This document shows positions 1-41,544 of a DNA stretch of 41,544 nt, piece by piece. The position numbers and the translations under genes were made by a program. The notes under the pieces were generated by a model. That model saw nothing but the letters and a program-made list of their open reading frames with translations. It did no database searches and was not told the origin of the DNA. Origin of the DNA: an uncultured SAR116 cluster alpha proteobacterium (lineage in GTDB: Bacteria; Pseudomonadota; Alphaproteobacteria; Puniceispirillales; Marisalimonadaceae); contig CACHVW010000005.1 of NCBI GenBank assembly GCA_902583415.1, positions 1-41,544 of the forward strand, in the 5' to 3' direction. How positions within the stretch are numbered: position 1 is the first letter of the stretch; the number at the start of each line of letters is the position of its first letter.

Positions 1-1
1 T

Positions 2-952
2 TTGGTTTTTCTTTTTTTAATTCCGGTTTTAGGATTTTTTTTTGAAGAGCCTTATTACATAACTTTAACAACAAAAGTAGTTATTCTTGGTATTGCAGGT
101 ATTGGACTAAATTTAGCACTCGGTTATTGCGGCTTAATTTCTTTTGGTCATGCCGCTTTTTTTGGATTAGGTGGTTATGTAACAGGAATACTATCTTTTC
201 ATGCTTTGAACTCAGAATTAATGTTTAGTTGGCCTTTTGTCACTTCTGGTAGTTCTGATATGTTAGTAATTTGGCCAATAGTAATATTATCAAGTGCATT
301 TTTAGCTCTAATTATTGGCTTATTATCATTAAGAACTACAGGTGTTTACTTTATAATGATAACCCTTGCATTTGCACAAATGTTATACTTTTTTGCAATT
401 AGTTGGCCCAACTATGGAGGTGAAGATGGTTTGTCTATATATATGAGAAATTCGTTGCCAATTATTAACACTATGAATCCATTGACCTTTTACTTTGTAT
501 GTCTTTGTTGGCTGTTAATAGTAATTTTAATTTCAGCTAAACTAATAAATTCTTCTTTTGGTATGGCATTTCAAGCTATTAAGCAAAATGAAGAGAGAGT
601 AAAATCTGTTGGCATTGAAACTTTCAAAGTTAAGTTACTAGTTTTTGTCATTTCAGGAACAATTACTGGATTAGCGGGGTCCTTATATACTGACTTAAAC
701 AGGTTCATTAGTCCTTCAGTTCTTAATTGGCAAATGTCTGGAGAAATAATGGTATTTGTAATTCTTGGAGGAATTGCAAGGCTTTATGGGCCTCTTGTTG
801 GTGCGGCTTTCTTTATTGTTTTAGAACAAACTTTAGGAGCTTATACAGAAAATTGGCAGTTTTGGTTGGGATTAATTCTTATTTTAGAAATATTATTTGT
901 ACGCACAGGTATTTTAAGTTTGTTTGAAAAGAAATTAAAATATGAAAAATAA
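2..952 (+). CDS. livM: Branched-chain amino-acid ABC transporter permease LivM (5' partial)
   Basis: Inner-membrane permease of the high-affinity leucine/isoleucine/valine (HAAT) ABC transporter family. The visible protein is almost entirely hydrophobic, with about eight predicted membrane spans. Near residues 30-60 it carries the family stretch GLNLALGYCGLISFGHAAFF, and near 190-220 the cytoplasmic EAA-like loop with AIKQNEERVKSVGI that contacts the ATPases. The reading frame is open to the window edge and the first visible codon is TTG, so the true start probably lies upstream. The last 11 bases overlap the start of livG, giving a tight livM-livG-livF operon; livH and the periplasmic binding protein would be expected to the left. 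A related urea or amide permease cannot be excluded. The leucine-degradation cluster a few kilobases away favours branched-chain amino acids. Confidence 0.9.
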   Translation: MVFLFLIPVLGFFFEEPYYITLTTKVVILGIAGIGLNLALGYCGLISFGHAAFFGLGGYVTGILSFHALNSELMFSWPFVTSGSSDMLVIWPIVILSSAFLALIIGLLSLRTTGVYFIMITLAFAQMLYFFAISWPNYGGEDGLSIYMRNSLPIINTMNPLTFYFVCLCWLLIVILISAKLINSSFGMAFQAIKQNEERVKSVGIETFKVKLLVFVISGTITGLAGSLYTDLNRFISPSVLNWQMSGEIMVFVILGGIARLYGPLVGAAFFIVLEQTLGAYTENWQFWLGLILILEILFVRTGILSLFEKKLKYEK

Positions 953-1691
953 AATCTTAAATATTAGGAACTTATCAAAATCATATGGTGCGTTTAAAGT
1001 TACTGATGAGATTACAATAGACCTTTATTTTGACGAAATACATGCTTTAATTGGACCTAATGGAGCAGGAAAATCAACATTAATTAAGCAAATAGTTGGA
1101 AGCGTAAAACATGATATAGGTTCGATTATCTTGGATCAAGAAGACATAACTGATTTAACTGATGTTGAAAGAGCTAAAATTGGAATATCTAGAACATTTC
1201 AGGTTTCTTCTATCATTCCTCAATTTAGCGCAATAGATAACATAGTTTTATCTCTATTAGATAAATCAAGTAAAACATTTCAATTGTTCAAAAGTGTAAG
1301 AAATAATAAAGAATTGTATTCAAATGCAAAAAAAATTCTTAAGGAAATTGAACTATTAGAAAAAAGTGATATTTCAGCATCTGACTTAAGCCATGGTGAT
1401 AGAAGAAAACTCGAAGTTGGTCTAGCTTTAGCTATGGATCCAAAAGTTTTTTTGTTTGATGAGCCAATGGCTGGTTTGGATGAAAGTGGTACAAACATGA
1501 TGATTAATTTATTCAAAAAAATAAAGTCTAACTCTCCAATTTTATTAATTGAACATGATATGGACGCTGTTTTTGTATTGGCTGATAGGGTTTCAGTAAT
1601 TAATTATGGAAAGATAGTAGCCACAGGTACTGTAGATGAAATTAGACGAAATGAATTAGTTAGAGATGTTTATTTAGGCTATGAGATCTGA
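942..1691 (+). CDS. livG: Branched-chain amino-acid ABC transporter ATPase LivG
   Basis: ATP-binding subunit of the LIV-type transporter, acting on the cytoplasmic face of the membrane. Walker A is GPNGAGKS (residues 38-45), the ABC signature is LSHGD (149-153), Walker B is VFLFDEP (169-175), and the switch histidine sits in LIEHDMD. The length of 249 aa is normal for LivG. The start overlaps livM by 11 bases. The stop shares its last base with the ATG of livF (TGATG), which suggests translational coupling and equal amounts of the two ATPases. The signature LSHGD in place of LSGGE is common in LivG proteins. Confidence 0.92.
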   Translation: MKNKILNIRNLSKSYGAFKVTDEITIDLYFDEIHALIGPNGAGKSTLIKQIVGSVKHDIGSIILDQEDITDLTDVERAKIGISRTFQVSSIIPQFSAIDNIVLSLLDKSSKTFQLFKSVRNNKELYSNAKKILKEIELLEKSDISASDLSHGDRRKLEVGLALAMDPKVFLFDEPMAGLDESGTNMMINLFKKIKSNSPILLIEHDMDAVFVLADRVSVINYGKIVATGTVDEIRRNELVRDVYLGYEI

Positions 1692-2380
1692 TGGAAAAAC
1701 TGCTTGAAATAGATGGATTAAAGTCATGGTACGGCTTAAGTCAAGCTCTCTTTGATGTGAATCTAGAAATAAATCAGGGTGAAGTTGTTGCCCTTCTTGG
1801 TAGAAATGGTATGGGCAAGTCAACGACTATTAGGTCGATTTGTGGTTTAATAAGTAATTATGAGGGTGATATAAAATTTAAAAATATTTCTATCATAAAT
1901 CAGCCAAGTTACAAAATTGCTCAACTAGGAATTGGCCTTGTACCAGAAGGCAGAAGGGCATTTACAAATTTAACTGTATTGGAAAATCTTACAGCAACAG
2001 CAGTTGAAGGAGAATGGTCGCTAGAAATGGTATTTAATTTATTTCCAAAATTGTCAGAAAGAAAATACCAAAGTGCTTCTACTTTATCAGGTGGTGAACA
2101 ACAAATGCTAGTAATTGGAAGAGCATTAATGACAAACCCAAATTTGCTGATTTTAGATGAAGCTACCGAAGGTTTATCACCAACTATAAGGTCAGAAATA
2201 TGGAAGGTTATAACGATTTTAAAAAGTAAAGGTGTTTCAATTTTAATTATTGATAAATCACTTAAACAACTTCAAGATTTAGCTGATAAATTTTACATTT
2301 TAGAAAAAGGAAAAACAGTTTGGGATGGTTCTTCAAATAATTTAACAAGCAAAATTGCTCAGAGATATTTAGGAGTTTAA
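1691..2380 (+). CDS. livF: Branched-chain amino-acid ABC transporter ATPase LivF
   Basis: Second ATPase of the LIV-type transporter, expected to pair with LivG as a heterodimer. Walker A is GRNGMGKS (residues 37-44), the signature is LSGGEQQ (132-138), and Walker B is NLLILDEATEGL (151-162). The usual LivF switch segment (LVEQN-like) reads LIIDKSLKQ here, so the switch histidine is absent, as is usual for this subunit. The length of 229 aa is typical. This is the last gene of the operon; its stop touches the stop of the leftward gene that follows, so the two transcripts converge with no spacer and no obvious terminator. Confidence 0.92.
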   Translation: MEKLLEIDGLKSWYGLSQALFDVNLEINQGEVVALLGRNGMGKSTTIRSICGLISNYEGDIKFKNISIINQPSYKIAQLGIGLVPEGRRAFTNLTVLENLTATAVEGEWSLEMVFNLFPKLSERKYQSASTLSGGEQQMLVIGRALMTNPNLLILDEATEGLSPTIRSEIWKVITILKSKGVSILIIDKSLKQLQDLADKFYILEKGKTVWDGSSNNLTSKIAQRYLGV

Positions 2381-2683
2381 TTAAATATGATCGCTGAAAT
2401 TTTCGTGTATATTAATTTCTGCCTCTCCACCAACTGCTGAAACAATAGCTCCCATCTCACTTAATTCTTGACTAAATTTAATCCAATTACTTCTGCCTTT
2501 TTCAAAATGAGCTTTTGAAATCCAATATTTTACAACTATAAAGTTTGTCTCAGAAATGTCTACATTCGTTTCTTTAATTAGACCCGCTTTCATTTGTTCA
2601 TGTCCAACTTGTTTGCTAAGGAGTTTAAGAGAATTTTTTGCTGTTTTGTTTGGACATTTAATTGTGACTATTCTTAAATACAT
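2381..2683 (-). CDS. Small protein, possible dimeric alpha/beta-barrel fold
   Basis: A 100-residue soluble protein that I do not recognise by sequence. It starts with a strand-like MYLRIVTIKCP, followed by an amphipathic helix, a strand (TNFIVVKYWIS) and another helix. This spacing recalls the antibiotic-biosynthesis-monooxygenase/EthD-like ferredoxin fold. There are no cysteine pairs or metal motifs. It is the third gene of a leftward operon behind an aminotransferase, 12 bases downstream of it. The gene on the other side of the aminotransferase encodes a protein of similar size and probably the same fold, which argues that both are real and related in role. The function is unknown, and the fold call is an inference from strand and helix spacing only. 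Confidence 0.6.
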   Translation of the reverse strand: MYLRIVTIKCPNKTAKNSLKLLSKQVGHEQMKAGLIKETNVDISETNFIVVKYWISKAHFEKGRSNWIKFSQELSEMGAIVSAVGGEAEINIHENFSDHI

Positions 2684-2695
2684 ATGGTCATCAAA

Positions 2696-4027
2696 TCAAA
2701 ATTTACATATGGAATCAATAGTGATTTTGAGTTTTTCAGAAATTTCATTAATTTCAGTTTCATTTATTATAAATGGTGGTGCAAGAAGAATATGATCCCC
2801 GCTTTCTCCATCTATTGATCCCTGCATTGGATAACAAAGTAACCCTTCATCTAAGGCCTTTTTCTTAATTTTCCCAGCTACATTTAATTTTTTAGGAAAA
2901 GGATTCTTAGTTGATCTGTCAGCTACAAGTTCTATAGCTCTAAATAAACCTCTGCCTCTAATATCTCCAATATATTGATTTTGGCCTAATGTTTTTGTTA
3001 AGCTTTGCAGAAGTATATTACCCATTACTCTTACTCTAGATGGATAATTATCATTTATTAATTTACTTAAAACTGCATATGAAGCTGCACAAGCTACTGG
3101 ATGACCAAGATATGTGTGTCCATGTTGAAAAAATCCAGATCCACTCTCTATTGCATCATATATATGATTTTGACATATCATAGCTCCAATTGGTTGATAT
3201 CCTGCCCCTAAGCCTTTAGCAATAGTAATAATATCAGGAATAACTGGTTCATCATCGCAAGCAAATAAAGATCCTGTTCTTCCCATACCACACATAACTT
3301 CATCTAGAATTAATAAAACATCATATTTATTACATATTTCTCTTATAAGTTTGAAATATCCTGGCACAGCTGTAAGAGCACCTGCAGTTGCTCCAACAAC
3401 TGTTTCAGCTATAAAAGCCATAACATTATCTGGACCCAAATTTAAAATTTCATCTTCCAATTCTCTTGCAACTCTTTGTCCATAATCCCATTCAGTTTCT
3501 TCTGATTTTTTGTTTCTATATAGGTAACAAGGTGAAATTAAGCTGGTTTCAATTAGTAAATCTTCAAAAAAATTTCTTCTCCAAATATTACCCCCAGATG
3601 CTAAAGCTCCAAGGGTGTTTCCATGATAACTTTGTCTTCTAGATATAACCTTGTGTTTTTTTGGTTTTCCTATTTCAACAAAATATTGTTTTGCAAGTTT
3701 TATTGAGGCCTCTACCGCTTCAGAACCACTTGAAACAAGGTATACTTTATCCAGTCCAGATGGAGAAATTTTAGCTAATAAATTTGCTAGTTTTTCAGCA
3801 GGTTCGTTAGTAAAAAAAGATGTATGGGCATAAGCTAATTTTTCTGTTTGATTAATAATTGCGTCTTTTACAGTATTGTCAGAATGACCTAAACATGAAA
3901 CTGCAGCACCACCTGACCCATCAATATATTTCTTTCCATTATTATCTACTATATAACATCCCTCACCTTTAATAGCTGTGGGTAAGTTATAATTTGAATG
4001 TCTTGGAAAAATATTACTACGTTTCAT
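2696..4027 (-). CDS. Class III pyridoxal-phosphate aminotransferase
   Basis: Fold-type I, class III aminotransferase (omega-amino acid:pyruvate / GABA / adenosylmethionine-BIOA family). The cofactor-binding SSGSEAVEASI lies at residues 99-109, D242 is in LLILDEVMCGMGRTG, and the Schiff-base lysine is K271 in ITIAKGLGAGYQPIG. The length of 443 aa is typical. This subgroup uses amines or omega-amino acids as donors and pyruvate or a 2-oxo acid as acceptor; the sequence does not fix the substrate. It lies between two small barrel-like proteins in one leftward operon (8 and 12 base gaps). It faces the end of the liv operon, so an amine or amino acid brought in by a transporter is a reasonable but unproven substrate. 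Confidence 0.88.
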   Translation of the reverse strand: MKRSNIFPRHSNYNLPTAIKGEGCYIVDNNGKKYIDGSGGAAVSCLGHSDNTVKDAIINQTEKLAYAHTSFFTNEPAEKLANLLAKISPSGLDKVYLVSSGSEAVEASIKLAKQYFVEIGKPKKHKVISRRQSYHGNTLGALASGGNIWRRNFFEDLLIETSLISPCYLYRNKKSEETEWDYGQRVARELEDEILNLGPDNVMAFIAETVVGATAGALTAVPGYFKLIREICNKYDVLLILDEVMCGMGRTGSLFACDDEPVIPDIITIAKGLGAGYQPIGAMICQNHIYDAIESGSGFFQHGHTYLGHPVACAASYAVLSKLINDNYPSRVRVMGNILLQSLTKTLGQNQYIGDIRGRGLFRAIELVADRSTKNPFPKKLNVAGKIKKKALDEGLLCYPMQGSIDGESGDHILLAPPFIINETEINEISEKLKITIDSICKF

Positions 4028-4035
4028 TTTGTTTT

Positions 4036-4341
4036 CTAAAATGTTGTTTCTCCAAAATCTTGAGTAACTCCACCAACAAAGTGGATAGTTTTAGGTGATA
4101 AGGTTTTGACATATTTGGCTATGTTTTCGTCGATTAACTTATCAATTTTTTTCATTGATTCAGCATCAGGAAACTCCCATAAAACCACACTTACGTTGGG
4201 TGTTTGCGGATTTTTCATAGCTCTAAACCTAACTCCTTTTACTTGTTGAAGTAAATTAGGCCATCTAGTTTCAAGTATTGATTCGAATAATTCACAATCT
4301 TCAGTAGATGCGAAGGTTCTTACAAAAATTTTTATTAACAT
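4036..4341 (-). CDS. Small dimeric alpha/beta-barrel-like protein
   Basis: A 101-residue protein beginning MLIKIFVRTFAS. I chose this start because GGAG sits 6 bases upstream; an earlier in-frame ATG seven codons upstream has no such site. Strand (LIKIFVRTF), helix, strand (VRFRAMKN), strand (NVSVVLWEF) and helix suggest the antibiotic-biosynthesis-monooxygenase-like ferredoxin fold. It is the first gene of the leftward trio with the class III aminotransferase, and its promoter region (4342-4440) is shared with the divergent nrtS-like gene. No catalytic residues can be assigned. Confidence 0.6.
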   Translation of the reverse strand: MLIKIFVRTFASTEDCELFESILETRWPNLLQQVKGVRFRAMKNPQTPNVSVVLWEFPDAESMKKIDKLIDENIAKYVKTLSPKTIHFVGGVTQDFGETTF

Positions 4342-4440
4342 TGTTTCTCCAGAAAAAACCATCTTAAATTTATTACAATTTTAAGTTTTGTATATTATAT
4401 TATTTTTTGCAAATAATAATAAATTTTTGGTGGGGAATTG

Positions 4441-4665
4441 ATGTTTCATATAGCATTTAGAAAAGATGTTTTTCTTAGAGCTTTTAAAATGGCTTTGATA
4501 GTAGGAATTATTTTAGCAATAATTAATCATGGGGATCATATTTTTTTGGGAACAATGACAATAACAAATTGGACTAAAATCTTAATTACTTTTTGTGTGC
4601 CCTTTTGTGTTTCAACTGTTTCCTCTGTTCTTGCAATTAAAAAAGAGCATGTAACAATTAGATGA
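4441..4665 (+). CDS. nrtS: NrtS-like nitrate/nitrite transporter (small membrane protein)
   Basis: A 74-residue protein with two hydrophobic segments (about residues 14-31 and 42-62) separated by INHGDHIFLGTMT. The pattern of a basic N-terminus, RAFKMALIVGIILAIINHGD, and then a second span with VPFCVSTVSSV matches the short NrtS family, described in cyanobacteria as a nitrate/nitrite carrier of about 70-90 residues. The start ATG has GGGGA about 5 bases upstream; a TTG directly before it is unlikely to be the start. It is the first gene of a rightward operon with a DUF3108 protein and aroE. The family assignment is from memory of the motif and was not searched. Transport in this organism is inference. 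Confidence 0.68.
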   Translation: MFHIAFRKDVFLRAFKMALIVGIILAIINHGDHIFLGTMTITNWTKILITFCVPFCVSTVSSVLAIKKEHVTIR

Positions 4666-4678
4666 AAATAATTTGATA

Positions 4679-5461
4679 ATGAATAAATTTTTAAATGTTT
4701 TAATTTTTTTAACAATCTTTTCCTTACTTAATTTTTCAGCAAGTTCCAAACAAGAAAATTATTACTATGAGGTTCAGTTTGGAAATTTAATTGTTGGTAA
4801 AGCAGAAGTTTTGTTTAGATTAACGTCTCAAAATTTAAATATTGAAATTAAATCACAAACTGATGGTATTTTAGAAGCATTATATGAGTATAATGGAGTA
4901 TTAAAGTCTTCATCAATAAAAAATAAAGGTATTTGGTTGCCAAATAAATTTTCAGCTGGTGGAGTATTTAATAAGAAAAAGCGGACTACAGATATTACAT
5001 GGGTCAATGATTATAAAACTGTAAGTTATGTAAATGTTCCTACTATAGATCTTAAAAAATACCATGAAGTTCAAAACTCAAGTTTGATTGGCGTAATTGA
5101 TCCAATAACAGCCTTTATGAGAGTTATTGAAAAAATTAATGAAGAAAATACTTGTGACAAAGTCTTCAAAGTTTTCGACGGCAGAAGGCGATATGATTTG
5201 GAAATTAAAACAATTGGAAATAGCACAATTGATAATGACAGACCTAAATCATATAAAGGCAATGTGCTGGTCTGCGGATTGAGAGTTTTCCCAATAGGTG
5301 GTCATAGACTTAAAACAAAATGGAAACCAAGTGAAGATAAGATCTCTGATATCAAAGTATTTTTTGGTAAAAATTGGAATAAAGATTATGTGCCCGTTAG
5401 AGTTCAGATAGAAAGATGGTTTGGAACAGTAGTTATACGTCTTCTCCAAAAGACCCTTTAG
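4679..5461 (+). CDS. Exported DUF3108 domain protein
   Basis: About 260 residues with an N-terminal signal peptide (basic start, a long Leu/Ile/Phe core, then SASSK), so the protein is probably periplasmic. The mature part is rich in beta strands and follows the DUF3108 layout: an early YYYEVQFGNLIVGKAEV strand pair, a central IDPITAF, then CDKVFKVFDGRRRYDLEIKT and a C-terminal PVRVQIERWFGTVVIRL strand pair. Two cysteines, in NTCDKV and LVCGLRV, could form a disulfide. No biochemical function is established for the family that I can state. The gene starts 13 bases after nrtS and ends immediately before aroE, so the three are probably co-transcribed. The ATG at 4679 is preferred over an upstream TTG; no strong ribosome-binding site is visible. 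Confidence 0.75.
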   Translation: MNKFLNVLIFLTIFSLLNFSASSKQENYYYEVQFGNLIVGKAEVLFRLTSQNLNIEIKSQTDGILEALYEYNGVLKSSSIKNKGIWLPNKFSAGGVFNKKKRTTDITWVNDYKTVSYVNVPTIDLKKYHEVQNSSLIGVIDPITAFMRVIEKINEENTCDKVFKVFDGRRRYDLEIKTIGNSTIDNDRPKSYKGNVLVCGLRVFPIGGHRLKTKWKPSEDKISDIKVFFGKNWNKDYVPVRVQIERWFGTVVIRLLQKTL

Positions 5462-6316
5462 ATGATGAAAATTGGATTAATAGGTAACAATATTTCAACC
5501 TCAAATGCTCCAGATATTCATATCCGTCTTGCAAAAATATTTCAAATCCCCTTAGAATATTTATTGTTTGATTTGAAAGATAAAGAAGAAAATTATTTTG
5601 TAGTTTTGTTAGAAGAATTAAGAGTTGCAGGGTTCAAAGGAGTGAATATTACGTTTCCTTTTAAAGAAAAAGTAATTGCGCATGTAGATAATATATCTAA
5701 GAACTCAAGAAATGTTGGTTCAGCAAATACACTTATATTCAAAAACAAAATTACAGCTCAGAATACTGATTATACAGGTTTTTTGAAAACTTATAATTTT
5801 CATTTTGGTAAAAATACTCCTGGAACAATTCTAGTCTTGGGTGCTGGTGGAGTAAGTAGGGCAATTTCTTTTGGTCTAGCTTTTCTAGGGGTAGAAAAGA
5901 TTTTTTTATTTGATAAAGATGAAATTAAAGCAAAAAGCTTATCTAAAGATTTAAGCATTTTAAATATAAATTGTGTAGTAACAAAACCTGATCAAATAGA
6001 AAAAAATTTATCTAGTTTTGATGGATTAATTAACTGCACACCAGTTGGTCATTATGATTTTCCAGGATGTCCATTAGGTAACCTAATGCCCAATAAGAAA
6101 CAATGGATTTTTGATTCAGTGTACACTCCAGCTAAAACCAATTTCATTAAGAAAGGTGAACAAGTTGGAGCAAAAATTATTTCAGGCATTGATCTTTTTA
6201 TTTTTCAAGCAATAGACGCTTTTTTACATTTTACTGAAAACAAAGAAAATAATCACAATCTTACAAATCATATATATAAGTTAAGAAAACATTATTTCGA
6301 TAATCTATATATTTGA
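5462..6316 (+). CDS. aroE: Shikimate dehydrogenase
   Basis: NADP-dependent reduction of 3-dehydroshikimate to shikimate in aromatic amino-acid synthesis. The substrate half holds the serine motif ISTSNAP near residues 11-17, the catalytic lysine in GVNITFPFKEKV and the aspartate in NTDYTGF. The cofactor half begins with the Rossmann motif LGAGGVSRAI. The C-terminal GIDLFIFQAIDAF matches the usual family ending. The length of 284 aa is typical. The start lies directly after the stop of the DUF3108 gene, and a second ATG follows immediately, so the exact start is uncertain by one codon. A quinate/shikimate (YdiB-like) specificity is possible. The 3' end converges on a CoA-transferase gene with one base between them. 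Confidence 0.86.
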   Translation: MMKIGLIGNNISTSNAPDIHIRLAKIFQIPLEYLLFDLKDKEENYFVVLLEELRVAGFKGVNITFPFKEKVIAHVDNISKNSRNVGSANTLIFKNKITAQNTDYTGFLKTYNFHFGKNTPGTILVLGAGGVSRAISFGLAFLGVEKIFLFDKDEIKAKSLSKDLSILNINCVVTKPDQIEKNLSSFDGLINCTPVGHYDFPGCPLGNLMPNKKQWIFDSVYTPAKTNFIKKGEQVGAKIISGIDLFIFQAIDAFLHFTENKENNHNLTNHIYKLRKHYFDNLYI

Positions 6317-6317
6317 A

Positions 6318-7526
6318 TTAAGGCTTGTTTTCAAAAATAATTTTATTTTCAAAAAGTCTATTAATTCCATCTTCTGTATAACCATTTTCTCTTAAGACTT
6401 CTCTTGTATGTTCACCAATAACAGGTGGTTTATGTTTAACGCCTACTGCTTTAGATCTACTAAACTTAATCGGTGAAGAAACACCTTTGTAATCCTCTTT
6501 TGAAATAGTCATCTCTCTTTCTTTTGTTTGAGGATGATTTAAAGCTTCCTCTATATTCCTTACGGGTCCTGCAGGAACGCCAGCTGACAATAGTTTTTCT
6601 GAAAATTCAACTCCATCTACATTACTAAGAGCATCTTCTAAATATTTGGTTAGTTCTATTCTGTTTTTTACTCTATCACCATTAGTTAAAAATCTTTCAT
6701 CTTTTGCAAGATGATCTAAATCTAAAGCTTTACAGAGTCTTATAAAACCAGCGTCGTTTCCAATTCCCATAAAAATCTCATTAGTTGCTGTTTTGAATTT
6801 ATCATACGGGGAAATATTTGGGTGTGCATTTCCAGTAGCTTTACCTGGTTTGTTTGATAAAAAATAATTGCCAGTATGTGGGTGCATTAATGCAAGTGCT
6901 GAATCATAAAGAGACATATCCAAAAACTGACCTAAGCCAGATTTTTCTCTTTCTTGCAGTGCCATTAAAATTCCTATTGTTGAATAAAGCCCAGTTCCCA
7001 TATCCACTACAGGAGCACCAATTCTTACATCGCCTCCGTCAGCATGACCATTTACTGACATCATACCAGTCATAGCTTGAACTATTGCATCATAGCCTGG
7101 TGCTCCACCAAGTGGACCTTTAGCTCCAAATCCTGAAATTCTACAGTGAATTAATTTAGGAAATTTTTCTCTTAAAACTTCCTCATAACCCAAACCCCAT
7201 TTTTCCATTGTACCTGTTTTGAAGTTTTCAATAACTATATCTGAGTTTTTTAGAAATTCTAAAATTATTTCCTTACCTTCTTGTTTGGTAAGATCGATCG
7301 CTATAGATTTCTTATTTCTATTAACGTTTATAAAATATGAAGCCATATCGTTTATAAAAGGTGGTCCCCAAGCTCTAACTTCATCACCAATCATTGATTC
7401 TATCTTAATCACCTCAGCTCCGTGATCTGCAAGTATTTGCGTAGCGTAAGGTCCTCCAAGAACTCTTGTCATGTCTAAAATCTTAATCCCATTCAATGCA
7501 TGGTTAATTTTAATTTTTTCTATCAT
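6318..7526 (-). CDS. CaiB/BaiF family (class III) CoA-transferase
   Basis: Family III CoA-transferase, which moves CoA between carboxylic acids through a mixed anhydride on an aspartate. The N-terminus has ILDMTRVLGGPYATQILADHGA and the adjacent EVIKIE. The likely catalytic aspartate is in APGYDAIVQAMTGMMSVNG. The length of about 402 aa fits the family. I chose the ATG at 7526; a TTG six codons upstream abuts the previous stop. It is the last gene of the long leftward acyl-CoA operon, directly behind an acyl-CoA dehydrogenase. This suggests it activates a short or branched acid that the dehydrogenase then oxidises. Succinyl-CoA:glutarate or itaconate-type CoA-transferases are alternatives. 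Confidence 0.85.
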   Translation of the reverse strand: MIEKIKINHALNGIKILDMTRVLGGPYATQILADHGAEVIKIESMIGDEVRAWGPPFINDMASYFINVNRNKKSIAIDLTKQEGKEIILEFLKNSDIVIENFKTGTMEKWGLGYEEVLREKFPKLIHCRISGFGAKGPLGGAPGYDAIVQAMTGMMSVNGHADGGDVRIGAPVVDMGTGLYSTIGILMALQEREKSGLGQFLDMSLYDSALALMHPHTGNYFLSNKPGKATGNAHPNISPYDKFKTATNEIFMGIGNDAGFIRLCKALDLDHLAKDERFLTNGDRVKNRIELTKYLEDALSNVDGVEFSEKLLSAGVPAGPVRNIEEALNHPQTKEREMTISKEDYKGVSSPIKFSRSKAVGVKHKPPVIGEHTREVLRENGYTEDGINRLFENKIIFENKP

Positions 7527-7544
7527 TATATTACTTTCTAACAA

Positions 7545-8711
7545 CTAATAAGATTTTGGGAGTCCAAGAACACGTTCAGAGATATAATTTAAAATCATTT
7601 GAGCGCTAACAGGAGCCAATTTAGGGATCAAAGATTCTCTCAATAACCTCTCAACATGATATTCTTTAGCATATCCCATACCACCTAAAGTTACGACTGC
7701 TTGCGTTGCTGCTTTAAATCCAGCTTCAGCTGCAAAATATTTAGCTGCGTTGGCCATTCCTCCTGCGTTTTCACCTTTATCGTATTGATAAGCTGCTTTT
7801 GCAATTAGTAGTTCTGCAGCTTCTAATTCAATCCAATTTTCTGATAATGGGTGTTGAATACTTTGATTTTTCCCAATAGGTCTATTAAAAACCATTCTAT
7901 CATTTGCGTACTTAACTGCCCTTGATAATGCATTTTTACCTATTCCTAGAGCTTCTGCGGCAATAAGAATTCTCTCAGGGTTAAGGCTGTCTAGAATATA
8001 TTTAAACCCCTTACCTTCTTCACCAATTCTGTCAAATTCAGGAACTTCAAGATTATCTATAAATATTTGGTTGCTATCAACCGCAGCTCTGCCCATCTTG
8101 GAGATTTCTCTTACTTCTATTTTTTCTCTATCTAAATTTGTATAAAACAAAGTTAAACCGTCTGTATTTTTTTTACATTCTTCAATAGGACTTGTTCGGG
8201 CTAATAAAAGTATTTTGTCAGCTATTTTAGCAGTTGATGTCCAAATTTTTTGACCATTAACTTGATATCCATTGTTTATTTTTTTTGCAAATGTTTTTAA
8301 TCTGCCAGTATCTAAGCCTGAATCTGGTTCAGTAACCCCAAAGCAAGTTTTTTCTTTTCCTAAAATCAATGGTGGTAGCCACTTATCCTTTTGCTCTTTA
8401 GTTCCATATACTACAATTGGGTGTGGTCCAAAAATATTAATATGTATTGAAGATGCGGCAGCCATGCCGCCACCTGTTTCTGAAATTTTTTGCATAAAAA
8501 TTGATGCCTCACTCACACCTAAATCACTTCCTCCAAACTCTTTAGGCATACAAATGCCTAACCAACCCCCACTTGCTACCTCTTCGTAAAACTTTTGGGG
8601 AAATTGACTTTCTTTATCGCATTGAAGCCAATATTCATCATTGTAGTTTTTCATAATATTATTCACTGATTCAATAATAGATAACTGAGTTTGATTTAGA
8701 TTAAATTCCAT
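7545..8711 (-). CDS. Acyl-CoA dehydrogenase
   Basis: FAD-dependent alpha,beta-dehydrogenation of an acyl-CoA, passing electrons to electron-transfer flavoprotein. TCFGVTEPDSGLD and QKIWTSTAKIAD are the FAD-contact strands of the middle domain. GGMGYAKEYHVERLLRES is the C-terminal helix motif. The usual GT-(S/T)-E-I segment after it reads APVSAQMI, so a catalytic glutamate at the medium-chain position is missing. A glutamate is present in LNPERILIA at the position used by isovaleryl-CoA dehydrogenase-type enzymes. The length of 388 aa is normal. It sits between an AhpD-like gene (4 bases) and the CoA-transferase. The substrate is not known. Confidence 0.85.
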   Translation of the reverse strand: MEFNLNQTQLSIIESVNNIMKNYNDEYWLQCDKESQFPQKFYEEVASGGWLGICMPKEFGGSDLGVSEASIFMQKISETGGGMAAASSIHINIFGPHPIVVYGTKEQKDKWLPPLILGKEKTCFGVTEPDSGLDTGRLKTFAKKINNGYQVNGQKIWTSTAKIADKILLLARTSPIEECKKNTDGLTLFYTNLDREKIEVREISKMGRAAVDSNQIFIDNLEVPEFDRIGEEGKGFKYILDSLNPERILIAAEALGIGKNALSRAVKYANDRMVFNRPIGKNQSIQHPLSENWIELEAAELLIAKAAYQYDKGENAGGMANAAKYFAAEAGFKAATQAVVTLGGMGYAKEYHVERLLRESLIPKLAPVSAQMILNYISERVLGLPKSY

Positions 8712-8715
8712 AAAC

Positions 8716-9312
8716 TTATCTTGCTAAATTATGATAATTATTATTTGGTTCCATTTCGGTTGCGGAAGCTAGTCTGTTGGTCATATTAAACAAACCAACA
8801 ATTGCACTAATGTCCCAAATATCTCTATCTGTATATCCAACATCCCTTAATTTTTTTCTATCATTTTCACCAATTTCAGATGGGTCTTTTGTTAAATTTT
8901 TTGTAAAATTAAGTAACTCCTCTTGTTTTTTTGGCAATTCTGCAGATCTAAAGTTTGCAGCTATTCGTTCTCCTAATTGAGGGTCATTTGATAATTCTCT
9001 AACCGCAGATCCATGAGCTACTAAACAATAAAAGCAATGATTTTCTGATGAAACCGTAACAGCAATCATTTCTCTTTCCAATTTTGTTAAACCAGACTCA
9101 CCTAACATCAAAGCATTATATAATTTAGTAAAACCTTCAAATTGTTTTGGAAATTTTGCAAAAGCAGCAAGAACATTTGGAATAAAGCCTAGTTTTTGTT
9201 GAACAATTTCTAAGTAGTTCTTTACTTGATCTTCTCCATCTTTATTGCCTTCATAATCTAGATCTAATTTAGTTAAATTACCCTTTTGGCCTTGTTTTGT
9301 AATCGTTGTCAT
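8716..9312 (-). CDS. AhpD-like / peroxidase-related carboxymuconolactone-decarboxylase family protein
   Basis: Helical protein of 198 residues with the AhpD core motif: C93-F-Y-C96-L-V-A-H100 inside an ENHCFYCLVAHGSAV stretch, preceded by LTKLEREMIAVTVS. This cysteine pair plus histidine gives alkylhydroperoxidase or disulfide-reductase activity in AhpD and is kept in the peroxidase-related subgroup of about 190 residues, which this protein matches in length. It lies inside the leucine-degradation operon between the enoyl-CoA hydratase and the second acyl-CoA dehydrogenase. Acyl-CoA dehydrogenases can leak reactive oxygen, so a protective role is plausible but is inference. Confidence 0.8.
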   Translation of the reverse strand: MTTITKQGQKGNLTKLDLDYEGNKDGEDQVKNYLEIVQQKLGFIPNVLAAFAKFPKQFEGFTKLYNALMLGESGLTKLEREMIAVTVSSENHCFYCLVAHGSAVRELSNDPQLGERIAANFRSAELPKKQEELLNFTKNLTKDPSEIGENDRKKLRDVGYTDRDIWDISAIVGLFNMTNRLASATEMEPNNNYHNLAR

Positions 9313-10110
9313 TTACTTCTCCATTAACCAATTTGGTTTTCTTTTCTCAAAAAAAGCATTGATTCCTTCTATTGCCTCAGGATTTTCCCATACATCTACG
9401 AGAGCATCAACAGTAAAACGAATTGTATTTTCGTCTATTTTCACAGATAAATTTCTTATTAGTTTTTTTGAAGCAGATAACGCAACAGGCGCATTTTTTA
9501 AAAAGGGTAAAATTTCGTTTGTTATAGTGTAATCTATTTTATCACTCGTAGTAAAAGACTTAATCAAACCAATTTTTTGTCCTTCTTGAGGAGAAAATAT
9601 GCGGGCACTGGTAAACATGTCTATTGCATTGCTTGATCCAACTTTCAAAATCACATATGGGCTGATTGTTGCTGGTATTAAGCCAAGCTTTGCTTCTGTA
9701 AGTGCTAATTTTATATTATCTAAAGATACAGCTATATCACATACAGATATAATTCCAATGCCGCCCCCAAAAGCATTTCCTTCAACTTTTGCAATTAAAG
9801 GTTTTGGAAAATTATACATTTTAAAAAGAAGCATTGCTAATTTTTTAGCTTCTTTAATTCTAGTTGATCTATCAGAAAAAATTTGTTTTTTCATCCAATC
9901 TAAATCTCCTCCAGCACAAAAAGATTTTCCATTGGCTGACAAAATTAACACTCGAGTATTTTCATCTTTTGATAGATTTTCAAAAGCATCACTTAATTCT
10001 TCGATCATTGTTGGTGATAAAGCATTATGTTTATCAGGTTGATTTAGAATAATGTGAGATACTCCGCCCTTATTCTTTAATATTATCGAATTTTTTTTAA
10101 TTTCAGTCAT
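9313..10110 (-). CDS. liuC: Enoyl-CoA hydratase, likely methylglutaconyl-CoA hydratase
   Basis: Crotonase-fold hydratase of 265 aa. It has the oxyanion-hole region SANGKSFCAGGDLDWMKK and the second loop VEGNAFGGGIGIISVCDIAVS. In place of the first catalytic glutamate of mitochondrial crotonase it shows ALTEAKLGLIPATI, which contains the second glutamate (the position of E164). Its place in an operon with isovaleryl-CoA dehydrogenase, both methylcrotonyl-CoA carboxylase subunits and HMG-CoA lyase indicates the missing step of leucine degradation: hydration of 3-methylglutaconyl-CoA to HMG-CoA. The specificity rests on context; the fold assignment is secure. The stop is 1 base from the start of the next gene. 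Confidence 0.85.
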   Translation of the reverse strand: MTEIKKNSIILKNKGGVSHIILNQPDKHNALSPTMIEELSDAFENLSKDENTRVLILSANGKSFCAGGDLDWMKKQIFSDRSTRIKEAKKLAMLLFKMYNFPKPLIAKVEGNAFGGGIGIISVCDIAVSLDNIKLALTEAKLGLIPATISPYVILKVGSSNAIDMFTSARIFSPQEGQKIGLIKSFTTSDKIDYTITNEILPFLKNAPVALSASKKLIRNLSVKIDENTIRFTVDALVDVWENPEAIEGINAFFEKRKPNWLMEK

Positions 10111-10114
10111 GGTT

Positions 10115-10969
10115 TCAGTTTATGATTAATTTCTGAGCAATTTCACTACATTCTTCTAATTTATCTCTATCAAGGTTCGTTTCGTAACCTTTAGATAATA
10201 GTAATTTGTTAACTTTTTCGGTTGCTACATTTCCTTTCGCTCCTGGTGAATATGGACAGCCACCTAATCCCCCTACGGATGAGTCAAATGTCTTTATACC
10301 GTTTTCTAAGCAGACATTGATGTTATCAAGCGCGTTTTGATAAGTATCATGAAAATGGCCCGCTAATTTATCTGTTGATAAATATTTTAAGCATTCTTTT
10401 ACTACCTCTAGTGTTTGTTCTGGTGTTCCTTTGCCGGTCGTATCACCAAGTGAAATTTCGTAGCACCCCATTTCAAACAAATCTTTTGAAATTTGACCTA
10501 CTATTTTAGGATTGACAAAATTCTCATAAGGGCAGTGAGTTGCGCAACTAATATAACCTCTTACAGGTATATTTAATTTTGAAGCTTTTTCAGTTATTGG
10601 AATAAATCGTTTGAGACTAGTTTCAATGTCGCAGTTAGTGTTTTTTTTGCAAAATGTCTCAGATGCTGCAGTAAAAATTGCTACTTCATCGACATTAGCA
10701 TTTAAGGCGTCATTAAACCCTCTTTCATTAGGTGTTAATGCAGTGTATTTAGTGTTTTTATATCTATTAATTCTACTAAAAACTTCTGCTGCATCAGCCA
10801 GTTGAGGAACCCATTTGTGACTCACAAAACTAGATGTCTCTATCTTGTTAAAACCACATTGAGATAGTTGGTCAATTAAAAAAACTTTTTCATCAGTTGA
10901 AATAAATTTTTTCTCATTTTGAAGCCCGTCTCTTGGGCTCATTTCAAAAATATTTACTAAATTTCTCAA
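10115..10969 (-). CDS. mvaB: Hydroxymethylglutaryl-CoA lyase
   Basis: Cleaves HMG-CoA into acetoacetate and acetyl-CoA, the last step of leucine degradation. It is a TIM-barrel enzyme of the DRE-metallolyase group. The N-terminal metal/substrate motif is EMSPRDGLQNE (R13, D14), the two metal histidines are in GHFHDTYQNAL, and the family signature with the active-site cysteine is SVGGLGGCPYSPGAKGN. The length of 284 aa is slightly short but complete. It follows the MCC alpha-subunit gene by 11 bases and precedes the hydratase by 4, consistent with one transcript. The usual Glu-Val before the PRDGLQNE motif reads Glu-Met here, which is minor. Confidence 0.92.
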   Translation of the reverse strand: MRNLVNIFEMSPRDGLQNEKKFISTDEKVFLIDQLSQCGFNKIETSSFVSHKWVPQLADAAEVFSRINRYKNTKYTALTPNERGFNDALNANVDEVAIFTAASETFCKKNTNCDIETSLKRFIPITEKASKLNIPVRGYISCATHCPYENFVNPKIVGQISKDLFEMGCYEISLGDTTGKGTPEQTLEVVKECLKYLSTDKLAGHFHDTYQNALDNINVCLENGIKTFDSSVGGLGGCPYSPGAKGNVATEKVNKLLLSKGYETNLDRDKLEECSEIAQKLIIN

Positions 10970-10980
10970 ACAAGCACCTA

Positions 10981-12984
10981 TTATTTTATTTTTTCTAAAT
11001 TTAAGAGTTTGGAATTTTCAGTGACTTGTTCACCATTTTTACAAAAAATCTCTCTAATGATACCGTCTCGTGGGGCAATTAATGAATATTCCATTTTCAT
11101 AGCTTCTAATTTTAATAATACATCGCCCTTTTTAACTCTATTTTTTATTTTTAAATTATTAATTTTTATTATTCCATGCATAGGAGCAAAAACACTATCC
11201 TCGAATTTACTCTGTGGCACTGTATCTTGAGTTAAAGAATTGTTTAAGACAGCATCAAATGTATTTTCATCACAAAAAATGGTAAAATATTTATTACCTG
11301 TTGATTTATCCTTAAAAACATAAAACTTTACTTCAATTTTTTTGTTTTTTGTTTTCGCTTTTAAAGTTGAATCGTAAAACGAAACAGACGAGAAATAAAA
11401 ATCTTGATTATTAAATGCAACTTCAAAATTCTTATTACTAGTTTTAGTAATGAAAAAAGTTGTTACTTTCCTACCTATAGTAATATTTATTGGATAAGTA
11501 GTTGGTTTCCAATTATACCAATAATTTTGTTGTAAAGGTAACAGATTATTAAAAATTATTAATGATGCTAAAGCTTTAAGTTGAGGTTCAATATCTTTAT
11601 CTATAAATTGTTCAATGTTGTTTTCTACAAACTTTGTGTAAATATTTCCTTCCCTAAAGTGATTATTTTTTAATAATTTTTTTAATAAGTTTAAATTAGT
11701 AGTTATACCTGCAACTTCTATATCAAATAAACACTTTCTGAGACGATTTATTGCCTCATTTCTGTTTTTGCCATGTGAAATTATTTTTGCAATCATTGGA
11801 TCATAATAAGGGCTTATAAAATCTCCTTTTTTATTGCCCGTATCTATAATGCAATTGGGATGATCAGAAATTTTTGGAAATTTTAAATGATGCAGACAAC
11901 CACTTTGTGGAAGAAAGTTTTTATTTATGTCTTCAGCGTAAAGTCTAGCTTCTAAAGACCAACCATTTAAATCTATTTCATTTTGTGACTTAGGAAGTGT
12001 TAGCCCATTAGCTATATGTAACTGCCATTCAACAAGATTAGTTGATGTAATTTTCTCTGTAACTGGATGTTCAACTTGAATTCTCGTATTCATTTCCATA
12101 AAATAAACTTTATTTTTATTTAGGCCTTTAGTAATGTCTGCAATAAATTCTATTGTTCCAGCGCCTTGATAGTCTAGAGACTTCAAAGCTTTTACGGCTA
12201 AGTTACCTAAAAATTTGCGAATATCCTCACTAAGTTTTGGTGAAGGTGCTTCTTCAATAATTTTTTGTTGCCTTCTTTGTAATGTGCAATCTCGATCAAA
12301 AAAATGTATTACATTTCCGTGCTGATCAGAAAAAATTTGAACTTCAATATGACGAGCTTTGGTTATATATTTTTCAATTAAAATATTTTTATCATTAAAA
12401 TTTGTTGAAGCTTCGCTTGTGGCTTCTTCTAAAGCGGAAAAAAAATTCTCTTTATTTTGTACAACTCTCATGCCTCTTCCGCCCCCACCAGATCTTGCTT
12501 TTATAAGAACTGGGTAACCAATTTCATCAGCTTTTTTTCTAAGGAAATCCTTATGTTGATTGTCACCATGATACCCTGGAATAACTGGGACACCTGCTGC
12601 CTCCATTATAAGCTTTGCTTTATCTTTTTCTCCCATGTTTTTAATGATTGTACTTTTAGGGCCTATAAAAATTAGCTTATTTTTTTCAACACTTTTAACA
12701 AATTTTGCATTCTCAGATAACAATCCATATCCTGGGTGAATTGCGTTAGCTTTATATTTTTTACATATACTAATTATCGCAGGCCCATTCATGTATGTTT
12801 CTGAGACTAGAGAACCAGGAATGTTTACAGCTTCGTCAGCAAGTTGGACATGTAAACTATCAGCATCTTCATTTGAATATATAGCAACTGTTGGTATATC
12901 AAGATTTTTTGCACATTTAATTATTTTACATGCAATTTCACCACGGTTAGCAATTAATAATTTTTTTATCTTTTTTTTAATCAT
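10981..12984 (-). CDS. liuD: Methylcrotonyl-CoA carboxylase, biotin-containing alpha subunit
   Basis: Carries the biotin carboxylase and biotin-carrier domains of the enzyme that carboxylates 3-methylcrotonyl-CoA. The N-terminal ANRGEIACKI opens the biotin carboxylase domain, the ATP-grasp glycine loop is KARSGGGGRGMRVV, and the catalytic region includes EMNTRIQVEHPVTE. A divergent linker of about 150 residues (450-590) follows. The C-terminal carrier domain has the biotinylation site EAMKMEY at K630. The length of 667 aa matches MCC alpha. The partner beta subunit is the gene just upstream in the operon (11 bases), which distinguishes this from propionyl-CoA or acetyl-CoA carboxylase subunits. 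The ATG sits in an A-rich stretch without a strong ribosome-binding site. Confidence 0.93.
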   Translation of the reverse strand: MIKKKIKKLLIANRGEIACKIIKCAKNLDIPTVAIYSNEDADSLHVQLADEAVNIPGSLVSETYMNGPAIISICKKYKANAIHPGYGLLSENAKFVKSVEKNKLIFIGPKSTIIKNMGEKDKAKLIMEAAGVPVIPGYHGDNQHKDFLRKKADEIGYPVLIKARSGGGGRGMRVVQNKENFFSALEEATSEASTNFNDKNILIEKYITKARHIEVQIFSDQHGNVIHFFDRDCTLQRRQQKIIEEAPSPKLSEDIRKFLGNLAVKALKSLDYQGAGTIEFIADITKGLNKNKVYFMEMNTRIQVEHPVTEKITSTNLVEWQLHIANGLTLPKSQNEIDLNGWSLEARLYAEDINKNFLPQSGCLHHLKFPKISDHPNCIIDTGNKKGDFISPYYDPMIAKIISHGKNRNEAINRLRKCLFDIEVAGITTNLNLLKKLLKNNHFREGNIYTKFVENNIEQFIDKDIEPQLKALASLIIFNNLLPLQQNYWYNWKPTTYPINITIGRKVTTFFITKTSNKNFEVAFNNQDFYFSSVSFYDSTLKAKTKNKKIEVKFYVFKDKSTGNKYFTIFCDENTFDAVLNNSLTQDTVPQSKFEDSVFAPMHGIIKINNLKIKNRVKKGDVLLKLEAMKMEYSLIAPRDGIIREIFCKNGEQVTENSKLLNLEKIK

Positions 12985-12995
12985 AATTGTATTAG

Positions 12996-14603
12996 TTACA
13001 TCCTAAAAATACCAAATTTAGTGTCTTCAATTTCTTTGTTTAATGAAATTTTAAGACTGGCAGATAACATATCTCTTGATTTTTTTGGATCTATTATTCC
13101 ATCATCCCATAATCTAGCAGAGGCATATAGAGGATGAGATTGATTTTGAAATTGTTCTAGAATAGGTTTTTTAAATGCATTTTCGATGCTTTTGTTCCAT
13201 TTAGCTTTTTGGTTAAGAGTATTTCTTTTTTTTAAAGCGGCTAAAACACTTGCTGCTTGTTCACCTCCCATTACCGAAATTCTCGAGCAAGGCCAAGTCC
13301 ATAGAAATCTTGGAGCAAAGGCCCTTCCACACATTCCATAGTTACCAGCGCCAAAACTACCACCAATTAACAATGTTATTTTTGGTACTTTTGTTGTTGC
13401 TACGGCGTTTACAAGTTTAGCGCCATTTTTTGCTATTCCACCATGTTCAGCTTTTTCGCCTACCATAAAACCAGTTATATTTTGTAAAAAAATTATAGGT
13501 ATTTTTCTTTGACTGCATAGTTCTATAAAGTGAGTACCTTTCAATGAGCTATCTGAAAATAGAACTCCATTATTTGCAACAATTCCACATAAATCACCTT
13601 TTAATTTTGCAAATCCAGTAACTAAAGTTGTACCAAAGTTTTTCTTAAATTCGTCAAACTCAGATCCATCTACTATCCTCATAATAATTTCTCTGACGTC
13701 AAATGTTTCTTTTGGATCCGCTGGAACTATGCCAGTTAGTTCGTTCTGGTCATATAATGGTTCTTCAAAAGATGAAATATTGCTATAGGTTTTATCTTTT
13801 ACATTTAAATTTTTAATACACTGTCTAGCTAAAGCTAAGGCATGCTCATCATTTTCAGCAAGATAGTCAGCAACACCCGATATTTTTGTGTGAACTTCTC
13901 CTCCTCCAAGACTTTCAGAGTCAGTAATTTCTCCGGTTGCTGCTTTTACTAATGGTGGTCCAGCTAAAAATATTGTACCCTGATTTTTTACAATTATTGT
14001 TTCATCAGACATCGCAGGAACATATGCACCACCTGCGGTGCAACTTCCTAGAACAACCGCTATTTGAGGTATCTTTTTAGATGACATGTTTGCTTGATTG
14101 AAAAAAATTCTTCCAAAATGTTCCTTGTCAGCAAAAACTTCATCTTGATTTGGTAAGTTTGCTCCACCAGAATCTACTAGATAAATACACGGTAAATTGT
14201 TTTCAAGAGCAATTTCTTGTGCTCGTAAATGTTTTTTTACTGTTATTGGATAATATGTACCTCCTTTAACAGTAGAATCATTACAAATAACCATAACGTC
14301 ACGGTTATTAACTTTCCCAACTCCTGTAATTATTCCACCTGAAGGACACTCATTATTATACATGTTATAACCTGCAGTTAATCCTACCTCTAAAAAAGCA
14401 CTTCCAGGATCTAATAGCTTAGATACTCTGTGCCTTGGTAGCATTTTGCCACGTTTTTGATGACGGTCATTTAATTCTTTCCCACCACCATTCATGGCAA
14501 TTTCAACTGCTTCATGTGTAAGTTTATAATCAATAGAAAGTTGTTTTTGGTTTTTAATAAACTTTATATCTTTAGAGTTAACTTTTGATTTTAATACCGT
14601 CAT
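12996..14603 (-). CDS. liuB: Methylcrotonyl-CoA carboxylase, carboxyltransferase beta subunit
   Basis: Transfers the carboxyl group from carboxybiotin to 3-methylcrotonyl-CoA. It has two crotonase-like halves: the N-terminal half with [21 protein letters not shown] and [12 protein letters not shown], and the C-terminal half with [20 protein letters not shown] and the glycine-rich [35 protein letters not shown] is the substrate-loop sequence that typifies MCC beta over propionyl-CoA carboxylase. The length of 535 aa is typical. Its start overlaps the stop of the isovaleryl-CoA dehydrogenase gene by 4 bases, so translation is probably coupled. Confidence 0.94.
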
Positions 14604-15769
14604 TGTGATGTTTCCAAGAACAGCTCTCTACCAATTAACATTCTTCTTATTTCAGATGTTCCTGCCCCAATTTCATATAACTTCGCATCTCTAAGAAGTC
14701 TAGCTACGGGAAAATCATTAGTGTATCCATTTCCACCTAAAGCTTGTATTGCTTCTAAGGATAACTGTGTAGCTTTTTCTGCTGCATACAAAATACAACC
14801 AGCAGCATCTTTTCTAGTAGTCTCTCCTCTGTCACAAGCTTTCGCCACCTCATATACATAAGATCTACATGCATTCATGGTGGTATACATATCAGCTATT
14901 TTACCTTGCATGATTTGAAATTCACCAATTGATTTTCCAAATTGTTTTCTCTCATGAATGTAAGGAACTACGGTATCCATTGCAGCTGCCATTATACCCA
15001 AAGGACCTGCAGCAAGAACAACCCTCTCATAGTCCAAACCACTCATTAAAATAGAAGCCCCTTTTCCCTCTTTACCTAAAATATTTTCTTCTGGGACAGG
15101 ACAATCCTCAAAAATAAGCTCAGCCGTATTTGATCCTCTCATTCCTAGTTTATCTATTTTTTTGCCAGTAGAAAATCCTGTCATTGTTTTTTCAATTATA
15201 AATGCTGTGATACCCTTTGAGCCACCCTTAGGGTCAGTTTTGGCATACACAACTAAGGTATCTGCATCAGGTCCATTAGTAATCCACATTTTTGAGCCAT
15301 TTAATAAATAAGTATTATTTCCTTGTTTTTCAGCATGGAGTGTCATAGATACAACGTCTGATCCAGATCCTGTTTCACTCATTGCAAGAGCGCCAACTTT
15401 TTCACCTTTACATAAGCCTGGCAAATATTTTTCTTTTTGTTCTTCGCTACCATTCCTGTTTATTTGGTTTACACATAGATTAGAAAAGGCTCCATATGAC
15501 AGACCAACTGAAGCACTTGCTCTACTTATTTCTTCCATAGCTATACAGTGAGCTAAGTAACTCATTCCACTACCACCATATTTTGTATCAGCGGTTATAC
15601 CTAAAAGTCCTAATTCACCAAGTTTCTTCCATAGTTGATTTGGAAAGGAGTTTTCTTTATCTACTTTATCAGCAAGAGGAGCTATTTCTTTCTGCGCAAA
15701 TTTAAAAACTATTTCTCTTAAATTTTCATTATCTTCGCCGATTGAAAAATTCATTGAATGAAAAAACAT
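14600..15769 (-). CDS. liuA: Isovaleryl-CoA dehydrogenase
   Basis: First CoA-level step of leucine degradation: isovaleryl-CoA to 3-methylcrotonyl-CoA, with electrons to ETF. FAD-contact motifs are [16 protein letters not shown] and [19 protein letters not shown]. The catalytic glutamate typical of isovaleryl-CoA dehydrogenase is in [14 protein letters not shown]. The C-terminal motif is [20 protein letters not shown] followed by [18 protein letters not shown]. The length of 389 aa is normal. It is the first gene of the liu operon. AGAGG lies about 10 bases before the ATG used here; a second in-frame ATG five codons later is an alternative start. The promoter must lie in or near 15770-15804, or read through from the TerB-like gene. 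Confidence 0.93.
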
Positions 15770-15804
15770 ATAATTTTAGCCTCTTTAAGTTTATAGAATT
15801 CAAT

Positions 15805-16260
15805 CTATTTAGTTTGATTTAAAGCTCTTTGTTTTGCTAAAGCACTTTCTTCCCCAGAAACGTAAAGTAATCCATTCATTCGTCTCATTAAATTAGACTC
15901 AAAGTCGTCAACTATACCATCTGAAAGAATTACTCCCCACATCATCTCAATAACATCAATTCTTTCTTCGTGATTCATTTCATTTAGAATAATTTTTATT
16001 TGAGAGAAAATTTCGACTCTCTCATCACTTTTTTCTAGAGCTTCTAGCACATTTTTTTCAGCTTGATCTGAAGTGAAATTAAATTTATTAACTAATAATT
16101 TCTTTATATATTCAAGCTCAACTTTATCAGTATCTCCGTCAATTTGACATGCTTCTAATAGCAATATTATGACTGCTTGCATATCTTCGCCTTCGTATTC
16201 ATCTTCATTCTTATCTTTAGATGTAATATTTTGAAAAGCAGTTTTTATATTTGAAAACAT
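15805..16260 (-). CDS. TerB-family protein
   Basis: Acidic helical protein of 151 residues. It holds the TerB/tellurite-resistance family repeat pattern: LLLEACQIDGDTDKVELEYIKKLL and, in the second half, MWGVILSDGIVDDFESNLMRRM. Each half has an acidic loop (DGD, DGIVDD) of the kind that binds metal in TerB-like domains. The first 25 residues are charged and probably disordered. It lies between the liu operon and gdhA, divergent from gdhA. Despite the family name there is no tellurite operon here; a general metal or stress role is only a guess. Confidence 0.75.
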   Translation of the reverse strand: MFSNIKTAFQNITSKDKNEDEYEGEDMQAVIILLLEACQIDGDTDKVELEYIKKLLVNKFNFTSDQAEKNVLEALEKSDERVEIFSQIKIILNEMNHEERIDVIEMMWGVILSDGIVDDFESNLMRRMNGLLYVSGEESALAKQRALNQTK

Positions 16261-16458
16261 TTTTGACCTATTAAATTGAAATAACGATTTCTTTGTTTCT
16301 TAATTTCTAACATGAATAAAATATAAATTTTTTCAAGTTTAAAATAGACATTATATACTCCTTTCCTGTTTTTAATTTTTATGTAAGTGTTATTTATTAA
16401 AAATTGTTAAAAGTATGAAATTCTATAAGGGGGCAATCCTAAAAGGATTGAAAGAATC
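16261..16458. promoter_or_regulatory. Divergent promoter region between the TerB-like gene and gdhA
   Basis: A 198-base AT-rich gap from which both genes are read outward, so it must hold at least one promoter for each. Several A/T-rich -10-like hexamers are present and none is decisive. The stretch closest to gdhA contains the hairpin listed separately. Confidence 0.5.
16434..16450 (+). promoter_or_regulatory. Hairpin enclosing the gdhA ribosome-binding site
   Basis: A perfect 7-bp stem (CAATCCT / AGGATTG) closed by an AAA loop ends 8 bases before the gdhA ATG. The only good ribosome-binding sequence, AGGA, forms part of the right arm and would be paired in the folded state. A run of five Gs lies just before the stem. 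This could be a simple translational switch or thermosensitive element; its conservation is not tested. Confidence 0.5.
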
Positions 16459-17880
16459 ATGGCTAGTGACGCATTTCTGAATTCTATTGAAATTAATTTT
16501 AAAAAAGCAGCCCAATATATACAAAAAATTGATGGAAGTGAAATACTTTCAGAAGATTTATCAAATCAAATTATGATGGCAAATGCTACATATGTAGTTC
16601 GATTTGGAGTTAGACTCAGGGGTTCAGTATTTACATTTGTTGGTTATCGTTCAGTTCACTCTGATCATTTTGAACCGGTTAAAGGTGGCATAAGATATGA
16701 TTTAGCTGTAAATCAGGAAGAGGTTGAAGCTTTAGCTGCGTTGATGACGTATAAATGTGCTTTGGTAGAGGTTCCCTTTGGTGGATCAAAAGGTGGACTT
16801 TTAATTGATATAAAAGAGTGGAAACCAGATGAATTAGAGAGAATTACAAGACGTTTTACTCAAGAATTAGCTAAAAGAGATTTAATACATCCATCTCAAA
16901 ATGTTCCTGCCCCAGATGTTGGAACTGGGGAGCGTGAAATGGCATGGATGGCTGACGAATACCGTCGACTAAATCCAACTGATTTAAATGCTTGGGCTTG
17001 TGTTACTGGTAAGCCAGTTAATAAAGGTGGAATTTCTGGAAGAACCGAAGCAACTGGAAGGGGTGTCAAATTAGCTCTTAAAGCATTTTTCCAAAATGAA
17101 AAAGATGTAAAAAAAACTGGTCTAACCCCAGGATTAAAAGGAAAAAGAATAATAGTCCAAGGTCTTGGAAATGTGGGCTATTATGCAGCTTATTTTTTAT
17201 CCAATGAAGATGGAGCAATAATTACTCATGTTATAGAACGTGATGGTTCAGTCATAGACAAGAATGGTATAGATATATCATCATTAAAAAATCATATAAT
17301 TGAAAAAGGTACTATAAAAGGTTTTAAGGGTTTTGTTGCTTCTGGGCCAGAAATTTTGGAAGAAGAAGCAGATATTTTAATTCCTGCAGCATTGGAACTA
17401 GTTATAGATGAAAAGAATGCAGATCGAATTAAAGCTAAACTCATTGTTGAAGCAGCTAACGGTCCAGTTTCAGCAAGTGCTGATGAAATACTTAACAGAA
17501 AAGGTATTGTAATTATACCAGATCTATATGCAAATGCTGGAGGAGTCACAGTTAGTTATTTTGAATGGATTAAGAATTTAAGCAGAATTAGATTAGGAAG
17601 ATTACAAAAAAGAGCTCAAGAAAATCAGGTCTCTAATTTAATAGAAGGTATCGAAAACATGACTGGAAAAACTTTTCCTTCTGATTTTAGGTCAAAATCT
17701 ATTGAAGGGTCCTCAGAAATAGACTTAGTCCGTTCTGGTTTAGAAGACACCATGTTGGAAACATATAAAGTCATTAGTGATGTTTGGAATCAACATAGTG
17801 AAATACCTGATTTAAGGACAGCGGCTATGATTGTGGCAGTTAAAAGAATAGCTCAAAGTTATAATTCTCTTGGAATATAA
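16459..17880 (+). CDS. gdhA: Glutamate dehydrogenase (Glu/Leu/Phe/Val dehydrogenase family)
   Basis: Interconverts glutamate with 2-oxoglutarate and ammonium. Glycine-rich substrate-binding motif PVKGGIRYDLAVNQEEV begins near residue 73. Lysines K99 (MTYKCALVEVPFGG) and K111 (GGSKGGL) are the expected substrate/catalytic pair, and the catalytic aspartate is in VPAPDVGTGEREM. The Rossmann motif is VQGLGNVGYYAAYF. The length of 473 aa is longer than the leucine dehydrogenases and fits the GDH form with a C-terminal extension seen in many alphaproteobacteria. It lies beside amt and glnE, so ammonium uptake and assimilation genes cluster here. It is preceded by a hairpin over the ribosome-binding site and followed by a strong terminator. 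Confidence 0.9.
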   Translation: MASDAFLNSIEINFKKAAQYIQKIDGSEILSEDLSNQIMMANATYVVRFGVRLRGSVFTFVGYRSVHSDHFEPVKGGIRYDLAVNQEEVEALAALMTYKCALVEVPFGGSKGGLLIDIKEWKPDELERITRRFTQELAKRDLIHPSQNVPAPDVGTGEREMAWMADEYRRLNPTDLNAWACVTGKPVNKGGISGRTEATGRGVKLALKAFFQNEKDVKKTGLTPGLKGKRIIVQGLGNVGYYAAYFLSNEDGAIITHVIERDGSVIDKNGIDISSLKNHIIEKGTIKGFKGFVASGPEILEEEADILIPAALELVIDEKNADRIKAKLIVEAANGPVSASADEILNRKGIVIIPDLYANAGGVTVSYFEWIKNLSRIRLGRLQKRAQENQVSNLIEGIENMTGKTFPSDFRSKSIEGSSEIDLVRSGLEDTMLETYKVISDVWNQHSEIPDLRTAAMIVAVKRIAQSYNSLGI

Positions 17881-17906
17881 AAAGGGGAGCAAAGCCCCCC
17901 TTTTTA
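17879..17906 (+). terminator. Rho-independent terminator between gdhA and amt
   Basis: A GC-rich hairpin (AAGGGG and GC against GC and CCCC, with a small AAA loop) begins at the gdhA stop codon and ends in TTTTT. Because the left flank is A-rich, it can also act on the leftward amt transcript. It is the clearest terminator in the window. Confidence 0.85.
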
Positions 17907-17925
17907 ATTTAACTTTTGATTAAAT

Positions 17926-19224
17926 TTACTTTTTAAAATCTGGATAAGCTTCCATACCAATTTCAGCTAAGTCAACGCCTTCAAGTTCTTCTTCGGCGGT
18001 AACTCGAATTCCAATCGTTAATTTAATTATATACCAGACAATTCCTGACGCTATAATTGTAAATGCACCTATTGCAAATATTCCGTAAAGCTGGGCACCT
18101 ATTGTCGCATCTGAATTTGATAATATAACAGCTATTGTTCCCCAAATACCGGCAAAAAGATGAACAGGAATAGCACCTACAACATCGTCTATTTTAAATT
18201 TGTCAAGCATAGGTATGGTTAATACTACGATTAAACCACCAACAGCACCTATAAAAATTGCAAGCATTGGAGACGGAGCAAGTGGTTCAGCTGTAATAGC
18301 AACTAGCCCACCAAGTGCACCATTTAAGGCCATTGTCAAATCAGTTTTCTTGTAAAACATCATTGTTAGTATGAGTGCTACTACTACACCACCAGCAGCG
18401 GCGAGATTTGTGTTTATGTAAATATTTGAAATGGCTGCAACATCTGCTCCAGATCCCATAGCTAATTGCGAACCACCATTAAAACCAAACCAACCAAACC
18501 ATAATATAAATGTCCCTAAAGTTGCTAAGGGTAAGTTTGAACCTGGCATTGGGTTTACACTACCGTCGTCTGAATATTTACCTTTTCTTGCACCAAGAAT
18601 TATAGCACCAGTAAGGGCTGCCCATCCACCAACACCATGAACAATTGATGAACCAGCAAAGTCAAGGAAACCAGCTTCACTTAAGTAACCTCCACCCCAT
18701 GACCATGATCCTTGTATTGGGTAAATGAAACCACATAATAAAACAACAAAAACAAAAAAAGCTTTTAATTTAATTCTTTCTGCAACCGCACCACTAACAA
18801 TTGATGCAGCTGTTGCACAGAAAACCATTTGAAACCACCAATCAGAACCGGAAGAATAAGTAGCATCATTTTCTCCGCCAAAAGTTTCTCCATCGGATGG
18901 ACTCCAAATTGAAAATGAACCTATATATCCAGAAACATCCATATACATGAGATTATAACCAACAACTGCAAACATGATGCCTGCAATTGAGTATAAACCA
19001 ATATTTTTAGCACACTGGACTACAGCATTTTTAGCTCTCACCAAACCAGTTTCTAACATACAAAAACCTGCAGCCATCAACATAACTAGAAAACCGTGAA
19101 CTAGGAAAGAGAAGGAATTAAATATATACGCTGTTTCTGCGTCTGGTGCTGCAGAAGCAACTCCCACAAAACCGAATATAATAGCAGGTATTAGCAAAAA
19201 TAACCTAATTAAATTAGACATCAT
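17926..19224 (-). CDS. amt: Ammonium transporter Amt
   Basis: Inner-membrane ammonium channel of the Amt/Mep/Rh family, 432 aa. The N-terminus looks like a cleavable signal segment ending ASAAPDAE, followed by about eleven spans. Landmarks are FCMLETGLVRAKNAV, FVVLLCGFIYPIQGSWSWGG, the pore-region stretch FAGSSIVHGVGGWAALTGA (first pore histidine) and FGWFGFNGGSQLAM. The second pore histidine is in IPVHLFAGIWGTIAV. The acidic C-terminal tail VDLAEIGMEAYPDF matches Amt proteins that bind a PII regulator. No glnK is next to it, which is unusual because the two are often paired. The ribosome-binding site GGAG is well placed. The promoter should lie within 19225-19415. Confidence 0.95.
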   Translation of the reverse strand: MMSNLIRLFLLIPAIIFGFVGVASAAPDAETAYIFNSFSFLVHGFLVMLMAAGFCMLETGLVRAKNAVVQCAKNIGLYSIAGIMFAVVGYNLMYMDVSGYIGSFSIWSPSDGETFGGENDATYSSGSDWWFQMVFCATAASIVSGAVAERIKLKAFFVFVVLLCGFIYPIQGSWSWGGGYLSEAGFLDFAGSSIVHGVGGWAALTGAIILGARKGKYSDDGSVNPMPGSNLPLATLGTFILWFGWFGFNGGSQLAMGSGADVAAISNIYINTNLAAAGGVVVALILTMMFYKKTDLTMALNGALGGLVAITAEPLAPSPMLAIFIGAVGGLIVVLTIPMLDKFKIDDVVGAIPVHLFAGIWGTIAVILSNSDATIGAQLYGIFAIGAFTIIASGIVWYIIKLTIGIRVTAEEELEGVDLAEIGMEAYPDFKK

Positions 19225-19364
19225 AACACTCCGTTTAAATTTATACTAATAAAATATCTCCCGAAACAAATGTGAATAAAAGGTTCAGTAGATTGACAAT
19301 AATCAGATATTTAAAATTGAATAAAAAATAACCAATAATTCTCAAAAAAAAAATTATGATTAAA

Positions 19365-19395
19365 AATTAAGCTTTTTTTAAGCTAAATTTTTTGT
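19365..19395 (-). terminator. Possible terminator after glnE
   Basis: On the minus strand, a short stem formed by TTAGCTT and AAGCTTAA (one bulged base) around an A-rich loop is followed by TTTTT, 20-50 bases after the glnE stop. It is AT-rich and weak, so it is only a candidate. Confidence 0.4.
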
Positions 19396-19415
19396 TCAAT
19401 TCTAATTTTTTATGT

Positions 19416-20906
19416 CTATAACTTAGATTCTATAATTTTATTTAAAGTATTAAAAATATTCATCTTTCCTTGACTTATCGAAGCTTTTAACGAACCTAGG
19501 TCTTTTTCATTTAATTCATTTATTAATAAATTTATTGCTGCATTGGGTAAATTATTTTGTTTTTCATTCACAAAACAAATATTAACAACTTGGTCTAACC
19601 GGAAAAAAATACTTTCCAATTTTTTAAATAAAAGTAATTTTTTGTCCATTTCATATTTATCAATAAAATTTGAATCTTTTTCATAAAAAAATTTAACAAA
19701 CTCAATATCTCTTTGCCCGCCAGCTACATATTTGGTTTCAAACCACTTGGATACTATTTTTTTATCTGATTTTTCATTTCTGTTTTTTAACTCATTAACA
19801 TTTACTCTCATTTTTTTTATTTCTTCAATAACATCTACATCAGATATCGGAAGTAAATTTAATTTATTCAAAAGTTTTGAAATACCATAACTAAATTTAT
19901 TTTCTGTTATAACTCGAGTTTTTTTTAGAGCTATTTTTTCCCAACAATATGACATATTCTTATGATAATTCTCAAAATTCTCAAAAGTGCACGCAACCGG
20001 ACCATGATTTCCAGATGGTCTTAATTTTGTATCCACCTCGTACAAAATACCTTCGGATGTTTTAGTAGAAAGAATGTTTATAAGTTTTCGAAAAATGTTT
20101 ACGTATATTTTTCTTTCAAATTTTTTACCGTAGACAAAGACTAAATCTAGATCAGAATTTGAAGTCATTGTAAAAGTACCAAATCTTCCATAGGCTACTA
20201 TACAGAAATCCTCACAATTTATGTTATGACTATTATAAGTTTCACGCTTAATAATTTGTAAAACATAATCAACTGTAGCTTGTGCTAAATAAGAAAATTC
20301 AGATGAAGCTCTTTCTAAACTTATTTCATTATTTATTAAAGCAAATAAAATTTGAAATTTAGTTAACCTGTGGTGCTTTCTAAGAGCATTTAGCATACCT
20401 TCAGTTTCGTAATTTTGTAAATCTAACTTTTCAAAAGAATTTTTGTAATAGGAAATATTACCATTTAATCTAATTGCGTATTCTGGTTGAATAACTTCTA
20501 GTAGTTTCATATCCCTTGATAGAATATCTGGTAAGATTCCTGAAAATGATAAAACCTTTGATAAATTCTCATAAACGAATGAACTGTTTTTGAGGATTTC
20601 CAAATAATCAAGGTTTGAGTTTATAGAATTTATATATCTTAATAGTTGATAAAGACCTTCTTCTTTGTGTTTGTTTCGAAAAATAATAGGAATTATTTCT
20701 CTAAAGATCTTAGATAATTTCTCTCTAGTTTTCGAAGATAGATTGTTTTCAAAAAAACTTTCAAATAGTCTTATTGTTGCATCTATGTTTATATTGCTTA
20801 CATTTCGTAATTTAATAATGATATTATTTTCAACTTCATTCACCTCTATTTCTTCATCATTTGCTAACGGCAAATTAATTGGCAAATTAAGTTTTTTATA
20901 AAGCAT
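19416..20906 (-). CDS. glnE: Half-length glutamine synthetase adenylyltransferase (GlnE C-terminal module only)
   Basis: GlnE normally has about 950 residues: an N-terminal deadenylylase half, a linker, and a C-terminal adenylyltransferase half. This protein has 496 residues and aligns in layout with the C-terminal half: a helical start with GILPDILSRDMKLLEVI, the nucleotidyltransferase motif AYGRFGTFTMTSNSDLDLVF (SDLDL at 251-255), VDTKLRPSGNHGPVACTFEN, WEKIALKKTRVI, YVAGGQRDIEFVKFF and a complete helical C-terminus. Nothing resembling the first half lies between its start and fbp. It would adenylylate glutamine synthetase but lack the domain that reverses this. It sits beside amt and gdhA, which fits nitrogen control. 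The adenylyltransferase catalytic residues are present. Confidence 0.82.
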   Translation of the reverse strand: MLYKKLNLPINLPLANDEEIEVNEVENNIIIKLRNVSNINIDATIRLFESFFENNLSSKTREKLSKIFREIIPIIFRNKHKEEGLYQLLRYINSINSNLDYLEILKNSSFVYENLSKVLSFSGILPDILSRDMKLLEVIQPEYAIRLNGNISYYKNSFEKLDLQNYETEGMLNALRKHHRLTKFQILFALINNEISLERASSEFSYLAQATVDYVLQIIKRETYNSHNINCEDFCIVAYGRFGTFTMTSNSDLDLVFVYGKKFERKIYVNIFRKLINILSTKTSEGILYEVDTKLRPSGNHGPVACTFENFENYHKNMSYCWEKIALKKTRVITENKFSYGISKLLNKLNLLPISDVDVIEEIKKMRVNVNELKNRNEKSDKKIVSKWFETKYVAGGQRDIEFVKFFYEKDSNFIDKYEMDKKLLLFKKLESIFFRLDQVVNICFVNEKQNNLPNAAINLLINELNEKDLGSLKASISQGKMNIFNTLNKIIESKL

Positions 20907-20950
20907 TCACAAACCAATAAAAATTTATTATCTTATACAAACTTACATAC

Positions 20951-20974
20951 GTTTCAATATCGTTTCAATATCGT
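20951..20974. repeat. Two tandem 11-bp repeats in the glnE-fbp divergent promoter region
   Basis: GTTTCAATATC occurs twice in immediate succession, about one helical turn apart, in the 84-base gap between the divergent glnE and fbp genes and 17 bases before the fbp ATG. Such spacing suits a regulator binding twice on one face of the helix. It may also be a replication-slippage duplication. Confidence 0.45.
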
Positions 20975-20990
20975 ATTAGCAGAATTAAAA

Positions 20991-21953
20991 ATGGATCTAG
21001 AAAATTATTTATTAAGAAATTCTAAAGAAGAAGAGATTTCATTAATTGTCAAATCATTAGCTGATGCTGCAATGAAAATATCTAATACTATAAGAAGTAT
21101 CAAACCACAGGAAAGTATCTCAAATAATGATAGAAAATTAAATTCAGATGGCGATATTCAAAAACCATTAGATATAATTTCAGACGAAATTTTGATTAGC
21201 TTTTTAGAAAAATCACCTGCTGCAGCGTATGCCTCTGAAGAGCAAGAAGGGTGTATCGATTTTAAAAATAATAATAATTTTATTGTTTTCGCTGATCCGC
21301 TTGATGGCTCAAGTAACATTGACGTAAATGTTTCAATAGGTACTATTTTTTCGATAATGTCTAAAAATAATTTGCCTTTAGAAAAAGCATTTATTCAAAA
21401 TGGAAGTCATCAAAAATCATCAGGATTTTTCGTTTATGGACCACAAACAACTTTATTTATTACTGTTGGAGTTGGAACATCTTTGTTCGCACTAGACGAA
21501 AAAAAAAGTAAATTTATTCTAGTGAAAGATAATATTACCATACCAGAAACAACTTCTGAATTTGCAATAAATGCTGCTTACAGAAGATTTTGGGACAGTG
21601 CAACATTAAAATATATTACTGAATGCCAGAATGGAGAAAATGGATCGAGAAACAAAAATTTTGGAATGAGGTGGGTTGGATCATTAGTAGCAGATGCTAG
21701 TAGAATTTTTAATCGAGGAGGTATTTTTTTATATCCCTCGGATTCCAGAGAAAAATGTAAAAATGGAAGGTTACGTTTAACGTATGAAGCTAATCCAATA
21801 GCTTATTTGGTAGAACAAGCTAACGGCGAAGCTACTGATGGACATAAAAATATTTTAAACATAGAAGTCAACGAATTGCACCAAAGATCACCATTAATTT
21901 TTGGTTCAAAAGAAGAAGTTTTAGAATATAAAAAATCATATTCAGGTTTATAA
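20991..21953 (+). CDS. fbp: Fructose-1,6-bisphosphatase, class I
   Basis: Hydrolyses fructose 1,6-bisphosphate in gluconeogenesis or the Calvin cycle. The metal site is ADPLDGSSNID (102-109 core). The sugar-phosphate region has KCKNGRLRLTYEANPIAYLVE and the C-terminal HQRSPLIFGSKEEV. The length of 320 aa is normal for class I. It is the first of six rightward genes (fbp, tkt, pgk, gap, rpe, gph). The ribosome-binding site is weak (AGAATTAAAA). The glutamate of the metal-binding ASEEQEG motif is kept. Confidence 0.93.
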   Translation: MDLENYLLRNSKEEEISLIVKSLADAAMKISNTIRSIKPQESISNNDRKLNSDGDIQKPLDIISDEILISFLEKSPAAAYASEEQEGCIDFKNNNNFIVFADPLDGSSNIDVNVSIGTIFSIMSKNNLPLEKAFIQNGSHQKSSGFFVYGPQTTLFITVGVGTSLFALDEKKSKFILVKDNITIPETTSEFAINAAYRRFWDSATLKYITECQNGENGSRNKNFGMRWVGSLVADASRIFNRGGIFLYPSDSREKCKNGRLRLTYEANPIAYLVEQANGEATDGHKNILNIEVNELHQRSPLIFGSKEEVLEYKKSYSGL

Positions 21954-21968
21954 TTTTTTTGAAAACTT

Positions 21969-21989
21969 CTATGTAATTTTTTTTACATA
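21969..21989 (+). promoter_or_regulatory. Hairpin in the fbp-tkt gap
   Basis: A 7-bp perfect stem (TATGTAA / TTACATA) with a six-T loop lies 17 bases after the fbp stop and about 50 bases before tkt. It has no GC-rich arm and no long T tail, so it is more likely an mRNA processing or stability element than a strong terminator. Confidence 0.35.
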
Positions 21990-22041
21990 AATGTTATTGG
22001 TAAATCTAATCTTTTTAAACTAATTTTTCAGGAGTGTTTTT

Positions 22042-24030
22042 ATGCAAGGACACATAAGATCAAATGATAATATGTCCTCTAAAATGGCTGATGCAATAAG
22101 GTTTTTATCTATGGATGCAGTGCAGGCTGCTAATTCAGGTCATCCTGGAATGCCCATGGGTATGGCAGATGTTGCTACTGTTCTTTTCAAAGATTTTATT
22201 AATATTTACCCAGATAAGCCAGATTGGCCAGATAGAGATAGATTTGTTTTATCTGCTGGTCATGGATCAATGTTATTATATTCACTTCATTATCTTTTAG
22301 GCTATAAAGATATGCCAATTGAAAACATAAAAAATTTCAGACAGTTAAATTATAATACTGCTGGTCACCCAGAATTTGGTCATGCAGATGGTATAGAGAC
22401 TACGACTGGACCATTAGGACAAGGTCTCGCAACTGCAGTTGGAATGGCTCTAAGTGAAAAGTTAATGGCATCTAGGTTTGGTAATAATTTAGTTAATCAT
22501 TTCACTTATGTTATTGCTGGTGACGGTTGTCTACAAGAAGGTATTAGTCATGAAGCAATTGAGTTTTCTGGACATCTTAAGTTAGCAAAGTTAATTATTT
22601 TTTGGGACGATAATAAAATTTCAATTGATGGATCCACTGACTTATCTAATTCGTCAAACCAAATCAATAGATTTAAGGCGGCAGGTTGGCATACCCAAAT
22701 CATAGACGGTCATAATCATGCTGATATTAGTGCTGCTATTATGAATGCAAAAAACTCAAGAAAACCATCACTTATTGCTTGCAAAACTAAGATTGGATAC
22801 GGCGCACCTAATTTAGCTGGAACAGCTAAAACTCATGGTGCTCCTCTTGGTGCTGATGAAATAGCCTCAACAAGAAAAGCGTTGGGGTGGTCAAATAATC
22901 CATTTGAGATACCCACAGAAATACTAAAAGAATGGAAAAAAACTACAGAAAGATCAAAAGAGCTTTTTAAAGTTTGGGAAAAAAAATTAGAAGAAAACCC
23001 TAAACGTAAACGGTTCCAGATGTTTATTGAAGGAAACATTCCTGATACTTATCATAGAAAAATGAATTCATTTATTAAACAAATGAAAAAGGATTTGCCT
23101 AAACTTGCTACAAGGCTAGCAAGTCAAAAAGCTTTAGAAGTAATAAATAAAACTATTGTAAACACGCTAGGTGGATCTGCAGATTTAACTGGATCAAATT
23201 TAACCAAAACTAGTGAAATGAAAACCATCACTTCAAGCAAGTTTTCAGGAAATTATATTCATTATGGAATAAGAGAGCATGCTATGGGCTCTATTATGAA
23301 TGGTATTGCATTACATAAAGGTTTTATACCTTATGGAGGAACTTTTTTAGTTTTTAGTGATTACATGAGAGCATCTATAAGACTGTCTGCATTAATGTCT
23401 TTAAGGGTGATTTACGTATTAACTCATGATTCGATTGGTCTAGGTGAAGATGGCCCAACTCATCAACCAATTGAACATCTAGCAATTTTAAGAGCAACAC
23501 CAAATTTAAATTTGATAAGACCAGCAGATATTGTCGAAACTGCTGAGGCTTGGGATGTGGCACTCAAAACTAATGGACCGACAGTTTTGGCTTTGTCAAG
23601 ACAAGGTTTGAAAGCTTATAGATCTGAAAAAAATAATAAAAATATGGTTTCCAATGGTGGATATATATTAAATAATATTTCAAAAGATAGAGATATTACT
23701 CTGATAGCTACTGGTTCTGAAATAGAAATAGCCATGGAAGCTTCTGAAATAATGTATGAAGAAGGTATTAAGGCTACTGTTGTCTCACTTCCTTGTTGGG
23801 AATTATTTGATAAACAAAATGAAGAATATAAAAATCAAGTTTTAGGAAATTGCCCACGCATAGCTATTGAGGCTGCTTCTGAAATGGGGTGGAGTAAGTA
23901 TATTGGTGAAAAGGGAGTCTTCATTGGTATGAAAAGTTTTGGAGCATCTGGACCGGCTTCGGACTTATACAATCATTTTAATATTACCAGTCAATCTATA
24001 ATTGATTCTGCAAAATTATTGTTAAAATAA
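22042..24030 (+). CDS. tkt: Transketolase
   Basis: Thiamine-diphosphate enzyme moving two-carbon units between sugar phosphates, 662 aa. The N-terminus has [20 protein letters not shown] and [15 protein letters not shown]. The ThDP/metal motif is [14 protein letters not shown] with [10 protein letters not shown]. The pyrimidine domain has the catalytic glutamate in [17 protein letters not shown], and the phosphate-binding region has [15 protein letters not shown]. All domains are complete. AGGAG is 8 bases before the ATG. It lies second in the fbp operon. The first two codons of the sequence resembling other transketolases start further in ([10 protein letters not shown]), so the N-terminus may be about ten residues shorter. 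Confidence 0.95.
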
Positions 24031-24058
24031 GTTCAATTATAGAAAGTGAATTTTTTAA

Positions 24059-25258
24059 ATGTCCAATAACATTAAAAGTATAGTAAATGAAGATGTTAGT
24101 AATAAGGTTGTTATTTTAAGAGCGGACTTAAATATTCCAATTGTTAATGGTGTTGTCCAAGATCATACCAGACTGATTAGGTTAATACCTACAATCAATT
24201 ACTTGTTAGAAAATCAATCGAAACTAGTTATTTGTAGTCATTTAGGTAGACCAAAGGGAAATTTTAATGAAAAATTTTCTCTTAAGCCTCTAGTAAATGT
24301 TTTGTCTGAAATTACCAAAACAAAAGTTGATTTTAATTCATCTTGTATTGGTGATGAAGCTTTGATGAAAAAGAAGGCACTAGAACAAGGGGAAATTTTA
24401 TTATTAGAAAATTTAAGATTTCATGAAAGTGAAATTAAAAACGACTATGACTTTGCACATGAATTATCTAAGGGGTGTGATGTATTTGTGAATGATGCCT
24501 TTTCTTGTTCACATAGAGCTCATGCAAGTTTACATGCAATAACAAAATTTCTTCCATCTTTTTCTGGATTATTACTTGATGAGGAAGTAAAAGCACTTAC
24601 TTCTGTTTTGCAATCTCCAATCAAACCAGTTGCAGCACTAGTCGGTGGTGCTAAAATCTCTTCAAAAATTAATATAATAGAATATTTGTTAACAAAAATG
24701 AATTATTTGGTTATTGGCGGAGCAATGGCTAATACTTTTCTTGTTGCTCAGGGTTTTAATATGGGAAGAAGCCTTTTCGAAAAAGATTGTATTGATATTG
24801 CAAAATCAATATTAAAAATAAGTGAGATAAATAACTGTCAAATAATTCTACCTTTAGACCTAGTTGTTTCAGAGAAATTTCAAACTAATGCCAAATTTGA
24901 AATTGTGTCTTCAAATGCTGTACCACCAGAAATGATGGCTTTAGATATTGGTCCTAAAACGATAAGTAAAATAAGTTCTGTTTTTCAAAAAGTTAATACT
25001 TTACTCTGGAATGGTCCAGTCGGTGCTTTTGAAATACCACCATTTGGAGAGGGAACTTTCAAGCTTGCTAGGGAGGCTGCTAAATTAACGGTAAATAAAA
25101 ATTTAATTACTGTTGCTGGTGGTGGTGACACGACTTCTGCTTTAAACAATGCTAGTGTAGTTGATGATTTTACCTATGTATCCTCAGCAGGTGGAGCTTT
25201 TCTAGAATGGCTTGAGGGAATAGAATTACCTGGAATATCAGTATTAAGTAATAATTAA
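24059..25258 (+). CDS. pgk: Phosphoglycerate kinase
   Basis: Interconverts 1,3-bisphosphoglycerate plus ADP and 3-phosphoglycerate plus ATP. N-terminal LRADLNIP is the substrate-binding motif (usually RVDxNVP; alanine replaces valine here). SHLGRPKG, FVNDAFSCSHRAHAS, the nucleotide-domain VGGAKISSKI and the C-terminal VAGGGDTTSALN are all in order. The length of 399 aa is normal. It follows tkt by 28 bases and precedes gap by 29. Confidence 0.95.
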   Translation: MSNNIKSIVNEDVSNKVVILRADLNIPIVNGVVQDHTRLIRLIPTINYLLENQSKLVICSHLGRPKGNFNEKFSLKPLVNVLSEITKTKVDFNSSCIGDEALMKKKALEQGEILLLENLRFHESEIKNDYDFAHELSKGCDVFVNDAFSCSHRAHASLHAITKFLPSFSGLLLDEEVKALTSVLQSPIKPVAALVGGAKISSKINIIEYLLTKMNYLVIGGAMANTFLVAQGFNMGRSLFEKDCIDIAKSILKISEINNCQIILPLDLVVSEKFQTNAKFEIVSSNAVPPEMMALDIGPKTISKISSVFQKVNTLLWNGPVGAFEIPPFGEGTFKLAREAAKLTVNKNLITVAGGGDTTSALNNASVVDDFTYVSSAGGAFLEWLEGIELPGISVLSNN

Positions 25259-25287
25259 GTAATGTATAAATTTAGAAAGGAAAAAAC

Positions 25288-26295
25288 ATGTCAGTAAGGG
25301 TTGCTATTAATGGTTTTGGAAGAATAGGAAGAAATATTTTAAGAGCTATTGTTGAATCAGCTCGAGATGACATAATTGTTGTTGGTATAAATGACTTAGG
25401 TCCTATAGAAACAAATGCTCATTTATTAAGATACGATAGTGTTCACGGAAAGTTTCCAGCAGATGTTAAAGTTAGTGGTAATGATTTGGATATTGGACAA
25501 GGCCCTATCAAAGTTACTTCTATTAGAGATCCAAAAGACTTGCCTTGGAAAGAGCTTAATGTAGATATAGCTATGGAGTGTACCGGTATATTTGCAAGCC
25601 GGGAAAAAGCTTCAATGCATTTAGATGCAGGTGCGAAAAGGGTGCTTGTTTCTGCTCCTGCTAGTAATGTGGATCTTACTGTTGTTTATGGAGTAAATCA
25701 TCAAAAAATATCTAAAGATCATCTTGTTATCTCAAACGCCTCTTGTACAACAAACTGTCTAGCACCTATTGCGATGGCGCTAAATAATGGAGTAGGTATA
25801 AATCAAGGTTTTATGACCACAATTCATTCTTATACAGGTGATCAACCAACATTGGATACAATGCATTCTGATCTTTATAGGTCGAGAGCTGCTGCTGGCA
25901 ATATGATACCAACCTCTACTGGCGCAGCTAAAGCCGTTGGATTGGTTTTACCAGAATTAAATGGAAAATTAGATGGTGTTTCAGTAAGGGTTCCTACTCA
26001 AAATGTATCAGTTGTTGATTTTAAATTTAATGCTTCAAGAACAACTTCAGTTGACGAAATTAATAACATTATAAAAGAATCTGCCAATGGAGAGCTGAAA
26101 AATATTCTTGGCTTCACAGATGAACCTCTTGTATCAAGTGATTTTAATCATGACTCACATTCTTCTGTTTTCCACATGGATCAAACAAAAGTAATGGACA
26201 ATACATTCGTTAGAGTATTAAGCTGGTACGATAATGAGTGGGGTTTCTCTAATAGAATGTCAGATACCGCTGTAGCTATCGGTAAGACAATTTAA
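25288..26295 (+). CDS. gap: Glyceraldehyde-3-phosphate dehydrogenase, type I
   Basis: Oxidises or forms glyceraldehyde 3-phosphate with NAD(P). The nucleotide motif is INGFGRIGRNILR. The residues after the second strand are INDLGPIETNAHLLRYDSVH, the version common in alphaproteobacterial gap and cbbG genes. Catalytic C153 is in SNASCTTNCLAP and the catalytic histidine in TTIHSYTGDQ. The aspartate in GINDLG suggests NAD preference, though dual use is possible. AAAGGA is a good ribosome-binding site. The gene is complete at 335 aa. Confidence 0.95.
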   Translation: MSVRVAINGFGRIGRNILRAIVESARDDIIVVGINDLGPIETNAHLLRYDSVHGKFPADVKVSGNDLDIGQGPIKVTSIRDPKDLPWKELNVDIAMECTGIFASREKASMHLDAGAKRVLVSAPASNVDLTVVYGVNHQKISKDHLVISNASCTTNCLAPIAMALNNGVGINQGFMTTIHSYTGDQPTLDTMHSDLYRSRAAAGNMIPTSTGAAKAVGLVLPELNGKLDGVSVRVPTQNVSVVDFKFNASRTTSVDEINNIIKESANGELKNILGFTDEPLVSSDFNHDSHSSVFHMDQTKVMDNTFVRVLSWYDNEWGFSNRMSDTAVAIGKTI

Positions 26296-26336
26296 AAATC
26301 AACTTTAAGCATTATTAAATAAAAAGGAATATTTGC

Positions 26337-26996
26337 ATGACCGATGTGTTGATAGCACCATCAATATTATCATCAAATTTTTCATGTTTAGCTGATGAAA
26401 TTAAAGCTATTGATAAAGCAGGTGCAGATTGGATACATTTGGATGTTATGGACGGTCACTTCGTACCAAATCTTACGTTTGGGCCACCAATTATTAAATC
26501 TATTAGAGATTATTCAAAAAAACCTTTTGATGCCCATCTAATGGTTACTAACCCAGATGATCTTTTGGAAGAATACGTGAATGCTGGAGTTGATATGATA
26601 ACTGTTCATAAAGAAGTCACTCCACATTTAGATAGAACTTTGAATCGTATTCGTGAATTAGGATGTAAAGCAGGCGTTTCTATTAATCCTGCCACCTCTA
26701 TTTCAGGTCTAGAGTTTTTGTTAGATAAATTAGATCTGATACTTGTAATGACAGTCAACCCGGGTTTTGGTGGTCAAGTTTTTATTGAATCGTCTTTGGA
26801 TAAAATTAAATTGATTAAAGAATTAATTAACGATAAGCCTGTTAAAATTCAGGTTGATGGTGGCATTAATAAGGTAGTCGCCCCAAGGGTGATTGATGCA
26901 GGTGCAAATGTAATTGTTGCAGGTTCAGCTGTTTTTAATGGAGATGGTGTCGAGAGTTATTCAAAAAATATAAAAGCTCTTCGTTATAAAAGTTAA
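26337..26996 (+). CDS. rpe: Ribulose-phosphate 3-epimerase
   Basis: Interconverts ribulose 5-phosphate and xylulose 5-phosphate. TIM barrel with the metal-binding motifs DWIHLDVMDGHFVPNLTFGP and DAHLMV, the phosphate loop VNPGFGGQVFI, and IQVDGGINK. The length of 219 aa is normal. AAAAAGGAA lies 9 bases before the ATG. It joins gph with a 3-base gap. Confidence 0.95.
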   Translation: MTDVLIAPSILSSNFSCLADEIKAIDKAGADWIHLDVMDGHFVPNLTFGPPIIKSIRDYSKKPFDAHLMVTNPDDLLEEYVNAGVDMITVHKEVTPHLDRTLNRIRELGCKAGVSINPATSISGLEFLLDKLDLILVMTVNPGFGGQVFIESSLDKIKLIKELINDKPVKIQVDGGINKVVAPRVIDAGANVIVAGSAVFNGDGVESYSKNIKALRYKS

Positions 26997-26999
26997 AAT

Positions 27000-27662
27000 A
27001 TGAAAAACATAAATTTTAATATTATTTTTGATTTAGATGGCACTTTAGTTCATTCAGTTCCTGATATGCACCATGCTATAAATAAAACTTTAACTGAATA
27101 TAGTTTAAAAAATATATCTGAGGAAAAACTACAGACTTTTGTTGGTGAAGGTATGCTGTCTTTAACAAAAAAAGTAGTTGATTTTTGTGGTGGAGATAAA
27201 GGTTTATATGAAGTAATTTTCGATAGTTACAGACAAAACTATTCAAAACAACCCTATAAATATAGTACTCTAATGCCTGGAGTAATGGAGACTCTTAATT
27301 TTTTTTATGAGCGAAAAATATTAATGGGCATTTGTACTAATAAGAGACAATTTGTAACTGAAAAATTAGTTCAAGAAATGAATCTAAGTAAATTTTTCAC
27401 CACAATTGTTGGGGCAAGAGATAATATTCCGTTAAAACCAAAGCCAAATATGTTAATACTAACAATGGAGGGTTTTAACACAACAAAAAAGATGTTTTAC
27501 ATGGTTGGCGATACATCAAATGACATTGACGCAGCTAAAGCAGCAAATATAAAATCAATTGCGGTTGCGGGTGGCTACACTGATAAGGATGTAAACAACC
27601 TTGGAGCAACTCACACATTAAAAAAGATGAAAGATATAATCAAACTTCTAGGCTCGTCTTAA
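27000..27662 (+). CDS. gph: Phosphoglycolate phosphatase-like HAD hydrolase
   Basis: HAD-superfamily phosphatase with the nucleophile motif FDLDGTLVHS, motif II CTNKR, motif III lysine in PLKPKP, and motif IV GDTSNDIDAAKAA. The 220-residue length and the helical cap fit Gph/CbbZ (2-phosphoglycolate to glycolate). Its position directly behind rpe is the common arrangement in proteobacteria. The 3' end overlaps the stop codon of the convergent SDR gene by 4 bases. The usual serine in motif II is replaced by Thr-Asn, which is common in the family. Confidence 0.88.
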   Translation: MKNINFNIIFDLDGTLVHSVPDMHHAINKTLTEYSLKNISEEKLQTFVGEGMLSLTKKVVDFCGGDKGLYEVIFDSYRQNYSKQPYKYSTLMPGVMETLNFFYERKILMGICTNKRQFVTEKLVQEMNLSKFFTTIVGARDNIPLKPKPNMLILTMEGFNTTKKMFYMVGDTSNDIDAAKAANIKSIAVAGGYTDKDVNNLGATHTLKKMKDIIKLLGSS

Positions 27663-28579
27663 ATTGGATCCCAGCTAAAAACATCGCCACTTCTCTCATT
27701 AGGTGTCATTGAATTTTTAAACGAGGGAAGTGCTCTTTTGGCAATTTGTTGTGGTGTCCACCCTGATTCTGAATGAATACTTTTTACAGGTCTGTTTTGA
27801 TTATATATAAATAATTCATTCAATCTTGCACTGAAGATTTGTCCACTTACATCTTTAGCAGCCTCTGAAGCTAAAAAAACAGCTATTGGGGCGTTGGTTT
27901 CAGGGGTCATTTTCTTTAATCTTTCAACTCTCTCTTTTTCAGCTTCAGTATTTGAAGGTATAGAATTAGTCATTCTACTCCAAGCAAATGGTGCAATGCA
28001 ATTTGATCTAACATTAAATCTGCTCATATCTAGGGAAATTGATTTTGATAGGCCGGCAATTCCTAATTTTGCAGCTGAGTAGTTTGCTTGACCAAAATTT
28101 CCTATTAATCCTGATGTACTTGTCATATGTACATAGGCTCCTGAATTTTGTTCTCTAAAATACGGAGCAGCGGCCCTGCTTACGTAAAAACTACCATTTA
28201 AATGAACACTTATTACGTCATTCCAATCCGAGGGTTCCATCTTATGGAAAATTGTGTCTCTTAAAATACCAGCGTTATTTATAACAATATCTAATCTACC
28301 ATAAGTATCCAATGCTTTTTTGATTATAAGTTGCGCACTATTCCATGAAGAAACACTATTATTACTAGTTATAGCTTTTCCACCTTTTTGAGTTATTAAA
28401 CCAACAGTTTCTTGAGCTGGAGATTCTGAACCACCTTCGCCAGTTAATGAAACACCTATATCGTTAACAACAATTGAAACTCCTTCTTTTGCAAGGGCAA
28501 GAGCTATTTCACGTCCAATTCCGCCTCCTGCTCCAGTTACAACAGCTACTTTATCCTTTAATCCTAAATCAATGTTCAT
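27659..28579 (-). CDS. Short-chain dehydrogenase, hydroxyacyl-CoA dehydrogenase type
   Basis: Classical SDR of about 306 residues with the cofactor motif VTGAGGGIGREIALALA, the structural NNAG, and catalytic Ser-Tyr-Lys in MTSTSGLIG and YSAAKLG. The insert after the second strand (GVSLTGEGGSESPAQETV) and the C-terminal extension past residue 220 resemble the hydroxyacyl-CoA dehydrogenase domain of multifunctional enzyme type 2. A fatty or branched acyl-CoA substrate is therefore likely but not certain. I use the ATG at 28579, seven bases after AAGGGG, over a TTG two codons upstream. It is the last ordinary core gene before the island. Confidence 0.85.
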   Translation of the reverse strand: MNIDLGLKDKVAVVTGAGGGIGREIALALAKEGVSIVVNDIGVSLTGEGGSESPAQETVGLITQKGGKAITSNNSVSSWNSAQLIIKKALDTYGRLDIVINNAGILRDTIFHKMEPSDWNDVISVHLNGSFYVSRAAAPYFREQNSGAYVHMTSTSGLIGNFGQANYSAAKLGIAGLSKSISLDMSRFNVRSNCIAPFAWSRMTNSIPSNTEAEKERVERLKKMTPETNAPIAVFLASEAAKDVSGQIFSARLNELFIYNQNRPVKSIHSESGWTPQQIAKRALPSFKNSMTPNERSGDVFSWDPI

Positions 28580-28958
28580 AAACAATCCCCTTATTTTAAT
28601 TGTTTATTTATAGTAAGAATTTTTCAAAATCATACCACAACAATATATTTATAAACATTAGAATAATCTTATAATTGAAAATTAATCCTTATATGAAATT
28701 AGATAAATTATGTGGCCTCGTAGCTCATCTGGATAGAGCTCAAAATTCCTAATATTTGGTTAGATGATAAATAGTTATTTTTAAATGAATATTTGTTTTG
28801 TAAATGAAAAATAAATTAAATCATTGTAAGTATTAGTGTTTTTTAATTTTTAAATATTTAAAATTATATTATAAACTAAATTTTCATAATACAATTTCTT
28901 ATAAAAAAATTGACTAATATTATTTACAACACTTCTATTTGAAATAATTTTTATTTAC
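28580..28958. other. Intergenic left boundary of the island
   Basis: 379 bases with no credible gene. It holds the SDR promoter at its left side and the first 5'-half copy of tRNA-Arg (28671-28763). The rest is very AT-rich and I see nothing else supportable in it. Gene content changes from core metabolism to accessory genes here. Confidence 0.6.
28671..28763 (+). repeat. 5'-half copy of tRNA-Arg(CCU) with upstream flank (copy R1)
   Basis: From 28714 the sequence follows the intact tRNA-Arg gene: the first stem differs by one base (GGCCTCG for GGACTCG), the D arm is identical, and the anticodon loop TTCCTAA is kept. Similarity fades in the variable region, with no T arm or CCA end. The 43 bases before it match the flank of copy R2 (30710-30792) better than that of the intact gene, so R1 and R2 are copies of one another. 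It cannot make a functional tRNA. Confidence 0.8.
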
Positions 28959-30611
28959 TCAAATCAAAGCTTTAAAATAATTTGATAAATGTTTTTCATA
29001 TAGTTTCCATTCTTCTGAACTATTTAAGTAAATATTTTTTTTTACTTGAGCAAAGGAGGCTGTGTTTACATATCTTTTCCCTTTAAAAAAATTTTGGCAT
29101 TCATCTTCCCATTTGATCCCTATAAAAGATAATAAATCATTTAGCTCATCATTAAAATTATTAATAAACTTTTCATAAGAAATTGTGAAAATTTGATCAT
29201 TGAAATTGTTGACATAAAAAGACATTATCTCTTTATAAATTCTATAATATTCAATTATGTTTGTTAATTTGTTTGAAAAATTATTCGCATCACCATAGAA
29301 ATTACTCTTGTAGTTTGACCAACAAAGCGGTTTTATGTCTCTTTTAATATGTATTATTTTAACATTTGGAAAAGCATGTGTAATGAACCCAATCCATTTG
29401 AAATTGAGTGGAGTTTTATCAGTAAAAAAGGGAGTTTTAATATCATTCATAAGAACTTTAGAAATATAGTTTTTTTTTAAAAGCTCAATATTATCGTTTG
29501 TTAAATTATCATTGACTAAGTTTAATTTGGAAAGTTCTTTGGTAAAAAAACCTATTTCTCCTAGGGCTGTTATTTTAGTATGTTTTGATAAAACTTGTTC
29601 TATTAAAGAAGTTCCTGATCTTGGCATTCCTAATATAAAAATAGGTTGTATAGGATTACTATTTATGTTTTTCATAAACTTAATTTTATTTTTATTTTCA
29701 AACTTCCGTTTAATTATTGGTAATAGTTTTTTTTCATTTTCTATGTCATATGGATTTAGTTTCTCTTTTAAATTATTAGCTTTTTTATAATATAAAAATG
29801 ACTTATCATAATTTTCTAAATCATTAAAAATTTTTCCTAGTGTGAAATAAAGATCAACTTTCCTAACTTCAGAGAGCGCGTTTTGGTCAATTGAAAAAAT
29901 TTTATCTAAAATTTCATCTTTCTCTTTAAACTTTTTTACAAGTCCTATTAAAGAAAATACATCCGTACTATTTGGATACAATTCTAAATATTCCATTAAA
30001 TAATTTATACCAGTCTCAAATTGACCCATACTTATATAAGTATTCCCTAAATCTTTAAGATAATTTACTTGACATCTATCAATTGAAATAGCTTTTTTGA
30101 GATTTTTGATTGCAAGTTCATGTTTATTTATTTGAATATAAATTTTAAATAAGTTGTAAAAAGCCGAGTGAGAATTTTTATCTATAAGAACTAATTGTTT
30201 TAATAGTTTTATCGCTTTTTTATAATCTTCACTTTCTATGTAAATTATTGATAAATTTAAATATGGCAAAGTAAATTTATTATTATGTGAAATTGCTTTC
30301 TCATAGAAATATATAGATTTTTTAAAATTTTTTTCTTTAAAATAGATTATCCCTAAATTATTTAATGGATCAACATATCTATTATTAAGATCAAAAGATT
30401 TTTGGAATGAGTTTTTAGCTTCCTGATATTTATTTAAAGACATTTGAATTATACCTTGTAAATTAAAAGCTTTTGAAGAATTAGGATATTTTTGTATTAA
30501 TAGCCGAATTTCAATTAAAGCTTGATCAAAATTTTGTGTATTTAAAAATTTGACTATTGGTTGAAATTTTTGATTTACAGGATTTCTTTTTACTAACAAT
30601 TCTTTATGCAT
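28959..30611 (-). CDS. TPR-repeat sulfotransferase
   Basis: A 550-residue protein. Residues 1-290 form about seven tetratricopeptide repeats (for example the segment from SKAFNLQGIIQMSLNKYQEA onward). Residues 320-550 form a PAPS-dependent sulfotransferase domain, with the 5'-phosphosulfate loop GMPRSGTSLIEQV (330-336 core) and the 3'-phosphate site IIHIKRDIKPLCWSNY (R424, S432). TPR-sulfotransferases of this type are common in marine alphaproteobacteria and resemble tyrosylprotein sulfotransferases; the acceptor could be a protein, glycan or small molecule. It has no signal peptide. The gene stands alone between two partial tRNA-Arg copies, as though carried as a single-gene cassette. Codon and base use are extremely AT-rich. 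Confidence 0.85.
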   Translation of the reverse strand: MHKELLVKRNPVNQKFQPIVKFLNTQNFDQALIEIRLLIQKYPNSSKAFNLQGIIQMSLNKYQEAKNSFQKSFDLNNRYVDPLNNLGIIYFKEKNFKKSIYFYEKAISHNNKFTLPYLNLSIIYIESEDYKKAIKLLKQLVLIDKNSHSAFYNLFKIYIQINKHELAIKNLKKAISIDRCQVNYLKDLGNTYISMGQFETGINYLMEYLELYPNSTDVFSLIGLVKKFKEKDEILDKIFSIDQNALSEVRKVDLYFTLGKIFNDLENYDKSFLYYKKANNLKEKLNPYDIENEKKLLPIIKRKFENKNKIKFMKNINSNPIQPIFILGMPRSGTSLIEQVLSKHTKITALGEIGFFTKELSKLNLVNDNLTNDNIELLKKNYISKVLMNDIKTPFFTDKTPLNFKWIGFITHAFPNVKIIHIKRDIKPLCWSNYKSNFYGDANNFSNKLTNIIEYYRIYKEIMSFYVNNFNDQIFTISYEKFINNFNDELNDLLSFIGIKWEDECQNFFKGKRYVNTASFAQVKKNIYLNSSEEWKLYEKHLSNYFKALI

Positions 30612-30709
30612 TTAGAAACATTAGTTTATATATATTTATAAATCAAAATATAATAAAGCCAATACTTAATATTGATTTTAAGTCATTTGTAAATATAAAG
30701 AATTATCTA

Positions 30710-30804
30710 ATAATTGAAAAAAAATCTTTATATGATATCAGGTTAAGTGTGTGGCCTCGTAGCTCATCTGGATAAAGCCAAAAGATTCCTAACAAAACGG
30801 TTCG
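30710..30804 (+). repeat. 5'-half copy of tRNA-Arg(CCU) with upstream flank (copy R2)
   Basis: From 30753 it matches the first stem (GGCCTCG) and the D arm (GTAGCTCATCTGGATA) of the tRNA, with GAGC mutated to AAGC. The anticodon loop ATTCCTAA is still readable, after which only GGTTCG is reminiscent of a T loop. The upstream flank (ATAATTGAAAA, then TTTATATGA) is shared with R1 at the same distance. R1 and R2 together bracket the sulfotransferase gene as direct repeats about 2.04 kb apart. Confidence 0.78.
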
Positions 30805-30871
30805 TCTGATTTGATAAAATAACTCAATAATATCAGTAGTTTATTAGATACAAATATGTGAATAAAGTTTA

Positions 30872-30888
30872 TGTGAATGATTTGTGAA
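30872..30888 (+). repeat. 17-bp direct repeat, left copy
   Basis: TGTGAATGATTTGTGAA, repeated exactly at 31630-31646. The pair encloses the intact tRNA and the broken ribbon-helix-helix-like gene. The left copy is itself preceded by a related GTGAATAAAG. Confidence 0.6.
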
Positions 30889-30937
30889 TAGTAAAGGTGG
30901 TGTTTTTGAGGATATTTTGATAATAAACACCTAATAA

Positions 30938-30965
30938 TTGATAGTTCCTTAAAAGTAAATATAAT
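30938..30965 (+). promoter_or_regulatory. Promoter of the tRNA-Arg gene
   Basis: TTGATA at 30938-30943, a 16-base spacer, then TATAAT at 30960-30965, ending 16 bases before the tRNA. This is a near-consensus housekeeping promoter at the distance expected for a tRNA transcript with a short leader. Confidence 0.7.
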
Positions 30966-30981
30966 GGTGTTTGTGGTATTT

Positions 30982-31058
30982 GGACTCGTAGCTCATCTGG
31001 ATAGAGCACCAAATTCCTAATTTGGGGGTAGCAGGTTCGAGTCCTGCCGAGTTCACCA
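30982..31058 (+). tRNA. tRNA-Arg, anticodon CCU
   Basis: A complete 77-base cloverleaf. The acceptor stem GGACTCG pairs with CGAGTTC (one G-T pair), the D arm stem is GCTC/GAGC, and the anticodon stem CCAAA/TTTGG holds the loop TTCCTAA with CCT at 31016-31018. The T arm is GCAGG/CCTGC with loop TTCGAGT. Discriminator A is followed by an encoded CCA. This tRNA reads AGG. It is the intact member of a set of five related sequences and is the probable integration target of the island. Confidence 0.96.
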
Positions 31059-31088
31059 CATTTAAAATCCCCATATAACTTCAAATTT

Positions 31089-31110
31089 GAGTTCTAAAGA
31101 CTGTTCCTAA
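31089..31110 (+). repeat. Conserved segment downstream of the tRNA
   Basis: GAGTTCTAAAGACTGTTCCTAA follows the intact tRNA by 30 bases. A close match (two mismatches) lies at 33282-33303, 29 bases after the 3'-end copy R3. The shared spacing shows that the 3' flank was duplicated together with the tRNA end. Confidence 0.65.
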
Positions 31111-31144
31111 AATAGAGTGTATGATTGAACTTTAGACATTAAAA

Positions 31145-31174
31145 AACCTCTCTATATTCAGAAATAGAAAGGTT
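31145..31174. terminator. Bidirectional hairpin terminator
   Basis: AACCTCTCTAT pairs with ATAGAAAGGTT (10 of 11 positions) around an eight-base loop, with a run of As before it and CTTTATT after it. It can end the tRNA transcript from the left and the broken gene from the right. Confidence 0.7.
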
Positions 31175-31202
31175 CTTTATTCATTATAAAATGGTTTAAA
31201 AA

Positions 31203-31660
31203 CTAATGTCTAACCATAGACTTAATAACATTCAAATCACTCATATCTTCTTTCATTTTCGTATTCTGATTCGATACCAGAAGCCTTGCACCTTCTTCAA
31301 TCAAGTTTGAGAGAGTTTTGTGTCGATAATCTGCAATCTGTCTTGTTGCTTCTTTTAGTGATGCATCCACATGGAAATAAATTGGTTTTTTTTAATAAAT
31401 TAACATTGTTTTGCTTTATCTACAAATATACCACTGGTGAATCTTCTAAACTCAACTTCTTGTTGGTTGGCTTGGTGTTTCTTTGCACGAACCTGTGCTA
31501 GCGCGTATCACGCATATCAACAAAAGGTTCGTTTCTTGGGATAGTCGTGCGTTCTAGTTGTGCGAACTTTCTTGTACTCACTTCCTGTTTTAGTCGTTCT
31601 TGATTTTCAAACTCTCCTTTTTTCGATCGTGTGAATGATTTGTGAAGGTTAAGTATTCAA
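31203..31660 (-). pseudogene. Broken ribbon-helix-helix-like gene, possible mobile-element relic
   Basis: Coding signal runs leftward in three consecutive frames. Segment one (about 31660 to 31500) reads HKSFTRSKKGEFENQERL and continues to VDMRDTR before a TAG. Segment two (about 31504 to 31400) reads ALAQVRAKKHQANQQEVEF and continues to a TAA. Segment three (31385 to 31203) reads PIYFHVDASLKEATRQIADY, then HKTLSNLIEEGARLL, to a TAG. The last segment has the strand-helix-helix pattern of ribbon-helix-helix DNA-binding proteins, and an 8-A run with an in-frame stop just before it marks the break. No start codon opens it. Base composition is visibly richer in G and C than around it. It may be the remains of a regulator or mobilisation gene of the element that built the island; it could also be two genes. 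Confidence 0.6.
31630..31646 (+). repeat. 17-bp direct repeat, right copy
   Basis: An exact copy of 30872-30888, 758 bases away, at the 5' edge of the broken gene. Confidence 0.6.
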
Positions 31661-31787
31661 ATTTAACATGACCTTTAATTTCTCATTTAGTATGGTTCAT
31701 GGCAAATAAGATTTAATAAAATCAGGTGAATTTTAAGAATTGTATAGTTTTTTATATGACATGAATTTCTTATAAAATAGTATCGAT

Positions 31788-32771
31788 CTAATCATTTGTT
31801 TTTGAAATACAATCAATTAAAATTTTCAATGATCTGTCATAATCAGGTAAGGCAAATAATAAGGTATTAATATTTAATTTACGAACTTTTAAAAGAAAAT
31901 TTTTCAGACCCTCTACATCTGTTATTAATTCTTCAATACCGGCACCACTTTTTATAAGATGCGAATTTTTCTTGCTAAAATAACCCTTTAAAGGATTACT
32001 ATAAGATAATTCACTAATAAAATTTTCTGCAGCCTTTTGATCTACATCTTTATCTAAAAGAAATTTGTAATAGTCTTTTGCCTCAGACAATGTGTTTCCA
32101 ACAAATAATGACATTGCGCTAGAAACGTTTTTAGAACCAACCACATTAAGTAAATGATTTTTTCTAATAGTTGTAAATAAAGAGTGAGCGTATTTTTTTG
32201 CAAATTCACGTCCCTCTTTGGAGAAAGCAGCACACATAATTTCTGTTCTTTTATTTTGAATGTCACTTCCAATTATTGAGCTAAGTGTTTTATAATGAGC
32301 TTTTTCTGCACTTTTAAATCTATCAGTCCAAGTGGCTGCAAATTCATATACTTTCTTAGACGAATCTAAATATTCTTTTTTAAAGTAATCAAATTCATCC
32401 TTTTTCCATCCCCCAACAATGTTGATGGCGAATCTATTTTTAAACTCAATATTTAATCTAGAAGCTACGTGTGCAACTAATTCAGGTTCATAAGCAAAGG
32501 TGGAAAATGTTCCAAAAATTTTTGAATATTTAGTTTTTGATAGTAGAAATGAGGATAGGGTAATTGACTCAATTGCATCTCCTGTAATTTCTTTTTCTCC
32601 AGAATACCCTTTCCATCGAGAAATTGGAACAAAATTAAAAGGGTTATTTGGTAATGATTTTTCTACAATTTTCAGCCTTTCAGCAATTTTTTCTAAAGTA
32701 GGTTTCCATTGTGGGTTTTTCGTCATGACTAGACCACCGGTTACATTCATTCCAAAAAGACCAAATTTCAT
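31788..32771 (-). CDS. RutA-like flavin-dependent monooxygenase (luciferase-like family)
   Basis: FMN-dependent enzyme of the bacterial-luciferase-like superfamily, 327 aa. FVPISRWKGYSGEKEITGD (from about residue 46) and RFAINIVGGWKKDEFDYF (about 132-149) match the layout of RutA and related enzymes that open heterocycles or attack C-S bonds, which have MIKLRGFGG and RFGVNLVTGW at these places. LNINTLLFALPDYDRSL near the C-terminus corresponds to the usual ending. It stands alone in its cassette between the tRNA and the first 3'-end copy and is read leftward, away from the biosynthetic genes. Substrate unknown. A reduced-flavin partner is not seen nearby. Confidence 0.8.
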   Translation of the reverse strand: MKFGLFGMNVTGGLVMTKNPQWKPTLEKIAERLKIVEKSLPNNPFNFVPISRWKGYSGEKEITGDAIESITLSSFLLSKTKYSKIFGTFSTFAYEPELVAHVASRLNIEFKNRFAINIVGGWKKDEFDYFKKEYLDSSKKVYEFAATWTDRFKSAEKAHYKTLSSIIGSDIQNKRTEIMCAAFSKEGREFAKKYAHSLFTTIRKNHLLNVVGSKNVSSAMSLFVGNTLSEAKDYYKFLLDKDVDQKAAENFISELSYSNPLKGYFSKKNSHLIKSGAGIEELITDVEGLKNFLLKVRKLNINTLLFALPDYDRSLKILIDCISKTND

Positions 32772-33516
32772 TCTTTAAACCTTATCTACCTTTATTAATA
32801 AACTTCAATAATTACAAAAATTGCCATTAGCATATTATTACACCAAAATCATATATTTTTTTTAAGTAAAATTCTATTTCCTGAGATCACTAAAAAATTA
32901 AATCACATTTAAAAATAATGTTTTCAAAGTCTAAAATTTTTAAAAAATTAAACAAGAGTTAATTGATAATTAATTACTCCAAATTTTTTTTATTATGAGC
33001 AATCCAATTTTCCATTAAATATATTAACTCATTCATAATGATAAAATTTTATTTGTACAAACTTGCATATTTTACATTTAACAGACTTTAAAAATCATAA
33101 ATAAATTTATTAACGATTTATAATTGATACTTTTTATTTTAACTGTTTTATAGAAGATAATTCTTTGATATAAGATTATACAAATTTAGGAGATGAAATA
33201 CTTTTTTTCTAATCTTAAGGTTATAGTTTAGATACCTATTGCTGTCACCACAATTCAAACCCTTGTATTCTTATATTTAATGAGTTCTAAAGAGAGTTCC
33301 TAAACTATCTAATATGGTTGGATATCCTCCTAGTTTTATATGCTAGTAAATTCATCAAATATTGACCTGGTTTGGGCGGGGTAGCTCTATCAAAAACGAG
33401 TAAATACTGAACCATTAATTGTTGAAAATGTATCACTTGTTTTATATCAAAATAATTAATAATATAGCAAAAACATAGCAATAACAAATTAATAAATTTA
33501 TAGGAATCTAAAACTA
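32772..33516. other. Intergenic region with a 3'-end tRNA copy
   Basis: 745 very AT-rich bases between the divergent monooxygenase and NodB-like genes, with no credible gene. It must hold promoters for both. It contains the 3'-end tRNA copy R3 (33243-33303) and a short GC-richer patch at about 33366-33400 that stands out in composition but that I cannot assign. Confidence 0.55.
33243..33303 (+). repeat. 3'-end copy of tRNA-Arg flank (copy R3)
   Basis: TGTCACCACA corresponds to the TTCACCACA end of the tRNA. It is followed at the same distance as in the intact locus by GAGTTCTAAAGAGAGTTCCTAA, which matches 31089-31110 with two mismatches. The tRNA body itself is lost. The match of both pieces and the spacing make chance unlikely. 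Confidence 0.68.
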
Positions 33517-34233
33517 ATGGACAACGTCTTTCCATTTACTTTTAACAAAATTGAAGAATATTATGCTGCTGCAATTGAACTTGGTTATGAAGTTATGACA
33601 TGCTTTGATTATACTCAAAGAAAGAAAAACTTACCTCCACTAACAATTGTAAATAGGGTTGACATAGATTTTTCTATGAGCAAAGCAGAAAGACTTTGCA
33701 AAATATTCAATCAAATTGGTATTAAAGCAACTTTTTTTGTTAGGTTACATGCACCTGAATACAATCTATTTTCATTTGAAAATTACCGAATACTTAAATA
33801 TATTCAAAAATCAGGACATGAAATTGGATATCACAGCGAAATTATTGATCAATCTGCTATTTGGAAAGAGAGTGCTGATGATTGTTTATTAAGAGACATT
33901 GACATCCTTAATAGATTAATTGAGACAAATATACAAGGTATAGCTAGCCATGGCGGATTGACAGGACTTAACAATTTTGACTTTTGGAAGAATAAAAAAG
34001 CTAAAAATTTTGGTGTATTATATGAAGCTTATGAAGAAACAGGTGCATTTAACCTTTATAAAAATTCTTTCTACATAAGTGACTCTCAATGGACAGCTTG
34101 GAAATGTTATGACCGTGGAAAATTGCAGGTTAATGATAAGAGAACACCACTAGAGCACTTTAAGAATTTGCATTCTAAAATATATATGTTAATTCATCCT
34201 GATACATATTACGACAGACATATTTATGAATAA
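33517..34233 (+). CDS. NodB/WbmS-like polysaccharide-deacetylase family protein
   Basis: A 238-residue protein of the NodB-homology fold. Motif 1 is NRVDIDFS with D49 and D51, followed by GIKATFFVRLHAPEYN, then motif 2 GHEIGYHSE with H106 as the likely first metal histidine. The second histidine expected four residues later is not there (SEIID follows), as in WbmS-like proteins found in surface-polysaccharide loci. Late in the sequence MLIHPDTYYDRH may supply another ligand. Hydrolysis of an N-acyl or other amide group is the family reaction; activity here is uncertain. The gene ends 8 bases inside the next gene, so the two are coupled. First rightward gene of the biosynthetic region. Confidence 0.72.
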   Translation: MDNVFPFTFNKIEEYYAAAIELGYEVMTCFDYTQRKKNLPPLTIVNRVDIDFSMSKAERLCKIFNQIGIKATFFVRLHAPEYNLFSFENYRILKYIQKSGHEIGYHSEIIDQSAIWKESADDCLLRDIDILNRLIETNIQGIASHGGLTGLNNFDFWKNKKAKNFGVLYEAYEETGAFNLYKNSFYISDSQWTAWKCYDRGKLQVNDKRTPLEHFKNLHSKIYMLIHPDTYYDRHIYE

Positions 34234-35167
34234 AATGCTAAATATTTCAACTTTGTTAACCAAACTTAATGTTGATTACAAACTCGTTGGAAAATATTCA
34301 AAATTTAATGGTTTTTCTTCTTTTTTTGAGCAAACAGGTAAATCATGTACTTTTATAAAAGAAATAAATCCTTACACAATTGAAGTTTTAAGTAAAAGTG
34401 TTGCCCGCATATTTATAGTAAATGAACTTCCATTAATCGAAGATGATTGCAAAACCTTCATAGTAGTAAAGGATCCTCGTCGAGTTTTTTTTACATTGGT
34501 ACGAGCTGTAAATAAGCAAGCACCAATTAAAGAGACTTTTATCCATCCAACATCTATAGTTTCACCAAATGCAAAAATAGGACAAAATGTATATATAGCT
34601 GAGTATTGCATAATAGGTGAATGTGAAATTGGAAACTCAACAAACATTGGGTCCTACTCAAAGATCCATGATGGTGTTTTAATTGGAAACTGCGTAGATA
34701 TCCATGACCATTGCAACATTGGTGGAATTGGTTTAGGACATGTTTGGGAAGATAATAAATATGTAAATCAAACACATATAGGTACAGTATTAATAGAAGA
34801 CTTTGTTGAACTTCTCTCCTATACTAATGTAGGTAAAGCCACATTAGGAACAACTAGAATTGGGAAAGGAACTAAAATAGATTTTCGCTGTAGCATAGGT
34901 CATAACGCTAATATAGGCGAACATAATTTGATTATGGCTAACTCTATTATAAGTGGTTCTGTCAATCTTGGTTCAAAAAATATTGTTGGAGCAGGCACTA
35001 TTTTTCGAGAAACTATTAAAGTAGGTTCTGAAAATTTTTTTGGAATGCACAGTTCTGTCATAAAAAACACTAATGACAAAGAAATTTGGTACGGTTCACC
35101 AGCAAAATTTCAGGGGAAAAGAACTAAAATAATGGAATTAATATTTGGAATACGCAATAACTTTTGA
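34226..35167 (+). CDS. LpxD-like left-handed beta-helix acyltransferase
   Basis: A 313-residue protein with an N-terminal globular part (1-100) and hexapeptide repeats forming a left-handed beta helix (105-300): HPTSIVSPNAKIG, AEYCIIGECEIG and further turns. KIDFRCSIGHNANIGEHN aligns with the catalytic region of LpxD, with H226 as the candidate catalytic histidine, and GGIGLGHVWEDNKYV occupies the loop where LpxD has its GFG segment. LpxD moves a 3-hydroxyacyl chain from acyl carrier protein to an amino sugar. This copy is divergent, lies away from any lpx genes, and sits next to a carrier-protein gene, so it may transfer an acyl group between that carrier and an amine. It overlaps the previous gene by 8 bases. 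Confidence 0.8.
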   Translation: MNKMLNISTLLTKLNVDYKLVGKYSKFNGFSSFFEQTGKSCTFIKEINPYTIEVLSKSVARIFIVNELPLIEDDCKTFIVVKDPRRVFFTLVRAVNKQAPIKETFIHPTSIVSPNAKIGQNVYIAEYCIIGECEIGNSTNIGSYSKIHDGVLIGNCVDIHDHCNIGGIGLGHVWEDNKYVNQTHIGTVLIEDFVELLSYTNVGKATLGTTRIGKGTKIDFRCSIGHNANIGEHNLIMANSIISGSVNLGSKNIVGAGTIFRETIKVGSENFFGMHSSVIKNTNDKEIWYGSPAKFQGKRTKIMELIFGIRNNF

Positions 35168-35216
35168 TATTAATTTGTTACCTGACTTTGCTGTTCAAGA
35201 CTGTTTTAATCTTTGA

Positions 35217-35247
35217 TAGTAAAATAAATTAAAGCTACTTTTTACTA
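35217..35247 (+). other. Possible hairpin before the carrier-protein gene
   Basis: TAGTAAAA can pair with TTTTACTA around a 15-base loop. It is AT-only except for two pairs, so it is weak; it may mark an mRNA processing point or a poor terminator after the acyltransferase gene. Confidence 0.25.
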
Positions 35248-35324
35248 TAAGCTTATTTGATCTCAACAAGAAAAGGTCATGATGAAATAAAAATAATTTT
35301 AAAAACATTTTAAAGGATAATTAC

Positions 35325-35621
35325 ATGAACCTAAATGAATCTATTGATTTAATTTCAAGTTTAGTAAAAACAATTTTTGACGAAGGTAATTTTAGAGGAA
35401 ATATTGATAAAAACACACCCTTATTTGGTAACGAAAGTATATTAGATTCAATGTCTCTTGTTCAATTATGTTTAGCACTTGAAGATAAAGCAGGTGAAAT
35501 GGGGTTTGAGTTTGATTGGAATTCTGAAAAAGCAATGTCTAAAGCAGAAGTGATGTTCAGATCTATTGAATCTTTGGGTAATGAGTTTTACACTCAATTT
35601 AAAAAAAGTTCTGGTAAGTAG
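35325..35621 (+). CDS. Free-standing acyl/peptidyl carrier protein
   Basis: A 98-residue acidic, helical protein. ESILDSMSLVQLCLALED holds the phosphopantetheine attachment site, with S42 in DSM (DSL in most carriers). Helix 1 (INLNESIDLISSLVKTIF-like) and the hydrophobic third-helix region with SIESLG fit the four-helix carrier fold. It is longer at the C-terminus than house-keeping AcpP and lacks the usual strongly acidic DSLD helix, which suggests a dedicated carrier for the adenylation enzyme encoded at 39793-41256. AAGGA lies 7 bases before the ATG. It is separated from the LpxD-like gene by 157 bases and from the next gene by the 3'-half tRNA copy R4. Confidence 0.8.
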   Translation: MNLNESIDLISSLVKTIFDEGNFRGNIDKNTPLFGNESILDSMSLVQLCLALEDKAGEMGFEFDWNSEKAMSKAEVMFRSIESLGNEFYTQFKKSSGK

Positions 35622-35655
35622 AATGTTTTTCATTATATAAAAAATCGATTATTTT

Positions 35656-35704
35656 ATTCCTAATTGGGAGGCAACAGATTAAAAACCTGTCGTGTTCACC
35701 ACAA
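35656..35704 (+). repeat. 3'-half copy of tRNA-Arg(CCU) (copy R4)
   Basis: ATTCCTAATTGGGAGGCAAC begins in the anticodon loop of the tRNA. It continues through a decayed T arm (ACAGA against CCTGT) to CGTGTTCACCACA, which matches the acceptor 3' strand, discriminator and CCA plus two flanking bases. No 5' half precedes it. It starts at the same ATTCCTAAT where the 5'-half copies R1 and R2 end, which places the likely crossover in the anticodon stem-loop. Confidence 0.8.
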
Positions 35705-35803
35705 CTAAAATTTATTTAAAATTAAATATTAAAATGTCATATTATATGACCTACCTGTAAATTATAGTAATTACTAAGTTTAAAAAATTGAGTTTTATAA
35801 GTT

Positions 35804-37021
35804 ATGGATAAAATCAAAACAAAAGCGATTATAAGAAAATATTCCTTAATACCTAGTAAGGCAAGTAAAGCAATATTAAAAAGTATCCGAGAAGATAAAA
35901 ATTTTATTTCAACTTTTAAGGATTTTATTACTGAAATTGATTATAAAAATCTAAAGAATAAATATAAAGAAAAGGTTTTATACCTAAAAAATAATAAAAT
36001 TGTTATTTTACCTAAAAATTTACCATTTTTATATCTGATTAAGGATGAAACAGCTGACTTTAGCTGGAAAATAAACGAACCTTCAACAATATCAAATAAT
36101 AATACAGATCTTGTTCTTAAAACAACTAATGTTGAAGGTGTCAATCCCTCATTATTATCTATTATTTTAAATTTAGTTAAAAAGGAATTGCATAATCATC
36201 ATCATTATCCAGAGTTTTTAGAAATAAATAAAACCAGCAAATCATTAATTTTAGAACTTTTTAACAAAGTAAAGTTTGCTTCACGATTATCTGATATCAC
36301 ACCTTCTTTGAATAGTTGCATTCAAAAAGCTATCAAAAGTAAAAAAATTAATATTTTAACTCCTTTATGTCCAGACTATTCAAATATAGATTTAGGCAAA
36401 GGATTATACACTCTTACTTTTGATGGTTTAGGTTCAGACATAGGCGTTACGGCAAAAAGATTATTAGAAAACTTGGAATGTTTGCATTCAGTTTTCAAAC
36501 AACATGACATAAAAGTAACTCACACCGCTGCAATTGGTGACTTTGAAGCTTTATCAGAGGATACTTGTAAAAGGGTAAATTTATCGCGTAAAAAATTCAT
36601 TGAACATTTAATAGTTAGTCAAAAAAAACTGAAAGAATATGCTGGAGAAAAACTTAAAACAATACTTTTTACGGATTTATGTAATGGATTGGATAATTGG
36701 ATCAAAATTCATTCCAAATATTATGAAATGTTGTTAAATAAAGATTTTGGCAAAATTAATCTTTCAAACAATGATATTGAAAATATCAGTAATTCTAGAA
36801 AGCCTCTATTATATAGATGGTTTGGAAAAATTTCTGACGAAGAACTTTTAAAAGTTGTTTTATGGCAGGGAGCAGAGTATGCTACTATGGGCCATATTAT
36901 TGACGAGGTTATAGAAAATCCAGTCATAATTGGGGCAGATCATGTTAAAATGGCTCCTTTTTATGGAATTAGTTCAAGTGTACCTATATTATATTTAACT
37001 TCTAACTACATAAGGAATTAA
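35804..37021 (+). CDS. Unrecognised 405-residue biosynthetic-cluster protein
   Basis: I do not recognise this family with confidence. The N-terminal third is lysine-rich and ends near a HNHHHYPEF patch (130-138). A central domain carries ILTPLCPDYSNID (CPDY at 189-192), LYTLTFDGLGSDIGVTAKRL (201-220) and AAIGDFEALSEDTCKRV (242-258). The C-terminus ends VIIGADHVKMAPFYGI and VPILYLTSNYIRN. It is soluble, with no signal or membrane span. Cysteines, aspartates and histidines in these blocks look like active-site candidates. It is one base from the 2-oxoglutarate oxygenase gene, so the two are probably translated together. A very distant similarity in layout to PvcA/isonitrile synthases, which also pair with such oxygenases, is possible but weak. 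Confidence 0.6.
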   Translation: MDKIKTKAIIRKYSLIPSKASKAILKSIREDKNFISTFKDFITEIDYKNLKNKYKEKVLYLKNNKIVILPKNLPFLYLIKDETADFSWKINEPSTISNNNTDLVLKTTNVEGVNPSLLSIILNLVKKELHNHHHYPEFLEINKTSKSLILELFNKVKFASRLSDITPSLNSCIQKAIKSKKINILTPLCPDYSNIDLGKGLYTLTFDGLGSDIGVTAKRLLENLECLHSVFKQHDIKVTHTAAIGDFEALSEDTCKRVNLSRKKFIEHLIVSQKKLKEYAGEKLKTILFTDLCNGLDNWIKIHSKYYEMLLNKDFGKINLSNNDIENISNSRKPLLYRWFGKISDEELLKVVLWQGAEYATMGHIIDEVIENPVIIGADHVKMAPFYGISSSVPILYLTSNYIRN

Positions 37022-37022
37022 A

Positions 37023-37640
37023 ATGCTTCTTAATTATTATAAAGAGAGAGAAAGCTATATTAATGATGGGACTATTATGCTCAATCAACATAATAATATT
37101 TTTACACAAACGGAACTACAAAATCTAGAAAAATTAGCTGATCAACTCCCATTTGAACATGTAGAAATAGGTGATGCTGATGAGCCAAATTATTTAGAAG
37201 TCGGAAGACTAATAACTGATATAGATAAACCTAAAATAGTTAATCAAACAATATCAAAACAAGTTATTGGAATAGTAAGTTCAAAAGAAAAAATGGAATT
37301 CTACAAATTTTTGTTAGATAAACCAGAATTACATATTAGAAGAATGCAATATAATGTAATGGCAGAAAATTGTTTTGTTGGTTTACATCTAGACACTGAC
37401 TCCAACCCAGATTACCTCGTAGCTTGCGTTGTTCAACTAGGAGGTAACTTCATAGGTGGCGATTATGTTGTATATGGTGGAGGAATTCCTCCAAGATCTC
37501 TTTCTCCAACAAAGTTTTCTGTAATTTTTAGTAATTGCAAGTACGAACATGAAGTTACAAAAGTTAAATCTGGAATGAGAAAATCCCTCGTGTTTTTTTT
37601 AAGTACTAATAATGGTAAAAATTCAAGAATTAGAGAATAA
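37023..37640 (+). CDS. 2-oxoglutarate/Fe(II)-dependent oxygenase
   Basis: A 205-residue protein with the double-stranded beta-helix facial triad: H122 and D124 in VGLHLDTDSNPDY, and H176 in NCKYEHEVTKV. R186 in SGMRKSLVFFLS is the likely 2-oxoglutarate anchor, ten residues after the distal histidine as in prolyl-4-hydroxylase-like enzymes. RRMQYNVMAENCFVG and GGDYVVYGG fit the flanking strands. The family hydroxylates free or carrier-bound amino acids, among other substrates. AAGGAA lies before the ATG. It is one base after the 405-residue gene and 3 bases before the flavin monooxygenase gene, so it sits in the core of the cluster. Confidence 0.8.
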   Translation: MLLNYYKERESYINDGTIMLNQHNNIFTQTELQNLEKLADQLPFEHVEIGDADEPNYLEVGRLITDIDKPKIVNQTISKQVIGIVSSKEKMEFYKFLLDKPELHIRRMQYNVMAENCFVGLHLDTDSNPDYLVACVVQLGGNFIGGDYVVYGGGIPPRSLSPTKFSVIFSNCKYEHEVTKVKSGMRKSLVFFLSTNNGKNSRIRE

Positions 37641-37643
37641 GAA

Positions 37644-38720
37644 ATGAACTTAGGTTATTTTACTCAACCTTTTCATCCAACTACTAAAATGCTCTCTCAA
37701 TCTCTTGAAGAAGACTTTGAAGCTGGCGTAATAGCTGATAGAAATGGATATTCAGAAGCTATTTTTGGAGAACATGCAACAGATGCTTATGAAACCATTA
37801 CATCTTCTTTAACTTTTATAGCTAGCTTATGTTACAATACTAAAAACATAAAACTTGGTACAGGAACAATTAATATACCAAACACTCATCCAGCTTTTGT
37901 TGCCTCAACGGTCTCAATGCTTGATCATATGCTTAAAGGCCGTTTATTATTAGGTGTTAGTATGGGCGCGCTTGCATCTGATTGGGAAATATTTGGGACT
38001 TATGACTTAAACAAACAAGCAATGTTTGAAGAATCTCTGCATCAAATTCTTCAGTTATGGAAAACTAAGCCACCTTATGATTTAGAGGGAAATTTTTGGA
38101 AAATAACAACAAAAAAGACTATGAATCTCGAACTAGGCCTAGGAGAAATAATGAAACCCTTTCAACAACCTCACCCAGAAATATTGTGTACAGCCTTGTC
38201 ACCTAACTCAGTTGGATTAAGGAAGGCTGGACAAAAAGGTTGGTCTCCAGTTTCATCTAATTTTATTCAAGAACATTATGTATCTTCACACTGGAAACAA
38301 TATTCTGAAGGTTCTAAATCAGTTAACATAAACGCAGACACAAAAAAATGGCGTGTGGCTAAAATGGTTTTTGTAAATGATGATAATGAAAAAGCATTAA
38401 AGTATGGAAAAGGTCTTGATGGGCCATATGCAAAATGCATAAATCAAATTATTAAAAAATTAAAAGCAGCCAACAAATTAAATTTTCTAAAAGAAAATGA
38501 ACATCAATTAGACGACGAAATTACACTTGACTATTGTCTAAGTAAGTTGGTTATAGCAGGAGATCCTAGTTCAGTTAAGGATCAAATATATAAATTTGCA
38601 GAGAAAACTGGAACTTTTGGAACCTTATTATATGTTGGAGTTGATTGGCTTGATAAAAAACTTGCTAAAAACTCTATGGAGCTTATGGCTAACAAAGTCA
38701 TTGCAGACATGCACATTTAG
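37644..38720 (+). CDS. Luciferase-like flavin-dependent monooxygenase
   Basis: A 358-residue LLM-class enzyme of the limonene-monooxygenase/alkanal-monooxygenase-like subgroup. The N-terminus reads LGYFTQPFHPTTKM, then DRNGYSEAIFGEHATDAYET, followed by KLGTGTINIPNTHPAFVAST and GRLLLGVSMGALASDW, all standard for FMN-binding TIM-barrel enzymes of this class. SPNSVGLRKAGQKGWSPVSS is the later flavin-phosphate region. It would need reduced FMN from a separate reductase. Such enzymes act as N- or C-hydroxylases or Baeyer-Villiger oxygenases in natural-product pathways. It is distinct from the RutA-like enzyme at 31788-32771. It follows the 2OG oxygenase gene by 3 bases. Confidence 0.83.
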   Translation: MNLGYFTQPFHPTTKMLSQSLEEDFEAGVIADRNGYSEAIFGEHATDAYETITSSLTFIASLCYNTKNIKLGTGTINIPNTHPAFVASTVSMLDHMLKGRLLLGVSMGALASDWEIFGTYDLNKQAMFEESLHQILQLWKTKPPYDLEGNFWKITTKKTMNLELGLGEIMKPFQQPHPEILCTALSPNSVGLRKAGQKGWSPVSSNFIQEHYVSSHWKQYSEGSKSVNINADTKKWRVAKMVFVNDDNEKALKYGKGLDGPYAKCINQIIKKLKAANKLNFLKENEHQLDDEITLDYCLSKLVIAGDPSSVKDQIYKFAEKTGTFGTLLYVGVDWLDKKLAKNSMELMANKVIADMHI

Positions 38721-38755
38721 AATGTATTTAAATTATATTATTTCAGGGAAACATA

Positions 38756-39613
38756 ATGAAACAACTTCAAACAATTAATTTTTTTGAGGGTAAATGGATG
38801 GAAGGCAACCCAAAACTAATTGGCCCACTTAGCCATGGATCTTGGATGGGGTCTCCTGTATTTGACGGTGGAAGATGTTTTGACAGTCTTGCACCTGATC
38901 TTAATGAGCATTGCAAGAGAGTTATAAAATCAGCTAAAGCTATGCTTATGGATCCAAAAGTTTCTTCAGAGGAAATTTTTGATATATCAAAAGAAGGAAT
39001 TAAAAAATTAGGATCAAGTAAAGATTTATACATTAGACCATTAATTTGGGCTGAAGATAGTATGGGACTTCTAAGATGTGACCCTCATAGTGCTAAGTTT
39101 TGTGTTTCAATAATAGAAATGCCTATGCCCGATGAAAATGGTTTTTCTGCATGTGTTACGAAATTTACCAGACCTACTGCACTTTCTGCCCCTACTGATG
39201 CTAAAGCTGCATGTCTGTATCCAAATGGAGCAAGAGCTATGCAATATGCATTCGAAAAAGGTTTTGATAATGCTATAGTGTTAGATCCATCGGGCTATAT
39301 TGCTGAATTTGCTTCATCAAATATTTTTATAGTTATTGATAATCAACTATATACGCCAGAAGATAATAAAACTTTTTTAGCAGGTATAACTAGAAAAAGA
39401 GTTATAGAATTATGTAAAGAGTTAGATATTGTTGTGAATGAGACTAAAATTACTTTAAAAATGTTAAAAGAATCAAATGAAATATTTAGCACTGGGAATT
39501 TTGGTAAAATAATGTATCTAAATAATTTAGATGGCATAACTTTAAAACCAGGAATATTTTATAAAAAACTAAAAAAAGCATATTGGGACTATTCTAGTAA
39601 TTTTTTACTTTAA
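38756..39613 (+). CDS. Class IV aminotransferase (branched-chain type)
   Basis: Fold-type IV pyridoxal-phosphate enzyme of 285 residues. The Schiff-base lysine is K150 in TDAKAACLYPNGARAM. E184 in AEFASSNIFIV lies 34 residues later, as in branched-chain aminotransferase. FLAGITRKRVIEL and STGNFGKIMYL complete the cofactor site, and the N-terminal HGSWMGSPVFDGGRCFDS is the substrate loop. IlvE, D-amino-acid aminotransferase and aminodeoxychorismate lyase share this fold; the two-residue insertions here favour IlvE-like transamination. In this position it may make or remove the amino group of a non-standard amino acid. GGGA is 6 bases before the ATG. A copy of a housekeeping gene recruited to the cluster is possible. 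Confidence 0.8.
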   Translation: MKQLQTINFFEGKWMEGNPKLIGPLSHGSWMGSPVFDGGRCFDSLAPDLNEHCKRVIKSAKAMLMDPKVSSEEIFDISKEGIKKLGSSKDLYIRPLIWAEDSMGLLRCDPHSAKFCVSIIEMPMPDENGFSACVTKFTRPTALSAPTDAKAACLYPNGARAMQYAFEKGFDNAIVLDPSGYIAEFASSNIFIVIDNQLYTPEDNKTFLAGITRKRVIELCKELDIVVNETKITLKMLKESNEIFSTGNFGKIMYLNNLDGITLKPGIFYKKLKKAYWDYSSNFLL

Positions 39614-39718
39614 AAATACACATAACTCACCATAAACGGTTTTACAAACTTAGTAATTTAATTAATAATTAATTGAGAATTTATTTTTTATATAAAATTA
39701 AGTAATCTCGAGGCACAC

Positions 39719-39799
39719 ATGTTAGAAATTGGCGAATATCTAGAAAACGGAGTTGCTTGCCTATTTAAACTACCTTCATTGGATATAAAAATATGCTAG
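39719..39799 (+). CDS. Possible 26-residue peptide overlapping the adenylation gene
   Basis: A short frame MLEIGEYLENGVACLFKLPS plus six residues ending in cysteine. GAGG lies 5 bases before its ATG. Its stop TAG lies just after the start codon of the adenylation gene (ATGCTAG), an arrangement that would couple translation of the two. It could be a leader peptide or a true small product; it may equally be chance. It has no recognisable family. Confidence 0.3.
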   Translation: MLEIGEYLENGVACLFKLPSLDIKIC

Positions 39800-41256
39800 A
39801 TATAAGAGATTTTTATCAGAAAATTTGGGACAATATCCAATATTCTGATAAACCATTCTTTATTGATAGTTTGAAGAATGAAAAAAAATATAAAGATTTA
39901 TTTCATGACATAAAAAAAGTATCACAAATTTTTTTAAAAAAAACAAATCAACTAACTGTTATTTTAGCTAAGAAAAATTATGAACACTATTGTTGTATTA
40001 TTAGCACGGTAATATCTGGTAACACTTGGATTCCATTAAGCCTTGAAAGTCCAATCGAACGTAATTTACAAATCATAAAAAATATAAAACCAAAACATTT
40101 TATCACTGACCAAGAACTCACTCCAGAAATAAAAAGAGATTTAAAAAAATTAAAAATTAATATCTACGATATATCGGATTGTCTTAACGGAATTAAAGTA
40201 GACGAAAGTATAACTTTCAATTTTAATTATAGAAGATCTTCATTGAGCATGATTTATTTTACATCAGGATCTACCGGCACTCCAAAGGGTGTTAAAATAT
40301 CTCAAGAAGGTCTATCAACAATAGTACCAAAAATTGTTCAACTGCTAGGAATTTCTAAAGAAATTTGGGGTGATTATCATGATTTGAGCTTTGTAATTTC
40401 AATACCCATTCTTTTTTCGTGTATCTATAGTGGAGGGACAATTTATTGTGCCTCTAATAAATTAGACCAGTTTATGCCTTTGCAAAGTTTGATAAAAAAT
40501 AAAGTTTCTTGTTTAGTTACTGTTCCCTCAACTCTTGCTCGCATCTCTAAAGACAAGCATTTTGATCAATTATTTTCTTCCTTAAAAACTATTGTATCTT
40601 GTGGTGAACCATTTCCCATTGATTTAATGAGCTTATATCTAAAAAATAAAAACATCCAACTGTTTAATTTTTATGGATCAACTGAAGTGACCGCATGGAT
40701 TTTTTATCATCTTTGTAAAAAAGAAGATATTTCAAAATATTCGAATTATGGCTATGCACCAATTGGGAAGAAGATAGAAGGAAATGAAATTATAATTACT
40801 GACAAAAATTTACTTTTAGTAAGAGGTCCACAAGTAACACCCGGTTATTTGGGGAAAGATAAAAAAGCACATGTTCAAAAATATATGAATAAAGATTGGT
40901 TTTCCACTGGAGATATTGTTGAGAAAATCGATGATGTGCTAATTTGTAAAGGACGACTTGATAACCAGATAAAACTTAATGGATATCGTATCCACTTAAT
41001 GGATATTGAAACACAAATCAAAAAGATTAAAAAAATTGAAGACTGTATGTGTGTTGTTGAAGAGATAAACAGCCAAAAAATAATTACAGCAATATTAGTT
41101 ACTCAATTAGACATAACGGTTTTAGAACTAAGAGAACTACTCAAAAATAAATTACCAAATTATATGTCTCCTAGAAAAGTTTTTTGTGTTGCTAAAAAAC
41201 CAATAAATAAAAATGGAAAATTAGATAGGGTTAAATTAAAAGATTTAGTATTGTAA
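39793..41256 (+). CDS. Free-standing amino-acid adenylation enzyme (AMP-binding, DltA-like)
   Basis: Adenylate-forming enzyme of 487 aa that activates a carboxylic acid with ATP and loads it on a carrier thiol. Core motifs in order: A3 IYFTSGSTGTPKGVKIS (154-170), A4 region YHDLSF with D197 (the aspartate that normally binds the amino group of an amino-acid substrate), A5 NFYGSTEVTAW (292-302), A7 STGD (371-374), A8 GRLDNQIKLNGYRIHLMDIE (387-406), and A10 NKNGKLDR with catalytic K476. No condensation or carrier domain is attached, so it resembles DltA and single-residue loading enzymes. The partner is probably the carrier encoded at 35325-35621. The substrate cannot be read reliably. The 3' end converges on the AcpS-like gene with 10 bases between the stops. 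Confidence 0.86.
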   Translation: MLDIRDFYQKIWDNIQYSDKPFFIDSLKNEKKYKDLFHDIKKVSQIFLKKTNQLTVILAKKNYEHYCCIISTVISGNTWIPLSLESPIERNLQIIKNIKPKHFITDQELTPEIKRDLKKLKINIYDISDCLNGIKVDESITFNFNYRRSSLSMIYFTSGSTGTPKGVKISQEGLSTIVPKIVQLLGISKEIWGDYHDLSFVISIPILFSCIYSGGTIYCASNKLDQFMPLQSLIKNKVSCLVTVPSTLARISKDKHFDQLFSSLKTIVSCGEPFPIDLMSLYLKNKNIQLFNFYGSTEVTAWIFYHLCKKEDISKYSNYGYAPIGKKIEGNEIIITDKNLLLVRGPQVTPGYLGKDKKAHVQKYMNKDWFSTGDIVEKIDDVLICKGRLDNQIKLNGYRIHLMDIETQIKKIKKIEDCMCVVEEINSQKIITAILVTQLDITVLELRELLKNKLPNYMSPRKVFCVAKKPINKNGKLDRVKLKDLVL

Positions 41257-41266
41257 TCAAATGCAA

Positions 41267-41544
41267 TTAAAAATATGAAATTATAGTATTACATATAACT
41301 AAATCTTTACTGTATCCAATAGATAAATCAATTTTATAACAACTTTCCATTGGTAAAAAATCTTTAAGAAATTTAATTCCCTTCTTTGACAAAAATAATT
41401 TGTTTATATTATGTTTTGTTTTAAGAATTTCTATATCTTGCCAAGTTATAAACTTTTGATTAGGCGTGTTAAACGCTTTATAAAAAGATTCTTTTGCGGA
41501 AAATCTAGATGCTAAATATAGTGCAAAGTTTTTTTTCTAGCTTA
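41267..41544 (-). CDS. AcpS-type 4'-phosphopantetheinyl transferase (partial, possible frameshift)
   Basis: The C-terminal three quarters of an AcpS-like enzyme. FALYLASRFSAKESFYKAF carries the Mg-binding glutamate and lysine of the AKE motif. TWQDIEILKTKHNINKLFLS matches the W-x-DIE segment, and KIDLSIGYSKDLVICNTI replaces the usual LSHT-like strand. The enzyme transfers phosphopantetheine from CoA to a carrier serine and probably activates the carrier in this cluster. The frame is interrupted by a TAG at the window edge just before an 8-A run (41529-41536). Reading seven As joins the frame to KLEKN, the expected continuation. The true N-terminus is beyond the window. It converges on the adenylation gene. 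Confidence 0.72.

Follow-up and report, generated by a model that had tools for sequence, protein, structure and literature searches.

A locus in the genome of a SAR116-cluster alphaproteobacterium contains one intact tRNA-Arg(CCU) gene, two displaced 5' halves of this tRNA to its left and two displaced 3' halves to its right, with protein genes between them. This raises the question of which copy represents the native gene of the host and how the others came to be there. The window analysed is contig 5, 41,544 nucleotides in length, of a 1.50-Mb, 68%-complete genome. It was compared with 39 congeners and other members of the same order, and some pattern scans covered 40 or 136 genomes.

Displaced halves, empty sites and filled sites

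The tRNA-Arg(CCU) gene at 30982-31058 is the sole tRNA found there (ARAGORN; 62.6 bits with Rfam). The fragments, R1 to R4, were located by an ungapped scan, with the 12.9-kb island shuffled 40 times (Markov-2) as the null. R1 (36), R2 (24), R3 (18) and R4 (21) all score far above the shuffle maximum of 13.75, ruling out chance similarity and bearing out the first-pass annotation, made from the letters of the window, which had recognized one intact gene, two 5' halves and two 3' copies. All five sequences lie on the same strand, and R1 to R4 all break at the anticodon loop TTCCTAA (Table 1). The annotation had treated R3 and R4 as 3'-end copies, with only R4 beginning in the anticodon loop; this holds for R4, but R3 is likewise a 3' half starting in this loop, in degenerate form. 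All 5' halves end at tRNA positions 39-43, and the 3' halves of the genus start at positions 32-33 (in G013, G016, G021, G006, the window and one of the two G048 copies), the exception being the other G048 copy, which starts at position 13.

The core genome is fixed on both sides of this locus, with tkt-pgk-gap-rpe-gph-SDR on the left and hydrolase-PepF-AarF-pnt on the right, and the native tRNA follows the left-hand genes in about 30 congeners. At least 12 congeners have an empty site, with a lone tRNA-Arg(CCU) located 120-135 bp from SDR and an SDR-to-hydrolase distance of 372-877 bp. R1 is found exactly at this position in the window. It is, thus, R1 that holds the native position, and not the intact tRNA, which had been taken for the target of integration. 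In 13 other congeners the site is filled, with inserts of 1.6-9.8 kb and more that differ in gene content (NeuB, epimerases, DegT, an RmlA-type transferase, radical SAM, polysaccharide deacetylase and adenylation enzymes, among others). Three genomes (G013, G021 and G006) retain tRNA-Arg(CCU) at the locus in the classical manner, as an intact gene and one 3' half. Congeners therefore display both of the states sought among relatives, lone-tRNA empty sites and alternative cassettes, and the same fragments and genes do not recur in fixed order across distant lineages, the cargo being different in relatives. The right core neighbour of the window island lies on contig 25, so the island, initially thought to end near R4, continues past it, from 28.7 kb to beyond the contig end (41544). 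The inner element measures 2.4 kb, the outer interval from R1 to R4 6.9 kb and the island at least 12.9 kb.

Table 1. Features of the tRNA-Arg(CCU) island in the window
Feature	Position	Strand	Evidence
Native upstream (promoter) region of tRNA-Arg(CCU)	28586-28713	+	Right of core SDR; empty-site congeners have the same sequence and spacing (~120-135 bp)
R1, native tRNA 5' half, putative outer attL	28714-28756 (tRNA 1-43); 28714-28753 (tRNA 1-40)	+	40/43 to native tRNA; core TTCCTAA 28746-28752
Cargo: TPR and sulfotransferase protein, 550 aa	28959-30611	-	PF13469, E 1.4e-33
Native-type tRNA promoter before R2	30670-30752	+	Aligns locally with the R1 upstream region (score 36) and the native upstream region of G017 (43); null maximum 27-28
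R2, tRNA 5' half, inner-element attL	30753-30792	+	25/26 over tRNA 1-26, weaker to 40; core TTCCTAA 30786-30792
Inner-element left arm	30793-30981	+	b-arm and TGTGAA arm repeats at 30857, 30872 and 30883 (last two 11 bp apart)
Spare, element-borne tRNA-Arg(CCU)	30982-31058	+	~190 bp inside left end of inner element; only intact copy found
Element 3' flank and terminator-like repeat	31059-31176	+	TGAGTTCTAAAGACTGTTCC at 31088; matches G044
Decayed element gene	31204-31391	-	Matches an Int439-element gene of G042 (53% over 62 aa, E 3.7e-21)
Cargo: luciferase-like flavin protein, 327 aa	31788-32771	-	PF00296, E 6e-4, below cut-off
Inner-element right arm	33158-33205	+	IHF consensus at -48 (33158-33170); a-arm GATGAAATACTTT (33192-33204)
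R3, tRNA 3' half (positions 33-77), inner-element attR	33206-33250	+	33/45 identity
Element-type 3' flank behind R3	33251-33350	+	TGAGTTCTAAAGAGAGTTCC at 33281; score 45 over 97 bp vs G048 element flank, null maximum 15
Cargo: NodB-like	33517-34233	+	PF01522, E 1.9e-4, below cut-off
Cargo: hexapeptide transferase	34226-35167	+	PF00132, E 3e-19
Cargo: carrier-like protein	35325-35621	+	No family
R4, tRNA 3' half (positions 32-77), putative outer attR	35656-35701	+	35/46

The inner element and a probable outer layer

R2 and R3 correspond to the attL and attR of an inner element of about 2.42 kb (core 30786 to core 33206), which has no integrase. The left end of this element identifies the intact tRNA. 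Over 326 bp, from the core through the 3' flank of the tRNA, the window is 92% identical to G044 (about 90% in the left arm); the intact tRNA itself is 100% identical to the tRNA of the G044 element, versus 86-87% to the native copies of congeners. The intact tRNA, thus, came with the element as a spare and is not the native gene. The b-arm after R2, CAAAACGGTT, has an exact match only here and in G044 among 40 genomes. The flank pattern TGAGTTCTAAAG...GTTCC occurs seven times in 136 genomes: behind the intact gene and R3 in the window genome (G000), in G044, three times in G048, and in G059, the copies in G048 and G059 likewise sitting behind tRNA-Arg(CCU) or its 3' halves. Because R3 bears this element-borne flank, the tRNA that was interrupted must already have been element-derived, and, given the native-type promoter before R2, it was already a hybrid; the exact order of events is uncertain.

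The arms of the attachment sites are specific to the locus. The a-arm GATGAA-CACTTT, or a close variant, precedes 3' halves in five genomes, and a search for this arm with the core (two mismatches at most) gave five matches in 40 genomes, all at the tRNA-Arg(CCU) locus, versus none in the control. Five genomes (G021, G044, G048, G039 and G030) have a perfect IHF consensus 53-54 bp before the attR core, and in R3 the consensus lies at -48; the chance background is 0.0015 per 15-bp band. In G044, the a-arm, CTTCCTAA and the b-arm are joined in an attP-like junction between two elements. A second pair of arm repeats (31630/31641) is present inside the inner element of the window and is unaccounted for by the model.

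The cargo of the inner element includes DNA (31708-32902, the region of the flavin protein) that is 88% identical to G016, in which it is located behind the native tRNA. The broken gene to its left had been described as ribbon-helix-helix-like; it has no Pfam or PHROG family and is instead the decayed remnant of an element-family gene, its homologue in G042 lying to the right of the spare tRNA.

R1 and R4 are, with less certainty, the remnants of an outer, older layer. The bases after R1, TATTTGGTTAGATG, match the attL arm of G036 at 11 of 14 positions (P ~4e-4 in an anchored comparison of 14 bases), this arm giving no significant match by ordinary local alignment, and no arm, IHF site or flank homologue of R4 was recognized in any relative tried. 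The order along the window is R1, arm, sulfotransferase, R2, arm, spare tRNA, decayed gene, flavin protein, arm, R3, the NodB-like, hexapeptide transferase and carrier genes, and R4. The element-borne flank of R3 and the element origin of the interrupted tRNA suggest that this layout is nested, rather than a row of side-by-side cassettes, as proposed in the first-pass annotation. Successive, side-by-side accretion of independent cassettes, with the position of R2 and R3 inside R1 and R4 being fortuitous, is unlikely, but it is the alternative to be taken most seriously: two elements adjoin in tandem in G044, a decayed flank of an element to the left of the intact spare tRNA in G059 hints at tandem copies, and R4 has no matches tying it to R1. 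However, the flank of R3 is element-borne, and the b-arm of R2 and the a-arm of R3 together rebuild the G044 attP, as expected if R2 and R3 derive from one interrupted tRNA.

Integrases and intact relatives of the element

No tyrosine integrase is encoded on the contig of the window, in agreement with the first-pass annotation, or in the islands of those congeners for which integrases were listed in full. The island resembles a tycheposon in the strict sense, as in Prochlorococcus, in having a tRNA at its border, variable cargo and a streamlined marine host, but such an identity is improbable, as there is no tyrosine recombinase inside it and the inner element taken alone, at 2.4 kb (versus 6.9 kb for the outer interval and at least 12.9 kb for the island), falls below the size of 4-200 kb quoted for tycheposons in PMC10872708.

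Integrases are present at tRNA-Arg(CCU) in G036, G039 and G030. The elements of G036 and G039 are 9 kb long and consist of a 5' half, an arm, a complete but diverged tRNA-Arg(CCU), two tyrosine recombinases, a Rep-like protein and a 3' half. In G030, the integrase adjoins attR; this genome also has a group I intron at the same anticodon loop. The G030 integrase is 51% identical to Int439, a 439-aa integrase found in five congeners, with 97-98% conservation, near the 3' half of tRNA-Arg(UCU) in each. A search for the integrases in known phages and IMG/VR found none.

The Int439 elements of G008 and G042 belong to a family of spare-tRNA elements defined in this analysis. They are bordered by a 5' half (positions 1-39; 38/39 and 39/39) and a 3' half (positions 33-77; 45/45), and contain a complete spare tRNA-Arg(UCU) on the opposite strand (77/77), with arm repeats read in G008. 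These are recent insertions, with a 7-bp overlap and an integrase, and the tRNA-Arg(UCU) on contig 29 of the window host provides the matching empty site, its flanks being nearly identical on either side. Since att reconstruction cannot yield a complete tRNA in inverted orientation, the spare is supplied by the element. In G013, Int439 is present but the tRNA is intact and direct, without a 5' half; both ways of keeping the tRNA therefore exist.

The inner element of the window shares most features of this family: a 5' half reaching about position 39 and a 3' half beginning at about position 33, which overlap by 7 nt within the anticodon loop (R2 and R3), a complete spare tRNA placed 160-230 bp inward of the left end, TGTGAA repeats with 11-bp spacing, a terminator flank and the gene remnant (Table 1). 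The match to the Int439 element of G008 scores 29 in the left arm block (null maximum 23) and 28 in the flank at 31059-31176 (null maximum 15). The 439-aa integrase itself is absent from the element, in which the decayed neighbouring gene remains, and the host genome, 68% complete, yielded no copy of it. Int439 or a paralogue probably carried out the recombination.

These relatives also bear on two weaker explanations. It is very improbable that the fragments are ordinary tRNA pseudogenes produced by duplication of segments and by recombination, whether homologous or illegitimate, without a site-specific recombinase: the lack of an integrase in the window and the partial degeneracy of the fragments speak for it, and the native-type promoter of R2 is what duplication would give, but the breakpoints fall in the same 7-nt loop across many genomes, the arms have an IHF site at a fixed distance and an a-arm unique to the locus, and the sister tRNA has undergone recent insertions with a 7-bp overlap and an integrase. 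Splitting of the tRNA by a group I intron or another insertion sequence in the anticodon loop, for which G030 provides a precedent, can be dismissed almost entirely, because Rfam detects no such intron in the window, ruling it out there, and the halves enclose protein genes and att arms.

Proposed mechanism and comparison with known systems

The tRNA-Arg(CCU) locus is, with high probability, an integration hot spot with at least two layers of tyrosine-recombinase insertions at TTCCTAA, the inner of which is an element of Int439 ancestry that brought its own spare tRNA and has lost its integrase. The first-pass annotation had proposed stacked integration by tyrosine recombinases with a crossover in the anticodon loop, and this is upheld by the empty sites, the varied cargo, the locus-specific att arms, the attP-like junction of G044 and the matching integrase family. 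Tyrosine recombinases would cross over within the 7-nt loop TTCCTAA, and each insertion would leave the 5' half of the target on the left and the 3' half on the right. As the element carries its own complete tRNA-Arg(CCU), neither junction would have to rebuild the tRNA. The inner element would have descended from Int439 elements, lost its integrase and come to hold the flavin-enzyme cargo.

None of the four joins of R1 or R2 with R3 or R4 is recognized as a tRNA, and no intact tRNA-Arg(CCU) other than the spare was found in the genome (68% complete). The spare is presumably the expressed tRNA-Arg(CCU). The cell may not depend on it, since a tRNA-Arg(UCU) is present and may read AGG. The host tRNA may in this way have been taken hostage, being cut in the anticodon loop without reconstruction and substituted by a complete, element-borne tRNA; the chances for and against this reading seem evenly balanced. 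Under this scenario, mutations in the displaced halves would prevent excision from regenerating a functional gene, leaving the host locked to the element. The carriage of a whole tRNA, sometimes diverged or inverted, with both halves left behind, in several elements from two families in one order suggests a route for the replacement of a tRNA gene by a foreign allele and, possibly, an addiction mechanism. It also offers a way to detect islands missed by methods relying on one fragment and an integrase, and makes Int439 a candidate integrase for SAR116-cluster islands that seem to lack one.

Phrase searches of the literature retrieved no element carrying an entire spare tRNA, a result that argues only weakly for absence. 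The islands found by Islander have a signature of one intact tRNA and a single fragment, since their attP includes part of the tRNA, by which the gene is rebuilt (PMC4383910). The locus described here has in common with them integration into a tRNA gene, a crossover centred on the anticodon, an intact gene and displaced fragments in the same orientation with cargo between them, and an empty attB in relatives (the 12 congeners with a lone tRNA). Unlike these islands, the window element leaves both halves displaced and supplies an entire tRNA gene, which in two relatives is inverted. The core is followed by non-tRNA sequence in R1, R2, G048, G036, G039, G008 and G042, the attP-borne fragment that rebuilds the target being absent from these sites and a whole spare tRNA being located inside instead. 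Archaeal integrases of the pTN3 type also use the 5' half of the tRNA and give it a new promoter, but with these integrases the junction still restores the target tRNA (PMC8371274), which the window junctions do not.

The additive flexible islands of Actinomarinales (PMC7771536) and Methylophilaceae (PMC10872708) are similar in several respects, as far as the relevant passages of these papers go: the repeats at their cassette ends are part of a tRNA, or its last 20 nt, and they share with the window a fixed location at tRNA genes, cassettes ending in repeats of part of the tRNA, cargo that varies between close relatives, and surface sugar genes. The present analysis differs from these accounts in identifying 5' and 3' halves, arms, an IHF site, an attP-like junction and a likely integrase, and in the replacement of the tRNA itself. 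Tycheposons, as cited in PMC10872708 and PMC11389934, are likewise tRNA-bordered cargo elements of streamlined marine bacteria; the inner element of the window is smaller and lacks a recombinase. Stacked integration targeting a tRNA is a known process, and the departure from the standard scheme at this locus is the displacement of both halves together with the provision of a whole spare tRNA.

Variants of tRNA-Arg(CCU) and the element flank

In G003, a related genome, the element-borne tRNA and its upstream bases are 88% identical to the window over 130 bp, whereas the sequence 3' of the tRNA differs from that of the window, suggesting recombination inside the tRNA. At the same locus in G059, which belongs to another genus, the SDR gene is adjoined by a decayed element-flank copy (the flank being the sequence 3' of the element-borne tRNA), and an intact spare tRNA-Arg(CCU) lies further on; this arrangement suggests serial replacement. 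The tRNA-Arg(CCU) of G030 is split in the anticodon loop, the same loop that is cut by integrases in relatives, by a group I intron of about 210 bp (RF00028, E 1.2e-9, under the gathering score).

Features of the window, its host genome (G000) and relatives
Feature	Genome	Locus	Positions
Element tRNA with upstream bases	G003	L046	9911-10037
Decayed element-flank copy	G059	L225	~8075-8340
Intact spare tRNA-Arg(CCU)	G059	L225	9078-9154
Intron-split tRNA-Arg(CCU)	G030	L072	17963-18252
Second TGTGAA pair	G000	window	31630-31647
Gene row	G000	window	35325-41256
400-aa integrase and tRNA-Ser(GGA)	G000	L217 (contig 25)	2704-2793 and ~3570-4049
9-kb element	G036	L071	4219-13693
9-kb element	G039	L073	5432-14574
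Int439 element genes	G042	L229	7953-9674
Int439 element genes	G013	L216	

Further features of the window and host genome

Within the inner element, at 1.6 kb from the right end, there is a second pair of TGTGAA arm repeats with 11-bp spacing, perhaps an older right arm. The gene row encodes a carrier-like protein, an unknown 405-aa protein, a 2OG oxygenase-like protein, a luciferase-like oxidase, a class IV aminotransferase and an AMP-binding enzyme; it looks like a small natural-product cluster, and is cut by the contig end. About 17 kb to the right of the island's core flank, a 400-aa integrase adjoins tRNA-Ser(GGA).

Cargo of elements in relatives

The 9-kb elements of G036 and G039 each encode two integrases and a Rep-like protein, along with small proteins that match no family; that of G036 also has two TET-associated glycosyltransferases. 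No relative of their integrase was found in the phage collections searched. The elements with the 439-aa integrase (Int439) at tRNA-Arg(UCU) in G042 and G013 encode an Acetyltransf_5 protein adjoining an acyltransferase, a pair resembling an ornithine-lipid gene pair, as well as a serine resolvase and a fusion of ParB with a methylase.

Follow-up and report, generated by a model that had tools for sequence, protein, structure and literature searches.

Do positions 33517–41544 of the window, the whole analysed stretch of 41,544 nucleotides from an uncultured SAR116 cluster alphaproteobacterium, form a single biosynthetic unit, and on what kind of substrate would it act? The preliminary description had called this region a compact thiotemplated cluster, devoid of condensation and ketosynthase domains, that matched no named cluster type. 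Such a cluster is indeed present, and our analysis likewise found no named type for it. The open reading frames are all where that description had placed them. Eight genes, from that for a NodB-like protein to that for an adenylation (A) enzyme, lie on the plus strand with small gaps between them. Promoter and terminator scans of the region gave no signal above the shuffled level.

Four of the proposed identities were upheld well above the Pfam cut-offs: the LpxD-like left-handed β-helix acyltransferase (34226..35167; Hexapep/LpxD-like matches, with the LpxD active-site His region aligned), the LLM flavin monooxygenase (37644..38720; PF00296, 103 bits), the BCAT-type class IV aminotransferase (38756..39613; Aminotran_4) and the free-standing A enzyme (39793..41256; AMP-binding). 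The nearest solved relative of the LLM enzyme is 3,6-diketocamphane 1,6-monooxygenase (4uwm; E 5e-28), and the aminotransferase additionally exceeded the NCBIfam PRK13356 cut-off (346.6 bits, cut-off 262). The AcpS-type phosphopantetheinyl transferase on the minus strand (about 41267..41536) was also confirmed (PF01648, 30.7 bits, cut-off 25); its gene is cut by the contig end and has lost its N-terminus. The NodB-like protein of the polysaccharide-deacetylase superfamily (33517..34233; VDID and GHEIGYH) scored 21.8 bits against PF01522, below the cut-off of 23.1, making this assignment weak but acceptable; searches with it returned weak matches only, for the most part haloarchaeal. For the carrier (35325..35621; 98 amino acids), the DSM serine motif was found as described, but Pfam gave no match and the similarity to DltC was sub-threshold (E 0.0014); no match was found among plasmids. 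The two remaining genes encode a 405-residue protein of an unnamed family, here termed X405 (35804..37021), and a 2OG-Fe(II) oxygenase (37023..37640). The Pfam score of the oxygenase was weak (24.2 bits, cut-off 27), yet it matched the solved structure 6n1f over its full length (E 3.5e-33), placing both in the same family, and the assignment is acceptable.

According to the preliminary description, the A enzyme had kept both D197 and K476 and would load the carrier with an amino acid. We aligned it with free-standing A enzymes, those of PigI type among them, and examined the positions of Asp235 and K517. The A10 lysine (K517) is retained as K476, as claimed, but the Asp235 column is occupied by valine (Val201 of the protein), within SFVISIPILF as against xFDxSxxxxF; the specificity code is VIPTVCFAWK. 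Because the amino-acid-binding Asp is replaced by Val, amino-acid loading is unlikely, and the earlier proposal is contradicted on this point. One misread specificity residue thus alters the predicted building block. In keto-acid A domains an aliphatic residue or Val is typical at position 235 (PMC10949194, PMC5238615), and the aliphatic Val235 of the present enzyme agrees with this. The same substitution bears on D-alanylation, or a Dlt-like housekeeping process, which had been named as a possible home for these proteins. The A enzyme and carrier are both weakly Dlt-like; nevertheless, the A enzyme reached only 193 bits against the DltA NCBIfam cut-off of 476, neither DltB nor DltD was found among the ORFs of the region, and the island location is variable. 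We regard this explanation as largely refuted and very improbable.

The sole match in an Rfam scan was a tRNA, an intact tRNA-Arg(CCT) on the plus strand (30982..31058) that serves as the island anchor. Local alignment detected three partial copies on the same strand: 5′-half tRNA-Arg remnants at 28714..28763 (score 36) and 30753..30792 (score 27), and a degenerate 3′-half tRNA-Arg(CCT) remnant at 35656..35703 (score 26), which extends from the ATTCCTAAT core to CCA and marks an old island junction. The best score among 20 shuffled windows was 16. These degenerate fragments point to stacked islands. No integrase was recognised among the ORFs of 27000–41544, a stretch that stops, with the contig, short of the island's end. 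The 3′ remnant, which had gone unnoticed in the preliminary description, sits between the carrier and X405 genes and parts the NodB-like, LpxD-like and carrier genes from those running from X405 to the A enzyme. Because this att-like remnant intervenes, the region is not demonstrably one unit, as had been assumed.

An LLM/RutA-like oxidoreductase gene upstream (31788..32771, minus strand; Pfam/NCBIfam and congener comparison), likewise overlooked in the preliminary description, occurs in only two of the 40 congeners, and it is these two that hold the closest relatives of the A enzyme. The copy in congener G026 is 89% identical and in the same place, and the other 38 congeners lack it; the gene probably belongs to the same island. 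G026 has the same architecture with other cargo (A/A/ACP), and one tRNA-Arg remnant was found there; its right-hand segment has its own A enzyme and ACP behind this similar remnant. This arrangement, together with the remnant between carrier and X405, would suit two unrelated pathways joined by island stacking: an acylation module of the LpxD-like, NodB-like and carrier proteins (acting, for example, on a surface sugar) and a module of X405, the 2OG oxygenase, the LLM enzyme, the aminotransferase and the A enzyme. The remnant weakens a one-pathway reading. Nevertheless, the eight genes are co-directional and closely spaced, and the A enzyme has no visible carrier other than the one in the other segment. 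Since the window stops at the contig end, another carrier for this right-hand A enzyme may lie beyond it. We consider two separate pathways unlikely, while giving them real weight.

Within the right-hand segment, X405 and the 2OG oxygenase form a conserved pair. X405 adjoins the same oxygenase in all three lineages in which it was found, namely this genome, Massilia forsythiae (locus L007, on a plasmid, the two genes within about 3 kb) and another member of the Burkholderiaceae, G805 (locus L010, within 1.2 kb). X405 was present in 2 of 393 Burkholderiaceae sampled, and the partner oxygenase family in 2 of 304, these being the same two genomes. The oxygenases of the two Burkholderiaceae loci are 33–40% identical to the present one, and H122-x-D124...H176 and R186 are invariant across the three homologues. 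The preliminary description had staked its reading on the genes co-occurring elsewhere: X405 and the oxygenase do so, in two other lineages, but not with the set of A enzyme, carrier, LpxD-like, NodB-like and aminotransferase genes. Partner genes differ at each of the three X405 loci, two of which have a carrier or NRPS. The G805 locus contains AzlC/AzlD-like and GNAT genes and, within the 20 kb read, no A enzyme or carrier, which points to an amino-acid-like product there.

X405 has no match in Pfam (E 0.1) or NCBIfam, and its G805 homologue has none in Pfam even at E 1. Scans of genome contigs, viral contigs and phages were also negative. Order-mates yielded five weak matches (E 1e-4); these lie within guaA ORFs, and we dismissed them as spurious. 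Two X405 homologues, 29% identical, were modelled with AlphaFold (AF2) and compared with the PDB using Foldseek. The top match of both models was the isonitrile synthase PIsnA (9dhm; E 7.8e-4 and 1.6e-3, probability 1.00, TM 0.52–0.54 on the target), followed in both cases by cyclodipeptide synthases (CDPSs) and class Ic aminoacyl-tRNA synthetases (aaRSs), including TyrRS. The models are good for residues ~140–400 only, the N-terminal 135 residues being poorly modelled. The C-terminal ~265 residues are thus predicted to adopt an isonitrile-synthase/CDPS-like Rossmann fold. Such a predicted fold, and the recurrence of one particular 2OG oxygenase beside X405 in three bacteria that are only distantly related, suggest a small-molecule pathway as yet unexplored.

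The fold matches raise the question of whether X405 is itself an isonitrile- (or N-formyl-) forming enzyme. A P-x-x-P-x-x-S motif occupies, by inspection, the place of FPxKS, a 2OG partner accompanies X405 as it does PvcA-type enzymes (of a different 2OG fold class), and Val235 would fit an α-isocyano acid, which has no free amine. Sequence comparison argues the other way. Profile-profile alignment (hhalign) with isonitrile synthases, using whole and trimmed alignments, gave probabilities of 0.5–0.9%, which is no support, as against 95.5% for a positive control (L015), and X405 does not match the PF05141 model. Across 10 aligned isonitrile synthases the FPxKS lysine (K80, after strand 1) never varies; X405 has Tyr at this place, all three homologues reading CPDYS (aligned by inspection), and other invariant residues also appear to be lost. 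Moreover, GNAT and AzlCD in G805 suggest a free amine, and Val235 also occurs in the A1 enzyme of G026, where no X405 is visible. An isonitrile-bearing product therefore seems improbable.

We judge equally improbable a CDPS-like X405 that transfers an aminoacyl group from a tRNA or carrier to an amine. In both searches CDPSs came second in number of PDB matches, and a carrier or NRPS at two of three loci could serve such a reaction; but isonitrile synthases came first in both searches, G805 lacks a carrier in the 20 kb read, and X405 is ~170 residues longer than the matched CDPSs. X405 does not match the CDPS model PF16715 either. A PF16715 search found nothing in 200 genomes, nor in any control genome, and so is uninformative. 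A somewhat better, though still tentative, case can be made that X405 opens a third biosynthetic lineage of the aaRS-derived fold, alongside the isonitrile synthases and CDPSs, and that with its dedicated 2OG oxygenase it marks a class of natural-product clusters whose central enzyme goes unseen by Pfam and NCBIfam.

To the reading we prefer we assign an even chance: the region is stacked tRNA-Arg(CCT) island cargo for a small-molecule pathway, with X405, a new family of isonitrile-synthase/CDPS fold, and the 2OG oxygenase as its core pair, and with the A enzyme, carrier and LpxD-like protein acylating with a non-amino acid. From the computed features (gene content, the X405–oxygenase association, predicted fold, Val235 and tRNA remnants) we infer the reactions that follow and a single product for both island segments. 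The target of X405 would be an amino acid, at its amino or aminoacyl group, and the oxygenase would oxidise the substrate or product of X405. The aminotransferase would supply an α-keto acid, to be loaded by the Val235 A enzyme onto the carrier once AcpS had activated it, and possibly oxidised by the LLM enzyme. LpxD enzymes use acyl-ACP as donor; through the LpxD-like protein an amine would receive the acyl group, and the NodB-like protein would serve as an amidohydrolase.

So far the superfamily that includes the X405 fold has provided two natural-product reactions of very different kinds: the formation of isonitriles and the tRNA-dependent synthesis of dipeptides. If X405 works with this fold, it would add a new activity, and X405 would become a marker for clusters now annotated as hypothetical proteins. 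The tRNA-Arg site is also a hot spot at which A/carrier cargo is swapped among close relatives within one genus.

Among known systems, the DltA/DltC and PigI/PigG pairs similarly combine a separate A enzyme that keeps K517 with a small carrier, but have Asp at 235 where Val is found here. The downstream oxidase or PKS of PigI clusters is absent, an LpxD-like acyltransferase standing in its stead. Isonitrile lipopeptide clusters of the ScoA-E type likewise have an A enzyme, a carrier and an Fe/2OG enzyme, whereas the present region has no NRPS and a 2OG enzyme of another family. CDPSs (PF16715) probably share with X405 the predicted Rossmann fold of class Ic aaRS type, but X405 is longer and lacks their Pfam match, and they rank below isonitrile synthases among its structural matches. 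The isonitrile synthases PvcA, IsnA and PIsnA (PF05141) differ from X405, which has no Pfam match, in sequence profile and in the catalytic-region Lys, which is Tyr in X405; they lack its additional N-terminal part of ~135 residues, and the X405 oxygenase is of another class (2OG-FeII_Oxy_3, not TauD-like). In predicted fold they are nevertheless the closest parallel, as the top PDB match for two homologues, and in their biosynthetic loci, too, a 2OG oxygenase lies alongside.

The stretch from 33517 to 41256 encodes, all on the plus strand, a NodB-like protein, an LpxD-like acyltransferase, a carrier protein, the 405-residue protein X405 (35804..37021), a 2OG-Fe(II) oxygenase (37023..37640), an LLM oxidase, a class IV aminotransferase and a free-standing adenylation (A) enzyme (39793..41256), followed on the minus strand by an AcpS gene that is cut by the contig end. 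The gene list of the preliminary description for 33517-41544 was correct, with the NodB-like and 2OG assignments slightly under the Pfam cut-offs and the carrier weakly recognizable. The window makes up contig C5 in full; the genome it belongs to is 1.5 Mb and 68% complete. Close to the contig end the acpS frame is broken, next to eight consecutive A (41537-41544), and so this end may be an assembly artefact.

An intact tRNA-Arg(CCT) is present at 30982-31058. Two 5'-half tRNA-Arg remnants lie to its left (28714-28763 and 30753-30792) and a 3'-half remnant lies between the carrier and X405 genes (35656-35703). The remnants aligned with scores of 26 to 36, the best of 20 shuffled windows reaching 16, and the anticodon-loop core ATTCCTAA is common to all fragments. 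Such tandem fragments would be expected as the record of islands having integrated repeatedly at the anticodon loop. A TPR-sulfotransferase gene (28959-30611) sits between the two 5'-half remnants and is missing at the same place in the genus-mate G026. The G026 flank is the same: tkt, pgk, gap and rpe are followed by phosphatase and SDR genes, by tRNA-Arg and by an LLM gene 89% identical. The cargo beyond it differs (L042, G026:C6:77000-83900, 593-6774). It begins with two A enzymes that carry Val or Asn at 235 and continues with an acetyltransferase of the Antibiotic_NAT family, an ACP and a DUF4910 protein, in that order, with a 3'-half tRNA remnant between the two A genes (L042 about 2349-2397). 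The upstream LLM gene was found in 2 of 40 congeners, only the window genome and G026. Judged from the remnants, the cargo swap and the LLM gene distribution, the region is a variable island site. The genes earlier taken as one compact cluster at 33517-41544 are all there, but the block crosses at least one old island junction, at the tRNA remnant between carrier and X405. One main rival reading is that two unrelated modules occupy adjacent islands.

When aligned with other A enzymes, the window enzyme has Val in the Asp235 column, the alpha-amino-binding position (SFVISIPILF versus FDLSTFDLF and similar), whereas true amino-acid A enzymes have Asp. The Asp previously reported as kept (D197) is not in this column, and was probably the one in HDLSF, four positions N-terminal to it. 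The enzyme's ten-letter code reads VIPTVCFAWK. The closest relatives found in the order are in G026, whose two A enzymes are 37-38% identical and have the codes VIPTICFPWK and NLPTVCFAWK. In keto-acid A domains Asp235 is usually replaced by an aliphatic residue, often Val (PMC10949194; PMC5238615). Given this pattern, Val at 235 makes an acid that lacks a normal alpha-amino group a better predicted substrate than the amino acid first proposed. The aminotransferase could be the source of such a keto acid.

No Pfam or NCBIfam model matches X405, and no relatives were found among the other 135 genomes searched in the same order; weak order-mate matches were rejected as guaA. A tblastn search located a full-length homologue, 33% identical, on a plasmid of Massilia forsythiae. 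The third member, at 28-29% identity, came from G805, another Burkholderiaceae genome (393 searched). Both homologues occur with a 2OG oxygenase, 39% (Massilia) and 34% (G805) identical to that of the window. The Massilia locus also includes two NRPS genes, a phosphopantetheinyl transferase gene and transporter genes, together with genes for a penicillin acylase and a desaturase-like protein. The G805 locus encodes an SDR, AzlC/AzlD-like proteins, a GNAT protein and a desaturase-like protein (38% to that of Massilia); the 20 kb read there showed neither an A gene nor a carrier gene. At E 1e-25 the 2OG family was detected in 2 of 304 sampled Burkholderiaceae genomes, the same two that carry X405; their 2OG proteins helped to build the search profile, and it is the absence elsewhere that is informative. 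The 2OG enzyme occurs without X405 on three plasmids and in G124, from the window's order, where it adjoins a desaturase-like protein. The 2OG oxygenase and a conserved desaturase-like protein thus recur together (L043 8982-10645, minus; L010, in G805, 7651-9458, minus; L007, in Massilia, 17073-19949, plus). The desaturase-like proteins are 38-52% identical, and their annotation is either hypothetical or a weak FA_desaturase.

AlphaFold models were built from the three-sequence alignment with the window protein and, separately, the G805 protein as targets. The C-terminal halves were reasonably confident and the N-terminal ~135 residues were not. Foldseek against the PDB placed the isonitrile synthase PIsnA (PF05141) top for both models (E 7.8e-4 and 1.6e-3; probability 1.00), E-values near 1e-3 from medium-confidence models not being proof. 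Agreement of two divergent targets, whose models rest on one common alignment and are not fully independent, is good evidence for the predicted fold class. A true isonitrile product is a second main rival. Comparison of X405 with the isonitrile-synthase profile using hhalign gave below 1% and no closer tie, while the same isonitrile-synthase alignment picked up a remote relative, L015, at 95.5% as a control. All three X405 proteins have Tyr (CPDYS) in place of the FPxKS Lys that is invariant in isonitrile synthases. X405 is predicted to lie in the fold class but, given the hhalign result and this substitution, outside the isonitrile synthase family. The next Foldseek matches were cyclodipeptide synthases and tyrosyl-tRNA synthetases, and the third main rival makes X405 a CDPS-like transferase. 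The L015 protein (1195-2037, minus; 281 residues), from another alphaproteobacterium, is sub-threshold to PF05141, has TDTHARLNG where the others have SDG, and represents a second divergent family. An isonitrile-synthase-like gene of Agrobacterium (L022 5872-6987, plus) adjoins TRAP transporter, ROK and phosphosugar isomerase genes, an unusual neighbourhood for an isonitrile pathway.

In the scheme that we propose, X405 and the 2OG enzyme would modify an amino acid, and the aminotransferase would supply a keto acid for the A enzyme to load on the carrier, where the LLM enzyme may oxidize it. The LpxD family uses acyl-ACP donors; the LpxD-like enzyme would transfer the acyl group to an amine, and an N-acyl group may be cleaved off by the NodB-like protein. 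The kinds of enzyme surrounding X405 are known, and X405 itself is without a name in the two curated libraries searched. In the open-access literature we found no description of its pairing with this 2OG enzyme, and there is a sizeable chance that X405 represents a new enzymatic branch.
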